From Prostheceraeus crozeri (lineage: Eukaryota; Platyhelminthes; Polycladida; Euryleptidae): DNA of 64,000 nucleotides. The notes under the pieces were generated by a model. It saw only the letters and a list, made by a program, of their open reading frames with translations. It had not been told where the DNA came from and did no database searches. This document shows positions 1 through 64,000 of the stretch, one piece after another. The stretch is taken from positions 1 through 64,000 of the forward strand of contig CAJQUW010008615.1 of assembly GCA_907163375.1 (NCBI GenBank). Reading direction: 5' to 3'. Position 1 is the first letter of the stretch, and the number at the start of each line of letters is the position of its first letter. A program made the translations under genes and the position numbers.

Positions 1-815
1 ACTTCTTACTACTAGTATCTTCTTCATAATTGCGATTTCAACTACACATGATTGAGTAAACTCCAATCCGATCATATAGAAAGAAGGTTCAGCTGGTACC
101 GGCAGTCAGCAGGAGGTAATTATCTGATTTATGTAAAAAGTATTCTAAATACCGAGCGAAAGATAATGACAGTTTCTTTATTGAAGTTTTCTGAGATGAC
201 ACCGCAAGAATGGAAAGATCATGCAAAACAGTCCGCCGAAAATTCACAGACGTCCTTTTGTGACAGGCAAACTGCTGAAATACTAAATGAAAATTTACCG
301 ATACCGAGATTTGTTCTTCCGCACCTAGATGATCTGAAGAAAATATACAAAGTTGCTGGATGTGGTGTAAGAACTGTGTATCAACGAAGAAAAGTGTAGT
401 GATTGTCGTGATATGTTAACAAACAACGCATCTGATCTATTTGATGAGAATTATGTTTTGGAAACATCACAGCAACTTGAAATTGATACTTTTTCCCCTC
501 CGTATTGATAGAGAAGGATTGGTTAAGCCGTCAGAAAAAGGCAACCAAATTTGTTGATGAATGATATTTTAGAATTATAGGTTGAGGATTTTATCAACTC
601 ATCAAACCAATTGGATGTCTTATTAGCATTATTTTCTTTGTATAATGAGGATGACTACAGAATGCAGAGTTTCTACATCTTTGGAAACTCGCATAAATTA
701 CTTCAACCGGTTGACTCATATTTCTTCAATTGTATGATAAAAAATTTTCTAAATGAAATAAACGACCGTTCCGAGAGAGATGCCAGAAAGCTGTCCAAAC
801 TGCTGAGTCCTTAAT
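1..815 (+). pseudogene. P-element / THAP9-like transposase, C-terminal remnant
   Basis: The reading frame is open at the window edge and runs to about 399. It contains the ERRFSWYRQSAGGNYL and VSLLKF stretches that are typical of the C-terminal RNase-H-like end of P-element/THAP9 transposases. Frame is lost near 397. Further matching pieces follow: a C-x2-C at 397-420 and a Lys/Asn-rich C-terminal block at 611-814. No THAP finger lies in the window, so the N-terminus is outside or lost. Several frameshifts and stops show the copy is dead. Family assignment rests on recognised motifs and is fairly secure; exact boundaries are not. Confidence 0.7.
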
Positions 816-1250
816 GAAAGACAACCTTTAATAGTGCTTTAACCATAGTGGCCAACGCAAGAGGAGACTTTTTGAATTTTTTGACTTTCACTTGTCTTTT
901 TTATCATACTTTTTTAGAGCGTGTTTTAAACGATGGTATTATTTTTGTTTTGTATTCAATTTAAATATATTAGTTGGAAAAAAACACAATACATAGTTTC
1001 ATATCAAGCTAGTTTTCTCTCATTCCAAATGAACTATACTGTACCCATTGAATTCGGTAAGTAGCAATAACAAGATATCAATCATGCCTAGATTTTGAAA
1101 GCATCAATGAGTCGCACAGCCGAGGCCGCATAGCGGCCAGTTTTATTTTGAATTAAATGAAGGAATTAAATCTATTTCATAATGAAAAAAAATTGGGGAT
1201 GTCTAGCTTGATACTATAACCTATCTAGACATAACGATAACATAACGACG
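816..1250. other. Non-coding AT-rich spacer
   Basis: No credible coding sequence was seen. Two short inverted repeats lie close together at about 1200-1231 (arms around GTCTAG) and 1252-1272 (arms GACGGATA / TATCCGTC). They sit just upstream of the LINE and may be hairpins in its 5' untranslated region or MITE debris. Confidence 0.5.
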
Positions 1251-1466
1251 GATACTATAGCATATCCGTCGTGCTATGATCCGGTCGTGTTCTTCTTGTC
1301 TCTCGTGAACGTGTGCACATCAGTTCGGTTTACGAAGTTTCACCCCATCAATTTTGGCAAAAGTTATACCGTTTTGATTCTTGTGGCATCCTGAGTATTC
1401 GTCGGTCGTCTGTTTGTCGCATCGTGGGATCTGTTGCTATTCATTCGGGAAAATATATAATTGTGA

Positions 1467-1811
1467 TTGAAACTGGCAACAAGAGCTGTGTTTGATTCAC
1501 TTGGCTTCAAAGATCTGAAGATTGTGGAACAAACGCGAATTGGAAAAATTGTGAGTGGAAAATCTCGACCAATTAAAGTCAAGATCAGTGATCGAAGTGC
1601 CAAATCAAAGTTGATGCGGAAAGCGAAGGAATTGCGGAATTCCACATCATTCAAAAAGGTTTTTCTTTCCTATGACTTGACCAAGCACCAACAGGAGGAA
1701 AACTTCGCTTTGCGTCGGGAGTTTAAGAGACTGAAAGATGCAGGAAATGATGTCATCATTTACAATGGTCAGGTCCAGCCTCGTAGCTCCTTGCGGCATT
1801 TTCAAAACTGA
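1467..1811 (+). CDS. LINE ORF1-like protein fragment
   Basis: This 114-codon frame has no good ATG at its start; it opens with TTG, so the N-terminus is probably lost. It is rich in Lys/Arg and ends with a block (VFLSYDLT, then Q-x3-N and an LRREFKRLKDAGND segment) of the kind seen at the end of ORF1 proteins of CR1/Jockey LINEs, which bind template RNA. It lies directly upstream of the endonuclease/RT frame and ends about 35 bases before its start, consistent with a two-ORF LINE. No zinc knuckles are visible, so the coding region is incomplete. Alternative: a chance frame, but the position and composition argue against this. Confidence 0.55.
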   Translation: MKLATRAVFDSLGFKDLKIVEQTRIGKIVSGKSRPIKVKISDRSAKSKLMRKAKELRNSTSFKKVFLSYDLTKHQQEENFALRREFKRLKDAGNDVIIYNGQVQPRSSLRHFQN

Positions 1812-1846
1812 TTTTACCAGCCATATCGTATCCCTCAGTGTTATTG

Positions 1847-4384
1847 ATGAATGTACGTTCACTGTATTATAAGTTCGATGAGCTTCGTATCTTAGTTAGC
1901 AGTATGTTACCAAATTGTATAGCTATCGCTGAGACGTGGTAACTGATGTTATAGCAGACGAAAGTTTATGCATTTCAAATTATGTTCTATTTCGAAACGA
2001 TAGATGTGACCGCCCTGGCGGAGGTGTTTGTCTGTTCATGCACAAATCCTTCAAACCTGTGCGTCTTCGGCATTTCGACATCCACGGTATAGAAAATGTG
2101 TCCATCCGAATTCCTCATCTTGACTTGATAATTTGGTGCCTGTACATTCCGCCCAATCTTACAGCTAAGTTTCATCGAGAACTGTCTAGCACCCTTATTG
2201 AAATATTTCATTTGTATTTGGACGACTTCCCGAATTCCAAAGTGATTTTTTGTGGTGACTTGAATGATTACAAATCTGAGACTCTAGACACTCACTTTTC
2301 CTGTGTCAATCGAGTATCTAGCCCTACTCGTGGTAACTCGATTTTGGACCAGATTTGGATATCTGAACCTCTCCAGGTTCATTACCGCATTCCTGCTATA
2401 ATAGGTCCACCACTTTCCACTTCTGATCACAGATCTGTATTTCTTCTCTCAGATTCAACACAAGCCAAAAATCAATGCATTAAGAAGACTACAGTGTACG
2501 ACTACCGAAGGTCCCACATTGATAATTTCTTACATGCACTATGTAAATCTAATTTTGATGATGTTTATGAGGCTTTGTCTGTGAATGAAAAGTGCGATGC
2601 TTTCTATAGTTTGTTCTATGATGCGATGACCTATATTCCACGGCGTGAAATTGTAATAACTGAGAGCGACAAGCCATGGATAACTCCTTTGCTCAAGAAG
2701 TTGATCGAGGACAGATGGACAGCATACCGTATACGCAACTGGTCGCTCTATGCGCATTTGAAGAAAAAAGTACAATTTGAAGTGCACAAAGCCAAAATGA
2801 ATTGGAGTAGTAGAGTCTTAAAGCGTGAAAAGAATGTATGGCAAGTTATGAAAGAATTTAAAGGAGAAAAGAAGACAACATCAATATTTCGACATGATGA
2901 TCCTGTATTGCAACTGTTCATAAACAAGCTCTCGCAAGTGTTCTCAAATTGCTTTAACGCTGAATCTGATTCTGAGCTGGACGTGTTGCCTGATACAAGA
3001 TGGGATATCACAATCGATGGTTGGGATGTTTACCAGTTACTGCAGAAACTGAAATTCAATCAATCACCTGGATATGATGAAATTAATGCTCGGCTACTCA
3101 AAGGTGCTGAACTTATCTGCGAGCCTCTAGCAGACATTTATAGGGCTTCGATTGAATCGCGATCTTTTCCTCTGCTTTGGAAAAATGCTCACATACATCC
3201 GGTGCCTAAAGTGTCAAATCCTACCGAGAAAGATTTTCGTCAAATTTCACTGCTACCGATAGTCTCAAAGGTGTCGGAAAGACTGGTGCTTCAATCTATG
3301 AAACAGTCGTTTATCAAAGAATTTGGTTGTAATCAGCGTGCTTTCAGGCATTTCGGTTCTACAACGAGTGCTCTCATTGACATTCAAGACACTGTTACAC
3401 TATTCATGGAAAGTCCGAAGAACATTGGTGTACGACTTACATGCCTTGACTTTTCGACAGCATTCGATAAAATGCAGCATCACAAACTCATCAATACTCT
3501 CGTCGCGAAGAATATCAATTGTGGATTTTTAAGATGGCTACATTGCTTCCTGATAGATAGGTGCCAAAGAGTATGTGTAAATGATATTGTCGGTCCTCCC
3601 ATAAAATTTACGTCCGGAATTCCTCAAGGTTCCGTTCTTGGACCCTATATGTTCGCCCTGTTCATTTCGACCCTTTGCACCAACTCCCCCTCGTCGCATT
3701 TGGTAAAATTTGCTGATGATGTCACCTTGATCGAGTCCTGTACTAAGGACTTTCCTAACCCGGATAACCTAAACATCGTTCAAGATTGGGCAAGTACAAA
3801 CGGGATGGTGTTCAATAGTAGCAAGTCTCGGCAAGTTTTGTTCAGCAAATCTAAATCGCTGAAAGTTCCATAATACGACGGAATAGTTGTGGTCTCACAT
3901 GTGAATATCCTAGGAGTGACACTAGAAGAAAATCTTTCTTGTAAAAGACATTTTCGAGGTGTGGTTTTAAACGCTTCACGTCGACTGTATACCATTCGTG
4001 CCATAAAGCCATATGTCACCAAAGAGATGTTGACAGAAGTATTTAATTCATGCATTCTGTCTATTCTCATATATGCATCACCCGTGTTCTGTAAACTTCC
4101 CGTTGAGGTTGCTTACCAATTGGAAAATGTGATGAAAAGAGCTCACCGTGTTATCTGTGGTCCAGAGTGTCGCTGCGGAATCCTTCCTGAACTTTCAGCT
4201 GTGCGAAATAGGCTTTCCTTGAACTTTTTGCGCGTGTGGTGATGAAAACCATCCTCTACACGCTCGGCTACCACAGAAATTGGAACGTTGTGGGAGATAC
4301 CGTCTGCCTGTTTGCTCCTCTTCACGCCGTCTGAACTCATTTTTTCCATACACGTGTATGCTCGCAAACGGTGAAATGCATTAG
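1847..4384 (+). pseudogene. LINE ORF2: apurinic endonuclease + reverse transcriptase
   Basis: Starts at ATG 1847 with the endonuclease opening (MNVRSLYYK ... AETW). Frame shifts near 1938 and then runs open from 1936 to 3873. Endonuclease landmarks are GDLN (about residue 110) and SDHRSV (about 170). RT landmarks are SPGYDEI, DFRQISLLPI, LDFSTAFD, GIPQGSVLGP and the catalytic FADD. A TAA at 3871-3873 interrupts the same frame, which continues to 4242 with the conserved ILGVTL and RAHRVICG C-terminal motifs. A final frameshift leads to the terminus near 4384. The enzyme would nick target DNA and reverse-transcribe its own RNA there. The breaks make it inactive. Confidence 0.82.
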
Positions 4385-4515
4385 TTTTCCACGCTTGATT
4401 TACATAATGTACTATATATTTATTTTCAACTTTCTTTACCTTTGTGTCAACAGTAAATGACCGTATTTGTGATTTTCAATCTCATCAATAAACACATTAT
4501 TATTATTATTATTAT

Positions 4516-6875
4516 GCTGCTATGTGAAGGTATACTGCTAGGTGAGCAAAATTTGAAATGATTTTCGATATGATCAGGCCAACCAACATTTATTTGTGTT
4601 GCAAAAGATCGAATTTTGCAGCTTATCTAAGTGAAAAATTACTATTTTAAATGAGTCTCTGCGATTAATTCGAATGCAAAATACAAGCAAATACGGTACA
4701 CCGTTGTTGGTTGTGAACCGAAATGCAATGACGGTGTAACACAAATGTATTCCTCTGTCTGCATAACAAAGAAATTTGAATTTGTGATTGCATCGATTTT
4801 GTCGAAAGTATTATAGCCCAACTAGACATTCTTGTGTAACCTTGTGTGACGTCTTGTGTAAACTTCAATTCCAAGAATCTGACTTCAATGCAACCACGAA
4901 GGACATGGATCATCCGATCATCATGGTAAGCAATGAAGAAAAATTGAAGAAATTAAAAAGCGCGATCTAAAGTACAGCGCCATCAAAATTTCATTATCTG
5001 TCTAGATGCTTCTCCAAACAGCTATAAAGCCGCGATCCGGGATGGCCACGTTTTCAAGTAAGTATGTCCTGGCAATGGAAACACATTCGGAAGATTTCTT
5101 GTTATGACAATTTTGTCTAACATTTACAAAGAAACCATTCCACCTGGGTCTGTGACATCTCAAAACGAGAATGGACTAAACATGGCGATTATAAGTTGAA
5201 ATCTTTCCCTCAGCATCGTCGCATCATTGACTGTCGGAAAATCTGCGAATATTTGCATATATCACATAGAGACATCCATTCCAAGCAGCACATAATGTAT
5301 CTGTCATCTATCACAAGTTTTCCAAAGTTGTCAATCTGATGACTTCTGGATAATCTCTGGATGACCAGCCAGTAATAGAAATTCGAAATCGAATTCAATT
5401 ATGTGATACTTGGGAAAGACTGACAAAGCTCCTGGTGAAGCCGAAGCCAACGGACGAAGATCCAACCAAAGGATAGACCATTGTTATGTAAGGGACAGTT
5501 TCGAGAGGAAAAGAGAAGCCACCGATTTCCACACTATGACTGTCCTGAAATGAGGGGGAACAAAAAAGTGAACTATTCGGAAATCCTTCTTTGTCTTCTT
5601 TACAACCTGAGCAGCTACTTCTCTGAGGAGGTCTGAACAGTTATCGAGCGATCCGACCTGTGATGGAGACTCTTCTGAGACCAATGATCAATGCTCAGAA
5701 AAGCACAGCCAGATTACATTGAGAAGGGTTTTAGCTGGATACGTCAAATGACTGATGCAAAAATTATTTTATCTCCATGCGTCACCTTACAGAGAATGAC
5801 AAGAAAATGAAAACAATAACTTTATTGCAGTTTTCCGGATTTAGTCTGAGAAGTGTTCATGATAAAAAATCGTGCAGTCAACCACAGAAGATGAAGTACA
5901 TGCACGAGACTGTTTGCATGCAAAGACTGACTTCAATATGAATCCTAACAATCGAGATGAAATACCGGTAAGGTGTCTTTGCTGCCCTTCACTCCTGAAA
6001 TGTAAAAAATGTGATTTCTGTCGTGAATATACTGTCACAAATAGTGAGTTGGCAATGTTCGACATCCCTGAAGCTGCAAAGTTTTTGAGTAAAATTTATC
6101 ATGGGAGGTCTTTTCCACTAAACGTATCTGTGCTTCAACACTATACATTCTTTGCTGGAGGGTAGTGTATGAGATCAAACTGAATGGTTTTTAATTTTCA
6201 TATAAAAACTTTATTTGTGAGAATAGCGAAGAAAAACCATTTTTCCAGGTTAAGCAAGTTATAACTGAAACTGAATATTTGTCTAAGAAAATAGTATCTT
6301 TCTTTAAAAATTAAAAGGACGGTGCTCAGACCATCGATGAATATCATCATCACTTTTCCGATTACTTCTTCGTAAAATCTCGCTGTTCGCGCGTACATTA
6401 ATCAGATTTCCGAAATTTCAATGACATTTTTCAACAGCATGGGTAAAAAATTTGTTCATGAAATCTCTGATGCCTCAGCTCTGAGAAAGTTGTTAGAAGA
6501 AAAATTGCAAAATTGGCAAATAACGCGGAGGTGTGGCACATGAGTTTAGCACATAAGTATGTGTAGGCTCATGCGTCCTAACTCCTAATGAACATAAATA
6601 TATATACATGCTGTGCTGGCAATATAACCTACGTTGTACTGACAGGCAATCTGTTCCCTAAAATGTTGATTATGCTTATTGACAGTCTATTTGTAAGGTA
6701 GACTAATTAAGGATTGCTGGCCTGATCATGTATAAGCCAATATATAATCAAGTTTACTCGCTATTTATAAGGGTTTGAACTATGTTACCAGGCACATAAA
6801 TCTTATGAATGACTGGTAATTTTCCATGGTATAATATAGAAATCTGAAGCTGCGAAGCAGCTGAAGATTTCTATT
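4516..6875. other. No recognisable gene; mostly unassigned DNA
   Basis: I could not assign anything with confidence over this 2.4 kb. The only frame worth noting runs from ATG 5890 to 6165 on + and has a compact cysteine cluster (CLCC-x5-CKKCDFC), but it has no family match I recognise. Codons elsewhere are broken by frequent stops. It may be old transposon sequence. Confidence 0.45.
5890..6165 (+). CDS. Hypothetical cysteine-cluster ORF
   Basis: A frame of about 91 codons from ATG 5890. The middle holds six cysteines within 14 residues (RCLCCPSLLKCKKCDFC), resembling a metal-binding cluster, followed by a hydrophobic/charged segment. No signal peptide, no detectable partner and no known domain. 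The flanking DNA shows no splice sites I trust. It could be an exon of a degraded transposase or chance. Confidence 0.2.
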   Translation, partial: DEVHARDCLHAKTDFNMNPNNRDEIPVRCLCCPSLLKCKKCDFCREYTVTNSELAMFDIPEAAKFLSKIYHGRSFPLNVSVLQHYTFFAGG

Positions 6876-8200
6876 TCTTGTTGTTGTTGTTTATTTCAAT
6901 TAAAAAATAAAAATCATTAAGTTGCAGAAATTGAATGTTCACAAAAAAATAGTATTGAGCAAAAAACATAAAGACATCGTTATCCATTGTGAGCACGAGC
7001 ATACATTCGATTATATATTGAACAGCAGCTTGGCAAAAAGGACGCACTTCTTCGATGAGATCTCGAAATCGGTTGACAGCGTTTTTGTGAGAATCGGAGT
7101 AGAGGGGGCATGAGATCGTGGAGAATATCGTCTTCTTTTATCATCTTGATGAAAAATTTAACACTCTGGTGTTGTCTCCGAATGCATAGTGCGGTAAATT
7201 CTCCGCAACTGAAACCTCGTCCGCAAATGATCCGATGTGCTCTTTGGTGGATCTTCTCAAGTTTCGCGTCATTATTAGCATCGATTCCCAAGAAGAGTGG
7301 TGAGTTATATTCGAGAATGCTTCTTACAAACGAATTGCAGATGACGATGAGGTCATGACGTTGAAGGTAAGTTCTCATTCTTCGAATAACGTAAAGTCTA
7401 CTATTGGCTGTTTTGATCGTATTATCAACATGTTCATTCCATTTCAGAGTTTGCTGAAAGATTACACCGAGTATTTTAATGGCTGTTGAGACATTGGCTA
7501 CTGGTGATGGGACTTCCCTGTTTTTCCGTATATGCATTATGTTTGTCTTGCCATTATTCAAACATAAACCATGATTACTACACTAATAACTGCAGTTTTG
7601 AATTTCACAATTTATTTCCTTCACAATATCTGAGGTTTTGGTGTAAGATTGTATATAAACCAAATCATCAGCAAATTTAACGATTATGGAATTGTGAAGT
7701 CGGTGCAAGTGAGCTTACATGGATAGCGAATAGATACAGCGAAACTGATGACCCTTGTGGAACTCCTGATGTTATCTTACTTGTACTGCTTACGACACGA
7801 TGATGTAGCAGGACTCTTTGCGATCTGTCATTCAAAAAACCAGTACACCATTTGATGAAGATTATTGGGAGACCCGCCGAAATAAGGCTTTTGAGTAATG
7901 CGGTATGTGACAACGAATCAAATGCCTTTTTTTATGTCCAAGGAAATAACACCGACACTAGCAACATCGAGCTGATCGAGTTCTTTTGTAATATCGTCGT
8001 GAATTCTGATGTGTGCATGCAATGTTGAGGAATGAGGGCGAAAACCAAACTGAGATTTGTCACACGCTTTTAGGAGCTTCGGCTTTATCCAATCAAGAAT
8101 AATCTTCTCGAATATTTTGACGAAGACGGGCAACAACGAAATCGGTCTTAAGTCTTCTACTGATTTGGCTTTCTGTTTAGGATTTTTGCAAGATATAAAA
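6876..8200 (-). pseudogene. 5'-truncated LINE reverse transcriptase fragment
   Basis: Reads on the minus strand from about 8195 to a (CAA)n tail at about 6880-6890. It contains broken RT pieces: LLPVFVKIFEKIILDWIKPKL and QFGFRPHSS (7918-8136), SGVPQGSSVS (7677-7913), then ILGVIF, SRLYVIRRM and RAHRIICG (6980-7561). The FADD region is missing or scrambled between 7561 and 7677. It belongs to the same broad group as the LINE at 1.25-4.5 kb but is a distinct family with a different tail. It is 5'-truncated, as usual for target-primed insertion, and inactive. Confidence 0.8.
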
Positions 8201-8724
8201 ATTAGTAATAATAGTTAAAGATGTCTATGAACAATGTCACTTCGATCTCTTTTTCAGAGAGATCTAACTTGATTATATAATGAATGAAGTTGTCTATGTC
8301 AGTCAATAAAACCCATAGAAATTATCAATACCATAGAAAGTCATATCTACTTATATAACTATATAAACTAATATAACTAACTTATACAAGGTGTTTCAAA
8401 AGTAGGCTAACAGTTGATTTTGCCCTAGGAAATCTATGTTGACCGTTCTATTGGCGATTTACACCTGAATCAGTCGATGGATATCCATGATCAGTCCAAC
8501 ATGAGCCATAGACTTCGAAGTAATTGCTACTATCATTTAGAAGTCTATGCAGTAGCATTCCATTGGCAAAGGAATTTTGAAATCTATCATGGACAAGATA
8601 TAGCACCAATCTGACATTACGTACATGGATATGTTCAATTAATTTGATTTGAATCAAACACTGTTAGTTTTACTTGAAGTGAATTAAACAAGCTTGAAGC
8701 TTTTTTGAATTTGCTGCTTCTGTC

Positions 8725-9789
8725 ATGTCAGGTCATCTAAAAGATGATCAGAGAAAATGGATTTTGAAATCCTTTTGGAAAAACAAGAATGCTGAAAAGG
8801 TGCGAATGGAATGGAGAGATGCCTTTCACAGCAATCCTCCATCAAGATTTGCTATTTATCGCATTCGAGATAAATTTGAAAAGACCGGTTCGGTAGAGAA
8901 TGCACCGAAGTCAGGACGCCCTCGATCAGTTTCAATAACATCAAACGAGGAGCTAGTGGCCCAAACATTTGTTCAAAGTCCGAAGAAGTCAACAAGAAGA
9001 GCCTCATTGGAGTTGGACATTTCTCTAAGCTCTACTTGGAGACTGATGAGGAAAGTTGAGTTGAAACCATACCGACCCAGACTGTTGCAGCACCTTCTAC
9101 CGGATGATGCTGAACGACGCTTGCAGTTTGCTGTGCTCATGTTGTCGGAAATTCGGGAGAACCCAGATTTTCTTGACAAGATAGTTTGGTCTGACGAAGC
9201 CAGTTTCAAACTATCAGGTCACGTAAATAGACATAACTGTGTCTACTGGTTCCCTGAAAATCCGCACATGGTATCAACAAATGAGCTGAACCAGCCTGGC
9301 TTAACCGACTGGGCCGGTATGTCAAGCAACGGTGTGATTGGGCCAGTATTTTTTGAAAGAACTGTGACGGCTGAGGTGTACCTTCAAATGCTCCAATCCT
9401 TTGCGATTCCTGAGATGCAGTCATTGAACAACTTCAATGAGCTGTACTTTCAGCAGGATGGTGCACCAGCGCATTTTGCAGTGAGTGTCAGAAGCTATCT
9501 GAATGACACTTTTCCAGGAAAGTGGATCGGGAGATGTGGTAGCATCCTTTGGCCTCCTCGCTCTCCCGATCTAACTCCGATGGACTTTTTCTTTTGGGGC
9601 GTTGTAAAGAAGAAAGTGTACGGACGAAAACCTCACACACTTTCTCAACTCCGCTCCTACATCACAGATGCCTGTCAAGAGATCAGTGATGACAGGAACT
9701 TATGCAGAACTGTGTGCCACAGTGTGGCCGAAAGACTACAAGAATGTGCCGATGTCCATGGTGGACATTTTGAGCATTTGCGTTCGTGA
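8725..9789 (+). CDS. DD41D transposase, apparently intact
   Basis: A 354-residue open frame from ATG 8725 without internal stops, a normal length for the superfamily. The N-terminal 110 residues form paired helix-turn-helix domains, with the linker SGRPRS at about residue 64. The catalytic triad is visible: IVWSDEAS (D at about 155), YFQQDGAPAH (D at about 249) and SPDLTPMDFFFWG (D 41 residues further on). The enzyme would bind the 29-bp termini and perform cut-and-paste at TA. The inner MITE lies beyond the stop codon, so it does not break the protein. Whether it is active cannot be told from sequence alone. Confidence 0.88.
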   Translation: MSGHLKDDQRKWILKSFWKNKNAEKVRMEWRDAFHSNPPSRFAIYRIRDKFEKTGSVENAPKSGRPRSVSITSNEELVAQTFVQSPKKSTRRASLELDISLSSTWRLMRKVELKPYRPRLLQHLLPDDAERRLQFAVLMLSEIRENPDFLDKIVWSDEASFKLSGHVNRHNCVYWFPENPHMVSTNELNQPGLTDWAGMSSNGVIGPVFFERTVTAEVYLQMLQSFAIPEMQSLNNFNELYFQQDGAPAHFAVSVRSYLNDTFPGKWIGRCGSILWPPRSPDLTPMDFFFWGVVKKKVYGRKPHTLSQLRSYITDACQEISDDRNLCRTVCHSVAERLQECADVHGGHFEHLRS

Positions 9790-9864
9790 ATTTTTGCAAC
9801 TTTAAGTTGATTAATTTTTTGATATGTTGAATAGGCCTTGGTTATTTATTTGTTCATTTTTTTG

Positions 9865-10163
9865 TTAGGAAACCAAGCAAACAAAATGGTAGTTGTTTTA
9901 ATGTTAATACCTTTATTAATTTCAGCCTCCTCTAGGCCATCGTCAGAAGCTTCTGACGATGGTCTAAGAGGAGGCTGGAATTAACAAAGGTGAAGGACAT
10001 TTGGATGTCAGCTGTTCTTCCTTCTTCGCCTCCCTGTCTTGTGTTGACGACAGGGTCTTCGTGCACCAGGCTGAGGGGCGCGGAGGACATTCGAATGTCA
10101 GCTGTTCTTTCTTCTCAGCAGTAACACAGAAACAACTACTATCTTGTTTACATGGTTTCCTAA
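9865..10163. repeat. Nested MITE with inverted termini
   Basis: The left end TTAGGAAACCAAGCAAACAA is matched by the reverse complement at 10130-10163, with a few mismatches over about 35 bp. The insert lies between the transposase stop and the right terminus of the DD41D transposon, so it came later. It contains a long perfect-looking palindrome and a repeated 30-bp word (see separate entry). No coding capacity. Confidence 0.65.
9909..9991. repeat. 83-bp palindrome centred on AAGCTT
   Basis: The arms 9909-9950 and 9951-9991 are reverse complements with only a few mismatches (for example GCCTCCTCT against AGAGGAGGC) and almost no loop. The DNA or RNA would form a 41-bp hairpin. Just downstream a word of about 30 bp (GGACATT..ATGTCAGCTGTTCTT) occurs twice, at about 9994 and 10084. 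Confidence 0.75.
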
Positions 10164-11131
10164 TAATTTTTTTTGATAGATGTTGGATAGTTATTCGACT
10201 TCTCAAAATTCAAATTGGGTTGTAGTGAAATATGTAGGCATGAAAACACTGGAGATCATGAGATATTTTAATATGATTTACGCGATGTCAAAGAGTATTG
10301 AATTTTTGCCCCTTACGAATACAAGGCATATTAGCTATCTGTGGCATCGTGAAAAAGATTATTATGACATAGCTTATTAATCTATAGCATTAAGACATAG
10401 CTTTTCAAGGCCAATTTCTACTGTTAGCCTACTTTTGAAACACCTTGTATAACTATATAACTTATATCTACTTAAGTCATATCTTGTTATATATCTAGGA
10501 GTCCATGGATAAAACCCTACAAATCTGAAGCTACTGCTTCAGATTTATAGCTTTTTATTGACTTCCATAGACAACTTCATTCTTATTTTCAACCTATCTG
10601 TCCAGAGAAATTTGGAAGTCTATGCCCTAGATAGTATAAAGATATCCATGATCTAACTATCTTGAGGCATAGACTTCTATGCTTGAGGCATCGATATCAT
10701 AACAAGACCATAGATTTCCCTAGATCATGCCTTGTAAAATGCAATTATCGGAAATGCATTAAGACATGGACTTCTAGATTAAAAGCATGATTAAGAGCAT
10801 AGACAAGCTATGGGACATTGCAAAAGTTCAGACTTGATATTTAAATAGAGTAGGGTACTTCACCCATAGAAATTAGCAATACCATAGAAAGTATGACTAT
10901 GAAAGCTTCTATGACTTCACCAGACGGTTGATGATATCTGATATCATTTTGAATAACGACGACCTTGATCGATTTTGAATTCATAAGTGGAATAATAGGC
11001 AGTTCCAGTTAGTTTTCAGCATAGAAATTAACAATACCATAGAAAGTACTATTATCTACTTGTATGGTTTTCAGAGAATGACTTCATTCCAGAGAAGCAT
11101 GTTAAATATACACTAGTCGCACGTCACTACA

Positions 11132-11383
11132 ATGACTATGTTGTCAGTGAAGCATTTGCAAGTATTATTCCTCTTATCATTTTTATCAATATTTGCTATA
11201 ACTGCACAAAGGCAAGTTGGCGATGCTCCAATTGTACGCAAAAGATCAGAAAGCTTCGTTAGAAATAAACGTCAGTGGGTTCCGAATTTTGGTGATTTTG
11301 CAATCCTAAATATGCCAGAAAACTTCGTCAGGACAGTGCGACGTCTCCGCTCGTCTGATGTCCAATCCGCAAGAAAAAGATAA
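11132..11383 (+). CDS. Small secreted propeptide (candidate neuropeptide/hormone or defence peptide precursor)
   Basis: An 83-residue frame from ATG 11132. Residues 1-26 form a classical signal peptide: a short charged start, a Leu/Phe-rich core and small residues before AQ. Prohormone-type cleavage sites follow: RKR at about 37, RNKR at about 45-48, RR at about 74 and RKR at the C-terminus. The segment after RNKR starts with Gln-Trp, which would favour pyroglutamate. There is no Gly before the basic sites, so amidation is not indicated, and no cysteines. A TTAAATATA sequence lies about 30 bp upstream. The product would enter the secretory pathway and be cut by furin/convertases. I recognise no family. 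It lies outside any TE boundary I can define. Confidence 0.5.
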   Translation: MTMLSVKHLQVLFLLSFLSIFAITAQRQVGDAPIVRKRSESFVRNKRQWVPNFGDFAILNMPENFVRTVRRLRSSDVQSARKR

Positions 11384-13535
11384 GAAACCCCAAAGAAAAG
11401 GAAAGTTTGTAGAAATGATTTTGCAGATTGTAGCCATTAATCTAAAAAGCTGCTACGTGAAAAAATATTGCAGAAAGACATAAAAATTGATAGTTTCTGG
11501 AAGCGACTGTGAACATTGCAGACATTCACCAGGAATTTTTTATTCAATTGTGCGAAGAAATAGCTTGAAATCCATCCTTGTGAAATCATACTCATTTTCA
11601 ACAAAACATATCGCATCAATCAATGCAATGATTGAATTATTCGATGCATTCCCTTTAAAAGTACAAAAGACTTACAGCAAATTGGGATCAATGATTGTCT
11701 TATAGCAGCGTTGTTTCCTCTGACACTATTATTTTGAATTGGATGAAAAAGATGTAGTAAATCAATTGCATACTTGCATGACTTTTATTTGAAATATAGT
11801 GCAGCAAATCAGACATGTGATTTTTATCGTTCTTCAGTATCGTTGTCATTCGTGCCTATTTATAATTCTTGGAGGAAGGTGCTTTCTTGAAAAAAAATTT
11901 GAAACATAGCTATTGTGTCCAAAATTGTAATTACAAATCAGTGCACTAGCAGTTACAGTCAAAACCCAATGTAGAAACTGGTCAATTTTGCGGCTCATAA
12001 TCAAACTATAGAATTGATAGTTGTAATAGTCATAAGTGATAGACCAACATAAAAGAGAGACTTTTCTATATCAACTGATATATGATTAAACTTCAGTGTC
12101 AATACTATCTTAGCAAGAAATTGAACCTTATTCGCTCCCGGTGATCGATTAGGTTAAAAAAAGATTCAGACTTTATTTAAGTAGCAGACGGCAAATCTAA
12201 AGTACCGGTAGGTCTGTATGTAGCAAGTATATATTAAGTTGAATAAGCATTATTACGTAAAAATCTGAAACTGAAATGATGCATTCAAAAATGTCCGCAG
12301 TCTCTTATAAAAGGAACCAAATTGAAGGACATTTGATCAAGGGGAAGTTCAAAAATTCATCTCCCTCTGAATCTAGCGACTGCCACACTTGTTAATATAG
12401 CAAGTTTCTCTCGTTAATATATTCGTTAGTTCATTGTTTCGCTCGAAACATCTGAACATGCTCCACTCTTTTCAGATTAAAAAGGCAGTTCATTTTATGA
12501 AGTAAATTTGTCAGAAGACCTATTTCTCCGCTTGTTGAAAACACAGGACGCGTGAATGTCCCCTTTTCTTCTCCAAAAATTTCCTGCTTTCAAATAAATC
12601 TCGCGATTTTGCTTCCCATGTGTTGCTGGTGATTGCATATGCGACATTTTGCATTTTCATGTGTAGTTATGTGCTTCAATTTGAACTTGCTTGAATGATC
12701 TATCGTCGGTGAATCGATAAAAGGCCTATGTGCAAAATTTTCAAAAATGACTTTTTAAAACAAATGTTTTATATAAATTGTATTTTACATCATGTTCTAG
12801 GAGAATATCCACAAATTCGATCTGCAAATTTGTTGAAATTTAGAAATGCAAAAGACCTTATTAAAAGTGGCTAAATTGTCGCGAGAATTCTCCTAAAAAT
12901 CGCTCGATTTTGAGACGATTTTGAGTTTTGACCGACTAACGATCTAAACCTTGTGTCAATATGAGAACATTTCTGAGTGCAGTATACTACAGTGATTAAA
13001 ACGCATTCCGAATTGCTCAATTTCGTTCAGTAGAACCGATTCTATCACAAATAATACATTTGAAGTTCGAAAGTGTTGAAGTTATTGACCTTCGCATACG
13101 TCAAACAATAGTGCCTTCCTTGCGCGTGCAATAGACGATGACTGAAGTCAGTCCATGTCACCAATTTACATTTCGTCTTCGTTCTCAGCCGTCAGTGCTC
13201 CGATTTTGGTGATTCACACACCAAAATGATTCCCAGAATATGAAGAAGTTGATGACTCGCATGGCGTCCGTCATGGAGAGAATTATTTTCATAACATGCA
13301 AGACCCAGAGGCCCTGCCAATGCATTGTGCTTTATTGATTGACTAGACTGAAACACTTGCAAAGGAAGCGGATATTGACAGTAGATGCAGTAGATTGGGA
13401 AAGTTGCTGCTGTTCTTATTGACATGATGAAAGTGGTCGCTTCGTGAAAATTTGTTGACTTGTGCTATGAATAGATGACGCAATCGACCACTTTTATCGA
13501 TGAACTGATGGAATCACAGAATTAGATTGTTTAAT
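11384..13535. other. No recognisable gene
   Basis: Two kilobases of AT-rich DNA with frequent stops in all frames. I see no transposon termini, motif-bearing frame or tandem repeat that I trust. It could contain 3' untranslated sequence of the propeptide gene or introns. Confidence 0.4.
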
Positions 13536-13642
13536 CGTATCACTTTGCTAGAAGTGCAAACTGATTCAAACAGATGGCACATGCAGGAACTTAATAAGTG
13601 GGCAAAAAGAAATTTTTAATACCTTGCAGAGATAGGAAAAAT
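13536..13642 (-). repeat. Dispersed repeat R, truncated antisense copy
   Basis: Reverse complement matches 51052-51155 and 45285-45340 (shared TTTCCTATCTCTG, TTTCTTTTTGCCCACTTA and GTTCCTGCATGTGC). Only the last ~105 bp of the repeat are present. The copy stops exactly where the fold-back repeat begins at 13643. Confidence 0.65.
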
Positions 13643-14269
13643 AGACTTTCACAGAATGATGTGCACCCTATGCCTACTACAAATCGGCACGTCTGCCGAG
13701 TTCTAGTGAGTTCCTCTTCTTATCAGACGGGATCAAAGAAAAACACTTGCAAATCCATTGGGACACAGATTGCAGTTTTTGGCTAAAATGAAATTTTATA
13801 TTTTTTCTCTGATTAAACGAAAAGTACTTAACCCAGAGTTATAATTTTTGGCATGGAATGTCTTCAGGTCATTTCCTATAATGTGCATGTGCTTTTATCA
13901 TGCATCTAATCGGCAATGCATGTGAGAAAATGGTTGAATGTGGATAAAGTAGCTCAAAATGCTTGTGTTTGCCGACATTAAGAGTCTCGCCAAATCTAAA
14001 TGGGTTTAGCTAGACAGGGGTGTATGAAAATGAAAGGAAATGACCTGAAGACATTCCATGCCAAAAATTATAACTCTGGGTTAAGTACTTTTCGTTTAAT
14101 CAGAGAAAAAATATAAAATTTCATTTTAGCCAAAAACTGCAATCTGCGTCCCATTGGATTTGCATGTGTTTTTCTTTGATCCTGTCTGATAAGAAGAGGA
14201 ACTCACTAGAACTCGGCAGACGTGCCGATTTATAGTAGGCATAGGGTGCACATCATTCTGTGAAAGTCT
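13643..14269. repeat. Large fold-back (inverted repeat) element, ~235-bp arms
   Basis: Arm 13643-13877 is repeated as its reverse complement at 14035-14269 with only scattered mismatches (for example CAGACGGGATCAAAG against CTTTGATCCTGTCTG). The arms surround a spacer of about 157 bp holding ATGCATGTG-like words. There is no coding frame. The structure fits a Foldback-type or MITE element, or a hairpin-RNA locus. I saw no convincing target duplication. Confidence 0.85.
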
Positions 14270-15110
14270 CACTTTCGGCCTCGTTCCCTGCAGAAACTCG
14301 TTCTGGCTGCCGGACTATACTGTGGTTGAAGGGAGAGACGCTTGCCCTTCAAACTCGACTACCTCCGAATTGCTTTGCCTGCGTGTTTCGGTCCAAAAAT
14401 GACGCTCCTCAATACTGGTCGCGGCCAGAACTAGTCTCGAAGGGCGAGAAGATGAATTTTTCATTGAACGTATTGCAAATTCAAGTCTGAATTCTGACGA
14501 GCCAGAAAATTGACACCACATTAAGCGAACACAGTAAAGCTAGGTCGTCGAGCGGTGTGAAAAGCCTAATATTTCCATTTGACGGAGGAACTATCACGGA
14601 GGAAAATTGATTCATAGCTACGTGCTTTCCACTTGACAGGCCTATTTGCAGCAAGGATCTCCAATGAATAGCTCAGAATTGAAGATGTGACTGATTTCTA
14701 TCCCAATGATTCAGCCATTGGCAAGTTTATCTAAGTGAAAATGCCATCTTTGGGCCACTTTTGTGCAATGCATGAAGCCTCACTTCCACTGTATAGGTTT
14801 TATTATTATCAATTTCTATGGCCTGCAATCTGACTGTTGAGGATTGTGTTTGCTGATACAAGCTACTTCTGCAATGCGCGGTTTAGTCAATCACACAAGC
14901 AAAAGAGAAAAGAGAGACGAATATCTATGTGATTTCTATCTCGGGCTGAAGCCCTCGGGATTCATCAAATAATTTCTCTCTCTATATCCCAGAGAATCGC
15001 ATAGCCGTCCTCTATCCATTACAAAGTGTGCCGGATTATTAGAATCATAGATTTCTGCGATAGAATCCCTCTCTACCAAGATTTTCCCTGGGAACAAATT
15101 TTATCAAATA
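14270..15110. other. No recognisable gene
   Basis: Non-coding by eye. A weak 76-codon frame at 14260-14490 overlaps the fold-back arm and has an equally long antisense frame, so it is not credible. Confidence 0.4.
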
Positions 15111-15112
15111 TA

Positions 15113-16767
15113 CAGTCCGCTTCATAAAAAGTGGATCATCCTAAAATTTGACTAAATAAAACATAAGTATGATACAGAAAGCATTTTTCATTTTATTTCG
15201 TGTCCCTAATATATTTAAATGTCCTTATATAATCTGATAAGCTATGATACAGTGACGGTTCTTAAGAAGCTAATATTTTGTGGCCCTACCTTTATTGTCA
15301 ATGACATTACCAATTCGTCTAGGCATTGATTCGATGATATCGTTGATTTTTTACTGATCTAACTTTCTCCACTCTCTTTTTAACAGTGACGTAAGTTGTG
15401 ATACGCCATCTGTAGGTAGCAGTGAACGACGAACGTTACGTTTCCATACATTTTCTATGGAATTCAGATCAGGAGAACGAGCTGGCCAAGATACTGTCCT
15501 AAGCCCTAATTGAGACTTGCATAAGTTGACTCTACTACTCCTGTGACACGTAGCATTATCATCCATAAATAACCAAGTCGATGGATCACCAAGTTGATCT
15601 GTCATTTGGCCAATGTTCATTCGTAAAACATTCACATAGCGTTCAGAATTCATGGTTCCTTGCTGTATGTGAAGTTCAGAGCGGCCATTGGTCCAAATGC
15701 CAGCCCAAATCAGTAGAGTCGCACCACCTTGTACCCGGGACGATGTAAATGTCTCGGAATTTCCTGATCAGATTTTATCCATAATCTCAATCGACCATCA
15801 CTATCCTTCAGACGGACTGATGCCTCATCAGACCAGACAACCCGATCCCATTGATTTCGCCAGTGACATTGACTCATTGCCCATCTGAGACGTATTTTTG
15901 TATGCTGATCTGATAATTCGATCTGAGAGGGCCTCTTACAGCTCTTGAAATTCGACTCAATAAGTCTTCTACGAATAGTGGACTTAGAAATAGACGAGTC
16001 TAGTGCAGCCATCTCAGTTAACGAGAGACTTGGATCAACTTTAACAAATCTCAAAATGAGGCGGTCTCTACATTTGGATGTTTTGCGTGGACGGCCAGAG
16101 CCCTCTTTACGACAGAGTCGAAAATCATCATTATGCCATCGATGCACATTTGTGTAAGGGACATTTAGTCGCTTGCTTGTAGCTCGCAAAGAAAACCCTA
16201 GTTCTAGCAAGGCTGACACGTACTTTGCCTTTTGTGAATGCGATCTCGTTATTGTTCATTTGTGCTTTGTATTGTTTTCAACCGGTAAGAGATAGATTTC
16301 TAGCTGAAAGCAATCAGGAGTGCTGCCAACACCACCGCAACGAAGTCAGGAAGCTATGGAACATGAAGTCCAGTTAATCACATGTAGCAGTTACATTATT
16401 GTTGATGAATAATGGTGCCTATACTGGCTCTGATTGACCGATTTTCTTTATTTTTGTTTTGCTTGATAGCTTTTGGCTTGTAGAACAACATATTACATAA
16501 CAAAGGAAACGAATGCAATTTTATAAGAGTGAGGTATGATTTTGTGTAACATTGCTAAATGAAGATCAAATTATCTACTACTTTTTTATCTATAACAGGA
16601 AGACAACTCAATATTCATGCTTGAAATTTCCGGCAATGATATTAGTAAGCACAACTGACATATCTTCCAAATTTCAGAGAAATTCGTTCAAGTTTGGCGG
16701 AATTAGACAAAGTTGAAGTTAAGGTGATGTTTATTAAGGGTGATCCATTTTTTTATGAAACAATCTG
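15113..16767 (-). mobile_element. Tc1-like transposon (inactive)
   Basis: The left terminus CAGTCCGCTTCATAAAAAGT and the right terminus, whose reverse complement starts CAGATTGTTTCATAAAAAAA, are diverged inverted repeats of about 30 bp. Each is flanked by TA (15111-15112 and 16768-16769). CAGT-type ends, TA duplication and a DD34E-type transposase on the minus strand identify a Tc1 family member of about 1.65 kb. Confidence 0.82.
15351..16219 (-). pseudogene. Tc1 transposase, broken
   Basis: The N-terminal frame (16219 down to 15710) carries the helix-turn-helix part, with GSGRPRKT at about residue 41, and the first catalytic Asp in VVWSDEAS. The C-terminal frame (15653 to 15351) carries the second Asp in LFMDDNATCHR and the Glu in SPDLNSIENVWK. 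An in-frame TGA near 15708 and a frameshift near 15660 separate them. The first residues are also out of frame with a possible ATG near 16255. Such an enzyme would excise and insert the element at TA; this copy cannot. Confidence 0.82.
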
Positions 16768-16982
16768 TAGAAGGAATTCTGAAATACGATTATACAACTA
16801 TGTAATAATCTGGTATACTTTATACTAATCCACAAGCAAATGAATCTATCTCTGTGGACAGCCTGCATTATTGGTGAGTTGATATGGACTTGTAGTTCTG
16901 CGCTCCGTGAACATTTAACAAAAGAATTCTTATTGCTCTATCTTCTTATTATCTTCTTAATGATCATAGAACTAACCAACAC

Positions 16983-17309
16983 ATGTTCATGACATCCAGG
17001 CATGCGGGAACGATTTTTCGTTTCGTGCACCAGCGACAGATTCAAATCACCAAAGACATGTATAAAGGAGTTCAACGTATAAAGACTTTTGTAGTACTAA
17101 AAGCATTGTCCAAGAACAATGACGTAGACAGGGCTGTTCCCGTTCTATCATTCGATCCAACGTACGAACCGTTTTACGCAACACGGTCAGTCCCCACTGG
17201 ATTGGTCCACGGCTTTTTCTATGTAGCGATTGTACCTATTGCAAATAAAGTTTTTATACTTTTTCTAATTCTGAAGGCGTTGGTTCGCTTCCTATTGCAC
17301 ATAGATTGA
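16983..17309 (+). CDS. Hypothetical ORF, 108 residues
   Basis: Open from ATG 16983. It has a basic middle and a hydrophobic segment near the C-terminus (about residues 76-103, VAIVPIANKVFILFLILKAL) that could span a membrane. No domain recognised and no clear promoter or splice signals. It lies between a dead Tc1 and a Penelope fragment, so it could be chance or TE debris. Confidence 0.22.
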   Translation: MFMTSRHAGTIFRFVHQRQIQITKDMYKGVQRIKTFVVLKALSKNNDVDRAVPVLSFDPTYEPFYATRSVPTGLVHGFFYVAIVPIANKVFILFLILKALVRFLLHID

Positions 17310-17479
17310 GCTGTACGAATAAAGGCGTTATATATTTAATTGAATATAAGAGATGCAAAAAGTGATACTTGGGTGAAACGTCACGTCCTTTAAGACCCCG
17401 TATTTCAGAGTATGTAAATATTTTGTCATCTTATTCGACGCCTGTATCACAATATTTTTCTAGTACTTTACTTTAAATG

Positions 17480-17700
17480 ATTTTTCCATCACTGCCCTGG
17501 AACATGCTATCAACACCACAAAGAGAAAACTCAAGGAACAAAAATGGATTAAAAGATCAAAAACTCGCTCGCCCAACGGCATCAACATTGTAGAGAAGAC
17601 ACGTGTTGCAATCCACCTTGTACTTCCATACAGTCAATGCAGTGAGCGCGTAGCACGTGTCTGTCAAGACGTCATCGATAACGTCATCATGTGGTCTTCA
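17480..17700 (+). pseudogene. Penelope-like element fragment (linker before the GIY-YIG domain)
   Basis: One open stretch contains a Lys-rich helix (KRKLKEQKW) followed by HLVLPYSQCSERVARV. This resembles the LPY..G.SE.I.R block between the reverse transcriptase and the GIY-YIG nuclease of Penelope-like retroelements. No RT or GIY-YIG motif was found next to it. Assignment is by motif and moderately uncertain. Confidence 0.45.
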
Positions 17701-18495
17701 CTTACAACACTTGGTTGTGTTTTTCCTTCTTGCATTAGTGGGGCGGAGTGACGAGTCCTCTTGTTTTTGCCTTGCTTTTGAGCCATTGTATAGGCGAGCA
17801 ATGCCTCGAGAACTACAATCATCATCCTGCCAGATAGGTCGCATCTTCGTCTTATGTTACCATTCACCAAATTATCCAAGAGCCCTGATGGTCATTTCAA
17901 GGCACAAGTCGAATTTCTCTCAGGCAAAGTTTTCACGGAGATGTTTCTAGGTCAAGTTGTCATACTGGCAGAAGATTACATTGTGATGTAGACAAAAAGA
18001 GTTTGATATGTCGATAGGATTTCTTAAAATTTGATGGAATCGCAATTTGAGCAATTCTGAAGATATTCGTGACACAGAAAAGCAAATGAAAGGGTGTTTT
18101 TGCTTTTCAACATATAGGCTACATGAGATGCCATTCAATAGATTCTCGCAGCCTTAGTGAAATTTCCCGTTCATCGCATATCCAGCAAACTGAGAAGATT
18201 AAACAATCGAAATCTGTAGTGACCTGTTTCAGTATGTCAAGCTCTGAATCTCTGAACTCGCTGTAACAGCTTCACTTCATTCATGTGCAATCATTAATCA
18301 CGTGACAGGAGAAACAGGCATGTGGATGGCGATTAAAAATAAATCATCTAGAAATCTCTAGGAAATTTTTCGTTCATATTGATAGACGTAGCCTACTGAT
18401 GAATTAGACTACATGTTTAGTCTAAATGAATGTTTTGGAGCTGCTGCGAGTAAGTGAAATTTTAGGCGGGGAGGTCTTGGCCCTCCCTAGCACCC
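17701..18495. other. Left flank of the Polinton, no gene recognised
   Basis: No motif-bearing frame. A hydrophobic antisense frame near 17664-17879 is not supported by any signal. The last six bases before the element (18496-18501, CCTGTT) are the target-site duplication. Confidence 0.45.
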
Positions 18496-18501
18496 CCTGT
18501 T

Positions 18502-18860
18502 AGTAGTGATCCCATTGCAAAAGGAAGGACAAAATGCGCAACGATGAGTCATCATGCTGACTCAGCTCCCCCCTCTGGAAGGAACTGGCCAGAGATGTGC
18601 TGGAAGGATGGGTCCGAGAGAGAGGAAACCGTTTCCTCCCTCCCCCCTCTGGAAGGAAGGAGGAACTCTCCAGCAAGGGTAGGAATCTCTGAAAAACGAC
18701 AGAGTTAGAAAAGGTGGGTTTTGGACGTTTTGGGGTGAGAAAGGTCCTATTTCGGCATGAAGGAGGGCTCGGATGGACAAACGGAGGGCAGATTCCGATT
18801 CTACGTGCAATTCTGCATCGGTGTGGTGATTTCCAGCTCAATTGCAGAGAAAAAGTTCTG
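18502..18860 (+). repeat. Polinton left terminal inverted repeat
   Basis: Matches the reverse complement of 37821-38135. The first ~190 bp are over 90 percent alike by eye. The inner part aligns again at GGAGGGCAGATTCCG and GAGAAAAAGTT, with a replaced middle segment. It contains the word CCCCCCTCTGGAAGGA at 18568 and 18642, with a related copy just inside the repeat at 18865, which could be binding sites for a replication or integration protein. Confidence 0.9.
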
Positions 18861-19330
18861 ACTTCCCCCCTCTGGAACGAGACTTCGATCTTGGCTTGTA
18901 GGAATGGCAGAAAGTCGTGCGATAGCTCGTTGGAAAGCTAAGAGTGAGACAAATTCAGTGGATGAAGCGGCGTGTCTCTACGTTTGTTCGTTGAGGTGTG
19001 AGAGTGACTTTAAGATTTTTGACCATCACCGAAAAAACGACAGAGTTAGAATTTTTACAAAAATGGCTCTAACTTTTGAACGAAGCATCGCATGAGAAAA
19101 CTGAGACCAGATTTGAATCAGCGTGACATTTTACACCAGAATAGATGGGCTTTGAGGGTTGTGGGAGTGACATAAATACGCAAACATTACATCTTCGATA
19201 GCAAACAATCTCTTCCCATGAAAATACGAGACAAACGTTCAGCATTAGACTGTGTTTCATTCTAAACGACTAAAAAATCTTGTTAGAACTGTGTCATTCA
19301 TGCCATATATCAGATGTAATAGGAAGAAAG
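18861..19330. other. Polinton left subterminal region
   Basis: No gene. At about 19033-19080 it holds a second stretch related to the terminal repeat (CGACAGAGTTAGAATTTTTA, also partly at 18695), including the ACAAAAATGGCTCT word found in the right arm. The left end was therefore rearranged internally. Confidence 0.5.
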
Positions 19331-19752
19331 ATGACGGGTGCAGTAGAGTTTACGAATGAATTTTGTTCACTACGTTTTCATCGACAAAGTCTTCGAGGTG
19401 TGATTAGGGACTACATCATCTCCTTTCATCATGAAAAGGCAGACTTAGAATTTGCTATCGCTAAAGGTTACTTCGTTTTCCAACAGCTCATGTCAGTTTG
19501 ATGAATAAAGATGTGAAAGGACTATTAGTTGCAGAGATTGAATTTGAGAAAGTGACTGATGAACATGCTGGTGAACGTGTAGTGTTTCATTTTGCATCCT
19601 ATTCTGCAGAGACGACACATGATCCTAAGGATTTCTATTAGCGACATATGGCAAAAATTGCATCGCGACTAGATTCATTTCATGAGCATGGATCCAACTT
19701 GCTCTTATGTCGCATAAAACACATTCATATTCAACTCAATGTGCTAAACTAG
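19331..19752 (+). pseudogene. Module-A protein, copy 1 (unknown function, shared with PolB N-terminus)
   Basis: ATG 19331. Frame shifts near 19490, has a TAG at 19639-19641 and ends at TAG 19750-19752, about 140 residues if read through. The N-terminal half has a C-S-L-R-F-H..S-L.G-V-I-R-D-Y pattern. The C-terminal half has an FY..RH....I...LD.F...GSNL pattern. Both halves recur in order in the frames at 25641 and 34549 and in the polymerase N-terminus (32.0-32.6 kb). I infer a domain that acts with or imitates the polymerase N-terminal region. Unknown family, no catalytic residues evident. Confidence 0.62.
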
Positions 19753-19890
19753 ATTTGACTACAAGATTTGGGAAAAGCAATCATGAGTCAGTCGTCCGCG
19801 TGCCTCCTTTTCCATGGCGCAACGAAGTCAGGGGAGAAACGGAGTTCTCTGATTGGCTCTCATAGTGTCAAAAGTGGATTTACAGAAAAC

Positions 19891-19910
19891 TATAAAAGCA
19901 GACGTCTTTT
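19891..19910 (+). promoter_or_regulatory. TATA box followed by GACGTCT (copy 1)
   Basis: TATAAAAGCAGACGTCT lies just upstream of the first GFYSF-family gene. An inverted CCAAT (GATTGGCT) lies about 40 bp before it. The same TATAAAA plus GACGTCT arrangement is found at 26388 in front of the second GFYSF-family gene, so it is likely a core promoter. Confidence 0.6.
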
Positions 19911-20053
19911 CGTTGCGGTCAAAACCTGAGTATACCTATTGATAATTGGTTGCGTCAGCAGCTTGACATTTTAGAAGACGTTGTGAGGCAAAAGGCTCTT
20001 TTTTCTTGTTATAAACCTTTGTATCGCGGCACTCGCTGCTATATTTTACAAAG

Positions 20054-20358
20054 TGTATGCAGTCATGTTTCGTCCGAGGATGTATGATGTCTTCTGCTTG
20101 TGTTCCCTCTCTCTCTCTCTCTTTGTGTTGCCGTTGCCGGCTTTGCTGTGGTCTGTTGTGTGTGACGTCATTCTGCTGCCTTAATTGATCGCGACATCTC
20201 CTCTCTTCCCAGCTCTGCCTTTGACGTCATTATTAGTGAAAATGTGACTATACAGCTGAGACTCGTGTCTCACGCGCGCCTATTAATTGAATGCTGACTG
20301 AGTAATCAAATAGAAACAGAATCGACACAACACGCTTGTCCGTCTTTTTCCTTGTACA
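20054..20358 (+). repeat. 5' LTR
   Basis: 305 bp, starting TGTATGCAG and ending TTGTACA. It contains a (CT)8 tract and two TGACGTCA-type sites (near 20163 and 20223) that could bind CREB/ATF factors. It is nearly identical to the 3' LTR. Confidence 0.93.
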
Positions 20359-20379
20359 AGCTATCACGGCCTTCAGATT

Positions 20380-21138
20380 ATGAGACTGATAGATTAGGTA
20401 AAGAAGTTCTCCGGTGGAGCTGGCGAGGATGTCGAACAGTGGTTCGAGAAGTTTCTTCTCACCGCGGACATTGTCATTGAAAAATCAGAAGAGAAGACCG
20501 AGGCACGGCTAGCGAAAATCCTGCCTATCTTCCTTGAAGGACCTGCTTATGCTACATGGAAGCAAATGTCAACTTCGAAACAGGCAGATCTCAATTCGGT
20601 AAAGTCAGAACTGCTGCGCGTGTTCGGTCGATCGCGATGGCGGGCCTGGCAGGATCTGAAAGGAGTCAAATTCATCCCTGGAGATTATGTTGACGTCCTA
20701 GCAGATCAGATCAAGTGTTCGCTCTGAGTTATGGTTGGTGATGGAAATCCGACTCCAGACGAGCTCGTGTCCTTCTACTTGGTCGATTCCCTACCAATTC
20801 AAGTATCAAGCCAGGTCAAACTTCAGTGCGGGGAGACGATGGAGCTCTCATCAATCGTATCGTGCGCGAATTCCCTCCTCACCAACCCATCCGAGTTGAC
20901 GGACTTGGCTGCGGCAGGAACAGTCGGTAACCGCCATTACAATTCGGAGAGACCGCCAAAGCCTTGCTGTGGAAGTTGCCGTCGCGTGGGGCACAGTCAA
21001 CAGGAGTGCACGACCATCTGCTACGGGTGTGGAGAAATCGGCCATATTCGACCTTACTGTCGCAAACCAAGGAATTCGGGAAACGGACGTGCGGTGGCGG
21101 ATGTGCCGGATCGTGCTGCCCCTGCAACAACGCTCTAA
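20380..21138 (+). pseudogene. gag with two CCHC zinc knuckles
   Basis: ATG 20380 opens a frame stopped by TAG at 20395-20397. It then runs to TGA 20725-20727 and continues open to 21138. The first part (FSGGAGEDVEQWFEKF) resembles the capsid N-terminus of Gypsy Gag proteins. The C-terminus has two exact knuckles, CGSCRRVGHSQQEC and CYGCGEIGHIRPYC (C-x2-C-x4-H-x4-C), which bind genomic RNA. Two nonsense codons make it defective; one or both could be read through, but no readthrough context is obvious. Confidence 0.8.
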
Positions 21139-21470
21139 TCCGGGACATGTGGATCGACGGCTGCAGGAGAAGAGTGCTGATCGACACTGGATGCAGCAGA
21201 ACAATGATAGGTGAGCATGGGGTCAGGGGAGACGTCACGAACACTCTAGGCTAAGGCTTGAACTGATGAACAAAGATATGCTGTACACGAGAGGTTCTGT
21301 GTATCTACGCTCTGTTGTAACTGAGGATGGTGTTGATGTTGGTCCGGTCACGGCTCATGTTGTTCATCGCTTGCCGCTTGAGGTGGACGTTGTTTTAGGT
21401 CTATATGTCCTAGCTCGTAACGGCTTTGAGCTGTGTTTGCGTAATGGGGATATTTCTGTGACGCTCTCTA
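21117..21470 (+). pseudogene. Retroviral-type aspartic protease region
   Basis: The frame after gag, shifted by -1, holds the catalytic LIDTGCSRTM (active Asp in DTG) near 21178-21210. It stops at about 21254 and the rest of the domain continues in a third frame from about 21266 (VVLGLYVLARNGFEL resembles the flap and the last protease strand). It would cut the Gag-Pol polyprotein. The -1 step from gag could be a programmed frameshift, but the second break looks like damage. Confidence 0.7.
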
Positions 21471-22960
21471 AGACTGCTGCTGCTGCTGCGGCTAGTATCG
21501 ATACTTGCATGACCCCGCAGGAAATAAACATAGTGGATGAAGATTTTAGTGCGAGGTTTCAGGACGACCGATGGATTGTTAGTTGGTCTTGGAAAGGCGA
21601 TATCTCCGATGAGTTACACAAATATCCTTTAGACTATGTAAAGTCAGAGCATCGTGCGGATTTTGATAAAGAAATAGAGACTTGGGTTAGTGAAGGAATT
21701 TTAATAAAACACGATAGGCATAAACATGGTAGCATTCGTGCATTTTTGCCGACTATGGTTGTAGAGCAAGAGAAAAGTGGCGAGAAGAAAATCCGACCGG
21801 TGTTAGATTATCGTCGCTTAAATTCCGCTGTTAAAAGTTTTCCGGGAGGATCGATGCCTTTATGCACCAACAGGCTTCGCGAATGGCGGCAAAGGGGGTC
21901 AAATTGCTCTCTTTTAGATTTACGCAAAGCTTACTTACAAGTACATGTAGACGAATCCTTGTGGTCTTATCAATGTGTCAAATGGCGTAATGAGATTTAC
22001 GTGTTGACCAGATTAGGTTTTGGTTTATCAGTAGCACCAAAGATCATGACAGCAATTGTCAACAAAGTAATTTCGCAGGATCAAGAATTGATAGAAGCAG
22101 TTTCGAGCTATGTTGATGACATATTTGTTGATAACAGCAAAGTTAGTATAAATAAAGTTAAACATCATCTCATTTCGTGGGGATTGGAAACCAAGGAACC
22201 TGTCTATCTCAGTGATTTTCAGGTATTCGTGTGCTAGGACTACACTTAAATGAAAACCTTCTGTGGTCTAGAGACAACCCTATTCCATCTCTCCCAAGTT
22301 CTCAGCTTACCCGCCGTCAAATTCACAGCATTGTAGGAGAGCTTGTGGGTCACTTTCTTGTCGCTGGGCCGCTTAGGGTCTATTGCAGCTATCTGCGACG
22401 CCTAACGGCATTAGCCAAGTGTGAATGGGATGAAATAGTCCCTGATGAAATAGCTAAGCTTGTTGTCCAGTTGATTAATGAGGTCAAGACTAGCGGTGAT
22501 CCTGTGAGGGGCAAGTGGCTTGTCTCTCCTAATGAGCCGATTGTTGTTTGGGCTGACGCTAGTAACCTTGCCATAGGGGTAGCCTTAGCCATCGGAGATA
22601 ATATTATCGAGGACGCGTCTTGGCTCAGGCCACGGGATGACGCAGCTCACATAAATTTGAGTGAGCTGGACGCTGTCATAAAAGGTCTCAACATGGCCTT
22701 GAGATGGGGAAATAGGAAAGTTATCATTAAAACTGATTCTTCTACTGTTTATAAATTGGCTCATGGCTGTTATAAATAAGACGCACAATGTTAAGACCAG
22801 GGCCCTTTCGGAGCGACTGATTCGCCGCCGGCTTGACACTCTGAAGGAAATAATTGAGACTGAAAATATTGTAGTCGAACCTCATCTGGTGAGGTCAGCC
22901 GATAACTTGGCAGACAAATTAACGTGAGTTCCCAATCATTGGCTACAGGTTTCGAAAGAC
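21470..22960 (+). pseudogene. Reverse transcriptase and RNase H
   Basis: RT motifs: IRPVLDYRRLN, CSLLDLRKAYLQVHV, FGLSVAPKIM and SYVDDIFV (catalytic YVDD near 22110). Frame shifts near 22230. The next frame (22231-22779) carries the connection and RNase H with VVWADASNLAIGVAL, the ELDAV Glu and KTDSSTVY. A further frameshift near 22770 and a TGA at 22925-22927 separate it from integrase. This divergent Ty3/Gypsy-like lineage is judged from the RNase H sequence (DASNLAIG, HINLSELDAV). It copies RNA into DNA in particles. Confidence 0.85.
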
Positions 22961-24139
22961 TTAGTAGAGACTTCCAGAAAAGTAGCCGCAACAGGGGTTG
23001 CTAGCGAGTGCGAAGGAATTAGTTCTGATTTATTCGATAAAGTAAAATCCATGCACGAGAGATGTCATTTCGGTGTTGACCGCACGCTAGATTTAGCAAG
23101 GCAGAAATTAGGTAATACTGTATCCAAGAAAATAGTCAAGAAAGTGGTTTCCCGTTGTGACAGATGCGCCAGAATCGACCCATCCATTACTTTTAATTGG
23201 GATAAAGTTGATATTACTCGTAGCTCAGATATCTGGGAAAGGATTGCTGTGGATATCACGCACTTTAATGGGGCCCCTTACCTAACTCTAATTGACCTTA
23301 TGTCTCGCTATACGATATGGCGCTTGCTGAATAATGAATCCGGGACTGAAGTTGTTGCTCATCTTTCACAGATAGTCAGTGAGTTTGGCCCACCTAAATC
23401 AATTTTATCTGATAACGGTACTGTGTTTCGTAGCCGAGATATGATAGAGTTTCTTAAGAACTGGGAGATTGAGCATGTCCAGGCCTGTGCTTACAGACCA
23501 CAGGGTAATGGTGTTATAGAGAGAATGCACCGTACTGTCAAGCGATGCGCTAGGCGAGCTAATAGATCCATCGATGAGTCGATCTTTTGGATAAACAGTA
23601 GTCGAGATGGCAATAAACACAGTCCGTACGAACTTATGTTCTCCGCTAACTCGAGGAAACCAGGCATAAGCAACCAGAGACATATCATAATGCGTCAACC
23701 GAATGAGAATATACCTGACTCAGATTCTCTTCAGTCTGCTTATTCGGATATAGATAGGAACCCCTTCACCGTAGGTGATAGGGTGTATCCAAGGAATCCT
23801 ACTGGTAGGTATGACAGCGTTTTGTCGTGCCCACATAGAGTTACCAGTGTTAGATCTAGTGTTGGGGTGATTATTAATGATGACGGTGTGACCCGTCATG
23901 TGTCTCACTTGAGACCCGTTCCCGGTGAGCAGTTTGAGAAAGTTGAAATAGATGGTGTTCGTTCTGAAGAAGACACGTGTGCTAAGGAGAATGTGAGTGT
24001 ACATGTACTTAACCCTCGTCGGAGTGAGAGGACGAGACGCGCGCCTGACAGGTTCGGTGATCTTGTAGTTTATTGTGCTTGTGAGGTTTGTAGATCTGGG
24101 GGGCGTGTATGCAGTCATGTTTTGTCCGAGGATGTATGA
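22928..24139 (+). CDS. Integrase of the LTR retrotransposon
   Basis: Open from after the TGA at 22925-22927; an internal ATG at 23051 falls at the zinc-binding region. The HHCC domain is MHERCHFGVDRT ... CDRCARID. The catalytic DDE core is AVDITHF, LSDNGTVF and, 35 residues further, GVIERMHRTVK. A basic C-terminal tail follows, and the frame ends inside the 3' LTR at 24139, so the last ~11 codons are LTR-encoded. It joins cDNA to target DNA, consistent with the 5-bp duplication. This is the best preserved part of the element. Confidence 0.85.
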   Translation, partial: VPNHWLQVSKDLVETSRKVAATGVASECEGISSDLFDKVKSMHERCHFGVDRTLDLARQKLGNTVSKKIVKKVVSRCDRCARIDPSITFNWDKVDITRSSDIWERIAVDITHFNGAPYLTLIDLMSRYTIWRLLNNESGTEVVAHLSQIVSEFGPPKSILSDNGTVFRSRDMIEFLKNWEIEHVQACAYRPQGNGVIERMHRTVKRCARRANRSIDESIFWINSSRDGNKHSPYELMFSANSRKPGISNQRHIIMRQPNENIPDSDSLQSAYSDIDRNPFTVGDRVYPRNPTGRYDSVLSCPHRVTSVRSSVGVIINDDGVTRHVSHLRPVPGEQFEKVEIDGVRSEEDTCAKENVSVHVLNPRRSERTRRAPDRFGDLVVYCACEVCRSGGRVCSHVLSEDV

Positions 24140-24410
24140 TGTCTTCTGCTTGTGTTCCCTCTCTCTCTCTCTCTTTGTGTTGCCGTTGCCGGCTTTGCTG
24201 TGGTCTGTTGTGTGTGACGTCATTCTGCTGCCTTAATTGATCGCGACATCTCCTCTCTTCCCAGCTCTGCCTTTGACGTCATTATTAGTGAAAATGTGAC
24301 TATACAGCTGAGACTCGTGTCTCACGCGCGCCTATTAATTGAATGCTGACTGAGTAATCAAATAGAAACAGAATCGACACAACACGCTTGTCCGTCTTTT
24401 TCCTTCTACA
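24106..24410 (+). repeat. 3' LTR
   Basis: 305 bp, same as the 5' LTR except two base changes; followed by the duplicated CAAAG at 24411-24415. The integrase stop codon lies 34 bp inside it. Confidence 0.93.
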
Positions 24411-24702
24411 CAAAGCAAATATTGTAGAGTCACTTCAGGAGTGACAGTTGAACAATCAGTTGAAACAGAATTGTCATCGCCAGGTGCAGGCTTTTACTCC
24501 TTTCATATTGAGGTGCCTGCTGTTTATGTGGGACCTCATCAATCTGACGGTAATTTGATTTCTCTCAATTTGCTCGTTGCTCAAATTCATCATCAACCTG
24601 AGTTAACAGGACTTGATCACATTGAGAAAGTCATTTATTCTTGTGTCAAAGAGTGTCAAGAACCTGTCACCAAACCTAAACGTCGTCGCGCATCAAAGAA
24701 AG

Positions 24703-24882
24703 ATGGTGTTACCACCAAAGAGAAATCTTAAGTATTGTAATCAGTTAGTATGTAGTGAATGTGGAAAACGCGTTCTTGTGCGTTATGTTCAATTAAAACA
24801 TTGTAATCATGTTGTATGCATCTTTTGTTATGTAAAGGACAGACATCCTTGTAAAGTTCCTGCTCAATGTATTATCTTGTAA
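24703..24882 (+). CDS. RING-like zinc-finger protein (Polinton cargo)
   Basis: A frame of 59 codons from ATG 24703. The cysteine/histidine order C-x2-C, then C-x-H-x2-C-x2-C, then C-x5-C (CSEC, CNHVVCIFC, CKVPAQC) resembles a short RING finger, although the last pair is spaced C-x5-C instead of C-x2-C. RING proteins usually recruit E2 enzymes for ubiquitin transfer. It overlaps the end of the GFYSF-family frame by 29 bases in another frame. A pyrimidine-rich ...TTGTAG directly before the exonuclease frame suggests it could be spliced to that gene. Moderately confident of a zinc-binding fold, less of E3 activity. Confidence 0.5.
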   Translation: MVLPPKRNLKYCNQLVCSECGKRVLVRYVQLKHCNHVVCIFCYVKDRHPCKVPAQCIIL

Positions 24883-24904
24883 TTAAGTCTTTTTGATATT
24901 GTAG

Positions 24905-25467
24905 GTTGTCATCTTCATAGACAGTGAGGGGACACCAATGCAGGAGTTGAGTGCTATTGCAATGAGGGAAAGCGATCAAACTGTTGTTAGTGTATATCAC
25001 AGATTTGCCTACTGTCCTCCACACAAAGACGAATGGTCACGGCGTCATGTGCATGGACTTGATCCTTCTATTTTGATTCATGTTGGATTTGTAAATGAAA
25101 CGTACTTGACAAGTGATTTCAAACGGTGGCTGTCAGGTTTTCATATTTTAAAATATTAGGAAATGATTCTGAACGAGAAGCAACAACACTTCAGTTGCAC
25201 ATTGATAATTTATATTTACCATGTTGGGTAGATCGTGTAAGACAAGACTATCATATGCATTGTGATCAAAAGAAGTTTAGAGATGAAATGATTTTTGATA
25301 TGTCTGTATGTTTCGGTGAGAGACATCACCTTTACAGACCACCATCCCATTGTAATACTAGAAATAAAGCTACCTACATTGCAAAACTCTCTTCACGCTG
25401 GCATTGTAGTCCGTATGATGTTCTTGAACTGTATCTATATTATTGTCAACAGCATGGGTATATGTAA
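24905..25467 (+). pseudogene. DEDDh-type 3'-5' exonuclease-like protein (Polinton cargo)
   Basis: The frame opens right after TTGTAG (a likely 3' splice site) with VVIFIDSEGTPMQELSA, matching exonuclease motif I (D-x-E). A frameshift near 25150 separates this from the second frame (25126-25467). That frame contains ILGNDSEREATT (candidate motif II Asp) and HCSPYDVLELYLYY, where H-x4-D fits motif III of the DEDDh class. Also conserved-looking are HVHGLDP and an LPCWVDR block. I recognise the DEDDh order but not a named family. A replication/repair or RNA-degrading role is inference. An AATAAA at 25549 may be its poly(A) signal. Confidence 0.6.
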
Positions 25468-25640
25468 AACATGTTTTTACTCCTTGCGAATGAGTGATGA
25501 TCTTTTTATGAAGTGTATTCTGTACTTGTGAATTTTGACTGATGTTGAATAAACTTACAGTGGAACATGATTGTTATTTCTGTATTATTCATAGTGGAAG
25601 TCATTGAAGCAATGTAAAATCTATAGTCACAACGTTTACG

Positions 25641-26085
25641 ATGGCGCATCGTACCTCAAGTAACCACATGTGTCATCTGACACTTGATCAACAAGGATTC
25701 GATGGATTTTTCCAAGATTGGAAACTTACATTTAAAATGAAGATGAATGATATGAAAGTAGTGCTAACTGAAAGCCTTCCTCTCTTCAAAAGATTGATAG
25801 AGAGTTTACAACCTCAAGATGTGAAGGGTAGACTCGTTGCTTGTATAGAGTTGACAGATTTGCAAAAACCACCTCGTTTTGGATCCTATTGCACAGAATG
25901 GATTTCTCTTAGTGATCAATTTTATGTACGACATATGGAGAAGACGATATATGAATACGATGGAGACGATGGAGAGACGAATAGAAGAGACGATGGAAGG
26001 AAATGCATACGTTGTTAAACATATCATGATTCAACTGAGTGTGTTTACATCCACGACTTTGTTTGATCGTCGACAAGTTGTGTAG
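25641..26085 (+). pseudogene. Module-A protein, copy 2
   Basis: ATG 25641. Open to 26018, with a frameshift in a GA-rich low-complexity stretch (about 25950-26000, GAGACGATGGA-like repeats), after which matching sequence (VVKHIMIQLSVF) continues to 26085. It aligns with the frames at 19331 and 34549: the C-H-L-T-L..F.GFFQDW opening, the ESL..F..LIESL helix, then FY.RH. It lies directly before the second GFYSF gene, as copy 1 lies before the first, so the pair was duplicated together. Function unknown. Confidence 0.6.
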
Positions 26086-26387
26086 ATGCAATAAGAATTT
26101 CTTTTCACTGAGTATTTTGTAATGGTGTATAGAGCAACATGAGTCATTGCGCTTTGTGCATTACTATCAGGCTCTTTGCTAGATAAATGAATGCATCTTT
26201 GTTCGCTAGAAGGGGTGTGTCACTAAAGCCATTGTGAGGACTAGAACGACTTTGTAAGAGGGCAGTCAGTCACAGGGAAGGTTTTCACCCACGCAGTGAA
26301 AAGTTCACGTGTGATAACTCTTTGTCACGTAACAAAGACAGAGAAAACATGAAAAGGGGAACGCATGTGATTGTAGCTAGGTCTGGT

Positions 26388-26408
26388 TATAAAACGGACG
26401 TCTAAGCT
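26388..26408 (+). promoter_or_regulatory. TATA box followed by GACGTCT (copy 2)
   Basis: TATAAAACGGACGTCT ends a few bases before ATG 26410. It is the second instance of the arrangement at 19891. The very short distance to the ATG means either a near-leaderless transcript or a start further downstream. Confidence 0.6.
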
Positions 26409-26409
26409 C

Positions 26410-27006
26410 ATGGTAATCATTTCCGTCCTTGCGCTAACCATGCAGTTGCTCGAAGCCATCAACTCCTCTGCTCTCGCACTGGGTACACTGAACTCCCTTC
26501 CTTTAGCATCGGGTAAAAATGCTTTCAATCAAAAGATAACTCATCATGGAGAAGTCGTGACCACAGAAACTCCAAGTCATCGGATGGATTATCTAAAGGT
26601 TATGTCAACACAGTATGGTATCGCTGTGTGTGTACCGTTAGACTATTGGACACGGTTACAATTCAATACTCTTGAAACATTCCTGAAAGAAAATCTCACC
26701 ATTCCCAAAGAAATTGTTCGACACAATGGGAAGCGGTCACAAGTTCCCATCATGGAAAGACGATACATGTGTGTGCATATGGATGGACACTGTCTCATCA
26801 TCCATGAAAAGGAGGGCAGCGAATTCGACTTACTCAATTGCAAGCCTCTCCCCATATTTGGAAAAGGATTCTACTCCTTTGAAATTCAAATTCAAACCAT
26901 CCACATGGGTCCGCGCAGGGACGGAAGGTTGTTTACGTTGAATCCCTATCTTGTCTCCATAACCTTTAAAAATGATGTCCATGTTGATGATGATCAACTA
27001 CAGTAA
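26410..27006 (+). CDS. GFYSF-family protein, copy 2 (unknown function)
   Basis: An intact 198-residue frame from ATG 26410. The N-terminal 25 residues are hydrophobic (VIISVLALTMQLL) and could be a signal or anchor. The C-terminal 60 residues carry GKGFYSFEIQIQTIHMGP, parallel to the split copy at 19.9-24.7 kb. No cysteines arranged for zinc and no catalytic motif seen. It is positioned between module-A copy 2 and the TBP-like gene, all in one direction, so a functional link is likely. Because it is conserved as two paralogues in one element it is probably a real structural or DNA-handling protein, but I do not know its family. Confidence 0.6.
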   Translation: MVIISVLALTMQLLEAINSSALALGTLNSLPLASGKNAFNQKITHHGEVVTTETPSHRMDYLKVMSTQYGIAVCVPLDYWTRLQFNTLETFLKENLTIPKEIVRHNGKRSQVPIMERRYMCVHMDGHCLIIHEKEGSEFDLLNCKPLPIFGKGFYSFEIQIQTIHMGPRRDGRLFTLNPYLVSITFKNDVHVDDDQLQ

Positions 27007-27278
27007 CACTCTCCACACACACTGAGAACGCACCATCGGTCTTTATGAGACCACGGCCTAACGGCCACCTTATCAAGAAAGAAAATGTACACTCACCATG
27101 CCACACATGAACATGACTCTCTCCTTTCTTGGGCATTATATTCTTCACTCAGGTTTGAATCATGATCATGTGGAAATTATCAGCATCCCTCTATGCATCA
27201 TGGAAAAGTCAGTGTGCTACATTTCATGATATGAAACGTCAACTTTAGATAACTCTAAAACGCTTTCAACCACAAAGG

Positions 27279-27596
27279 TTGCATCGCGCTATCCTATCCA
27301 ACTCTTGCCGTGTCATTAACGTAGGAGAAGGCATTGTATTTGTTCGCATTCAAGAGATGATTCTACATAATGATCACTGCTACATCGTGATTCCAAAACC
27401 CTCATGGGAAAAGTATAAAAGGGATGTTCACTCAACCCTCATGTCTTTTATGAATCATGCTTCCCATCCGCATCATCAACGCCATGCGCGAAATGAATCT
27501 CAGAAGAGACATCGATTTAGAACAGTTGCATACCCATCTTCCCGATTCAGTGTATCATCACGGTCGTCCACAAGTGTTCGTCATTCGCATGAGTAA
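27279..27596 (+). CDS. Upstream frame overlapping the TBP-like gene (unknown)
   Basis: An open frame whose first ~50 codons (RVINVGEGIVFVRIQEM...) look protein-like. After about 27455 it becomes Ser/His/Arg-rich because it runs in another frame of the TBP-like gene. A TTTTAG just before its start may be a splice acceptor. It could be a separate short protein or a 5' exon. Low certainty. Confidence 0.25.
   Translation: MHRAILSNSCRVINVGEGIVFVRIQEMILHNDHCYIVIPKPSWEKYKRDVHSTLMSFMNHASHPHHQRHARNESQKRHRFRTVAYPSSRFSVSSRSSTSVRHSHE
27414..27420 (+). promoter_or_regulatory. TATA box upstream of the TBP-like gene
   Basis: TATAAAA at 27414-27420, 37 bp before ATG 27457, the spacing expected for a short-leader transcript. 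It coincides with the coding sequence of the upstream frame, which argues that one of the two readings is not used. Confidence 0.45.
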
Positions 27597-27996
27597 CGGT
27601 CGAAATCTTCAAATCTTTCGCTGCGGCAAAATCCAAGTCCTAGGAAACCTTTCTCATTTCGTGATGCAGTCCATGTGTTACGAAGTCGTCAAGAAAATGC
27701 GAACACTCATGCCTTATCTACGCCTCAGTCCCCTGACAATAAAGAATATAGTAGTGTCTGTTCAATTAAAGATGTTAGTTAATCTAGCAAACATTAAAAC
27801 CAGCAATCATTGTATATTTTATGAAACTGAACTCTTTCCTGCTGCTCTGATTCGGAAGTAGCATCCTATACATATTGCAGTGTTTCACAACGGACATTGT
27901 ATCATGACTGGTTTACGTGATATCAGTAAAGTAGCTGACATTGTTAAATCTTTAATGCGTTGCCTGTATGAGTCACAGTTAATAGAATCATGCTAA
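27457..27996 (+). pseudogene. TATA-binding-protein-like protein (Polinton cargo)
   Basis: ATG 27457. The frame runs to TAG 27859-27861 and continues open in the same frame to TAA 27994-27996, about 179 codons, the size of a TBP core. Both pseudo-repeats of TBP are recognisable. Repeat 1: VFVIRM then LQIFRCGKIQVLGN, parallel to the F.SGK...TG hairpin. Repeat 2: IKNIVVSVQLKM, the FYETELFPAALIR stirrup region, and VFHNGHCIMTG after the stop. The intron-less frame and diverged sequence argue against a host TBP exon. A TBP fold would bind TATA DNA and nucleate transcription. It has one nonsense codon, so this copy is broken. Confidence 0.75.
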
Positions 27997-27999
27997 TCA

Positions 28000-29100
28000 C
28001 ATGATGTGTTTTGAATGAGTCATCGCAATGATCTATCGCCCACACACTTGTCGGTGAAAAGGCCACGCCGTCTGACGTGAGGCGCCATCGATGTTGAATG
28101 AAACGCCCACACACGTGTCGGTGAAAAGGTTGAACAAGACTGATAAGATTCTTATCTAACTGACTGGCGCATTGCCACTTCATGAGTCAGATCGATTTAT
28201 AGACATGAGTCAGCAAAGTGGTTGATGTTTCCTGAGCCGAAGAAATTGTCATGATGTTACATTCGTTGGAAACATGAGGATGTTAACTTTTTACCTTACA
28301 AACTCTGACATGGTTGTGACTTTATTTTTTACTTTACCTATCTTGCAAACAGTGAAATTCTTGTCACTTTATTTCATACTTTGCCTGTAAATTGCCAAAG
28401 TCCACAATCTATAGGGATAGGGTTACCTACGGTTGGGATTTAGGGATTTAGGGTTTTATATAGCACAAGCGAATGTTAACCGTTAGTATAAAGTACATTT
28501 ATCAGCTTAACCATTTGTGAATGGCATTATTCCTAACATTACAAACAACTACTTTATTTCTAACTTTACAGACAGTGAGATGATCCTAGCTTTATTTTAT
28601 TCTTCACCTATCTTGCAAACATTGAAATGCTTGTCACTTTATTTTATACTTTACCTATCTTGCAAACTCTGAAATGATTCTAACATTAGTACAAACTTCA
28701 CAATCATCAACTTATTTCTAACCCTACCCATCTTACAAAATGATCAAAACTTTTGCTTCTGTCTATTGAGTGAGAATCCCATCTTTATGTCAAAAGAAAA
28801 ACGAGACAGTCTGTGCATGATATGTTATTGAATGAAAGACGTTTCATCACAGTCACACATAGTTAATACTATACACGGAGAAAACAAAGTCACTCATGTG
28901 CAGGGAGAAAACAAAGTCACTGATATGCCGGAAACTGTACAGGGACAAGACAAAGTCAGCAAAAGCACTGGATACCCCATCGATGATATGTTGTGATCAG
29001 GAGTTGGACGTATGTTACAAGGCACTCACTTACAACATCCCATAGAAAACGCTATGGAAAGAAAAACAAAACATCAACCACAACAGAGAGGAAGCATTCA
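28000..29100. repeat. Convergent intergenic region with imperfect tandem repeats
   Basis: This lies between the rightward TBP-like gene and the leftward polymerase. The word CGCCCACACAC.TGTCGGTGAA occurs twice (28037 and 28104). Units of ACTTTACCTATCTTGCAAAC are repeated at about 28335, 28607 and 28660. A GGGA.AA.ACAAAGTCACT word occurs three times at 28877-28957. No coding frame. It may serve as terminators for both strands or as a replication-related region. Confidence 0.55.
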
Positions 29101-29103
29101 TCA

Positions 29104-32100
29104 TCATGCATCGTCGGACGGAGGAAGAGAAAGTTTCTGTTTCTTGGGTGGAGGTAGATGTGTGTCTGGATGGCCATACGGCAATGAGTTGTTAGGACTC
29201 ATCCAGCATCGCTTGTCTTCCCAAGGAGAGAGTGCCCGTTTCCTAAACGTTGTTGTCGTGACTTCGCGTGCCTTTGATTTTAAAATCGTCATATTGACTG
29301 AACTTATTTTAGTTGAATTTGTAGCATATCAACAGTCTGTGTGTGTCATTTTCCTAACGATGGACTTCAAGATGCCTTCGCCCGTTTTATGGAAGGCCCT
29401 GATGATTTTAACTTCATAGAGTACATCTTGGGGCGAAGCAAGATCATCTTTTTTATCCTATTGCCGGCGCATTCATCTTTGAAGCAACCGAGCTTTGCTT
29501 TATTTGAGGTCGAGGAAAGCGGATGCTCTGTGGGATAGTTGGAGCTATCAAAGTGTGGCTCTAGCTGGTGCAGAGTATCTTCCTTACTGACTCCTTTCGT
29601 AGTGGTGAGTGCGAGGAAAAAGCTATCAGTATCCCCACCTACCAATTCTGCATGATGGATGAGTGGGCATCATTTCATCGTGTGGTAGTAGAGGTTGTGC
29701 ATCTCAAGCTTGGAGTGATCTAAAACGGCTTGACCTATGTAGATGGGTTTGCACAACTCTACTTTGGGTTTTATCATCTTAATGCCGGCCAGATCTTCGG
29801 TAATGACATCAGCATATACAAAGAGTAGCGAACGATGCATTTTTCTAGCTACCTCATGATCAGTCACCAAATTATAATTGATGCGTTTTCTTACATCCTC
29901 CATGGTTTTACCAAAGAGGGAATTGTTCTTAAATTTGAAGAAATCCTTTTCAAAAGGATTCTTGGAGTCAGCGCGTTTCTGGTTATTAAAATCTATGTAA
30001 GGCTTCAAAAAGGCCTTTTGATGAAATTGAACACCCCATGAACTTTTTGTAACTGCATGCCCATCCTTAAATAAAATTTGAGAATTTTGTAATGAACAAT
30101 GTAATGCTCCTTATCATACTGGGTGAGCAGCAGCTTTCTAGCAGGATGATATTTCATTTTATTTTTTCCTTCATACTTAGATTTTAGTTGCTCCATGAAG
30201 GGAGAATACATATCTTCAGATTATACCAGACTCCGGAGCAAGAGGAAAGTCTGATGTCTTATTCTTAATACAGTCTGGATAGGTGAGGTCGACTTCAAAC
30301 AAATAACCCATGTCGGCCTCATTTTCCAGTCCTAAAATGCGCTGGGGGTTGGAAAAGTGTTCAACCTCATGGGGTTCAAGCCAAGCGAAGTGGGATTGTG
30401 GCAAAGGTTTCGACAGTGCACTTACATATAAATTATTTTGGTCGATGTACATCAGGTGGGTGTCAAATTCACCATCGACTTTTTCATTGACAACATGCTT
30501 GTTAACAAACGTCAGTCCACCTCAGATCCCGCGTTCAAACATGGTGTATATTTCGGGATCGTCTAACAAATGTATTTTTTCCCTAGTCATTTTAAAAGCT
30601 AACTGGTAGGACAAACCCGGTAAACTAATGTAATTGACGGGGTCCAACGCGTCCTCCTCCAGTGTAACTTTCCTAAAAGCCTCAAAGACATCGGCTAAGA
30701 GCAAAATATCTAATTTTAAGTAGGCAAGCATATAGTCACTAAACGAGTGACAACCTAATTCTTGCCATGCCCGCTGTGCATGCCTATAGCCATCAGGCGA
30801 ACAGTCCTCACCCGTCAAATCGTTCCTAAATTTATCAATGGATGGAAGGGATGTTTCTTTCAATGTTTCAATTGAACTAAAATAACTATAAGGAAACACC
30901 CCTTTCCGTCGCATGAGACTGTCACTAATAGTAGGATAGTCTTTCTTTAAATTTTGTGTGAGGGGAAGTAAGTCTAAATTATTAGCCAAAGTGGCTAAGG
31001 AAGAAGACATAAACTGGAAACTGTCCATAAACTTGACATCATAAAAGACAGGTTTCCCCTCCTTCGTCTTGTCAACGTGGACTTTGGCCGACGGAGACAT
31101 GAATTTTTCCTTACTTTGCGCTATGACATTCATCGAGCATGACTTCATATGTCCTAGACCATCGCGAAGAAAAATATGCGCATCATAACATTTAAAGTTA
31201 TGAAAGATGAGGGGAACGTTCGCCGTTTCAGCCTAAGTGAGATATTACACTTTCTGCACAAGGCAGACCTAAATTTACCACCGAGTTGGCAATGTTTCCT
31301 CACTTTCCTATGCTGCTTCTCATCAAAGGATGAACAGCAGCGGGGACATTATGTGATCCTATCAAATTTTAATTTGTCGACTTCCGTGAAACACATGGGT
31401 TTCCTAGTGAGCTCCGTTTCATAGAGTTCATAAAAACGGGCTTTTTTATCTAAAAATTTTAAAAATTCTAAGATGCAGTCTTCACCTTGCCACACATGCA
31501 GTTTATTTTGGTTCCTATGGCAAGAATGCCAAACTTCATAACAGGCAATGGCTGCAGGTTGGTGAGTCTGATCTTCACTACCAATATAGCATTCAATGTC
31601 CACATAAATGACACAAATAGAACTCAGCTCATTGCCTTTTTCTTGATACCTATACAACTCATCTTTGGGCATCACTTCCATTTGAAGCTTACCCCGAGAG
31701 CACCACTCGCAATGCTGTTGAAAAAATGCTTTGGATGTGAAACGCCGTGTGCAGCGATCACAGGAACAATGTTTGTTATTAAAACTTTGTTGGTAGCGAT
31801 ACAACTTTGAAATTTTAGGAATGCGACAATAATGCCATTCTGGGTGGTTGTCGCTACACACTAGGAGGAGATTGACAACCCGGTCGAAGATAATTTGGCG
31901 GACTTGTCATACCTAACGCCCTTCAGACCTTTTTCCCAGAGATGGACAACTATCTCAATTTTATTTAATTTTTCAAATTGGATGATGTCTTTGAAATGTA
32001 ATGTGTTGACATCTAGCCCGTCAAACTTAGCTCATCCTCCCATTCACGATACTTGGTGACTCTTTGACGATGCACACTTACATCATCATAGTGAAGAATG

Positions 32101-32333
32101 GAGAGGACGGCATACTTGAAACACTGGGACTGACACTCTACATTGATGACAGCCTTTTTGTCAGCCAGTGCTTTGGGCAGGGTGAAACAACCGCTCCCTT
32201 CTAAATTTTCTAATAAATTAACTTTCAGATCTACTTTCTCGATCTCATCAAAGACCAGTCCGCTGTCTCTTTCATTGAATTTATTCAAGTTGTTGACGAG
32301 ATAGGTTGCATGTCTCTCTATCCACTCGTTCAC
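29104..32333 (-). pseudogene. polB: Family B DNA polymerase (protein-primed type), exonuclease and polymerase core
   Basis: Reading leftward: N-terminal segment (32333-32013) with LPKALADKKAVINVE and CFKYAVLSIL; a C2H2-like element CDRCTRRF...H near 31750; ExoI YVDIECYI (31.6 kb); ExoII region near 31170; ExoIII YLKLDILLLADVF (30.7 kb); polymerase motif A YIDQNNLYVSAL (30.44 kb); motif B FKNNSLFGKTMEDVRKR (29.92 kb); motif C GGDTDSFFL (29.63 kb); and the C-terminus RALSPWEDKR ... LPYGH (29.16 kb). Motif order matches protein-primed PolB of Polintons and adintoviruses, which copies the element from its ends. At least seven frameshifts or stops break the gene. It is continuous with the zinc-finger part upstream. 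Confidence 0.88.
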
Positions 32334-32346
32334 ATCACCTATGAGA

Positions 32347-33928
32347 TCAGCAGCACAGGAGGCTAATGGTCACAGTGGACTCTTCTTCTCCCGTACTGCT
32401 ATCTATTTTATTGAAACAAGCAGAGACATAAAACATGCCTTTGAGCAAGAACCTATCTAAACTCGCCAACATTTGATGAATTGAACTTACATTATTTGAC
32501 AGGAATGGATGAATATCCTGTACAGGTTCAGAGCTTTCCATCTCATAGTCACGAACGAGCCTCTCAAGGGAGAACTTGCTCAGCCTTAAAGTGACGTTGC
32601 TGTCAGTGTAAAGCTCAGTGGAATGTGTGTGACAGAGTGTGTGCGAAGAGAGAACAAACTCTGTGGGAAAGGTCTTCCGACACGAAGAACAGGAAAAGCC
32701 GACGGGTGGTGAGCGATGCTTCCTACTTGTTGTTGTCGGTGGTTGCCTCACACTGCCACAGGATCCGCCTTCGATGTGGACTCGCAAGTTGGTGCTGTTG
32801 CAGAACGTGCGTGCACAACCTTCACACTTGGGTCGTTGAGGGATCGGTCGGCGCTTTCCTCCTCTGCAGGCATTGTCAGCGGTGTGACGTCTCAAACTGT
32901 AGGCTGAGGCGAAGACCCTGTCACACCGCTGGCATCGAAAGTCATCTTTCTCCACTTCGACTTCAATCTCCCTCTCCCCTCCGACTATCTCCAATTTCTG
33001 CTCCTCCAACAGACGCTCCACCGACTCGACGGAGAAGAGAGGGAGGTCGTATGCTGCTGCAGCAGGTGGTGGTGGCAATGCTGGGATGATGTTGGGGCGG
33101 GAGGGAACGTCCTCGTCCAGGAGGTAGGTTGCCAGATCTGTTGAGAAAAGCAGAAAAGAAATTAGTAACATGATCATAATTTCAAGTTTGAAGTCTTATC
33201 CCCCTATTTCCCAATCACGATTACTTACCATCTAAGGAATTGATCTCCGGCAACACCGATGGTCGAGGAGGAGGCAGGAGTGGGACACGAGCCGAGGGTG
33301 GAAGGGTCCTGGGCTTGGGTGTCGGAGGGACGTGGTGACGGGGAGGAGGGACTGGTGAAGGGAGCGGAGCAGGTGGTGGAGGTGGGGCGATGACGGTGCC
33401 CGAGAAATTAGTCGGACTTTCAGCGGAGGTAAATGGGCGGGAAGGTAGGGTCGGAAATTCAACATTGAATCTCCGCCTCGCTGTTTCTTCCCACTTCTTC
33501 ATCCTTGCCATATCTGTAGACAGGAAAAAGAGATGAGATTAGAGGTTGCGGAGACAATAATGATAAAGAGTAAGCTATACGGATACAGAAGCGCTAAAAC
33601 CTGACATACCAACTCTCAGTTATCATAGGAGAGGGTACTTACACTTGCCAAGCTGCTCGTAAGCTTACCCGATTGCTCCTTGGGGGTTCGGTTCTTTCGA
33701 ATGCATTCATGCACTGAAAATGAATGAGAGCAAAGATAAGCAGAGTTAAAATTTGGATTCTGTCTAAACATGAACAAAATAAGGGAGGGGCTCTTGATTT
33801 TAATTGGGAGGTCTGCCCTAATGATGTTAGTAATGGAGTCAACCTTGATACAAATACTTACATTGCTCGATGGTAGCCTTCTCTATCTCGACAGCAATGT
33901 CGTAATTTTCAACTTTGTTGAATTCCAT
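32347..33928 (-). pseudogene. polB: PolB N-terminal part: C2H2 fingers, spliced 5' exons
   Basis: ATG 33928 begins exon 1 (33928-33862), which ends at GTAAGT. Exon 2 starts at 33713 after TTTTCAG and ends at 33669 (GTAAGC), which keeps phase. Exon 3 is 33513-33229 (Pro-rich, ends at GTAAGT). The long exon starts at 33137 after CTCAACAG and joins in phase with exon 3. It contains three C2H2-type fingers (CQRCDRVFASAYSLRRH, CEGCARTFCNSTNLRVH, CSSCRKTFPTEFVLSSH). It then has a module like the free-standing module-A proteins (VTLRLSKFSLERLVRDYEM; FLSNN...LASLDRFLLKG). A 1-base frameshift near 32343 separates it from the core. Confidence 0.75.
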
Positions 33929-34361
33929 GACGGATAGTTAACAATAAATAATGAATTGTAAGACCTCAATCACTGAAAAGGAAAGATGAGAATCGTTTCA
34001 TTTACCTAGTCAACGTTTGGGAACAATCATTGAAGTGACATCTAATGAATTATATTTCACTCTACTCCATATCATAAAGACTAACCTTTGTCGAATGGCT
34101 GAAGTACTCTGACCTGGCGAGAGAAATCATCACGTTGAGTATGAAGTCGAACGCCCAACATGAGCAACGGCTCAGAGGTTTCGGTCTAACAAACGACGAA
34201 CAACACGTGCAACACAATCCTCTACGGCAGTACCCGCCGTCCCGAAGGAACGCTCGAGCAAAGGAGGTATTACAGCAATGATATGTTTTATGAGCAGAAG
34301 TGAATGTCTCTTGATAGCAAGAGACTATTCAATTTGATAGCAGGAGCTCACCGACACTCAC

Positions 34362-34410
34362 CTTGTGAAAGATAAATGTGAAGAGCAGAGCTGGTATACT
34401 GCCTTTTATA
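34362..34410 (-). promoter_or_regulatory. PolB promoter and first donor site
   Basis: On the minus strand TATAAAAG occupies 34410-34403. An inverted CCAAT (GATTGG) lies ~45 bp upstream, near 34452. About 40 bp downstream is a strong donor, AAG|GTGAGT, ending an untranslated exon at 34362. Further candidate sites (AAAG|GTTAGT near 34086, CTTTTCAG near 33975) suggest more 5' exons. The divergent module-A gene at 34549 may share this promoter region. Confidence 0.55.
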
Positions 34411-34548
34411 AGATTTTCCTAAGCGGTGAATGAATAAGACCTCTCGTCCAATCACAGACGAGTTAGAGTTCCCGATGCGCGCACGCACATTTGTAACGCG
34501 TTATTGAAATCGTCTTAGGCAAAATGATGTTTAGCAATAGACTCAACC

Positions 34549-35016
34549 ATGGGACCTGAAGTCAATACATTGAAACATGATGATTGCACGATTCGTTTTC
34601 ATCAAGAGAGCTTCGGAGGTTTAATACAAGATTACATCCTTGAGTTTCAAAGAGAGGAGACAGAATTGGAAGCATGTTTAGACTATACACGAGAAATATT
34701 TACGGAGTTGATATCTTATTTCAAAGACAGTCTCATCAAGGCTCACTTAACTGCAAATGTCAATTACATTCATTTTCCATAAGGTGAAGAAGCGGAAAAT
34801 GTTGACTTTCAATTTCGTTCCTACGGACAAGAATATGTTACTGATGCTTCTGAGTTTTATAAACGACATCTGCAGAAGATTATTTCTCGGATGGACAACT
34901 TTCATGGTTACGGCGATCACTTGCTTCTGAATAAAATAAACCATATTGTCAATGCTATTAGTAAAACGGGTTTCAATGATGTTAAATCAAAGACCAAACA
35001 AAGTATTTTTTCATGA
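34549..35016 (+). pseudogene. Module-A protein, copy 3
   Basis: ATG 34549, in-frame TAA at 34780-34782, then the same frame continues to TGA 35014-35016, about 155 codons. Opening CTIRFHQESFGGLIQDYIL parallels copy 1 (CSLRFHRQSLRGVIRDYII). The second half, FYKRHLQKIISRMDNFHGYG, parallels copy 1 and the PolB segment after IERH. It is the cleanest copy of the three. It is transcribed away from PolB from a shared intergenic region. Function unknown; the resemblance to the polymerase N-terminus suggests binding the same partner or DNA. Confidence 0.62.
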
Positions 35017-35173
35017 CACTTTTTGCTGACTATACTTTAGAGGTAACGAGCCTCTACTGATACCATGTAGTCGATTTCCATAAAAGGTAGACTTGTCACC
35101 CTTCGTGGTAGCATTATTCATCAATGGTTTATCATGTTGAGTTCAATCTTTGAAATAAGTATATTTGAAACAT

Positions 35174-35437
35174 CACATGTCTCCCTATGTTTTTTCTGCT
35201 GATTTTACTAACTTACGTTTTCTTCAATACTTGTATAGCAATCGACTGCGATACATTAAAGTAATTTATGCGTTCAGAGCTTGTTCACTACCGAATAGAG
35301 AAGTCTGTGATGTGCTGCATGTGGTGCAAGGGTGGCCTCCCGTTTCATCCGTTCATCATTTAGCCTCGGTGATAGAGGCAAGCAGAACTCATGGTTCATT
35401 CTCAGACAGCGTATGCAATGGAGAATTTAAAAAATAA
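35174..35437 (+). CDS. Hypothetical ORF in Polinton right half
   Basis: A frame of about 87 codons from ATG 35174 with an aromatic-rich first half (FTNLRFLQYLYSNRLRYIK) and no recognised domain. It follows module-A copy 3. It could be a degraded member of one of the other families or chance. Confidence 0.25.
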   Translation, partial: HMSPYVFSADFTNLRFLQYLYSNRLRYIKVIYAFRACSLPNREVCDVLHVVQGWPPVSSVHHLASVIEASRTHGSFSDSVCNGEFKK

Positions 35438-35816
35438 CCTGTGGCAGATAGCTAAGATTCAACCGATTGGCGTTCAAACTGCTACGTTGAGCGACGAGAC
35501 CACAACGACCGTTGGAAAGTCGGATTAAGGTAAGCCTCAAGCCCTTGCCACTCTCATCACTACGATATCATCCGCTGTCTCAAGAGAGATCGCCCACCAA
35601 CAGGAAGAATTATACCGAAGTTCTCCGTGCCATGCAACGTTAAAGTTGACTGATAGCAGATACAACTTTGTGATTCTATTTTTATTTATATGATAGATTC
35701 AGTCAGACCGAAGCCTGTCCAGGGCAAACCGCGAGGAGGTACTATCATGTCTTGCCCCATGGTGGCCCTTAAGAGGACCGATGGTTCGTTCTCGGGATGA
35801 TGTGGGAATATGGGAC

Positions 35817-36832
35817 TCAAGCTTGCCGCTTCGTCTCCGGCTCGTTGACGGAAGCAAGTGGGCGCTTCTCATTGATATCTGTTAAGAAAGAAGTTGTTAG
35901 TTATCATCTTGACTTCTGAGTTACTTATTTTTAACTTACAGAGCTTCTCCGGGCGTGGCTCATGTAGGAATCCTGTGATGTCTTCCGAGTGGTTGAATGT
36001 AAAGTGAAGACAGTCAATACCCTTCTTCAGCCTGGAGTAACACCGCTCGCCTCTTCCTCGCTCGTAGAGAAGTGGCTCCGCTATCACCTCTCCCTTCTTG
36101 ATTGGGATGTGTAGACGAATCGATCTCTGTCGCTTCCTATCACTGCCCTGTACCTTGCAATGTAGCTCCTGATTGCTCTCACTCACCTCAGCCAACTGCT
36201 TCCGCAGCCCTTCGATCTCCTCTCTCATCCGCCTCATCTCCCTCTCTCTTTTCTCCTTCTCAACTAGCAAGCCTTCTTCTCTTGCATTGCGCGACAGGTT
36301 CTCGAACCTTTCACGCTCCAACTCGCCTTCTTTTTCATTTAACGCCTCCGTCACCTTCTTCAGCTCCTGTGTCATTCGCGAAAAATTTTCTGATTTCTGC
36401 TTATAGTAATAAGCATTCCAGCTTTTCATGCTTAGCAAGCAGTGGTGGACGATCTTGGAATGTGCGACATTGAGTCACAATTCCGCTACTACTCGCTGAC
36501 TCTGTCTCGATATCGAGATCAACTTTGTGGAGCGGACGAGGTTTGTTGGCTCCTTCCTCAGCCTCCCCCTCACTCTCGGTACTGGTCTCACTGAGACCAG
36601 AAGTCGACTGTGGTGCTGACTCGCTCAGGGCTGGAGTAGCTTCTGGTGGTACAGTTGCAGCGACTGGCCGCTGATTTTCAAGCGTCTTCAGTTCTATGGT
36701 GAATAATCTTTCTTTCTCTGCCTCTGTGAGCTCTTCCTGCTCACATTCACTGTGTGTGGAGTGCCATTCCGTCGGTGTCTCTATTAGGCGTGAAACTTGG
36801 TATTTGCTGCAAAAGTAGCGCAACCCACCCAC
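35817..36832 (-). pseudogene. Coiled-coil protein gene with a 61-bp intron (Polinton cargo)
   Basis: The first segment (36832-36401) has an acidic, Ser/Glu/Pro-rich middle. The second (36438 down) is a long heptad-type coiled coil (ELKKVTEALNEKEGELERE through EGLRKQLAEV, about 90 residues), followed by a globular tail (ERCYSRLKKGIDCLHFTF). A 1-base frameshift near 36430 joins them. The intron 35939-35879 (GTAAGT...TTAACAG) removes a premature end and continues in phase to TGA at 35819-35817. No ATG start is evident, so an upstream exon is likely. Function unknown; coiled coils suggest oligomerisation or a structural role. Confidence 0.5.
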
Positions 36833-37171
36833 CTGCTTCTTATTCGCACACTTGTGCTTTTAAACCCGTTTTTGCCCAATTTTTTATTTTTGACGAAACC
36901 ACTACAAAAGTATTATTTTGCCTTCACTCATGTCAAATACCAGTATAGGCAATCAAATATCGGCTTTATAGCTTCTTCCACAAGTGGAACTGTGGGCATG
37001 ATTGGCTCCGTGCAAGATGTTCCAGAAGTGGAACTGTGTGCGCGAACGACCTTGTGAAAAAATCAAAAACATAATTTGGAAAATCAATGAACCATTTCTT
37101 TATTGAAATACAAGAACTCTGAGACCCACTAAATATAGCAGAAAGACTGATTGTTTTTGTCGAAAATGTAA

Positions 37172-37299
37172 TTATTGGCTATGAAAAGCTTGAAAACATT
37201 TTTCGTGAACGTTAAGTCGACACTTTTTGCACCCCTTCATTGTATTCGTTTTGCACTGTGCACAGCGCCCTTACTTGACGCTTTCGATAAAGTGACCTC
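37172..37299 (-). pseudogene. piggyBac-like transposase, C-terminal cysteine-rich exon remnant
   Basis: After a good 3' splice site (CTGTTTCAG) the frame reads GHFIESVK, a TAA, then GRCAQCKTNTMKGCKKCRLN and VHEKCFQAFHSQ, ending at a natural stop at 37172. The C-x2-C, C-x2-C, H-x3-C, H pattern is the zinc-binding cysteine-rich domain at the end of piggyBac transposases, which binds the transposon ends. No DDD core was found nearby. It sits inside the Polinton near its right end. It may be captured cargo or a later insertion. Confidence 0.5.
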
Positions 37300-37820
37300 C
37301 TGAAACAGAATGGTTTGATAATTAAGTTGAAAAATACTTCAATGAATAAAGAACGGTTTATGATCATACAATAAATCTACTTTCAGTGCTAAATGGAACT
37401 ATTTTATGAATTACGAATTTAGAAATCTGAATGTAATAGAATGTGATTCTAATTTATATTTTTGAAAAATTCTAAACAACATGATTTGATAGTCCAAAAT
37501 TAGCATTGACGAATGAAAGCAGTTTGATCGTTAGGGTAGACCTACATATGCCCAAATGCTTTTTACACCTTCTTAAATTAATTGTTTTTATAAATGCATG
37601 TATAGAAATACGATTGCGAAATGGCATCAGATGAATCCGATTAATTGTTTTTACAAATGCTGAAATCTGATCATGTCATAAAATGAATCCAACAATCTCT
37701 ATGCTAGATGCGTTAAGTGATCAAATATTGATGAAAATATTTTTAGAATAAACCTTCACCTTCACCTTTTCTTTACCTTCACAATATCGAATAGAATCAG
37801 AAACACGTTTGCTTACAACT
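37300..37820. other. Polinton right subterminal region
   Basis: AT-rich, no gene recognised. Near 37740-37790 is a short purine/pyrimidine repeat (TTCACCTTCACCTTTTC and similar) next to the inner edge of the right terminal repeat. Confidence 0.45.
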
Positions 37821-38135
37821 TTGACTTTTTCTCTCCGATTCACTTGAAACTCGCCCTCTAGATGCAAAATTGCACGTGGAATACGGATCTGCCCTCCGCT
37901 TTCGTGTCCGAGGCTGCGTTTACCCGCTAGAGCCATTTTTGTAAAAATTCTGAGGTTCCTTCCCTTGCTGGAGAGTTCCTCCTTCCTTCCAGAGGGGGGG
38001 AGGGACCGGTTTCCTCCTCTCGGACCCATCCTTCCAGCACATCTCTGGCCACTTCCTTCCAGAGGGGGGAGCTGAGTCAGCATGATGACTCATCGTTGCA
38101 CATTTTGTCCTTCCTTTTGCAATGGGATCACTACT
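37821..38135 (-). repeat. Polinton right terminal inverted repeat
   Basis: The reverse complement pairs with 18502-18860. It contains two copies of the TCCAGAGGGGGG word (complement of CCCCCCTCTGGA) at about 37995 and 38060. The outer end at 38135 abuts the duplicated CCTGTT. Confidence 0.9.
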
Positions 38136-38141
38136 CCTGTT

Positions 38142-38660
38142 CCTGCGTGCCTGATGATATCTTTGGCGATCCTTCACAAAATGAACTACAAAATGATAAA
38201 CAACAAACTTACATGGGACCATCATATAGCTCACACTATGACTAAATGTAACCGCCGATTTTTGTCCTGAGAAAGTTAAAACAATTTGTGAGTCCCGTAG
38301 ACCTTCAAGTTTACACTGGCCACATAAGATCTCTCATTGAATGCTCTTGCCCTGCTTTCACTCATTTCCCGAGAAAACTGGAGAACAAGATCCAAAGGTT
38401 GGACAATCGTGCGTGTAAATTGATAAATCTGGAATTACAAAGACGGTCAAAAGCAATAGTTCAGCCAATCAGCCATGACCAAAGGAAAGAAAAAAATAGC
38501 AAAAAGCTTTTCATGAAAGCAGCAACGTCAAAGACCCATTTGCTGCATAAATACGTTCCAAAACGATTGACGCACTTAAATCATTTCGCTATGAAACTTA
38601 CTCGAACTGAAAAATATAGACGACCTTTCTTCCCATATGTTACAACCTGAATGAATAATA
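38142..38660 (+). pseudogene. LINE reverse transcriptase C-terminal remnant
   Basis: Frames at about 38185-38270 (NNKLTWDHHIAHTM) and 38288-38650 (YTGHIRSLIECSCPAFTHF, then a basic tail) match the conserved region after the RT domain of CR1/Jockey LINEs, with a stop between them at about 38268. It begins at the right edge of the Polinton; the upstream part was not found on the other side, so the LINE was already truncated. Confidence 0.6.
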
Positions 38661-38679
38661 ACAGTATACATTTGTACAC

Positions 38680-41600
38680 TGCGAACCAACATGGAGGATC
38701 ATCAGCAGTACACCAGATGTCATCAACGTTTCGGCCATTTAAGTACTGGACGTCTCTATCTGGCTGGCCGGTACTGAGCCGGATAACCTAAGCAGCACCT
38801 CCTCCACTATGGCGTCCCATAATCCCAAAAATCCAGGCAGAGCCCGTTTCCGCTGCAGCACACACCTTCTTCATACACTTACTTGCTTCTTTTCCACCTA
38901 TCCCCAGTGCACTTATCCACCTTCTCAAGCTGTTAGACGCAAAACCGCGACACCCCACCTCCACCGTCCACAACTCAGCCATCCACCCATTCTCCTTGCA
39001 CGCGTTTATCAGTTCTTCATATTTACCCAACTTCCTCTGGCGAGCTTCCCCAATCCTTGATTCCCACGGCACTGTCAGCTCCATGCACACCATCGACTTT
39101 GCTTTCCTTGATACCAACGTCATATCAGGCCTGTGTTCGGTGATCACAATTTCAGGTGGAACCGTCTTCTTCCCTTGGGTGTCAACAAGCATCTCCCAGT
39201 CTGATGCTCCCACCAACAATCCACTGTCACGTGCCACCTTTCCCTTCGAAGCTGATACGTGACCTTCTCTCACAAATTTGATGCCCGTGATTTTATTTGG
39301 GCCATCCTCTCTTCTCCGTCGCACTGCCTCTTCCCCAATGGCCGCCAGTTCCTGCAGCACCTGGTTATGTCTCCAGGTATATGCTCTCAGCAGCTGAGGA
39401 CAGGAAGACAAGGTGTGCTCCAGGCTCCCTGTCCTCAGTCTGCAGCATGGACAACTATCATCACTGGACACACCCCACCTCTTCAGATTTGATGCAGACG
39501 GCAGAACGTCGAACGTCCCGCTTATTAGAAATCTAATTGCGCCCGACGCCATGCTGAGCAGCTCATTCCAACTGATCTTCTTGCTTTCGACATCCTCCCA
39601 TTTGATCCATGCCCCTTGAGATGGCTGTTGTGCGGCTTTTAAAACTCTCATCTCCTCTTCCTTTTCTCTAACCTCCTCAATAGCGAGATCTCTTCGTCCC
39701 CTTGCATTCACCTTGCTATACCATCTGCGGGTCTCCAGCATACCGACTCCACGTCTTCCAATTTGAACTGTCCCTAATACCTCTCTCCATTTTGCCTGAC
39801 CAATTGCTTCGTCAGTTGCATCTTCCGCTCGCCACTTTCTGCCAGTCCGGATAACAGGTCTTGACTGCGCGATGCACTGATCCGGGGAGTCGCGCATCAT
39901 CAAACACTGGCGTACCTTTGACACCTTGAATTCTTCGACCAAAGAAGACATCGGCAACTTCAGTTTCCCAGAGGTGCAATACAATGCCGTGTCTGACAGC
40001 ATTCTTGGGACTCCCAACCACTTCCGAGTGAAAACATTAATAGATTGCTGCATCTTTCCTACTCTTGTTATAGCTACCTCATACACCATCAGCTTCCACA
40101 TCAATCGAGGCAGAAGTCCAAATTGACAGCACCACAGTTTCGCCTTCCCAGGAATCATTGCTCTATCGATTGCCTTCAACCAGATCTTCAGCTGTTCATG
40201 AATCTCAACTCCTCTGTGCCGGTCACTCAATGTGCCTTCATACCATCTCCCAAGGCTATTCACTCCAATTTCTGAAACTTGAGGCACGTTTTCTCCATCA
40301 ACAACAAAACATTTGTCCACAATTCTGCCACCCCTCATGGACACACTGCGACTCTTCCTCGCTTTGAATTTCATTCGAGCCCAACAAATTAGATCTTCCA
40401 ATCTCGTCAGGCACCTTCTGGTTTGCTCTTCATTAGCCGACAAAATGGTCAAATCATCCATAAATGCTCTAATCATCGGCGCTCTCACATCTTCCGCCAA
40501 GCGCACTCCTTCCATATTATTTCCATGCCCATCACAAATAAGAGTGGCGAAACCAGACAACTCATCGGAATACCAACCTCCAGGTCCTGCCAATCAGTCG
40601 TGTAACTTTTAGTCGTAAAGCGCATTCTAAACTGTTGATAATAGGTTCTAAGTATCTCGCGTACCTCAATCGGGACCCAGAAGAAATCCATAGCAAACTG
40701 GAGCAGATTGTGTGGAATCGACCCGTACGCGTTTGTCAAATCAAGCCAAATTACATCCAAACTGCCTTTTAAGGTCTTCTGATGCTGGATAGATTCCCAA
40801 ATCATCTGCGCATGTTCAATACAGCCCGATGCTCCTGGCACTCCAGCTTTCTGCACTTCCGTGTCAATAAAGCCATTCTTCATTACAAACTTTGTGAGAC
40901 GGCGAGCCAAAACACTGAAGAAGATCTTCCCATCCACATTCAACAGAGAGATGGGGCGAAATTGTCCAATGTCGCTTGCTCCCTTTTCTTTGGGTATGTA
41001 AATCCCTTCTGCAATACACCAACTTTCTGGCACCACCCTTTTTCTCCACACCACTCTCAAAATTCTCCATAGAACCTTTCTTATTCTTGGACAATACTTG
41101 AAGATCTTGTAAGAAAGTCCGTTTTGTCCCGCAGCACTCCCTGCTCTAGCCTTCTGCACGACAGCCTCAATCTCCCATAATCTGATGTCTTGAAGATCAA
41201 AGACTTCCGTTGGCTCCTGTGGTCGCACTTCTGAAATACTTGACGGGGGCCCAAAGACGTCATCTCGTCTTTCATCTGAGTACGTTCTTATCAGATGTTC
41301 CTCCAGTTCGGTCTTTCCTGCTTTCAAAGTCCCTGACCCACCTTCCTCAAACAGACTTTTCGCAAATCTGAAGGGATTCTTGTAGAAGCGTTTCCTCTCT
41401 TGTCTTCTAGCTCTCCTCTTCTTGCAAGCGTATTCAGCTCTTCTCAAGTCTCTGTACCGTTTCTTCAGATCTTCAAATATTCCTTCAAGACTACGTCTCT
41501 CCTCTTCCGAAGCACGTCTCCACCTCTTCCTTAAATCCTTCTTTTGACTCCTCAGCTCAGCCATAAGACGCTCTCTCCTCGACTGTCCCCTCTCAATGGT

Positions 41601-42045
41601 CTTATCTTCTGACGGATTTCCACTCTTTCCTCCAAATTCCTCCACACACCATTCATAACAAACAACTTCAAATGTCTTCAAACTTTTCTCAACCTCGCAA
41701 TGCTGCAACTTCCCTTCTAAGAATCTGCCCAACTGATCATCTAGGGTCTTCCATTTATCACTTTTAGCAGGTGGCCACAAGATAGGTGCTTTCCTTGTTC
41801 TGTCCAACACGCTCCCTGCAGAAAGAGGGTATTCAACTCTGTGGTTAATTACCTGGCTGACACCACTCTCCGTCTGACCCGGAACACGTCCAGTGCGGTT
41901 CTGCTCATTGTCTCTGCCACATCTCGACCTAGCCTTGTGGACTGCGACACCTCTCCTCCCCTTAAACTGAACTCCACATACATCGCAATTACTTTCTGAA
42001 TAAATCAAAACTTGTAAACAAATTTTACAGTTATGCATATATTAT
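38680..42045 (-). mobile_element. HERO-like non-LTR retrotransposon
   Basis: A single long coding region on the minus strand (two overlapping frames), with N-terminal finger, RT and C-terminal restriction-like endonuclease. The 3' end on the minus strand has the sequence pattern seen at HERO ends (TTATCCGGCTC, then GCC..CCAGATAGAGACGT and GGCCGAAACG). No poly(A) tail. The 5' end is not defined; no target duplication was identified. Confidence 0.78.
38788..42038 (-). pseudogene. HERO-like polyprotein: zinc finger, RT, restriction-like endonuclease
   Basis: ATG 42038. The finger CDVCGVQFKGRRGVAVH-x6-C is at about residue 19. After a basic region come the RT motifs FRPISLLNVDGKIFFSVLA, IWLDLTNAYGSIPH and GIPMSCLVSPLLF. 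The first frame ends at 40485. The second frame (from 40593) continues with the catalytic box FMDD, where most LINEs have YADD/FADD. It ends with the CCHC-like CPCC-x8-H-x4-C and the PD-(D/E)xK-type nuclease (RPDMTLVSRKAKSMVCMELT). One frameshift in the overlap (40485-40593) is the only clear lesion over about 1080 codons. The enzyme would cleave a target site and prime reverse transcription there. Confidence 0.82.
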
Positions 42046-42260
42046 TTTATGAATCTTTTTTTTGTGCAACGCCTCATTTCACTTTGACTTTGTTATATCA
42101 CTGTACTAATGATTATCATTTTGTTGAAAATATATACGCTTCATTATTATTGTTATTATCTGACCTGACTAAAAAAAGCAGTGAGAAGCTTTTGAAATTA
42201 AATCGCGAAATCCATGTCTGAATGTTCTTGTTCAGTAGACATGGACTTTTATTCTTATTT
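42046..42260. other. AT-rich spacer
   Basis: No feature recognised between the HERO 5' end and the SINE. Confidence 0.4.
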
Positions 42261-42261
42261 T

Positions 42262-42470
42262 TAAACTAATCCATGCCCCACCCAAGACTCAGAGCCAAAC
42301 TGGTATGCTAGGGGTGGGCAGACTACAACTCTTACCAGGTTAGGGTTAGTAGCCTCTATATGAGAGCGGTGGTACCTCCCGAGGCGGACAGACTCGAACA
42401 CTGAACCTTCTGCAACTTCCGCTAAACCAACTGCATCTTCTGCAACCAACTGAGCTATCCTAACACCCTT
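42262..42470 (-). repeat. tRNA-derived SINE (or tRNA pseudogene)
   Basis: On the minus strand GGGTGTTAGGATAGCTCAGT begins a tRNA-like head: the A box TAGCTCAGTTGG (42457-42446) and B box GGTTCAGTGTTCGAGTC (42407-42391) of an RNA polymerase III promoter. The spacing between boxes is longer than in a normal tRNA because GTTG.AGAAG is duplicated, so it is not a functional tRNA. An unrelated body of about 120 bp follows to about 42265. Confidence 0.55.
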
Positions 42471-42479
42471 ATTTTGTCA

Positions 42480-45120
42480 GCCGAAGCGATAGTGACACGC
42501 TGCACAACAAATTGCACAACAATTGTAAGTCTATATTTTTTACGCATTGCACTCACTATACTATGTTTACATGTTCGGTCGAGAAAAGTTGATTTCCCAG
42601 CTTAGATCTTATCTATTAACAATGTGCTTGTAAAATGAAGCATTCATATTACAGGCGCAATAACTTGTCATTTGCATGCTAGAAGCACTTTTTTGTGAAT
42701 ACTCACCGAAATTTCACATAAAAGTCAAGCTGCGCATCTTTCAGTTAAATCATTCATCAAAATTTTATAAAATAGTCTTTTATTTGAATTTCACGAAATC
42801 ACATGAGATGAAACTTGTACGTTGACCTCAATACTGGATAAATTTAAATTGGAATCTCATTATCCTTCATTGAAATTTCATTTTTGTATTACCTTTATGC
42901 ATGCATGGATTTACACGTGGATTTTGGAATGTCAGTTGACAATTTATTTTCTGTTTGCAAAAAATGAAATTTAGCAGTGATGATGACATATACACGATTA
43001 CTGGCTCTTCGAGACATGAAGATGGGTTATATGTTTTGCGCACTGAAAATAAAAATACAATAATTGTGAGTCGATAAAGAGCCATTACTTGAACACAATT
43101 CACTAGTTTTGCCACATGATATGAACAACATTAAATGATTCAATCACGCATCAGAGTAGGCCATATAAAGACCGACTATGCACTTTTTTGTGCACAAATA
43201 CGTATACGTGCGAGCATTCATGATTTATATTATCAAAGTGTTATTATGTTTTTGAAAGTGCATCTAGCTGCAGATTTAGAGTGTATTAATTTTAAATGTG
43301 AAAGCTTGAAACGGTCCAGGCTATGGGTCTACTGCATGCGTGTGCTGCGGGGTTAGAACAGGCCGTCGACCCGACCCAGGCCACAAAATTTAGAGGCGGG
43401 TCAGCAGGCCGACTTCATTACGCTGATGGGATAATTTAATCGGGTGACACTAATTCTAGAATAAATGGCTCTTGAATAATAAAAATGAAAAGAATGCATT
43501 GCTTTGTCAATCGAAAGAAATACAACATTGTGGGAAAGTGCAAGGGCAGCATAATTTGAGAGTATCTGTGCATGTTGCGTGACATAAATGTTGCGAGCGG
43601 CTTCTGCTATGATATTCCCTCTGGCCCCAATCTAAACTGCTGATCGGATAAAAGTGTATCAGAAAGGCGCTATTACTTAATTTCCCCCTCGGAGAATGGG
43701 AGGCTAATAGAAACTTCTAGAAGCCACAGTTTAAATCTACAAATCAGTTTAAAATTAAGGAAAAGTCGCATTTCTATGTATTTAATGCTGTGGAATTCCG
43801 CTTCCATGTTCTTCGTCCGTCTGACGAGGTTTTCGGATTATCGGAGTACGGATTAACGAGGTTTTATTGTACATTGAACCTTATGCGGTTAATCTGAATT
43901 CCTTAATCTTCTACATCATTGCCCTGTAAACTATACCAGTACCTACGATTGGAAATTTTATTTGACCGTGTATTTTCCTACCATCACCTTCATCACGCTG
44001 AACTTCACACGTTCTTTAGAAGCCAAATGATCTATCATGCAATCTTCAACTCTAAACAAGCAATGTATCTATTAGATCTTATTTTCTGATAATATCATCA
44101 CAAGCTGGTAGAGAAATTCTCATCTTTAACCGGCAACTAATTTCTAAGTGACCTCATCAAATGTTTTATCTGAACTATTTCAAATACTCTTTATGGCGTC
44201 ATGTTAAGACTTTGAACAGAATGCGCCATACTTGTAGCATGATTGACTCGCAATGTTTTTCAAGAGATTGTTTGATCTTTCCGTCAGGATAATTTGAGAA
44301 GAATTATTATGTGAAATGTGAAATTTTGGTAGACAATGAAGCAGAAGTGAAAATCCAGCTCTTTGTAAAACTTTGACTGTAGTGTAAATGAACTTCGTAT
44401 CAAAGATAATGAAGAATGACGTGAAACAATGCTATCATGCCTTTGCATTACAAACTAAAGGATTACATTGAAGGAAAATTGCATAGTTCGGATACCCGTG
44501 CCGCATTGTAAATTGCATTTGAAAGAATGCCGATGAACATTAAAAGATGTCCGCAAAATTGTATGAGAAATCGAGCATTTTCCGCTGATTCTAATTATCA
44601 CGATGAATAAAGTTTTCAAACAAGATTTCAGGAAAGTTTTTTGACAATCAGATTTGTTCATGAGATTTCAAAACTCTGAACGTCAGATTGGTGTTGATTT
44701 GTCCTATAATTAACATTAAAAATATGAGAAAGTGAGAAAAAATAATCAAAACTTCCCTTTTCAATTTACTGGCCGATATACTAAAGTAAAAGTTACAACC
44801 ACAGAATTAGATTCATCTGCGCGCGCTTCGGTTTCCTAGAAAGGAAAGGTTGTATGTAACCTTAATATCGAAATGGTACATCACAGAATTAGACAACTTG
44901 CTCCTTCTCGAATGGATAATTCTTGTATTGCTTGCTATTGAAAATGACAAACAATAAACTGTCAACAGAGGACACCAGAGCCAGTGAGAGATGCGTGCGT
45001 GATGTGATATCACTTCACACACACCAAAACACACATCGTCTAGCTAACATTCGATTCAGTGTATGCACTATGCAGTAAGGAATGATGAGAAGACGATGGT
45101 GAAATCATCAAGTGAACTAA
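42480..45120. other. No recognisable gene
   Basis: AT-rich DNA with only short unsupported frames. It contains the pogo-like terminus listed separately. No splice-linked exons identified. Confidence 0.4.
43829..43872 (-). repeat. Solitary pogo/Tigger-like terminus
   Basis: The minus strand reads TACAATAAAACCTCGTTAAT followed by CCG and CGATAATCCG. This resembles terminal repeats of pogo/Tigger elements (CAGTAAAACCTCGTTAA). No partner terminus or transposase was seen nearby, so it is a remnant. Confidence 0.4.
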
Positions 45121-45124
45121 TTTT

Positions 45125-45345
45125 CGCACGCCTGTTATTTTTTTAATAATGATCAGAAGGGCCAACATTATGGACAAAGCTTGTGCGCAATGATCTGAAT
45201 TCTTCGGATCTGAAGGAATTTTGGCAATCGAAGCATTTTGCTGGAACTCACATTAATACGCAAGCGACGCACAACTTTTTTTCCTATCTCTGTAAGGTAT
45301 TACGAATTCCTTTTTGTCCACTTAGTAGGTTCCTCTATGTGCCGG
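45125..45345 (+). repeat. Dispersed repeat R, copy at 45 kb
   Basis: About 220 bp matching 50890-51125 in the same orientation (shared TTTTTTTAATA.TGATCAGA, GCGCAATGATCTGAATTCTT, CGCAAGCGACGCACAACT). Divergence is roughly 15-20 percent by eye. No coding frame survives, although the opposite strand has a short conserved peptide-like stretch (see findings). Confidence 0.7.
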
Positions 45346-47990
45346 CGACTTCGTATTGATCACACTTCTTGCGAACTGAAGCAGATAAACAAATTATTCA
45401 ATTATATGGTTGCAACGTTTGAGAGACAGACCTTCGGCGTCCAGCGCCTTCAACTGTCGATGTTCGGATGGCCTGAAAAATATGAACTGAATAAAAGTTA
45501 GAAATCAAAACTTGGATTTGTTTTTAAACTGGAAATTATTTCAAGGGATCTTTTACCAATGAGATTCCAAAGCATTCACATTATTGAATTCAACTTTGAT
45601 CTTAACGAAAACAATTCTGGTGAATTATAATTGTATGATTTTCTTCTCGCTGTGCTCCTCCGGCTGTTTAAAAATGAAGTAAAGTTGATCACAAGTTTTG
45701 CTTCAAACGAAGCAGAGTATAAAAAGTCGTCTTTATCAGCCGCAAATGAAGAAAGATCATTGAAATGCTGTTCTTACCACCAAATTCGTAGATAAAGAAA
45801 TGCTAATGTCATAAAGGGTCCATCATTCACACGGAAGCAAAGACTAGAATGCTGCCTTTTTACGGAAGTGCTCTAGACTCTGGCAAAATGACCTATTCAA
45901 ATTGTGATCAGTAATCTTTGCATATCTGTCCGCTTCACAGTTATGTTTCATCCATCAATCAATAGATTGTTCTTTGTAGTTTTACGTTCTTGTTTGAAGA
46001 TAAGTGGTGTTTCAAACGACTGCAAGTTTTATCTGTGAAATATGCCTACATGCCTACATGCCTGATACCTGCATCATGCATTAAATAGGATTTTATATGC
46101 AGGTGAATCTTGATTTCGAATATCTATGCACAGTATGAGGCAAAATGTGCGTGTTGTAACATTGGGGGGCGGTGAAGAGTGAATGCAGAGCGCTTAGCGT
46201 GGCTTGCGGGAGCTGAGAGAACTCCCATTGTTAAGCCTTGATGTATGAGGCTAAGTTTGTGTAAAGGCGGATCACACATCGATTACATGTTTATGGGATT
46301 CGAGGATGAACAGGATCTGTTTACTTGTGGGGATCGAAAAGGCAAAGATTGATGTACAGGATTTGTTTACATGTGCGGATCGCAAAAAGCAAAATGTATT
46401 TATTGATAGTATGAATTTAATGACAGGATGAGTTTACATGTGGGAAACGTGACATTTGAATGATGTCTGACATATCTTTGTGGCATATCTTTCAAGACAT
46501 ATCAATACCTATTCAGCATTTTGTCAGCCACTATGTGTGGGACCCCGCTCGTCTGGGTTTGCGTGTTCTTGTTAGGGGTCGAAACACAACTAGACGAGTA
46601 CCTGCTGATGACTGACGGACTGCAGTATTATGTTTTATATCCCTTAATCGGTAGCTGAAGTAGTGATCGATGCATTGTACTTCAAATGAAGAACAAATGA
46701 AGAAATGTGGGATTATATGAAGTATTATAGACGGATTAAGAAACTGGCGATAACAAATTCAAGTGAAGAAATAGTAGTTTCCATGTGTAGTCTTAGGTAT
46801 AGTGTGTATAATTTCATTGCTTTCGGTGTAGTAGAGTGTCATTGTAGTTCTATTGTTTGCTCTAGTAATCCACTTTCCACTTATCCACTATTGCCATTAT
46901 CCACCATGTGTAGTGTCAGAATCGGTGTAGTAGCATTATTGTATTTCTATGTTTTACCTCCACTTTTCCAATTTTTATCCATCGATCTCCTGTTGTTTTA
47001 TAATACCCATTTTTAATTTCCTTAACCTATGATGACCATTGTCTTATTGTATTTCCACTACCAACATCTGTAGTCGGTAAGGTATGGTATAGACGTCTGT
47101 TTTGAAAATGTATGCGGCAATGTTTGGAATCTATGTTATTAGTATATTAACAGTAAGAATGAGTAGTGTTACAAATCTTAAGATTTCCACTTTTACCAGA
47201 TATTGGGCCAAAGCTGATCAATTTTAATTCGTTGCCACGAGAAAGCTCCATTGAGTTCTTTTAAGAACTGATTAATCCAATACAGTAGCCATTACAGTAG
47301 CATTGCATCTGTACACTTTCGGATTGGAGAACGCCATCAGTCCTCAGTAGGACTACTTCAATTGATAATTTGAATTAGTAAGCATTATGTTCTATTATAA
47401 ATGGCTGCTGGGATGATTTTCATCATCGTATGAGAATTCAAATATTTATATTCAATAATTTCAATATATTTATGATTTATACATGTAAAAGTTCATTCTC
47501 CATCAATGATGAGCTCGACCTTTTTACCCCTAATTTACTAGTGAAAGAATAGGTTGTCAACAAAATATTGTCTAAAGTCCGATAGTGCATGGAGCTTCAG
47601 ACGCCCTGATGAGGGCCAATAGATAATTGTTTGACTTTGTCAATTACTGTGTTTCAATAAAATGAAAGCTGTGACTTTACTGTTGCAGCAAACATCGTGG
47701 AACTACCTGCTGATACAACCATGTTGTCGGTCGACAACCTTAAATCTATGTCTGGGTCCTCGACTACACCCTACAATACAACAATGAAAGTAACTCATAC
47801 TGACTGATAAATAACATTGAATATCAGGCACTATTTATGCAATTGTGTGTTTCGCCCTTCATTCGAATCAATTTTGCATGACATGGTTGCTGCATGGTTT
47901 AATGTTGACTGACTGAATTTTCTGAAGGATGAAGTAGGCCTAAAGTCCATGACAATGACAAAATCATTTTCATGCAACTATGACTTGCAG
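45346..47990. other. No recognisable gene
   Basis: A 103-codon frame at 46705-47016 is hydrophobic and Cys-rich but lacks any supporting signal. At 46310-46450 a ~40-bp word with ACAGGAT.TGTTTACATGTG is repeated three times imperfectly. Confidence 0.35.
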
Positions 47991-47999
47991 TCATCTTTA

Positions 48000-48235
48000 A
48001 GGAAGCTACCGGATACTGATCGCCCGGAAAGTAGTCTCGACTCCACCTGATTTTTGTTGGAAACCTTTGAGGAAGTATTCGGGTCCCCATCGCTCTGAAA
48101 GCGTCGACCACCGCTTTATTTTTGTATTGATTTATGAAACCGTCAAGTGCTTATCGCTCTTTCAGGAGGCCATCTAGAGTAATTAGTCGCTCTGAGGGTA
48201 GCCCGGACCCCATGCCGACTTTTTTGAAGATAATT
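48000..48235 (+). repeat. Imperfect tandem repeat, ~60-75 bp unit
   Basis: Four successive copies of a GATCGCTCTGAAAG-like core (about 48019, 48090, 48155, 48190) each followed by a TCGAC..C.CC-type or T-rich stretch. Strongly diverged and non-coding. Confidence 0.45.
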
Positions 48236-50465
48236 TTTAGGAAAAGAAAAAATTATTTGGTCAACCTGAAGATCATGGTCTGCCACTAAATTACTTGCAA
48301 ATTGACACAATTTTTCTTAAAATTGCCTTTCATACACCGCAATTCCTTTTTAGCATGATCCACAAAATTGTCAACCATAAAAGGATATTAAAATATAGGA
48401 ACACCTTTTATAATTATGTCATCCTTGCTCTTTGCTTTCTTATCTGTGTTGTTTTGGATGGTTTTGATCAGGTTGGATTGGACAACCGTTTTTAATAAAG
48501 CGTTTATACAAAAGCAACTGGTTCTGATGACAAAAAATATCACCATCAAAGCATATATTTTTAGCTCCATGAACCTCACCTATTTGCAAATTTCTCCTCT
48601 GTATTCGTAGTATAGATGACAACAATGCACCAACGTGTCCACTGTGACACGGAATTGATTATTCATTATATTCTGCAATCTATCGACATCTACTAACACA
48701 TTCCTAGATCAAGACTGCATTTTATCATGGTTTATATTTACATCAAACATCACAAATGCAAGAAAATGTTTTGAAGCTGTAAATATTTGAAGTTTGCCTA
48801 GCAATGATTTGATGAATGAGTCTCTTAAATATGTCGCGATCTTGATATCTGATACTTTCTATAAATCTGCAATCTATATATATTTCTACAAATTCGGCAT
48901 GTTCATCATGCGCGTAAATGGCATGGGTACACTTGTCTGGATACAATTGAAGTAAGAAGTCGATTGAAGTAAAGCAAAGAATTGTCGATCTCAATGACAA
49001 TCTGATGCTCAAATTCATCACTAAATAAAGCGTGTTGTGCCCATAAGAAATTCTGTGAATAACACTTTTGTAGGCAGAGAAGCATGCTTGTATAGCTGCA
49101 ACAATATAGCTCGTTGCCATGACGCTTTAATTATCGTCAACAGAAATTTAGTCAAGCGAGGCATTTCCAGAAATATCATATTTCTAGCTGCTGTGATAGA
49201 TATCCACCCTAAAAGTGTAATTAATATCAACAAAATGACATATCTCATCTTAAGTTATTAAATGAATGTTAGATCATTGCATTGTTAAGTGCGCCAAACT
49301 CGGAGGTGCATGGATCTACATAAGCAAATGGAATTTTGCGATGTTTCATGCTCTGTGACGTTCAAGACGACTGGAACCAGCTTGAGAATTGTCGTTTTAC
49401 CGATGTTGGGTGACAATCAACAAATTGTAGATAATAAGAAGCTGGTGCGCAAAGTTAAGAATGACACACACTATAACGCACACCTGTGTTATTTCGGTCT
49501 AATCAACAGCAGGCAGTGTGATGTGACTATTAGAATTTGAGCATAGATATCTAATCACAATTGTATGACAGAGCCAATAGTGTATATATGTTTGAACTGC
49601 ATTGGTCTTCGTCTGGGCACGTTCGTCTCAATCTAGTCGCTATTAGCAGGGACATCCATGATTAATACAAGATATCTAAGGGACGTTCAACTCCCATACC
49701 ATGTAGGCCTACTGGACTGGAAGCCAGCGACTTCTGTAAACTTGATTAATGACGATAGTGTTTATCTGGATAAAACCATGGACCAAATGGCAGACAATCC
49801 ACTTCCTTATTGTGAAGTACATATACTAATTAATGCGCCCGGCCCAGTCTTGCAGATAAATTGTCGAAAGAATATGTGCAGTGTACATGTACAGATGCAA
49901 GCACATCATCGATGGTTAATTTCAAATATATTGTGACTTTCTATTTTCATTGATTTTCCCATTGTCTTATCTAAAACATACTCCTGTATAATAATTTGGA
50001 CCACTGGTGGACTTTATTCGAGAATTCATGAGCAATGAAGCGATGACTAGTAACCTTCTTCATTGTATTGGCATTTAATTAAAGTAAAGTCATCAAAAAC
50101 TTGCAACACCTGGTTCATTTTAGAGATTATCCTTCATAGAAATAGAATCCGATAAGCACTCACTTCAGCAGACTCAAACAGAGTTGAAAAGCGCTGAACT
50201 CATTCGCTTTTTTCTGTTTGCATTTTATTTGATTAATTTCATATAAATGCAACTTAAACCATAGAACTGTGGAATCGATAAAGTTTCATCAAAATACCTT
50301 TTTTGGGATAAAACTTTGAGGTGTTCTCAATCCAAAAGGCGAAAAAGTAGGCCTGAAAATCCCTTTGCCATGTAACTACAAAACTACAGGGAGAACTTTC
50401 CGCTCACCCTGTGCAGTATCATAGTTGATGTTAACAATAGGCAAATGAAGAGTCCCATTCACAGA
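48236..50465. other. No recognisable gene
   Basis: AT-rich. Frames on both strands around 48.4-49.3 kb mirror each other and contain no motif. Nothing supported. Confidence 0.35.
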
Positions 50466-50466
50466 A

Positions 50467-50673
50467 TAAGACCTCAGCCACACTGCAAGCTTTTCCAAGC
50501 GTTTCCGAGCAAAGCGTTTTGCAGCAAATATAAAGTTATCATTGCAGCAGTTGCAGACTGCCACACTGCGAGCAAAGTAAACCAGGGCGATTGATAGCTT
50601 GCGGAGATACGTTTGCTCGCGTTTGCTCGGGACGCTCGTGTTTGCTTTGCTTCCAGTGTGGCTGAGGCCTAAG
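50467..50673. repeat. Short MITE with ~25-bp inverted termini
   Basis: The left end ACCTCAGCCACACTGCAAGC is matched by the complement of GCTTCCAGTGTGGCTGAGG at 50649-50668. The ~205-bp body contains internal GTTTGCTCG/CGAGCAAA words. No coding capacity. Related CTCAGCCACACTG termini are common among hAT-type MITEs, which is a suggestion only. Confidence 0.6.
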
Positions 50674-50889
50674 ACAGGTCATCTCTTCTTCTGTTTGACT
50701 AGAAAGGAAGCATTGGAAAATGTAGCATTAATGAAATGGCACAATCTGCTGACATAATACCATGGCAATCGAACAATTAGCAGCCAGTTTAACATTAAAC
50801 ACGCCAAATTGTGCCTAGTTTCAGTGACTTGTCAACCGGATCACACAGCAAAGAGACACAAACGATATCAAGTTCTACAGAGAAGCTTG

Positions 50890-51155
50890 TGAACGGCTTT
50901 TCGTGCGCCTGCTAACTTTTTTAATAGTGATCAGAGGGCCCAGCATTATCGAGAAAACGTTTGCGCAATGATCTGAATTCTTTGAATCTGAAGGAATCGT
51001 GGCGATCCGGGCATTTTGAAGGAATTCACAGCAATCCGCAAGCGACGCACGACTATTTTTCCTATCTCTGTAAGACATTAAAAATTTCTTTTTGCCCACT
51101 TATTAAGTTCCTGCATGTGCTATCGGTTTCAATCAGTTTGTATTTCTAGCAAGGT
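50890..51155 (+). repeat. Dispersed repeat R, longest copy
   Basis: Matches 45125-45345 (same strand), 13536-13642 (opposite strand) and, weakly, 59855-60010. Extends about 100 bp further right than the 45-kb copy through CATGTGCTATCGGTTTC. No termini defined. Confidence 0.7.
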
Positions 51156-52220
51156 GATGCGCTTAAACAGTCTAGCTCTGTGGTCTCATTTATAACGGCT
51201 ATGGTAGATAACATAGATTGTTGATGTTAATTTCAGCCACTCGGTTATGCATCGGGTGAATAATATTTCAGAAGAATCAAGTAACTGAAACATGCAGCAG
51301 TTGTAGATTCTTGCTGCAAGGCTATCTATTGCAAGTTATTTTATCAGATGCTCTTTTTTATTCAGACAAATGACAATAACCATGAATATTCACAAACTGC
51401 AAAGTACACCAATAAGCTGTCGGCACCTTCTTATTGTCAGCCATGCAATGGAAGCCGTCATCGTTTAGGTTTCAATATCCATGTCCGTTCTAGTGCCTTA
51501 TTAAAACAAAGTGTCGGATTTCTATGGTAGATACTCTTGAAATTAAGGAAGCCCGTCTCCGGATGCGGATGCACTTCAGAGAACTATGGGGATAGGGTGA
51601 AATTGCGCTACTGTAGTAAAGTTACGGAGAGCTAGATGAGGAGTAGTCTATAAAGGAGGTATTGGCAATTTGTTCTCGTCCTGTCATATTTCGACACCCT
51701 TGATTTCACGTCAGGCCGGCGCCCCTGAATACAGCTAATCTTCACTGCAGCTATTATTATCATTTTTTACAGCTATTCTGTTCAATTGTTGCAAAGGGAG
51801 AAAGTTGATTTTGATGAATGCTTTTAAATGGCGTCAATATCGAAAGTATTTTGATTCTCTGTGCAAATTCCATCAAAATACAAGTACGGGAAACAGCAAC
51901 TAAAAGCAAGCTATTTTACCATCGATGTGTCATGTTTGCAACTCAAATGTATTTGGCTGCAAGTATTTGCATATAATATTGATTCTTCAGATGCAAGCAT
52001 TTTGATACTGCAGTACACAATAGTTCCAATTAATTTCGGATTTAGATTGGAATTCGGGAAATCATGGTGATAACTCTTAAAAGTTGACATCAAGAGTGTC
52101 TTTCATTCAATTTCAATATGTCAATATTGAAACAGCCGACTGTTTGTGCTTGCTAAATTTCCTCAAAATTCTACATAAATGAATGAAATGGAGAACTTTA
52201 ATACTTCTAGTAAATAAACT
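51156..52220. other. No recognisable gene
   Basis: No supported frame or repeat. Confidence 0.35.
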
Positions 52221-52329
52221 TGTATGAGGCGTGTTCAAATGAAACCCGTTCGCTATACTGTATTTGTAGAATAGTAAGCAGAAAAAGTAAAAGCACAATC
52301 AATTGGTAACAACTGTGTATTATTAACAT

Positions 52330-53732
52330 AAAAACAGAAGCAACAATCAAAAAAGTCTCCGTTGACTTCCCGGCACTTTTCCCATTGCTTGGGTAGGCGT
52401 TGAATTCCGTCGGCAAAGAAGGAATTCGGCTGTCCTTTGAACCAATCCCTAACAGCTATCTTCACTTCTTCGTTTGATCGGAATCGTTGTCCCTTGAGAA
52501 ACTTCTTCAGGGGACCAAAAATGTGAAAATCACGAGGTGACAGATCAGGACTGTATGCAGGGTGTTCCAAAACTTCCCAACGCTTCCTTGTCAATGCGTC
52601 AGATGTCGTCTTCGAAACGTGTGGTCTTGCGTTGTCGTGAAGAAGAATGACACCAGAAGACAACATACCGTACCGAGTCGCTTGCTCTTTATCGCTTGGT
52701 GAAGCTTGTGCAAAGTCTGGATATGATAATGATGATGATAATGCGTTTATTGAAATGAATGGAAATCACGCAGAGACAAAGAAAATTACAAGGTACTATT
52801 ATACAGCTTGGTACAAAAAGGAACGAAAGAAAGGGCACGCCGTTGAGTTCTACACAGAGGCATTTCAAGATGCCGTGAGTAAGAAAGCCGACGAGGAACG
52901 AGTTCGTGTAAAACGTTATCAGGGTTGAACATTTCAGTGAAAGTCTTTAGGGTTTTCCGTTGTCTACGAGTTTCTAGATCTTCGAGGCAGGCGTTATGGA
53001 AATCATTCCCGCAAATGACCCGATGACAAAGCCTTTGATATACCGCTGCGAATTGATTGTTTCGTTGGGTTCAAGAAACTCGAGGAGCAGCGGGCCCTGA
53101 ATATCGAAGAACACCGTGAGCATCACCTTCCCTGCAGATTGTTCTTCGGCTTGGATGAACTTGGATGCTTCCTCTGCATGCTACTCTGCTTCCCTTCCGG
53201 CTCGAAATGATGGCACCACGTCTCGTCTCCAGTCACAATGCGACGCAAGAATTGCTCATTCTCGGTATTGAAGCGAGTCAGGTGTTCCAAACCGAGTGTT
53301 CTCCGTCTTTCGTTGTGGTCTTCAGCAAGCATTCGAGGCACACATTGAGAGCAAACTTTGTGATACTGCAACTTTTCCTTCACGATGGTATGCATTGAGC
53401 CAATTTGAGACATTGAAGTCGTCTGCCAGATCTCGAATGCTTCGTCGACGATCGGCTCTGACTGCGGTATCGATGGTCTCAGTCACACTTTCGGTCACCA
53501 CTTTGTGCGCCTGTCCAGAACGTGGCAAATCAGATGTTTCAGTTCGCCCCTTTCGAAACTTTCTTGACCACTCTGTCATTGTGGTATTTGAAACAGCTCA
53601 ATCTCTGTATACTGATGCCATTCTGCGATGGATCTCTGCTGGCATGCATCCTTCTGTGGTCAGGAATTGAATAACCGCTCTCTGGTCTTCTTTGGACGGA
53701 CTTTCTACCATGAACGACATTTCACTCGTCAT
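52330..53732 (-). pseudogene. mariner transposase, broken
   Basis: The likely start is ATG 53732, followed by the helix-turn-helix region (KEDQRAVIQFLTTEGCMPAEI and later IRDLADDFNVS). The first catalytic Asp is in VTGDETWCHHF (53.2 kb). The second is in VILLHDNARPH and the third in YSPDLSPRDFHIF, 34 residues apart, as in classical mariners. Several frameshifts and a LINE insertion between the first and second Asp inactivate it. Confidence 0.82.
52725..53036 (-). mobile_element. 5'-truncated LINE inserted in mariner
   Basis: The minus strand encodes the LINE C-terminal signature (HRVICGNDFHNACLEDLETR, ELVPRRLSYSRHLEM, FVPFCTKLYNS) and ends in a (ATC)n-like tail at 52725-52740 after AATAAACGC. 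The 5-bp word GATAT at 52720-52724 recurs at 53037-53041 and fits a target duplication. Same group as the other LINEs here but a distinct family. Confidence 0.72.
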
Positions 53733-53884
53733 TAACCGTGAACAACAGATACACTTGATGAACAAACACATTGTCACGCTGTTATAAAGCACTGAATAGT
53801 ACTCCACAGGTCTGCTTTGATTAATTGGTCATGCATGAACCCGCTAAGATAAGTCGAACGGGTTTCATTTGAACACGCCCCGTA

Positions 53885-56785
53885 GCTGTCTCATAGTCCT
53901 AGCAGTTTATCAGTGCTGATTAAATGCAGCGAATGTTCATGTTCTGAAAAATGAATGAGTTATGTCAAATCGATCAATTATCCGACAGGTTTCCACATAG
54001 GCTGATCAATTCATAGAATGTGACGTTTATCCAAAAACTAAGACCGGTGATTCGCCTTCTCTTGATGCTCAAGTGTTACTCATCCATTTCATGATAATCA
54101 CAGTAGGCTTACAGAATGCTTCGAACAATTATTTGAAAACCTGAAGCGACCGCACAGAAACACTGTTAAGCTACGTTCACACATGAAAGAAGAACCCGAG
54201 AGTTGACCTCAAATCAAACCTGAGACTGAGACCAATCCGTTCACATTTGAGAGAGAGATCTCAGGAAAAAAGCTGCCCCCAATTTTCATGAGCCATTCCT
54301 TCACTTAGCTATTGACGCTGAGACTCGCTGAGACATGACCTGAGATCTGCTGAGACCTAGGTCTCAGACCCGTTCACACTACCGACATCAGGTCGCAGAT
54401 AAATTGAAAAATGTTTCTATTAATACTCTTTTGTTGCGCTAACTCTCAGGTTCCGTTCAGACTATGTGAGAGCTTTCTGAGATTCATGATTCATTTTGTG
54501 ATAAATCGTCATGAAGAATAGACGTAGCAAGAAAAATCTTCACAAACATTCATCAAATTTATCAAGCGCAAAACCATCGAGGTGGTCTATGGTATGAGGT
54601 ACTAACATTTCTTTTCCTAGGCTCTATGCCTCCTTCAAAATATTCATCAATAGTAGATGGCTTACCACAAAGATAGCCTAAATTTTACATAGTCTACAAG
54701 TTCTTCTAACTTCCCTCTCTCGCGCGAATTCAGATCAGCTCTGTCATATAACTGTCTAACAACCTCTTTCAACCTCTCCATGTTGAGGAGAGGTATGGTT
54801 TTGCCACCTTGTAAAGCTACCAGGAGAAGGAATTCGTTCTTCCCGGCGCCAGTAATAATTGTTAACAATGATTTGACTGACTGAGTTAACATTTATGTTT
54901 CAACAGTTCTTGATCATTACATTTAGCTTGCTTTTGAACAACATCTAATTTTTAGTAGACTGCTTCCGTGCACCAGTGCTAATTGTACCAATTTTGAAAT
55001 CTCTTTGTCGTATAGTACTTTCTATATTTGTATTTGTATGTGCCTACGATTTATATGATTTTCATTTACCTTGCGAATATATAAACATTTCTCTCTTTCT
55101 CTCTTGAACTTAATCAATCTTATGTTTTTAATTTTCTACTTGGGGGCATGTACCTAGATGGTAAAATGACTCATCCTTTTCCATCAAACTTTGATGAAAA
55201 AGCTCTCGATTGAAGCGCTTATAAAATGTACCTTAATAATGATCAGCTTCTGATGGTTTGCAAGGTTGGACTTTGGATTTTGGGTCAACCTTGGGTAAGT
55301 GATGCAAAACTTGGGTTTGCTGCACTGTTAATGCTGCATATAGGACCTACGCAAATTAAGTTATAAAATTGATATTTTGATTTGAATCTTAGGACAACTA
55401 CATGATAAAAGCATAAAGTTCTGATTTTTGAATCGAAGTTTCACTCAATTCACAGAATATTTCAAATATGAAATACTAGTGATGATTGGATGTTTCATTT
55501 TGGGTTTGACAATGCCGCGCATTGAAAGTTCGCACATATTGCATTTGCTGTAATTTTGCATGTATTTTACTGCATTTATGCATATTGAATTTTTATACAT
55601 TTCATATGTTTTAAACGTATATCTTCGCAGTTATCTTCACACCCTTAAACTTTCTGCAATAACCGACATTTATCCAAAAATTAATTAATTCCAATTTCGC
55701 ATTCTAAACATGTTTAACCCTGCACTGACTACGCAGATTCCATTTATTAAGTCTGTTTATATTTCTGAATGATAAAATGAAAACAATTGCTTTGCTATGA
55801 TAATTGTGTTCAATCATAATTAAATCAAAAATCTTCAATTAGTCAGTATATCAGTGTTGATTAAAATACAGGAAAGCTTTATAACGTAATGTACGCACTT
55901 AGGCTACTAATTGCAGCTATTGCAATAAAGAAATCGTTTCACACTAATACTTCTCATGGACCCAATAGAAATTTTGTCCTATAAAAGAATCCTTATGGCA
56001 GCGCAAAATACAAACAATGTACTTCATTTACTTGATTCTATTCATTTATCGAAACTTGGGCTTGGGTTTTGGGTTTTGATCCAAGTCTGGGGTATACCCA
56101 ATACAAGTTTTTGCCCAGCCTTAAGTTCAGGCCTACTGGTGCATTTTTCTTTTGTAACCGAGTTAACCGAGTTTTGCTGGAATATTTTACTGAGAACTGA
56201 GATTTTAGAAAACTCAGTATACCGAGTTTAACTTAACTTGGTTAATTTCCGGCAACCTCGGTTAACTGAATTTCTTGAAAAACTCAATTGACAACACTGG
56301 TTTCATTCGGCATGCACGTGGGAATGAACTAACCGACGAAATCCTAATGAAAAGATTTCTGCTTGTTACAATAGTAATTTTATGCGCGTCGTGATTTAAC
56401 GCATTGACATTAAGTTGGCTATTGCGCATCTTTACGGACATGTAGATGCAAGTCCGCTGTTTTTCATGTTTTCTTATTTAGTGTCCCGCTTCTGGTGAGA
56501 GTCGAATACACAATCCAGTTGTATATTGATAACAAGGAAGTCTCGGAAAGTTGAAGCGCATACAACTTTTCCTGAGACATGGTCGTTGTCTCAGTTGAAG
56601 GTCTCAGGGTTGTTAACACTTGAGACAAGGATCGTAGAGCTTGTCTCACAGGCTTCTCTCAGACGCTTGAGAGAAGCTTGTCTCAGGACCGTTCACACTA
56701 TCTCTCAGCAAACGTGGTGAGCCTCCCCCTGGTCGCCTCGCACAAACTGATGATTAACACTCATAATAAAGTTACCGAGATAAAT
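53885..56785. other. Mostly unassigned DNA with TCTCAG-rich repeats
   Basis: 54165-54520 and 56510-56720 are dense in GAGAC/TCTCAG words and both contain GTTCACACTA-type sequence, so they look like relatives of one repeat family. 56050-56290 is rich in TTGGGTTTTGG and AACCGAGTT words. No gene except the small frame listed separately. Confidence 0.4.
54662..54892 (-). CDS. Hypothetical ORF, 76 residues
   Basis: An open frame from ATG 54892 to a TAG just upstream of 54660. The N-terminal 40 residues are moderately hydrophobic (LLTIITGAGKNEFLLLVAL). The C-terminal half is a charged amphipathic helix (NMERLKEVVRQLYDRADLNS). No domain recognised. It could be a small gene or an exon; the protein-like composition is the only support. 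Confidence 0.28.
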   Translation of the reverse strand: MLTQSVKSLLTIITGAGKNEFLLLVALQGGKTIPLLNMERLKEVVRQLYDRADLNSRERGKLEELVDYVKFRLSLW

Positions 56786-56789
56786 GAAG

Positions 56790-58130
56790 GGTAAAAACTG
56801 TCTCCTTCTGGACGCAAAGGTCTGGCTTCGATGTGTAGATCCTCTAAAACAAGAAGATGAAGCTTACACCTTCATCTCTTCAGTTCCGAGAATCCTGAGG
56901 AGGTATCACAGCCACATCGAAGATGACGCTTGGCAATGCTGCTTGATGGCTTCCTGCCATTGGTGTCACCTCTCATAAGCCACGCTGGACAGTCTCCCCT
57001 CGGTTCGACCAATGTATCTGCTGCACCACAGATACAACTGAATCTGTAGAGGTCGTTCGATTCCGAAGTGATTGGAAGTCTGTCCTTAAGGCTAGAGCTC
57101 CAGATTGCTTGGGTCACTGGGAAAACGCAAACGGTGACCGCGAAGAAAACGGCTACAATTCTTTGGAGAGCTTCTTCTTGAGCCAGTCGTGATTGGCATC
57201 ACCTTTGAAGGGTACACGAATGGTAATAACTTCCTTCTGGGCCCAATAGTCTCCGATTTATCTTCAGGGACTGCACTACCCTTCTCGATGAAATTATCTG
57301 CGTAGTCATTCTTTCTTTGTACTTGTTTAAGAAAACTTAGCCCATCACATAAGTTTTCAGGAGAACATGGCCATCACTCCCTGTACTAAAGGGTCTTCAC
57401 TTGGCCGATTTTATAGAAAATTAGTGAAAAGCTTCTGAACTTTAAATACAGGCCGCACCATGTCTTCTTACGATGCAATTTCAGTGATGGTATTCCGGAA
57501 TTGCGTCGAGTGATGACACCATCCAGGAATGGGAGAGAAATGTAACTTTCCATTTCCAAAGTAAATTTGAGATTGGAATGCAGACTGTTGAGCTTTCCTA
57601 AGATCACGTTGGCAATTGACACTGTGCAAGTCGTTTGCTGACATAAAGATGTCAACATAACGGACATGCATACTTGAAGACGATTGTGTTCTAGTTGACA
57701 GCTTGTTCTCGAAGAAACCCAAGACGACATTTGCAAGTACGGGGCCGAGTGGACTTCCCATGGCAAATCCTTCCTTTTATGCATAGTAGCAACCACCACA
57801 CAGGAGCTGAACATCTGAGGTGCACATGAGCAGCATTCTTTTAAGAATGTGAAATGGAACGCTCAGACTGATTTGCTTACTCACGACGATTTCTTCAATT
57901 ACGTCGATTGTTTCATAGACTAGTAAACAAGGAGACGACATCGTAGGACACCATGATGCTGTTGTCTAGATTGATGCTAGAGATGCGGTCAACAAAGTCG
58001 AAAGTGCCTTTCACAGACTATGAATTCACTGCTGCTTCAACGGGTTTCAAGATGGACGTGAGCCACTTTTGCAGCGGATGTTGAGCTGAACCAGTCTACG
58101 GATGATGTAGGATGATGCAGACTATTGTAG
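56790..58130 (-). pseudogene. Penelope-like retroelement with GIY-YIG nuclease
   Basis: The minus strand shows scattered but ordered blocks: MVSYDVVSLFT (57.95 kb), MGSPLGPVLANVVLGFFE and VRYVDIFMS (57.6-57.76 kb), then LYRFSCICG and, in another frame, RYIGRTEGRLSS (57.0 kb), the GIY-YIG endonuclease core. The catalytic YVDD reads YVDI, and many stops and frameshifts are present. Penelope elements use this nuclease and RT for target-primed copying. The copy is inactive. Confidence 0.72.
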
Positions 58131-58240
58131 AGGCATACATGTACATGTGTAAACGTGATCAACGTCCATCACGCATATTTTGTTCCTACAGATCCTATTA
58201 TCCCGAACACTTGCCAGATTGGCAATCTCAGGATAATATA

Positions 58241-59651
58241 CAGGGTCATTTTAAAGTAACGCAACTTTTTGTTTGATTGCTATGCCGTCAAATAATGAGA
58301 TATCTACACATCATTTCTATTTTTAGACTAAGCACGTAGTCGGATTCTTATATACCACTTACCTGGCAGATAAGCTATTTCTATTTTCCCCAGCGTCCAA
58401 TTCAAATGTCTCGCATCGAGCTCCATGATAGAATTCTGATCGTTGAGTTGTACTACGAAAATGGGCGAAGTTTTGCTGTTGCCTTAAGACGATTCTCGAC
58501 GATTAAAGGGTTGAAAACAAAATCTGAGGCCCCATCGTTATCCACTGTGTGTGCATTAATCGAGAGGTTTCAGACAACTGGCAGTGTCGCCGATCTGCCA
58601 AAATCAGGGAGACCTCGTGTGAGTGACGATCACATCGAACATGTTGCAGAACTTGTGGCTACCTCGTCCGGAAGAACGAGCATTGCCAAAGTCAGCAAAG
58701 ACATTGGCATTAGTCAAGCAAGTGCCCGAAAGATATTGAAATGCCACCTGCGGATGCATCCATAACGAATTCATTTTGTGCAGCAGTTGACTTCTTTGGA
58801 CTGTACAAAGAGATTGAACTTTTGCTCATCAATGCTATAGCAGTTTTCTGAAAATGACCAATTTATTAACAACATCTTATGGACTGATCAAGCTCATTTT
58901 CATCTCTCCGGGGCAGTTAACTCGTGGAACACACGAATATGGTCAACCAACAATCCATATGAAATCCAAGAACAGCCACTTCATTCTCCGAAATTAACTG
59001 CTTGGGCTGGATTTATCCACAACGTCTTGCTTCCTCCATTCTTCTTTGAAGATGATGACGGCAGAACAGTAACTGTGAACTTCGCACGATACCAGCAAGT
59101 GATCACCGATCATGTGAAGCCTAATTTGACTCAGAGAAGAATGTTGAAGAAGACATTGATGCAACAGGATGGTGCACCACCTCACACATCAAACGCTAGT
59201 AAGCTGACTCTGAGATCAATCTTTCAGGAGAGAGTCATCTCCAAGGGATTTCCCACGGAATGGCCTCCAAGAAGACCTGACTTAAATCCGTGTGACTTTT
59301 GGTTATGGGGCTATTTGAAAGCCAATGTGTACACTCCTTCTCCGCGTTCTTTGGAGGAACTCAAAGAACGGATGCGGGCGGCTATGAATGACATTTCGAT
59401 CAAGATGCTTCAAGCAACTTGTGAATCAGTCCCTATGCGGTTTCAATACTGTATTGAAAAGAAATGTAACCACATTAACCCAAAATATAATTGATTCATA
59501 TAAAATCTCGTTTCTTTTCTGCTGTTACACATTTATTTTTAGCAAATCCGATAATCTTAGGTTCCCAAAAATGTAAGGTACTACATTCACAGCTTGTTTT
59601 TTAACCATCTCACATTCTTATGAAAACTTCGGTTTCTTTAAAATGACCCTG
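58241..59651 (+). mobile_element. Second DD41D IS630-Tc1-mariner transposon
   Basis: Termini CAGGGTCATTTTAAAG at 58241 and its complement ending at 59651, both flanked by TA (TATA on each side). Length 1411 bp, about that of a minimal element of this superfamily. Confidence 0.85.
58406..59494 (+). pseudogene. DD41D transposase with two stop codons
   Basis: One frame from ATG 58406 to 59494 interrupted by TAA 58763-58765 and TAG 58838-58840; no frameshift is needed. The N-terminal HTH part carries KSGRPRVS at about residue 67. Catalytic residues: ILWTDQAHF, LMQQDGAPPHT and RRPDLNPCDFWLWG, the last Asp 41 residues after the second. It is about 30-40 percent similar by eye to the open transposase at 8725, with different termini, so it is a separate family. 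Only point nonsense changes separate it from an open frame. Confidence 0.85.
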
Positions 59652-61408
59652 TATAACGCGTCTATCTAATTATGTCCGATTACAAAATCTTGGGCCTTGA
59701 CCGCTTCAAGTCTACAATATGACGTCAAACCCGCAGTGTTATCAATCTCGGCCTCGAAAACAATGGATTACTGGTCGTCACTTGAATTACGGGATCGACA
59801 AAGTTTCGAATTATTCACGCTCTAGTTAAGTCCTGCACTTATCATGCAAAGTTTGCACATTGAAGAAATTCTGTTATCGAGGAAATCTTAATTCTTTTTC
59901 TTAAAATCTGAAAGAATCAGAGCGATCCTAGCATCATGTATCACAACAGTTCATAAGCGATGAAATGTTGCTTGGTTGACTAATAAGGAAATTCTCTTCC
60001 TGCCTTAACTAAGGGTCTTACTGTGTTATTTGTAATTTGCAATTCTAGTTTATCATGCTCACGTATCAGTGTAATTCTGAGCCCTTTATTTCATGACGAG
60101 GCATTAGCTTCTGTGTCTATAAAATCAATGCATTCATCACAATTTATTGACTGTTTCATTATTCTTTACTAAGTTATGACTTTTGATATCCACATGTCAA
60201 ATAAAACAAATATTTTTAGAAGCGATAGCCCTAAGAATCACCTAGGCTCAGTCAAGACTGCAACCAATTGAAAGCCTTTACCTCTTTCGCTTAAATCGTA
60301 GCCTCATATTCCATCTGTGGCGCATAAAAACGAAAAATCGTTATCTTTCTATTAGGTAGTGTATTACGTATTCTTTATGTTTTAAATGGAGCGCAACAGT
60401 TATACACATTGAGTGCAGGAGACTTCAACTTGAACGTAGTTTATGATAAGAATGCAATCATTTTCAATTACAATGCTAAAAGCCGTGTATACTGATATGC
60501 TTTCTTTTTGATGATGACAAGCTGCTTCCTAAACTGTGACTTCTAAATATCCTAATGGCCTCTGTCAACTGATTGAAAGTACACATCAGGTGTTTGGATT
60601 GCTTTGATAATACTGCATTTTTTAGGAATCCATGTCCTAAAAGTGAATGTGGCATGCTGCCTGTTGCAAGGAAAGCCAGATACACATGCACATTCTTCGA
60701 CGGGTATTATTGAGTACTACAAAGAAAAATAACGCGACGACGCTTCCTCTGTATGCAGACGGTTTGAAAGCTAAAGCCTAGCAAATGCAGATACTGACTT
60801 CCAATCATTCAAGTCCAGGAAATGTGTGTACGTTTCAAAGTATGTAGGGGAACTCACAAAGTTATGAGCCCATACTACTATCACAGAAATATTACTCATT
60901 TAAATAGTGAATTTGCTGAGAGAGAAAGTTAAAAAGTGCTAATCTGAGTGCCAAAACAGCTATTCATAAGTTCATGTGAATAGAATTTGTTGACATGCAT
61001 GGCTTCTAAAGTCAGCCGTTTTCGAAGATTCCGAACACCAGGGTGAATAATTTCCCATTAACAGCAATAACAGAATTAAAGGATACTATTATATATTCTG
61101 CGTATTTTTATTCACAACATAACAACAAGAACTAGGATGGCATTGTAAAAAGTGGTCTCTCATTGCCGAGTTTGAGGATCTGAGAATTACACTGATCCTG
61201 GACTTATGGATGACTGTTGAGGCACTCAGATTAGCACTATTTAGCTCCTCCCATAGGTAGGCTAATCCTGTTTAGATGAGTAGAATTTTCTTGATGATAG
61301 TAGATTCACAACTGTGTGAGTTTTTCTTCATCGTTTGAAATGATGATTTGATATCAATATCTGCATTTGACGCATAAAGTTTTCACGTAAGTTTTTCTCA
61401 ATAATTCT
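59652..61408. other. No recognisable gene; one old copy of repeat R
   Basis: 59855-60010 resembles repeat R (AAATCTTAATTCTTTTTCTT, AATCTGAAAGAATCAGAGCG, CATAAGCGATGAA), strongly diverged. The rest is unassigned AT-rich DNA. Confidence 0.4.
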
Positions 61409-62309
61409 ATTCAACGTAGCAAAGTGCGTCAAGGTAACAAAATTAGAATACAATAGGCTAACGACTAGCAAACTTTTAAAATGTGCAAAATATGATTTAA
61501 AAGAAAATTATTATATCCCAAAATGTCTAAAAATTTGAAAATACTTGCTAGACGGACAAACAACGGTTCTCCTCTCCTCATGTGGAATAAATTGGCGAGT
61601 AAGTCGTTCTGTTCAAAATTATGTTTATCACTATATTGAAAAGATTCTACTTAACAGTCTGCCATTCAGATGATAAGAGGACAGATCTGTTTCCAATCAA
61701 AATATCTGATCTAGCTAACTCAACGGGATTACGCTGTCTAAAATCTACCAGATGTGTAAGAGAATTAATATTAGTTCCTTAAGCTAAAACGTGAAGTAAA
61801 ATTCTACAAAATGTGTATGCAAATTTATTGACTATTTTTAATGAGGTCATCAACAGGAACTTGGTGAGGACGATCGCGTTTCGACTGTTAAATCCTGGAC
61901 GCTCAAACCCGACCAAGCGCGGTCCTGTGCATTTAAGATGCACAGCCTCAAAAATCAAATTTATAGTAGAGAAAAATTAGCATCCATCAAAAAAATAGAG
62001 TCGCTATCGACTGAAATGTACCTCAGACATTTGAAAGAAGGACAGAGTCCAGCCAGTAGAGGTCAAGAGGCGGTGACGTAATCCACCTTCAACTCAAGAC
62101 GTGCTGCAAAAACAATTCAACATAGCAAAGTGCGTCAAGGTAACAAAATTAAAATACAATAAGCTAACGACTAACTAACTTTTAAAATGTGCAAAATATG
62201 ATTTAAAAGAAAATTATTATATCCCAAAAATGTCCAAGAATTTAAAAATACTTACTAGAAGGACAAACAACGGTTCTCCTCTCCTCATGTGGAATGAATT
62301 GGCGAGTAA
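61409..62309 (+). repeat. Pair of ~195-bp direct repeats around a 510-bp unit
   Basis: 61409-61602 and 62115-62309 are about 93-95 percent identical and in the same orientation, starting ATTCAACRTAGCAAAGTGCG and ending GAATTGGCGAGTAA. The 512 bp between has no coding frame. This could be a small LTR-type (TRIM-like) element, a tandem duplication or satellite fragment. The ends are not TG...CA. Confidence 0.65.
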
Positions 62310-62439
62310 TTAATTGGCTATGTTATTTCAGGATAACAACTTGTGGCTCCCGCTGAAATTAGCGATCATGGTCTACAAGACAATTATAAGCTCTGAAAAA
62401 AAGAAATAATTGCATGGGAGAAGCCAGACAACAGAATTT

Positions 62440-62996
62440 GTTGACTGCAATGCAAAATGATAGTAGGCCTATAGACAATCGCGCCGCCGATGATGATTTT
62501 CAATCGGCGCTTGATTTAAAGCTAGAATCAATTTTTTGGGAAAATTACACGAGATTTTAATGACCTTCACTTCGATGACATCATGACTGATGCCAGTCCG
62601 CATCATTTGATTTTAAGACAAAACACACTCTGCGCAATACAGAATAGCTACTGAGGAAGATTTGTTGTCTCTAGAATATGTTGGTCGGTCTGCTTGCTAA
62701 CTCTTTCTCGGCAGTTTGGAAAACGAAGTAGAATGATACATGAGCACTACAATCAAACCTGATGATTGCGTGGACACACTTCAGTGGTGGAGATCTGTAT
62801 CAGCACAGCACGACTCGGGCAACTTGCCCGGTTCATATTTTCGATTCTGGCTTCTGCAGCTCCAATTGAGAGAGTGTGGAATGTAGCAGGAGTCATTGAC
62901 AACAAAAGGCGGATCTCCCTGAGACCAGGCCATTTAAATAAACTTTTATTCTTACACGACAATTATTCGTATGGTAAACAATTGCTGAATACTTAG
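62440..62996 (+). pseudogene. hAT transposase C-terminal remnant
   Basis: The frame 62766-62996 ends with APIERVWNVAGVIDNKRRIS and LNKLLFLHDNY, the hAT C-terminal dimerisation motif (ER.FS..G....KR..L). Upstream, in another frame, DCVDTLQWW gives the matching W-W motif, with a frameshift near 62810. A piece at about 62445-62560 (ESIFWENYTRF) may be the preceding region. No catalytic DDE residues or termini in view. Confidence 0.72.
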
Positions 62997-64000
62997 GGCC
63001 TACTTACAATTCATATTGTTTTTTAATTACGCATTTTTGTATTCTCGTTGTATTCTTGCATTGTTTTTGACAACCAGTTTGTGGATGCAGTCTTAGTAAT
63101 ACAATAATAGCCGCGTTGTTTTACAGTTAATATTTTTTATACAAATTTTTACACTCCGGAAAATTTGATTTATCAATGAGATATTTTTTCACCTATGGCC
63201 CGACTGCGGTATGTCATTCACAAATATGTGGAAGTCATATACTCGTAGTTTTAGATGTCTGTGATCATCATCTTATGGATATGAATTTATTTGTCTGGAA
63301 GTGACTATATCTATAACTTTTACATTTTCTGAATTTTTATCACGCGATCACAAAACAATGAAAAATCAAATATATACAATTAACTCATAGCAAGGTAGCG
63401 ATTATATTTGATCGCCTGGCATCATTTTAGATCAACAAATAAATTAGTAGGCCTACACCGGTGGCCTCGCCGCCGATAGATTTTCTGTGTTTATAAACTT
63501 CCGTGCCCCAATTTTGCAGTTTATTAACACAACCGAACTTTGCCACCTTTTAGGAGAGGCAGGACGCGATGGCACATATACATTTATTGGTTCAATTCGA
63601 AATGCAAAGAAAGAATCCACAGCCACGTTGTTTAATGGGTTAATACTCAATGGCATACCCGTCGAAGAATATAAGAATATACATCTGGCTTTCCTTCTAA
63701 CTTGTAAAGTCCGCGCTTGTGGAGAACTCCTTCTTCTGTTGTTTGGTAGTATTCATTATTTAGTATTTTTACTTATTTTTCAACTCATTTGTTTTCATCC
63801 GTGAATTCAATCAAACACAATCTGATTGATAATTTGAAAAACAAATCAAAAATGAGTTCTCCTTTTTAGACCAACACATTTTTCTTTTAAAAAATCAATT
63901 AAAACACCAACGGCATATCCACCACGGACTTAAACATGACAACAAAGTGCAACCTTTAAGACGATAGTCAATTCATATTTCCTATTGAATGTCGAATTCC
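62997..64000. other. No recognisable gene
   Basis: A frame at 63487-63804 opens with GTG and has a hydrophobic tail (about residues 80-103). I do not recognise it and there is no ATG near its start. Otherwise AT-rich DNA. Confidence 0.35.

Follow-up and report, generated by a model that had tools for sequence, protein, structure and literature searches.

A TATA-binding protein-like gene carried by Polinton elements in the genome of the flatworm Prostheceraeus crozeri

The Polinton insertion and its genes

The window analysed in this study (the whole stretch of 64,000 nucleotides at positions 1 to 64,000 of contig CAJQUW010008615.1, assembly GCA_907163375.1, Prostheceraeus crozeri) carries a complete Polinton insertion at 18502-38135, with AGTAGT...ACTACT ends and a 6-bp target-site duplication, CCTGTT, on both sides (18496..18501 and 38136..38141). 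The left terminal inverted repeat (18502..18693, forward strand), which starts with AGTAGT, was 94.3% alike to the right arm (37948..38135, reverse strand, ending in ACTACT) over 192 nt. The Polinton/Maverick traits found in the element were these AGT-repeat inverted ends, the 6-bp duplication and a protein-primed type B DNA polymerase gene with an N-terminal zinc-finger part (29107..33195, reverse strand; Pfam: DNA_pol_B_2 7.5e-10, zf-C2H2 1e-08), which is broken over several frames.

A TATA-binding protein (TBP)-like gene is located at 27457..27996 on the forward strand. Its frame is intronless and is broken by an in-frame stop at 27859-27861, and it is therefore not an intact gene. The first-pass annotation had placed it between Polinton genes, and this was correct: the polymerase gene lies downstream on the reverse strand, relatives of other element genes lie upstream, and the element ends at 18502 and 38135 enclose them all. 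A TATA box, TATAAAAGG (27414..27419, forward strand), stands 43 nt ahead of the TBP ATG. It falls inside the coding region of the gene upstream (27162..27770, forward strand), which overlaps the TBP gene in another frame and, like it, is interrupted in the window.

The remaining element genes belong mostly to families with no assigned function. A family recognised by an RDYI motif was present three times within this one element, as the remains of a gene at 19328..19746 (49% to a frame of L031), a second copy at 25641..26018 (27%), located by the search at 25653-25964, and a third at 34567..34947 (35%), all on the forward strand. A second family, F3, was present twice on the forward strand, as the 3' part of a gene at 24411..24704, cut by a retrotransposon, and as a copy at 26410..27006 with TATAAAA 22 nt ahead of its first ATG. 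Two element genes (position 26388 of the window, and L010:9221 on the reverse strand) have in common a promoter-like block around TTATAAAA with GACG after it. The gene at 24905..25443 (forward strand), starting VVIFIDSEG, is split over two frames with 48% and 38% to a frame of L031; it had no significant Pfam family and was read by eye as a putative DnaQ-type exonuclease.

The retrotransposon that splits an element gene is a nested LTR element (20053..24404, forward strand) with direct repeats and polyprotein frames. Its LTRs are 300-nt direct repeats (20053-20352 and 24105-24404) given as 100% alike; an exact string check at these positions was negative. Outside the Polinton, long frames at 38788-42038 on the reverse strand resembled, by eye, a non-LTR retrotransposon reverse transcriptase. 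Because of the stop codon, the broken polymerase gene and the nested retrotransposon, the TBP copy of the window was regarded as a fossil, and function was judged from its relatives.

Identity of the TBP-like gene

The first-pass annotation had described a TBP-like gene carried by a mobile element, a reading which the analysis supports, with corrections. The sequence before the stop (27457-27858) matched PF00352 with an E of 2.8e-15 (56.3 bits, cut-off 22.9), while the sequence after it (27862-27993) matched the end of the same model (E 0.0048) and was, taken alone, under the family cut-off. The claim of two-repeat TBP homology thus stood, but the in-frame stop had been overlooked, as had the second frame overlapping the gene and the lack of matches in this element to capsid or integrase genes; the description of a CGK...G hairpin occurring twice was loose for the second hairpin, which reads NGH...TG in the window.

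An uninterrupted relative of 179 aa in public data, P0001, was 96% identical across the piece of the window that was queried. It matched PF00352 in two stretches with 78.3 bits, over the curated cut-off, and so contains two repeats. Against the PDB it matched 35 distinct sequences at E ≤0.01 (best E 1.1e-10). The molecule name contained TBP or TFIID for 34 of these, some of them fusions, and the remaining one was named only ECU04_1440 protein. A chance open frame was ruled out by the Pfam match and by the relatives in public protein data. The presence of a TBP-like gene carried by a Polinton was confirmed, and we regard it as almost certainly a Polinton-borne TBP.

Copies in the host genome and capsid-bearing Polintons

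The host assembly (G000; 2.05 Gb in 14,165 contigs) contained at least 150 TBP matches, a lower bound since 150 of 10,982 first-look candidates were scored. Four of the 150 listed read as cellular, two on C9306 (the host TBP) and two on C3829 (TRF-like), which left at least 146 cargo TBP copies; eight of the 146 listed, including that of the window, carry a stop within the match. Seventeen 10-kb stretches that include cargo TBP genes were fetched and their frames clustered. In nine of them (L013-L019, L027 and L028) the TBP gene was found near an opposite-strand, capsid-type gene set, and the other eight (L009-L012, L020-L022 and L026) were window-like.

All nine capsid-type stretches had protease-family frames (one tested: Peptidase_C48, 8.4e-05), a large gene without assigned family (831 codons in L028) and a gene which, from position, size and motif, we take to be that of the major capsid protein. 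Eight of the nine had integrase frames (one tested, from L019: rve 2.2e-12, Chromo 6.2e-07), a basic small protein and a gene which, by the same reasoning, we take to encode the packaging ATPase. No Pfam match was obtained for the capsid-type and ATPase-type genes of the full elements. A pX-like frame in L031 matched Adeno_PX weakly (E 0.0023, under the cut-off), and the polymerase-type frames matched no Pfam families other than zinc fingers and DNA_pol_B_2. The full elements (e.g. L013 and L016) are adintovirus-like Polintons, in which an integrase with a chromodomain was present.

The L013 capsid-type protein had at least 98 copies in the assembly (98 scored of 19,356 candidates), and every one of those listed had its full length, no interruption and 99-100% identity, which suggests a recent Polinton burst in the host genome. 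The 1-kb stretches beside 12 of the 98 listed copies, spread by eye down the list, were fetched, and a TBP frame was present in all 12 (11 with an open frame of 234 codons, the twelfth with 279 codons), these neighbourhoods being near-copies of one family and not independent lineages.

Nineteen full-element proteins were searched by tblastn against the window element (E up to 1e-3). Eight matched, namely the polymerase (two parts), the zinc-finger part, the TBP, the upstream gene and three further families. No match at that threshold was found in the window element for the other 11: two capsid-type proteins, the integrase, protease and ATPase, the product of the 831-codon gene, two neighbours, and two basic proteins and a membrane-type protein, the last three being without a positive control in the searched subjects. 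With no match for the integrase, protease, ATPase and major capsid genes, the window element was filed as a capsid-less derivative, and the pattern of matches indicates that the TBP gene is retained together with the replicative genes where the virion genes are missing. For the other window-type copies, the analysis covered about 5 kb on each side of the TBP gene, extended in one case by a further 5 kb and 2.5 kb.

Three window-type stretches (L020, L021 and L022) were near-perfect inverted duplications, with arms of up to 4162, 2924 and 2554 nt that were 99-100% complementary, each holding two facing TBP copies around polymerase-type sequence. Beside one capsid-less copy (L029:4037-5000 and L030:1882-2309), the right tandem units of about 265 bp matched the left stretch in inverted orientation.

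Relatives beyond the host genome

A profile of 16 TBP relatives retrieved 247 proteins at E up to 1e-5, and the best 120 of the 247 all had E ≤2.5e-65. A capsid-type profile retrieved 852 proteins, of which the best 120 were compared with the TBP relatives for co-occurrence. The longest contig for each protein was taken and lengths were compared between 121 TBP and 120 capsid entries. Eight exact coincidences were observed, all longer than 3.5 kb; among 2000 shifted-length controls the highest number was four, reached once. These coinciding lengths indicate that the TBP and the capsid-type gene are probably on the same metagenomic Polinton contigs. No TBP relatives were detected in IMG/VR contigs or GTDB genomes with profile A1, or in phage records with P0001 as query, and a piece of the window polymerase, a neighbour gene and a host TBP exon, used as IMG/VR probes, also gave no match.

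Origin of the cargo TBP

The cargo TBP is intronless and the host TBP is in separate exons, as would be expected if a host TBP or TRF gene had entered the element as a processed copy. P0001, however, shared only 26% identity with the host TBP across 144 residues, in contrast to 87% between host and human TBP, and relatives are present in metagenomic data. In a phylogeny of 29 rows, which included long branches for the TRF-like row and L015, the 23 cargo rows were split from the six cellular rows by a branch with 100/100 support. The low identity and this separation rule out a processed TBP or TRF copy, for which we see next to no chance, and a recent capture of the host TBP is refuted. The alignment scores of P0001 were 128 and 127 to two archaeal TBPs, compared with 98 to the host TBP. 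An ancient capture from some cellular TBP is possible.

TATA boxes and the overlapping gene

By an automatic rule, TATAAA was found 43-47 nt ahead of the TBP ATG in 17 of 25 cargo rows, from all three lineages (A, B and C), or in 14 of 22 places when three places fetched twice were removed. One further row had TATAAA 58 nt ahead of a later ATG and seven were negative by the rule, although four of these seven (L019, both of L021, and L026) do show the box, another or no start codon having been chosen. No TATAAA was found upstream of the TBP gene in the remaining three (L011 and both of L020). A TATA box therefore precedes the TBP gene in most of the copies examined. Several other element genes were without a TATA box close to their start.

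The upstream gene, at 27162-27770 in the window and with equivalent frames in L010, L015 and L016, has about 200-250 codons in open copies, and continues, out of frame with TBP, across about 107-112 codons of the TBP core. In four overlap frames from the three lineages no stops were observed where 5.8-6.4 were expected (P from 1.2e-4 to 5.6e-4 each). Past the end of the upstream gene, in the same contexts, T-ending codons occurred about as often as expected (observed/expected 8/5.9, 7/5.9, 5/6.7 and 7/9.3). A C-terminal motif of the upstream protein was common to all three lineages.

Codon-level support for the overlap was mixed. Changed codons among same-residue codons were compared between the overlap and the single-frame part, in pairs that are not independent. 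They were depressed in the overlap within type B (10/1390 vs 51/905) and for A-C (333/841 vs 307/691). No depression was observed for A-A (60/1296 vs 33/868), C-C (6/280 vs 4/175) or B-C (374/693 vs 260/491), and the pattern was reversed for A-B (891/1551 vs 385/919). In the single-frame part, 13 type B copies (three of 16 having been left out because their lengths differed or the frame was missed) showed 6 synonymous and 7 non-synonymous polymorphic sites, with a neutral share of 0.25, so that these young copies look neutral. As the codon-change patterns were mixed, the overlap was judged mainly by the absent stop codons, and a second gene overlapping the TBP gene in another frame is likely to be real. 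The upstream protein had a by-eye likeness to the coactivator PC4; this identification was rejected and the likeness is only a lead, since no such Pfam family and no PDB match were found at E up to 10.

Predicted fold and residue conservation

An AlphaFold2 model of P0001, built with 123 relatives, was confident (pLDDT 94.1, pTM 0.83), and its strands and helices follow one another as in a two-repeat TBP, in a saddle-like arrangement. Conservation was then counted over 124 aligned rows. The roles in Phe intercalation and in contacts with DNA, TFIIA and TFIIB are those which we take the residues to have, the TFIIB contacts being described also in the papers cited below.

Conservation of the two repeats was lopsided. 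In the second repeat the Asn, the Val, both Phe and the Thr were present in all 124 rows, and the TFIIB-contact Glu residues were each kept in 122. In the first repeat the Asn was present in 111 rows (the other 13 being gaps) and one Phe in 124, while the other intercalating Phe was replaced by Pro in 121 rows and the Thr was found in none; three of the four intercalating Phe characteristic of the TBP family are thus kept. The TFIIA-contact Glu was also found in none of the 124 rows, 99 of which have Lys. The lost Phe and first-repeat Thr could weaken DNA bending.

Proposed role of the Polinton TBP

We consider it reasonably probable that a Polinton/adintovirus-like family encodes its own TBP as an element-specific promoter-selection factor working with host TFIIB and RNA polymerase II, the window holding a decayed copy. 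The TBP would bind TATA-type promoters of the element's own genes, including its own promoter, and so direct the transcription of the element. Its intact C-terminal repeat would bend the DNA and dock host TFIIB, and thereby RNA polymerase II, while the altered N-terminal repeat would no longer answer host TBP regulators such as TFIIA. No TFIIB family was found by Pfam among the element frames scanned, which were part of all frames; together with the kept TFIIB-contact Glu, this points to the use of the host's TFIIB and polymerase II. Judging from the sequences, the most likely mechanism is a transcriptional role together with host TFIIB. Such a factor would probably be active early, during the replicative programme, given its retention in an element whose virion genes have been lost.

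The same residues might instead indicate a TBP-fold decoy or regulator which titrates out host TFIIB or occupies the element's DNA, and which lowers host transcription or limits copy number with no initiation. Nearly all rows have lost the first-repeat Thr and one intercalating Phe, and kept TFIIB contacts would fit a sponge too; we nevertheless regard a decoy as unlikely, given the second-repeat DNA-contact residues present in every row and the TATA boxes ahead of the TBP gene itself. The persistence of the TBP with the polymerase gene where virion genes are absent may also reflect a non-Pol II polymerase, or a role in replication or packaging (e.g. origin marking) with the saddle as a DNA-bending device. 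This is somewhat less likely still, as the near-universal TFIIB-contact Glu would be needless for mere bending.

The promoter-selection reading can be extended to a promoter system with one borrowed part, which is put forward tentatively and with rather less than even confidence. The C-terminal half would recruit host TFIIB and polymerase II, the N-terminal half would be blind to host TBP regulators, and the gene would have its own TATA box and an overlapping partner gene, in a system common to capsid-bearing, capsid-less and many-environment Polintons. If the proposed role is true, small integrating DNA viruses or transposons carry a promoter-recognition factor, no initiation factor of their own having been found in their descriptions. 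It would also provide a testable handle on how an element is switched on in a genome full of copies, and a natural TBP in which the two saddle halves are uncoupled. The results suggest that these elements, numerous in the host genome and equipped with a strongly diverged TBP of their own, help decide which promoters the host transcription machinery reads.

Comparison with known systems

In common with cellular TBP and TRF (PF00352), the Polinton TBP has two repeats, a predicted saddle, the TFIIB-contact Glu pair and the Asn, Val, Phe and Thr DNA contacts of the second repeat. Unlike them, it is without one intercalating Phe and the Thr in the first repeat and without the TFIIA-contact Glu, and its identity to the host TBP is low.

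TBPs have been described in large viruses, including Megavirus chilensis (PMC11464507), an algal virus (PMC12085832) and the mirusviruses, in which 59% of genomes have one (PMC10132985). According to the available sections of PMC7221094, the TFIIB-contact residues are for the most part lost from viral TBPs, host regulators are unlikely to contact the N-terminal lobe of these proteins, and nearly all TBP-bearing viruses encode a TFIIB-like protein too; Polintons, Mavericks and virophages are not named in those sections. The Polinton TBP resembles the described giant-virus and mirusvirus TBPs in being encoded by a virus-type genome, in its conserved DNA-contact Phe and in its diverged N-terminal lobe. 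It differs in being carried by elements of 15-20 kb and not by large viruses, to which viral TBPs would thereby be extended if the reading is true, and in keeping the TFIIB-contact Glu with no TFIIB in the frames scanned. Of the two features of the orthogonal viral TBP-TFIIB system outlined there (PMC7221094), an own TFIIB was not found in the Polinton frames scanned, and the Glu residues, lost or changed in that system, are each kept in 122 of 124 rows. The herpesvirus TBP mimic ORF24 of KSHV acts at viral promoters with host Pol II, is without the TFIIB-contact Glu and, in the available text, is reported as unlikely to bind TFIIB (PMC12529657). It is TBP-like, as is the Polinton protein, but the Polinton proteins keep both Glu residues.

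In the available text of PMC10675990, TATA-binding proteins are mentioned for heliorhodopsin-bearing elements of putative mirusvirus origin rather than for the Polinton-like viruses of that study. Within the open-access literature searched, we found no description of a TBP carried by a Polinton or an adintovirus, most subscription papers being outside that search. Vertebrate Mavericks have a 6-bp duplication and AGT-repeat ends, and the eight core genes named in the available text do not include a TBP (PMC8097293); adintoviruses are defined in PMC11071296 (available text) by a PolB with an N-terminal OTU-like domain. The elements described here share with both (PMC8097293, PMC11071296) the 6-bp duplication, the AGT-repeat ends and the type B polymerase and, in the full elements, the chromodomain integrase, the protease and the capsid-type genes. 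They differ in the presence of a TBP, neither TATA nor TBP appearing in the main texts of these two papers.
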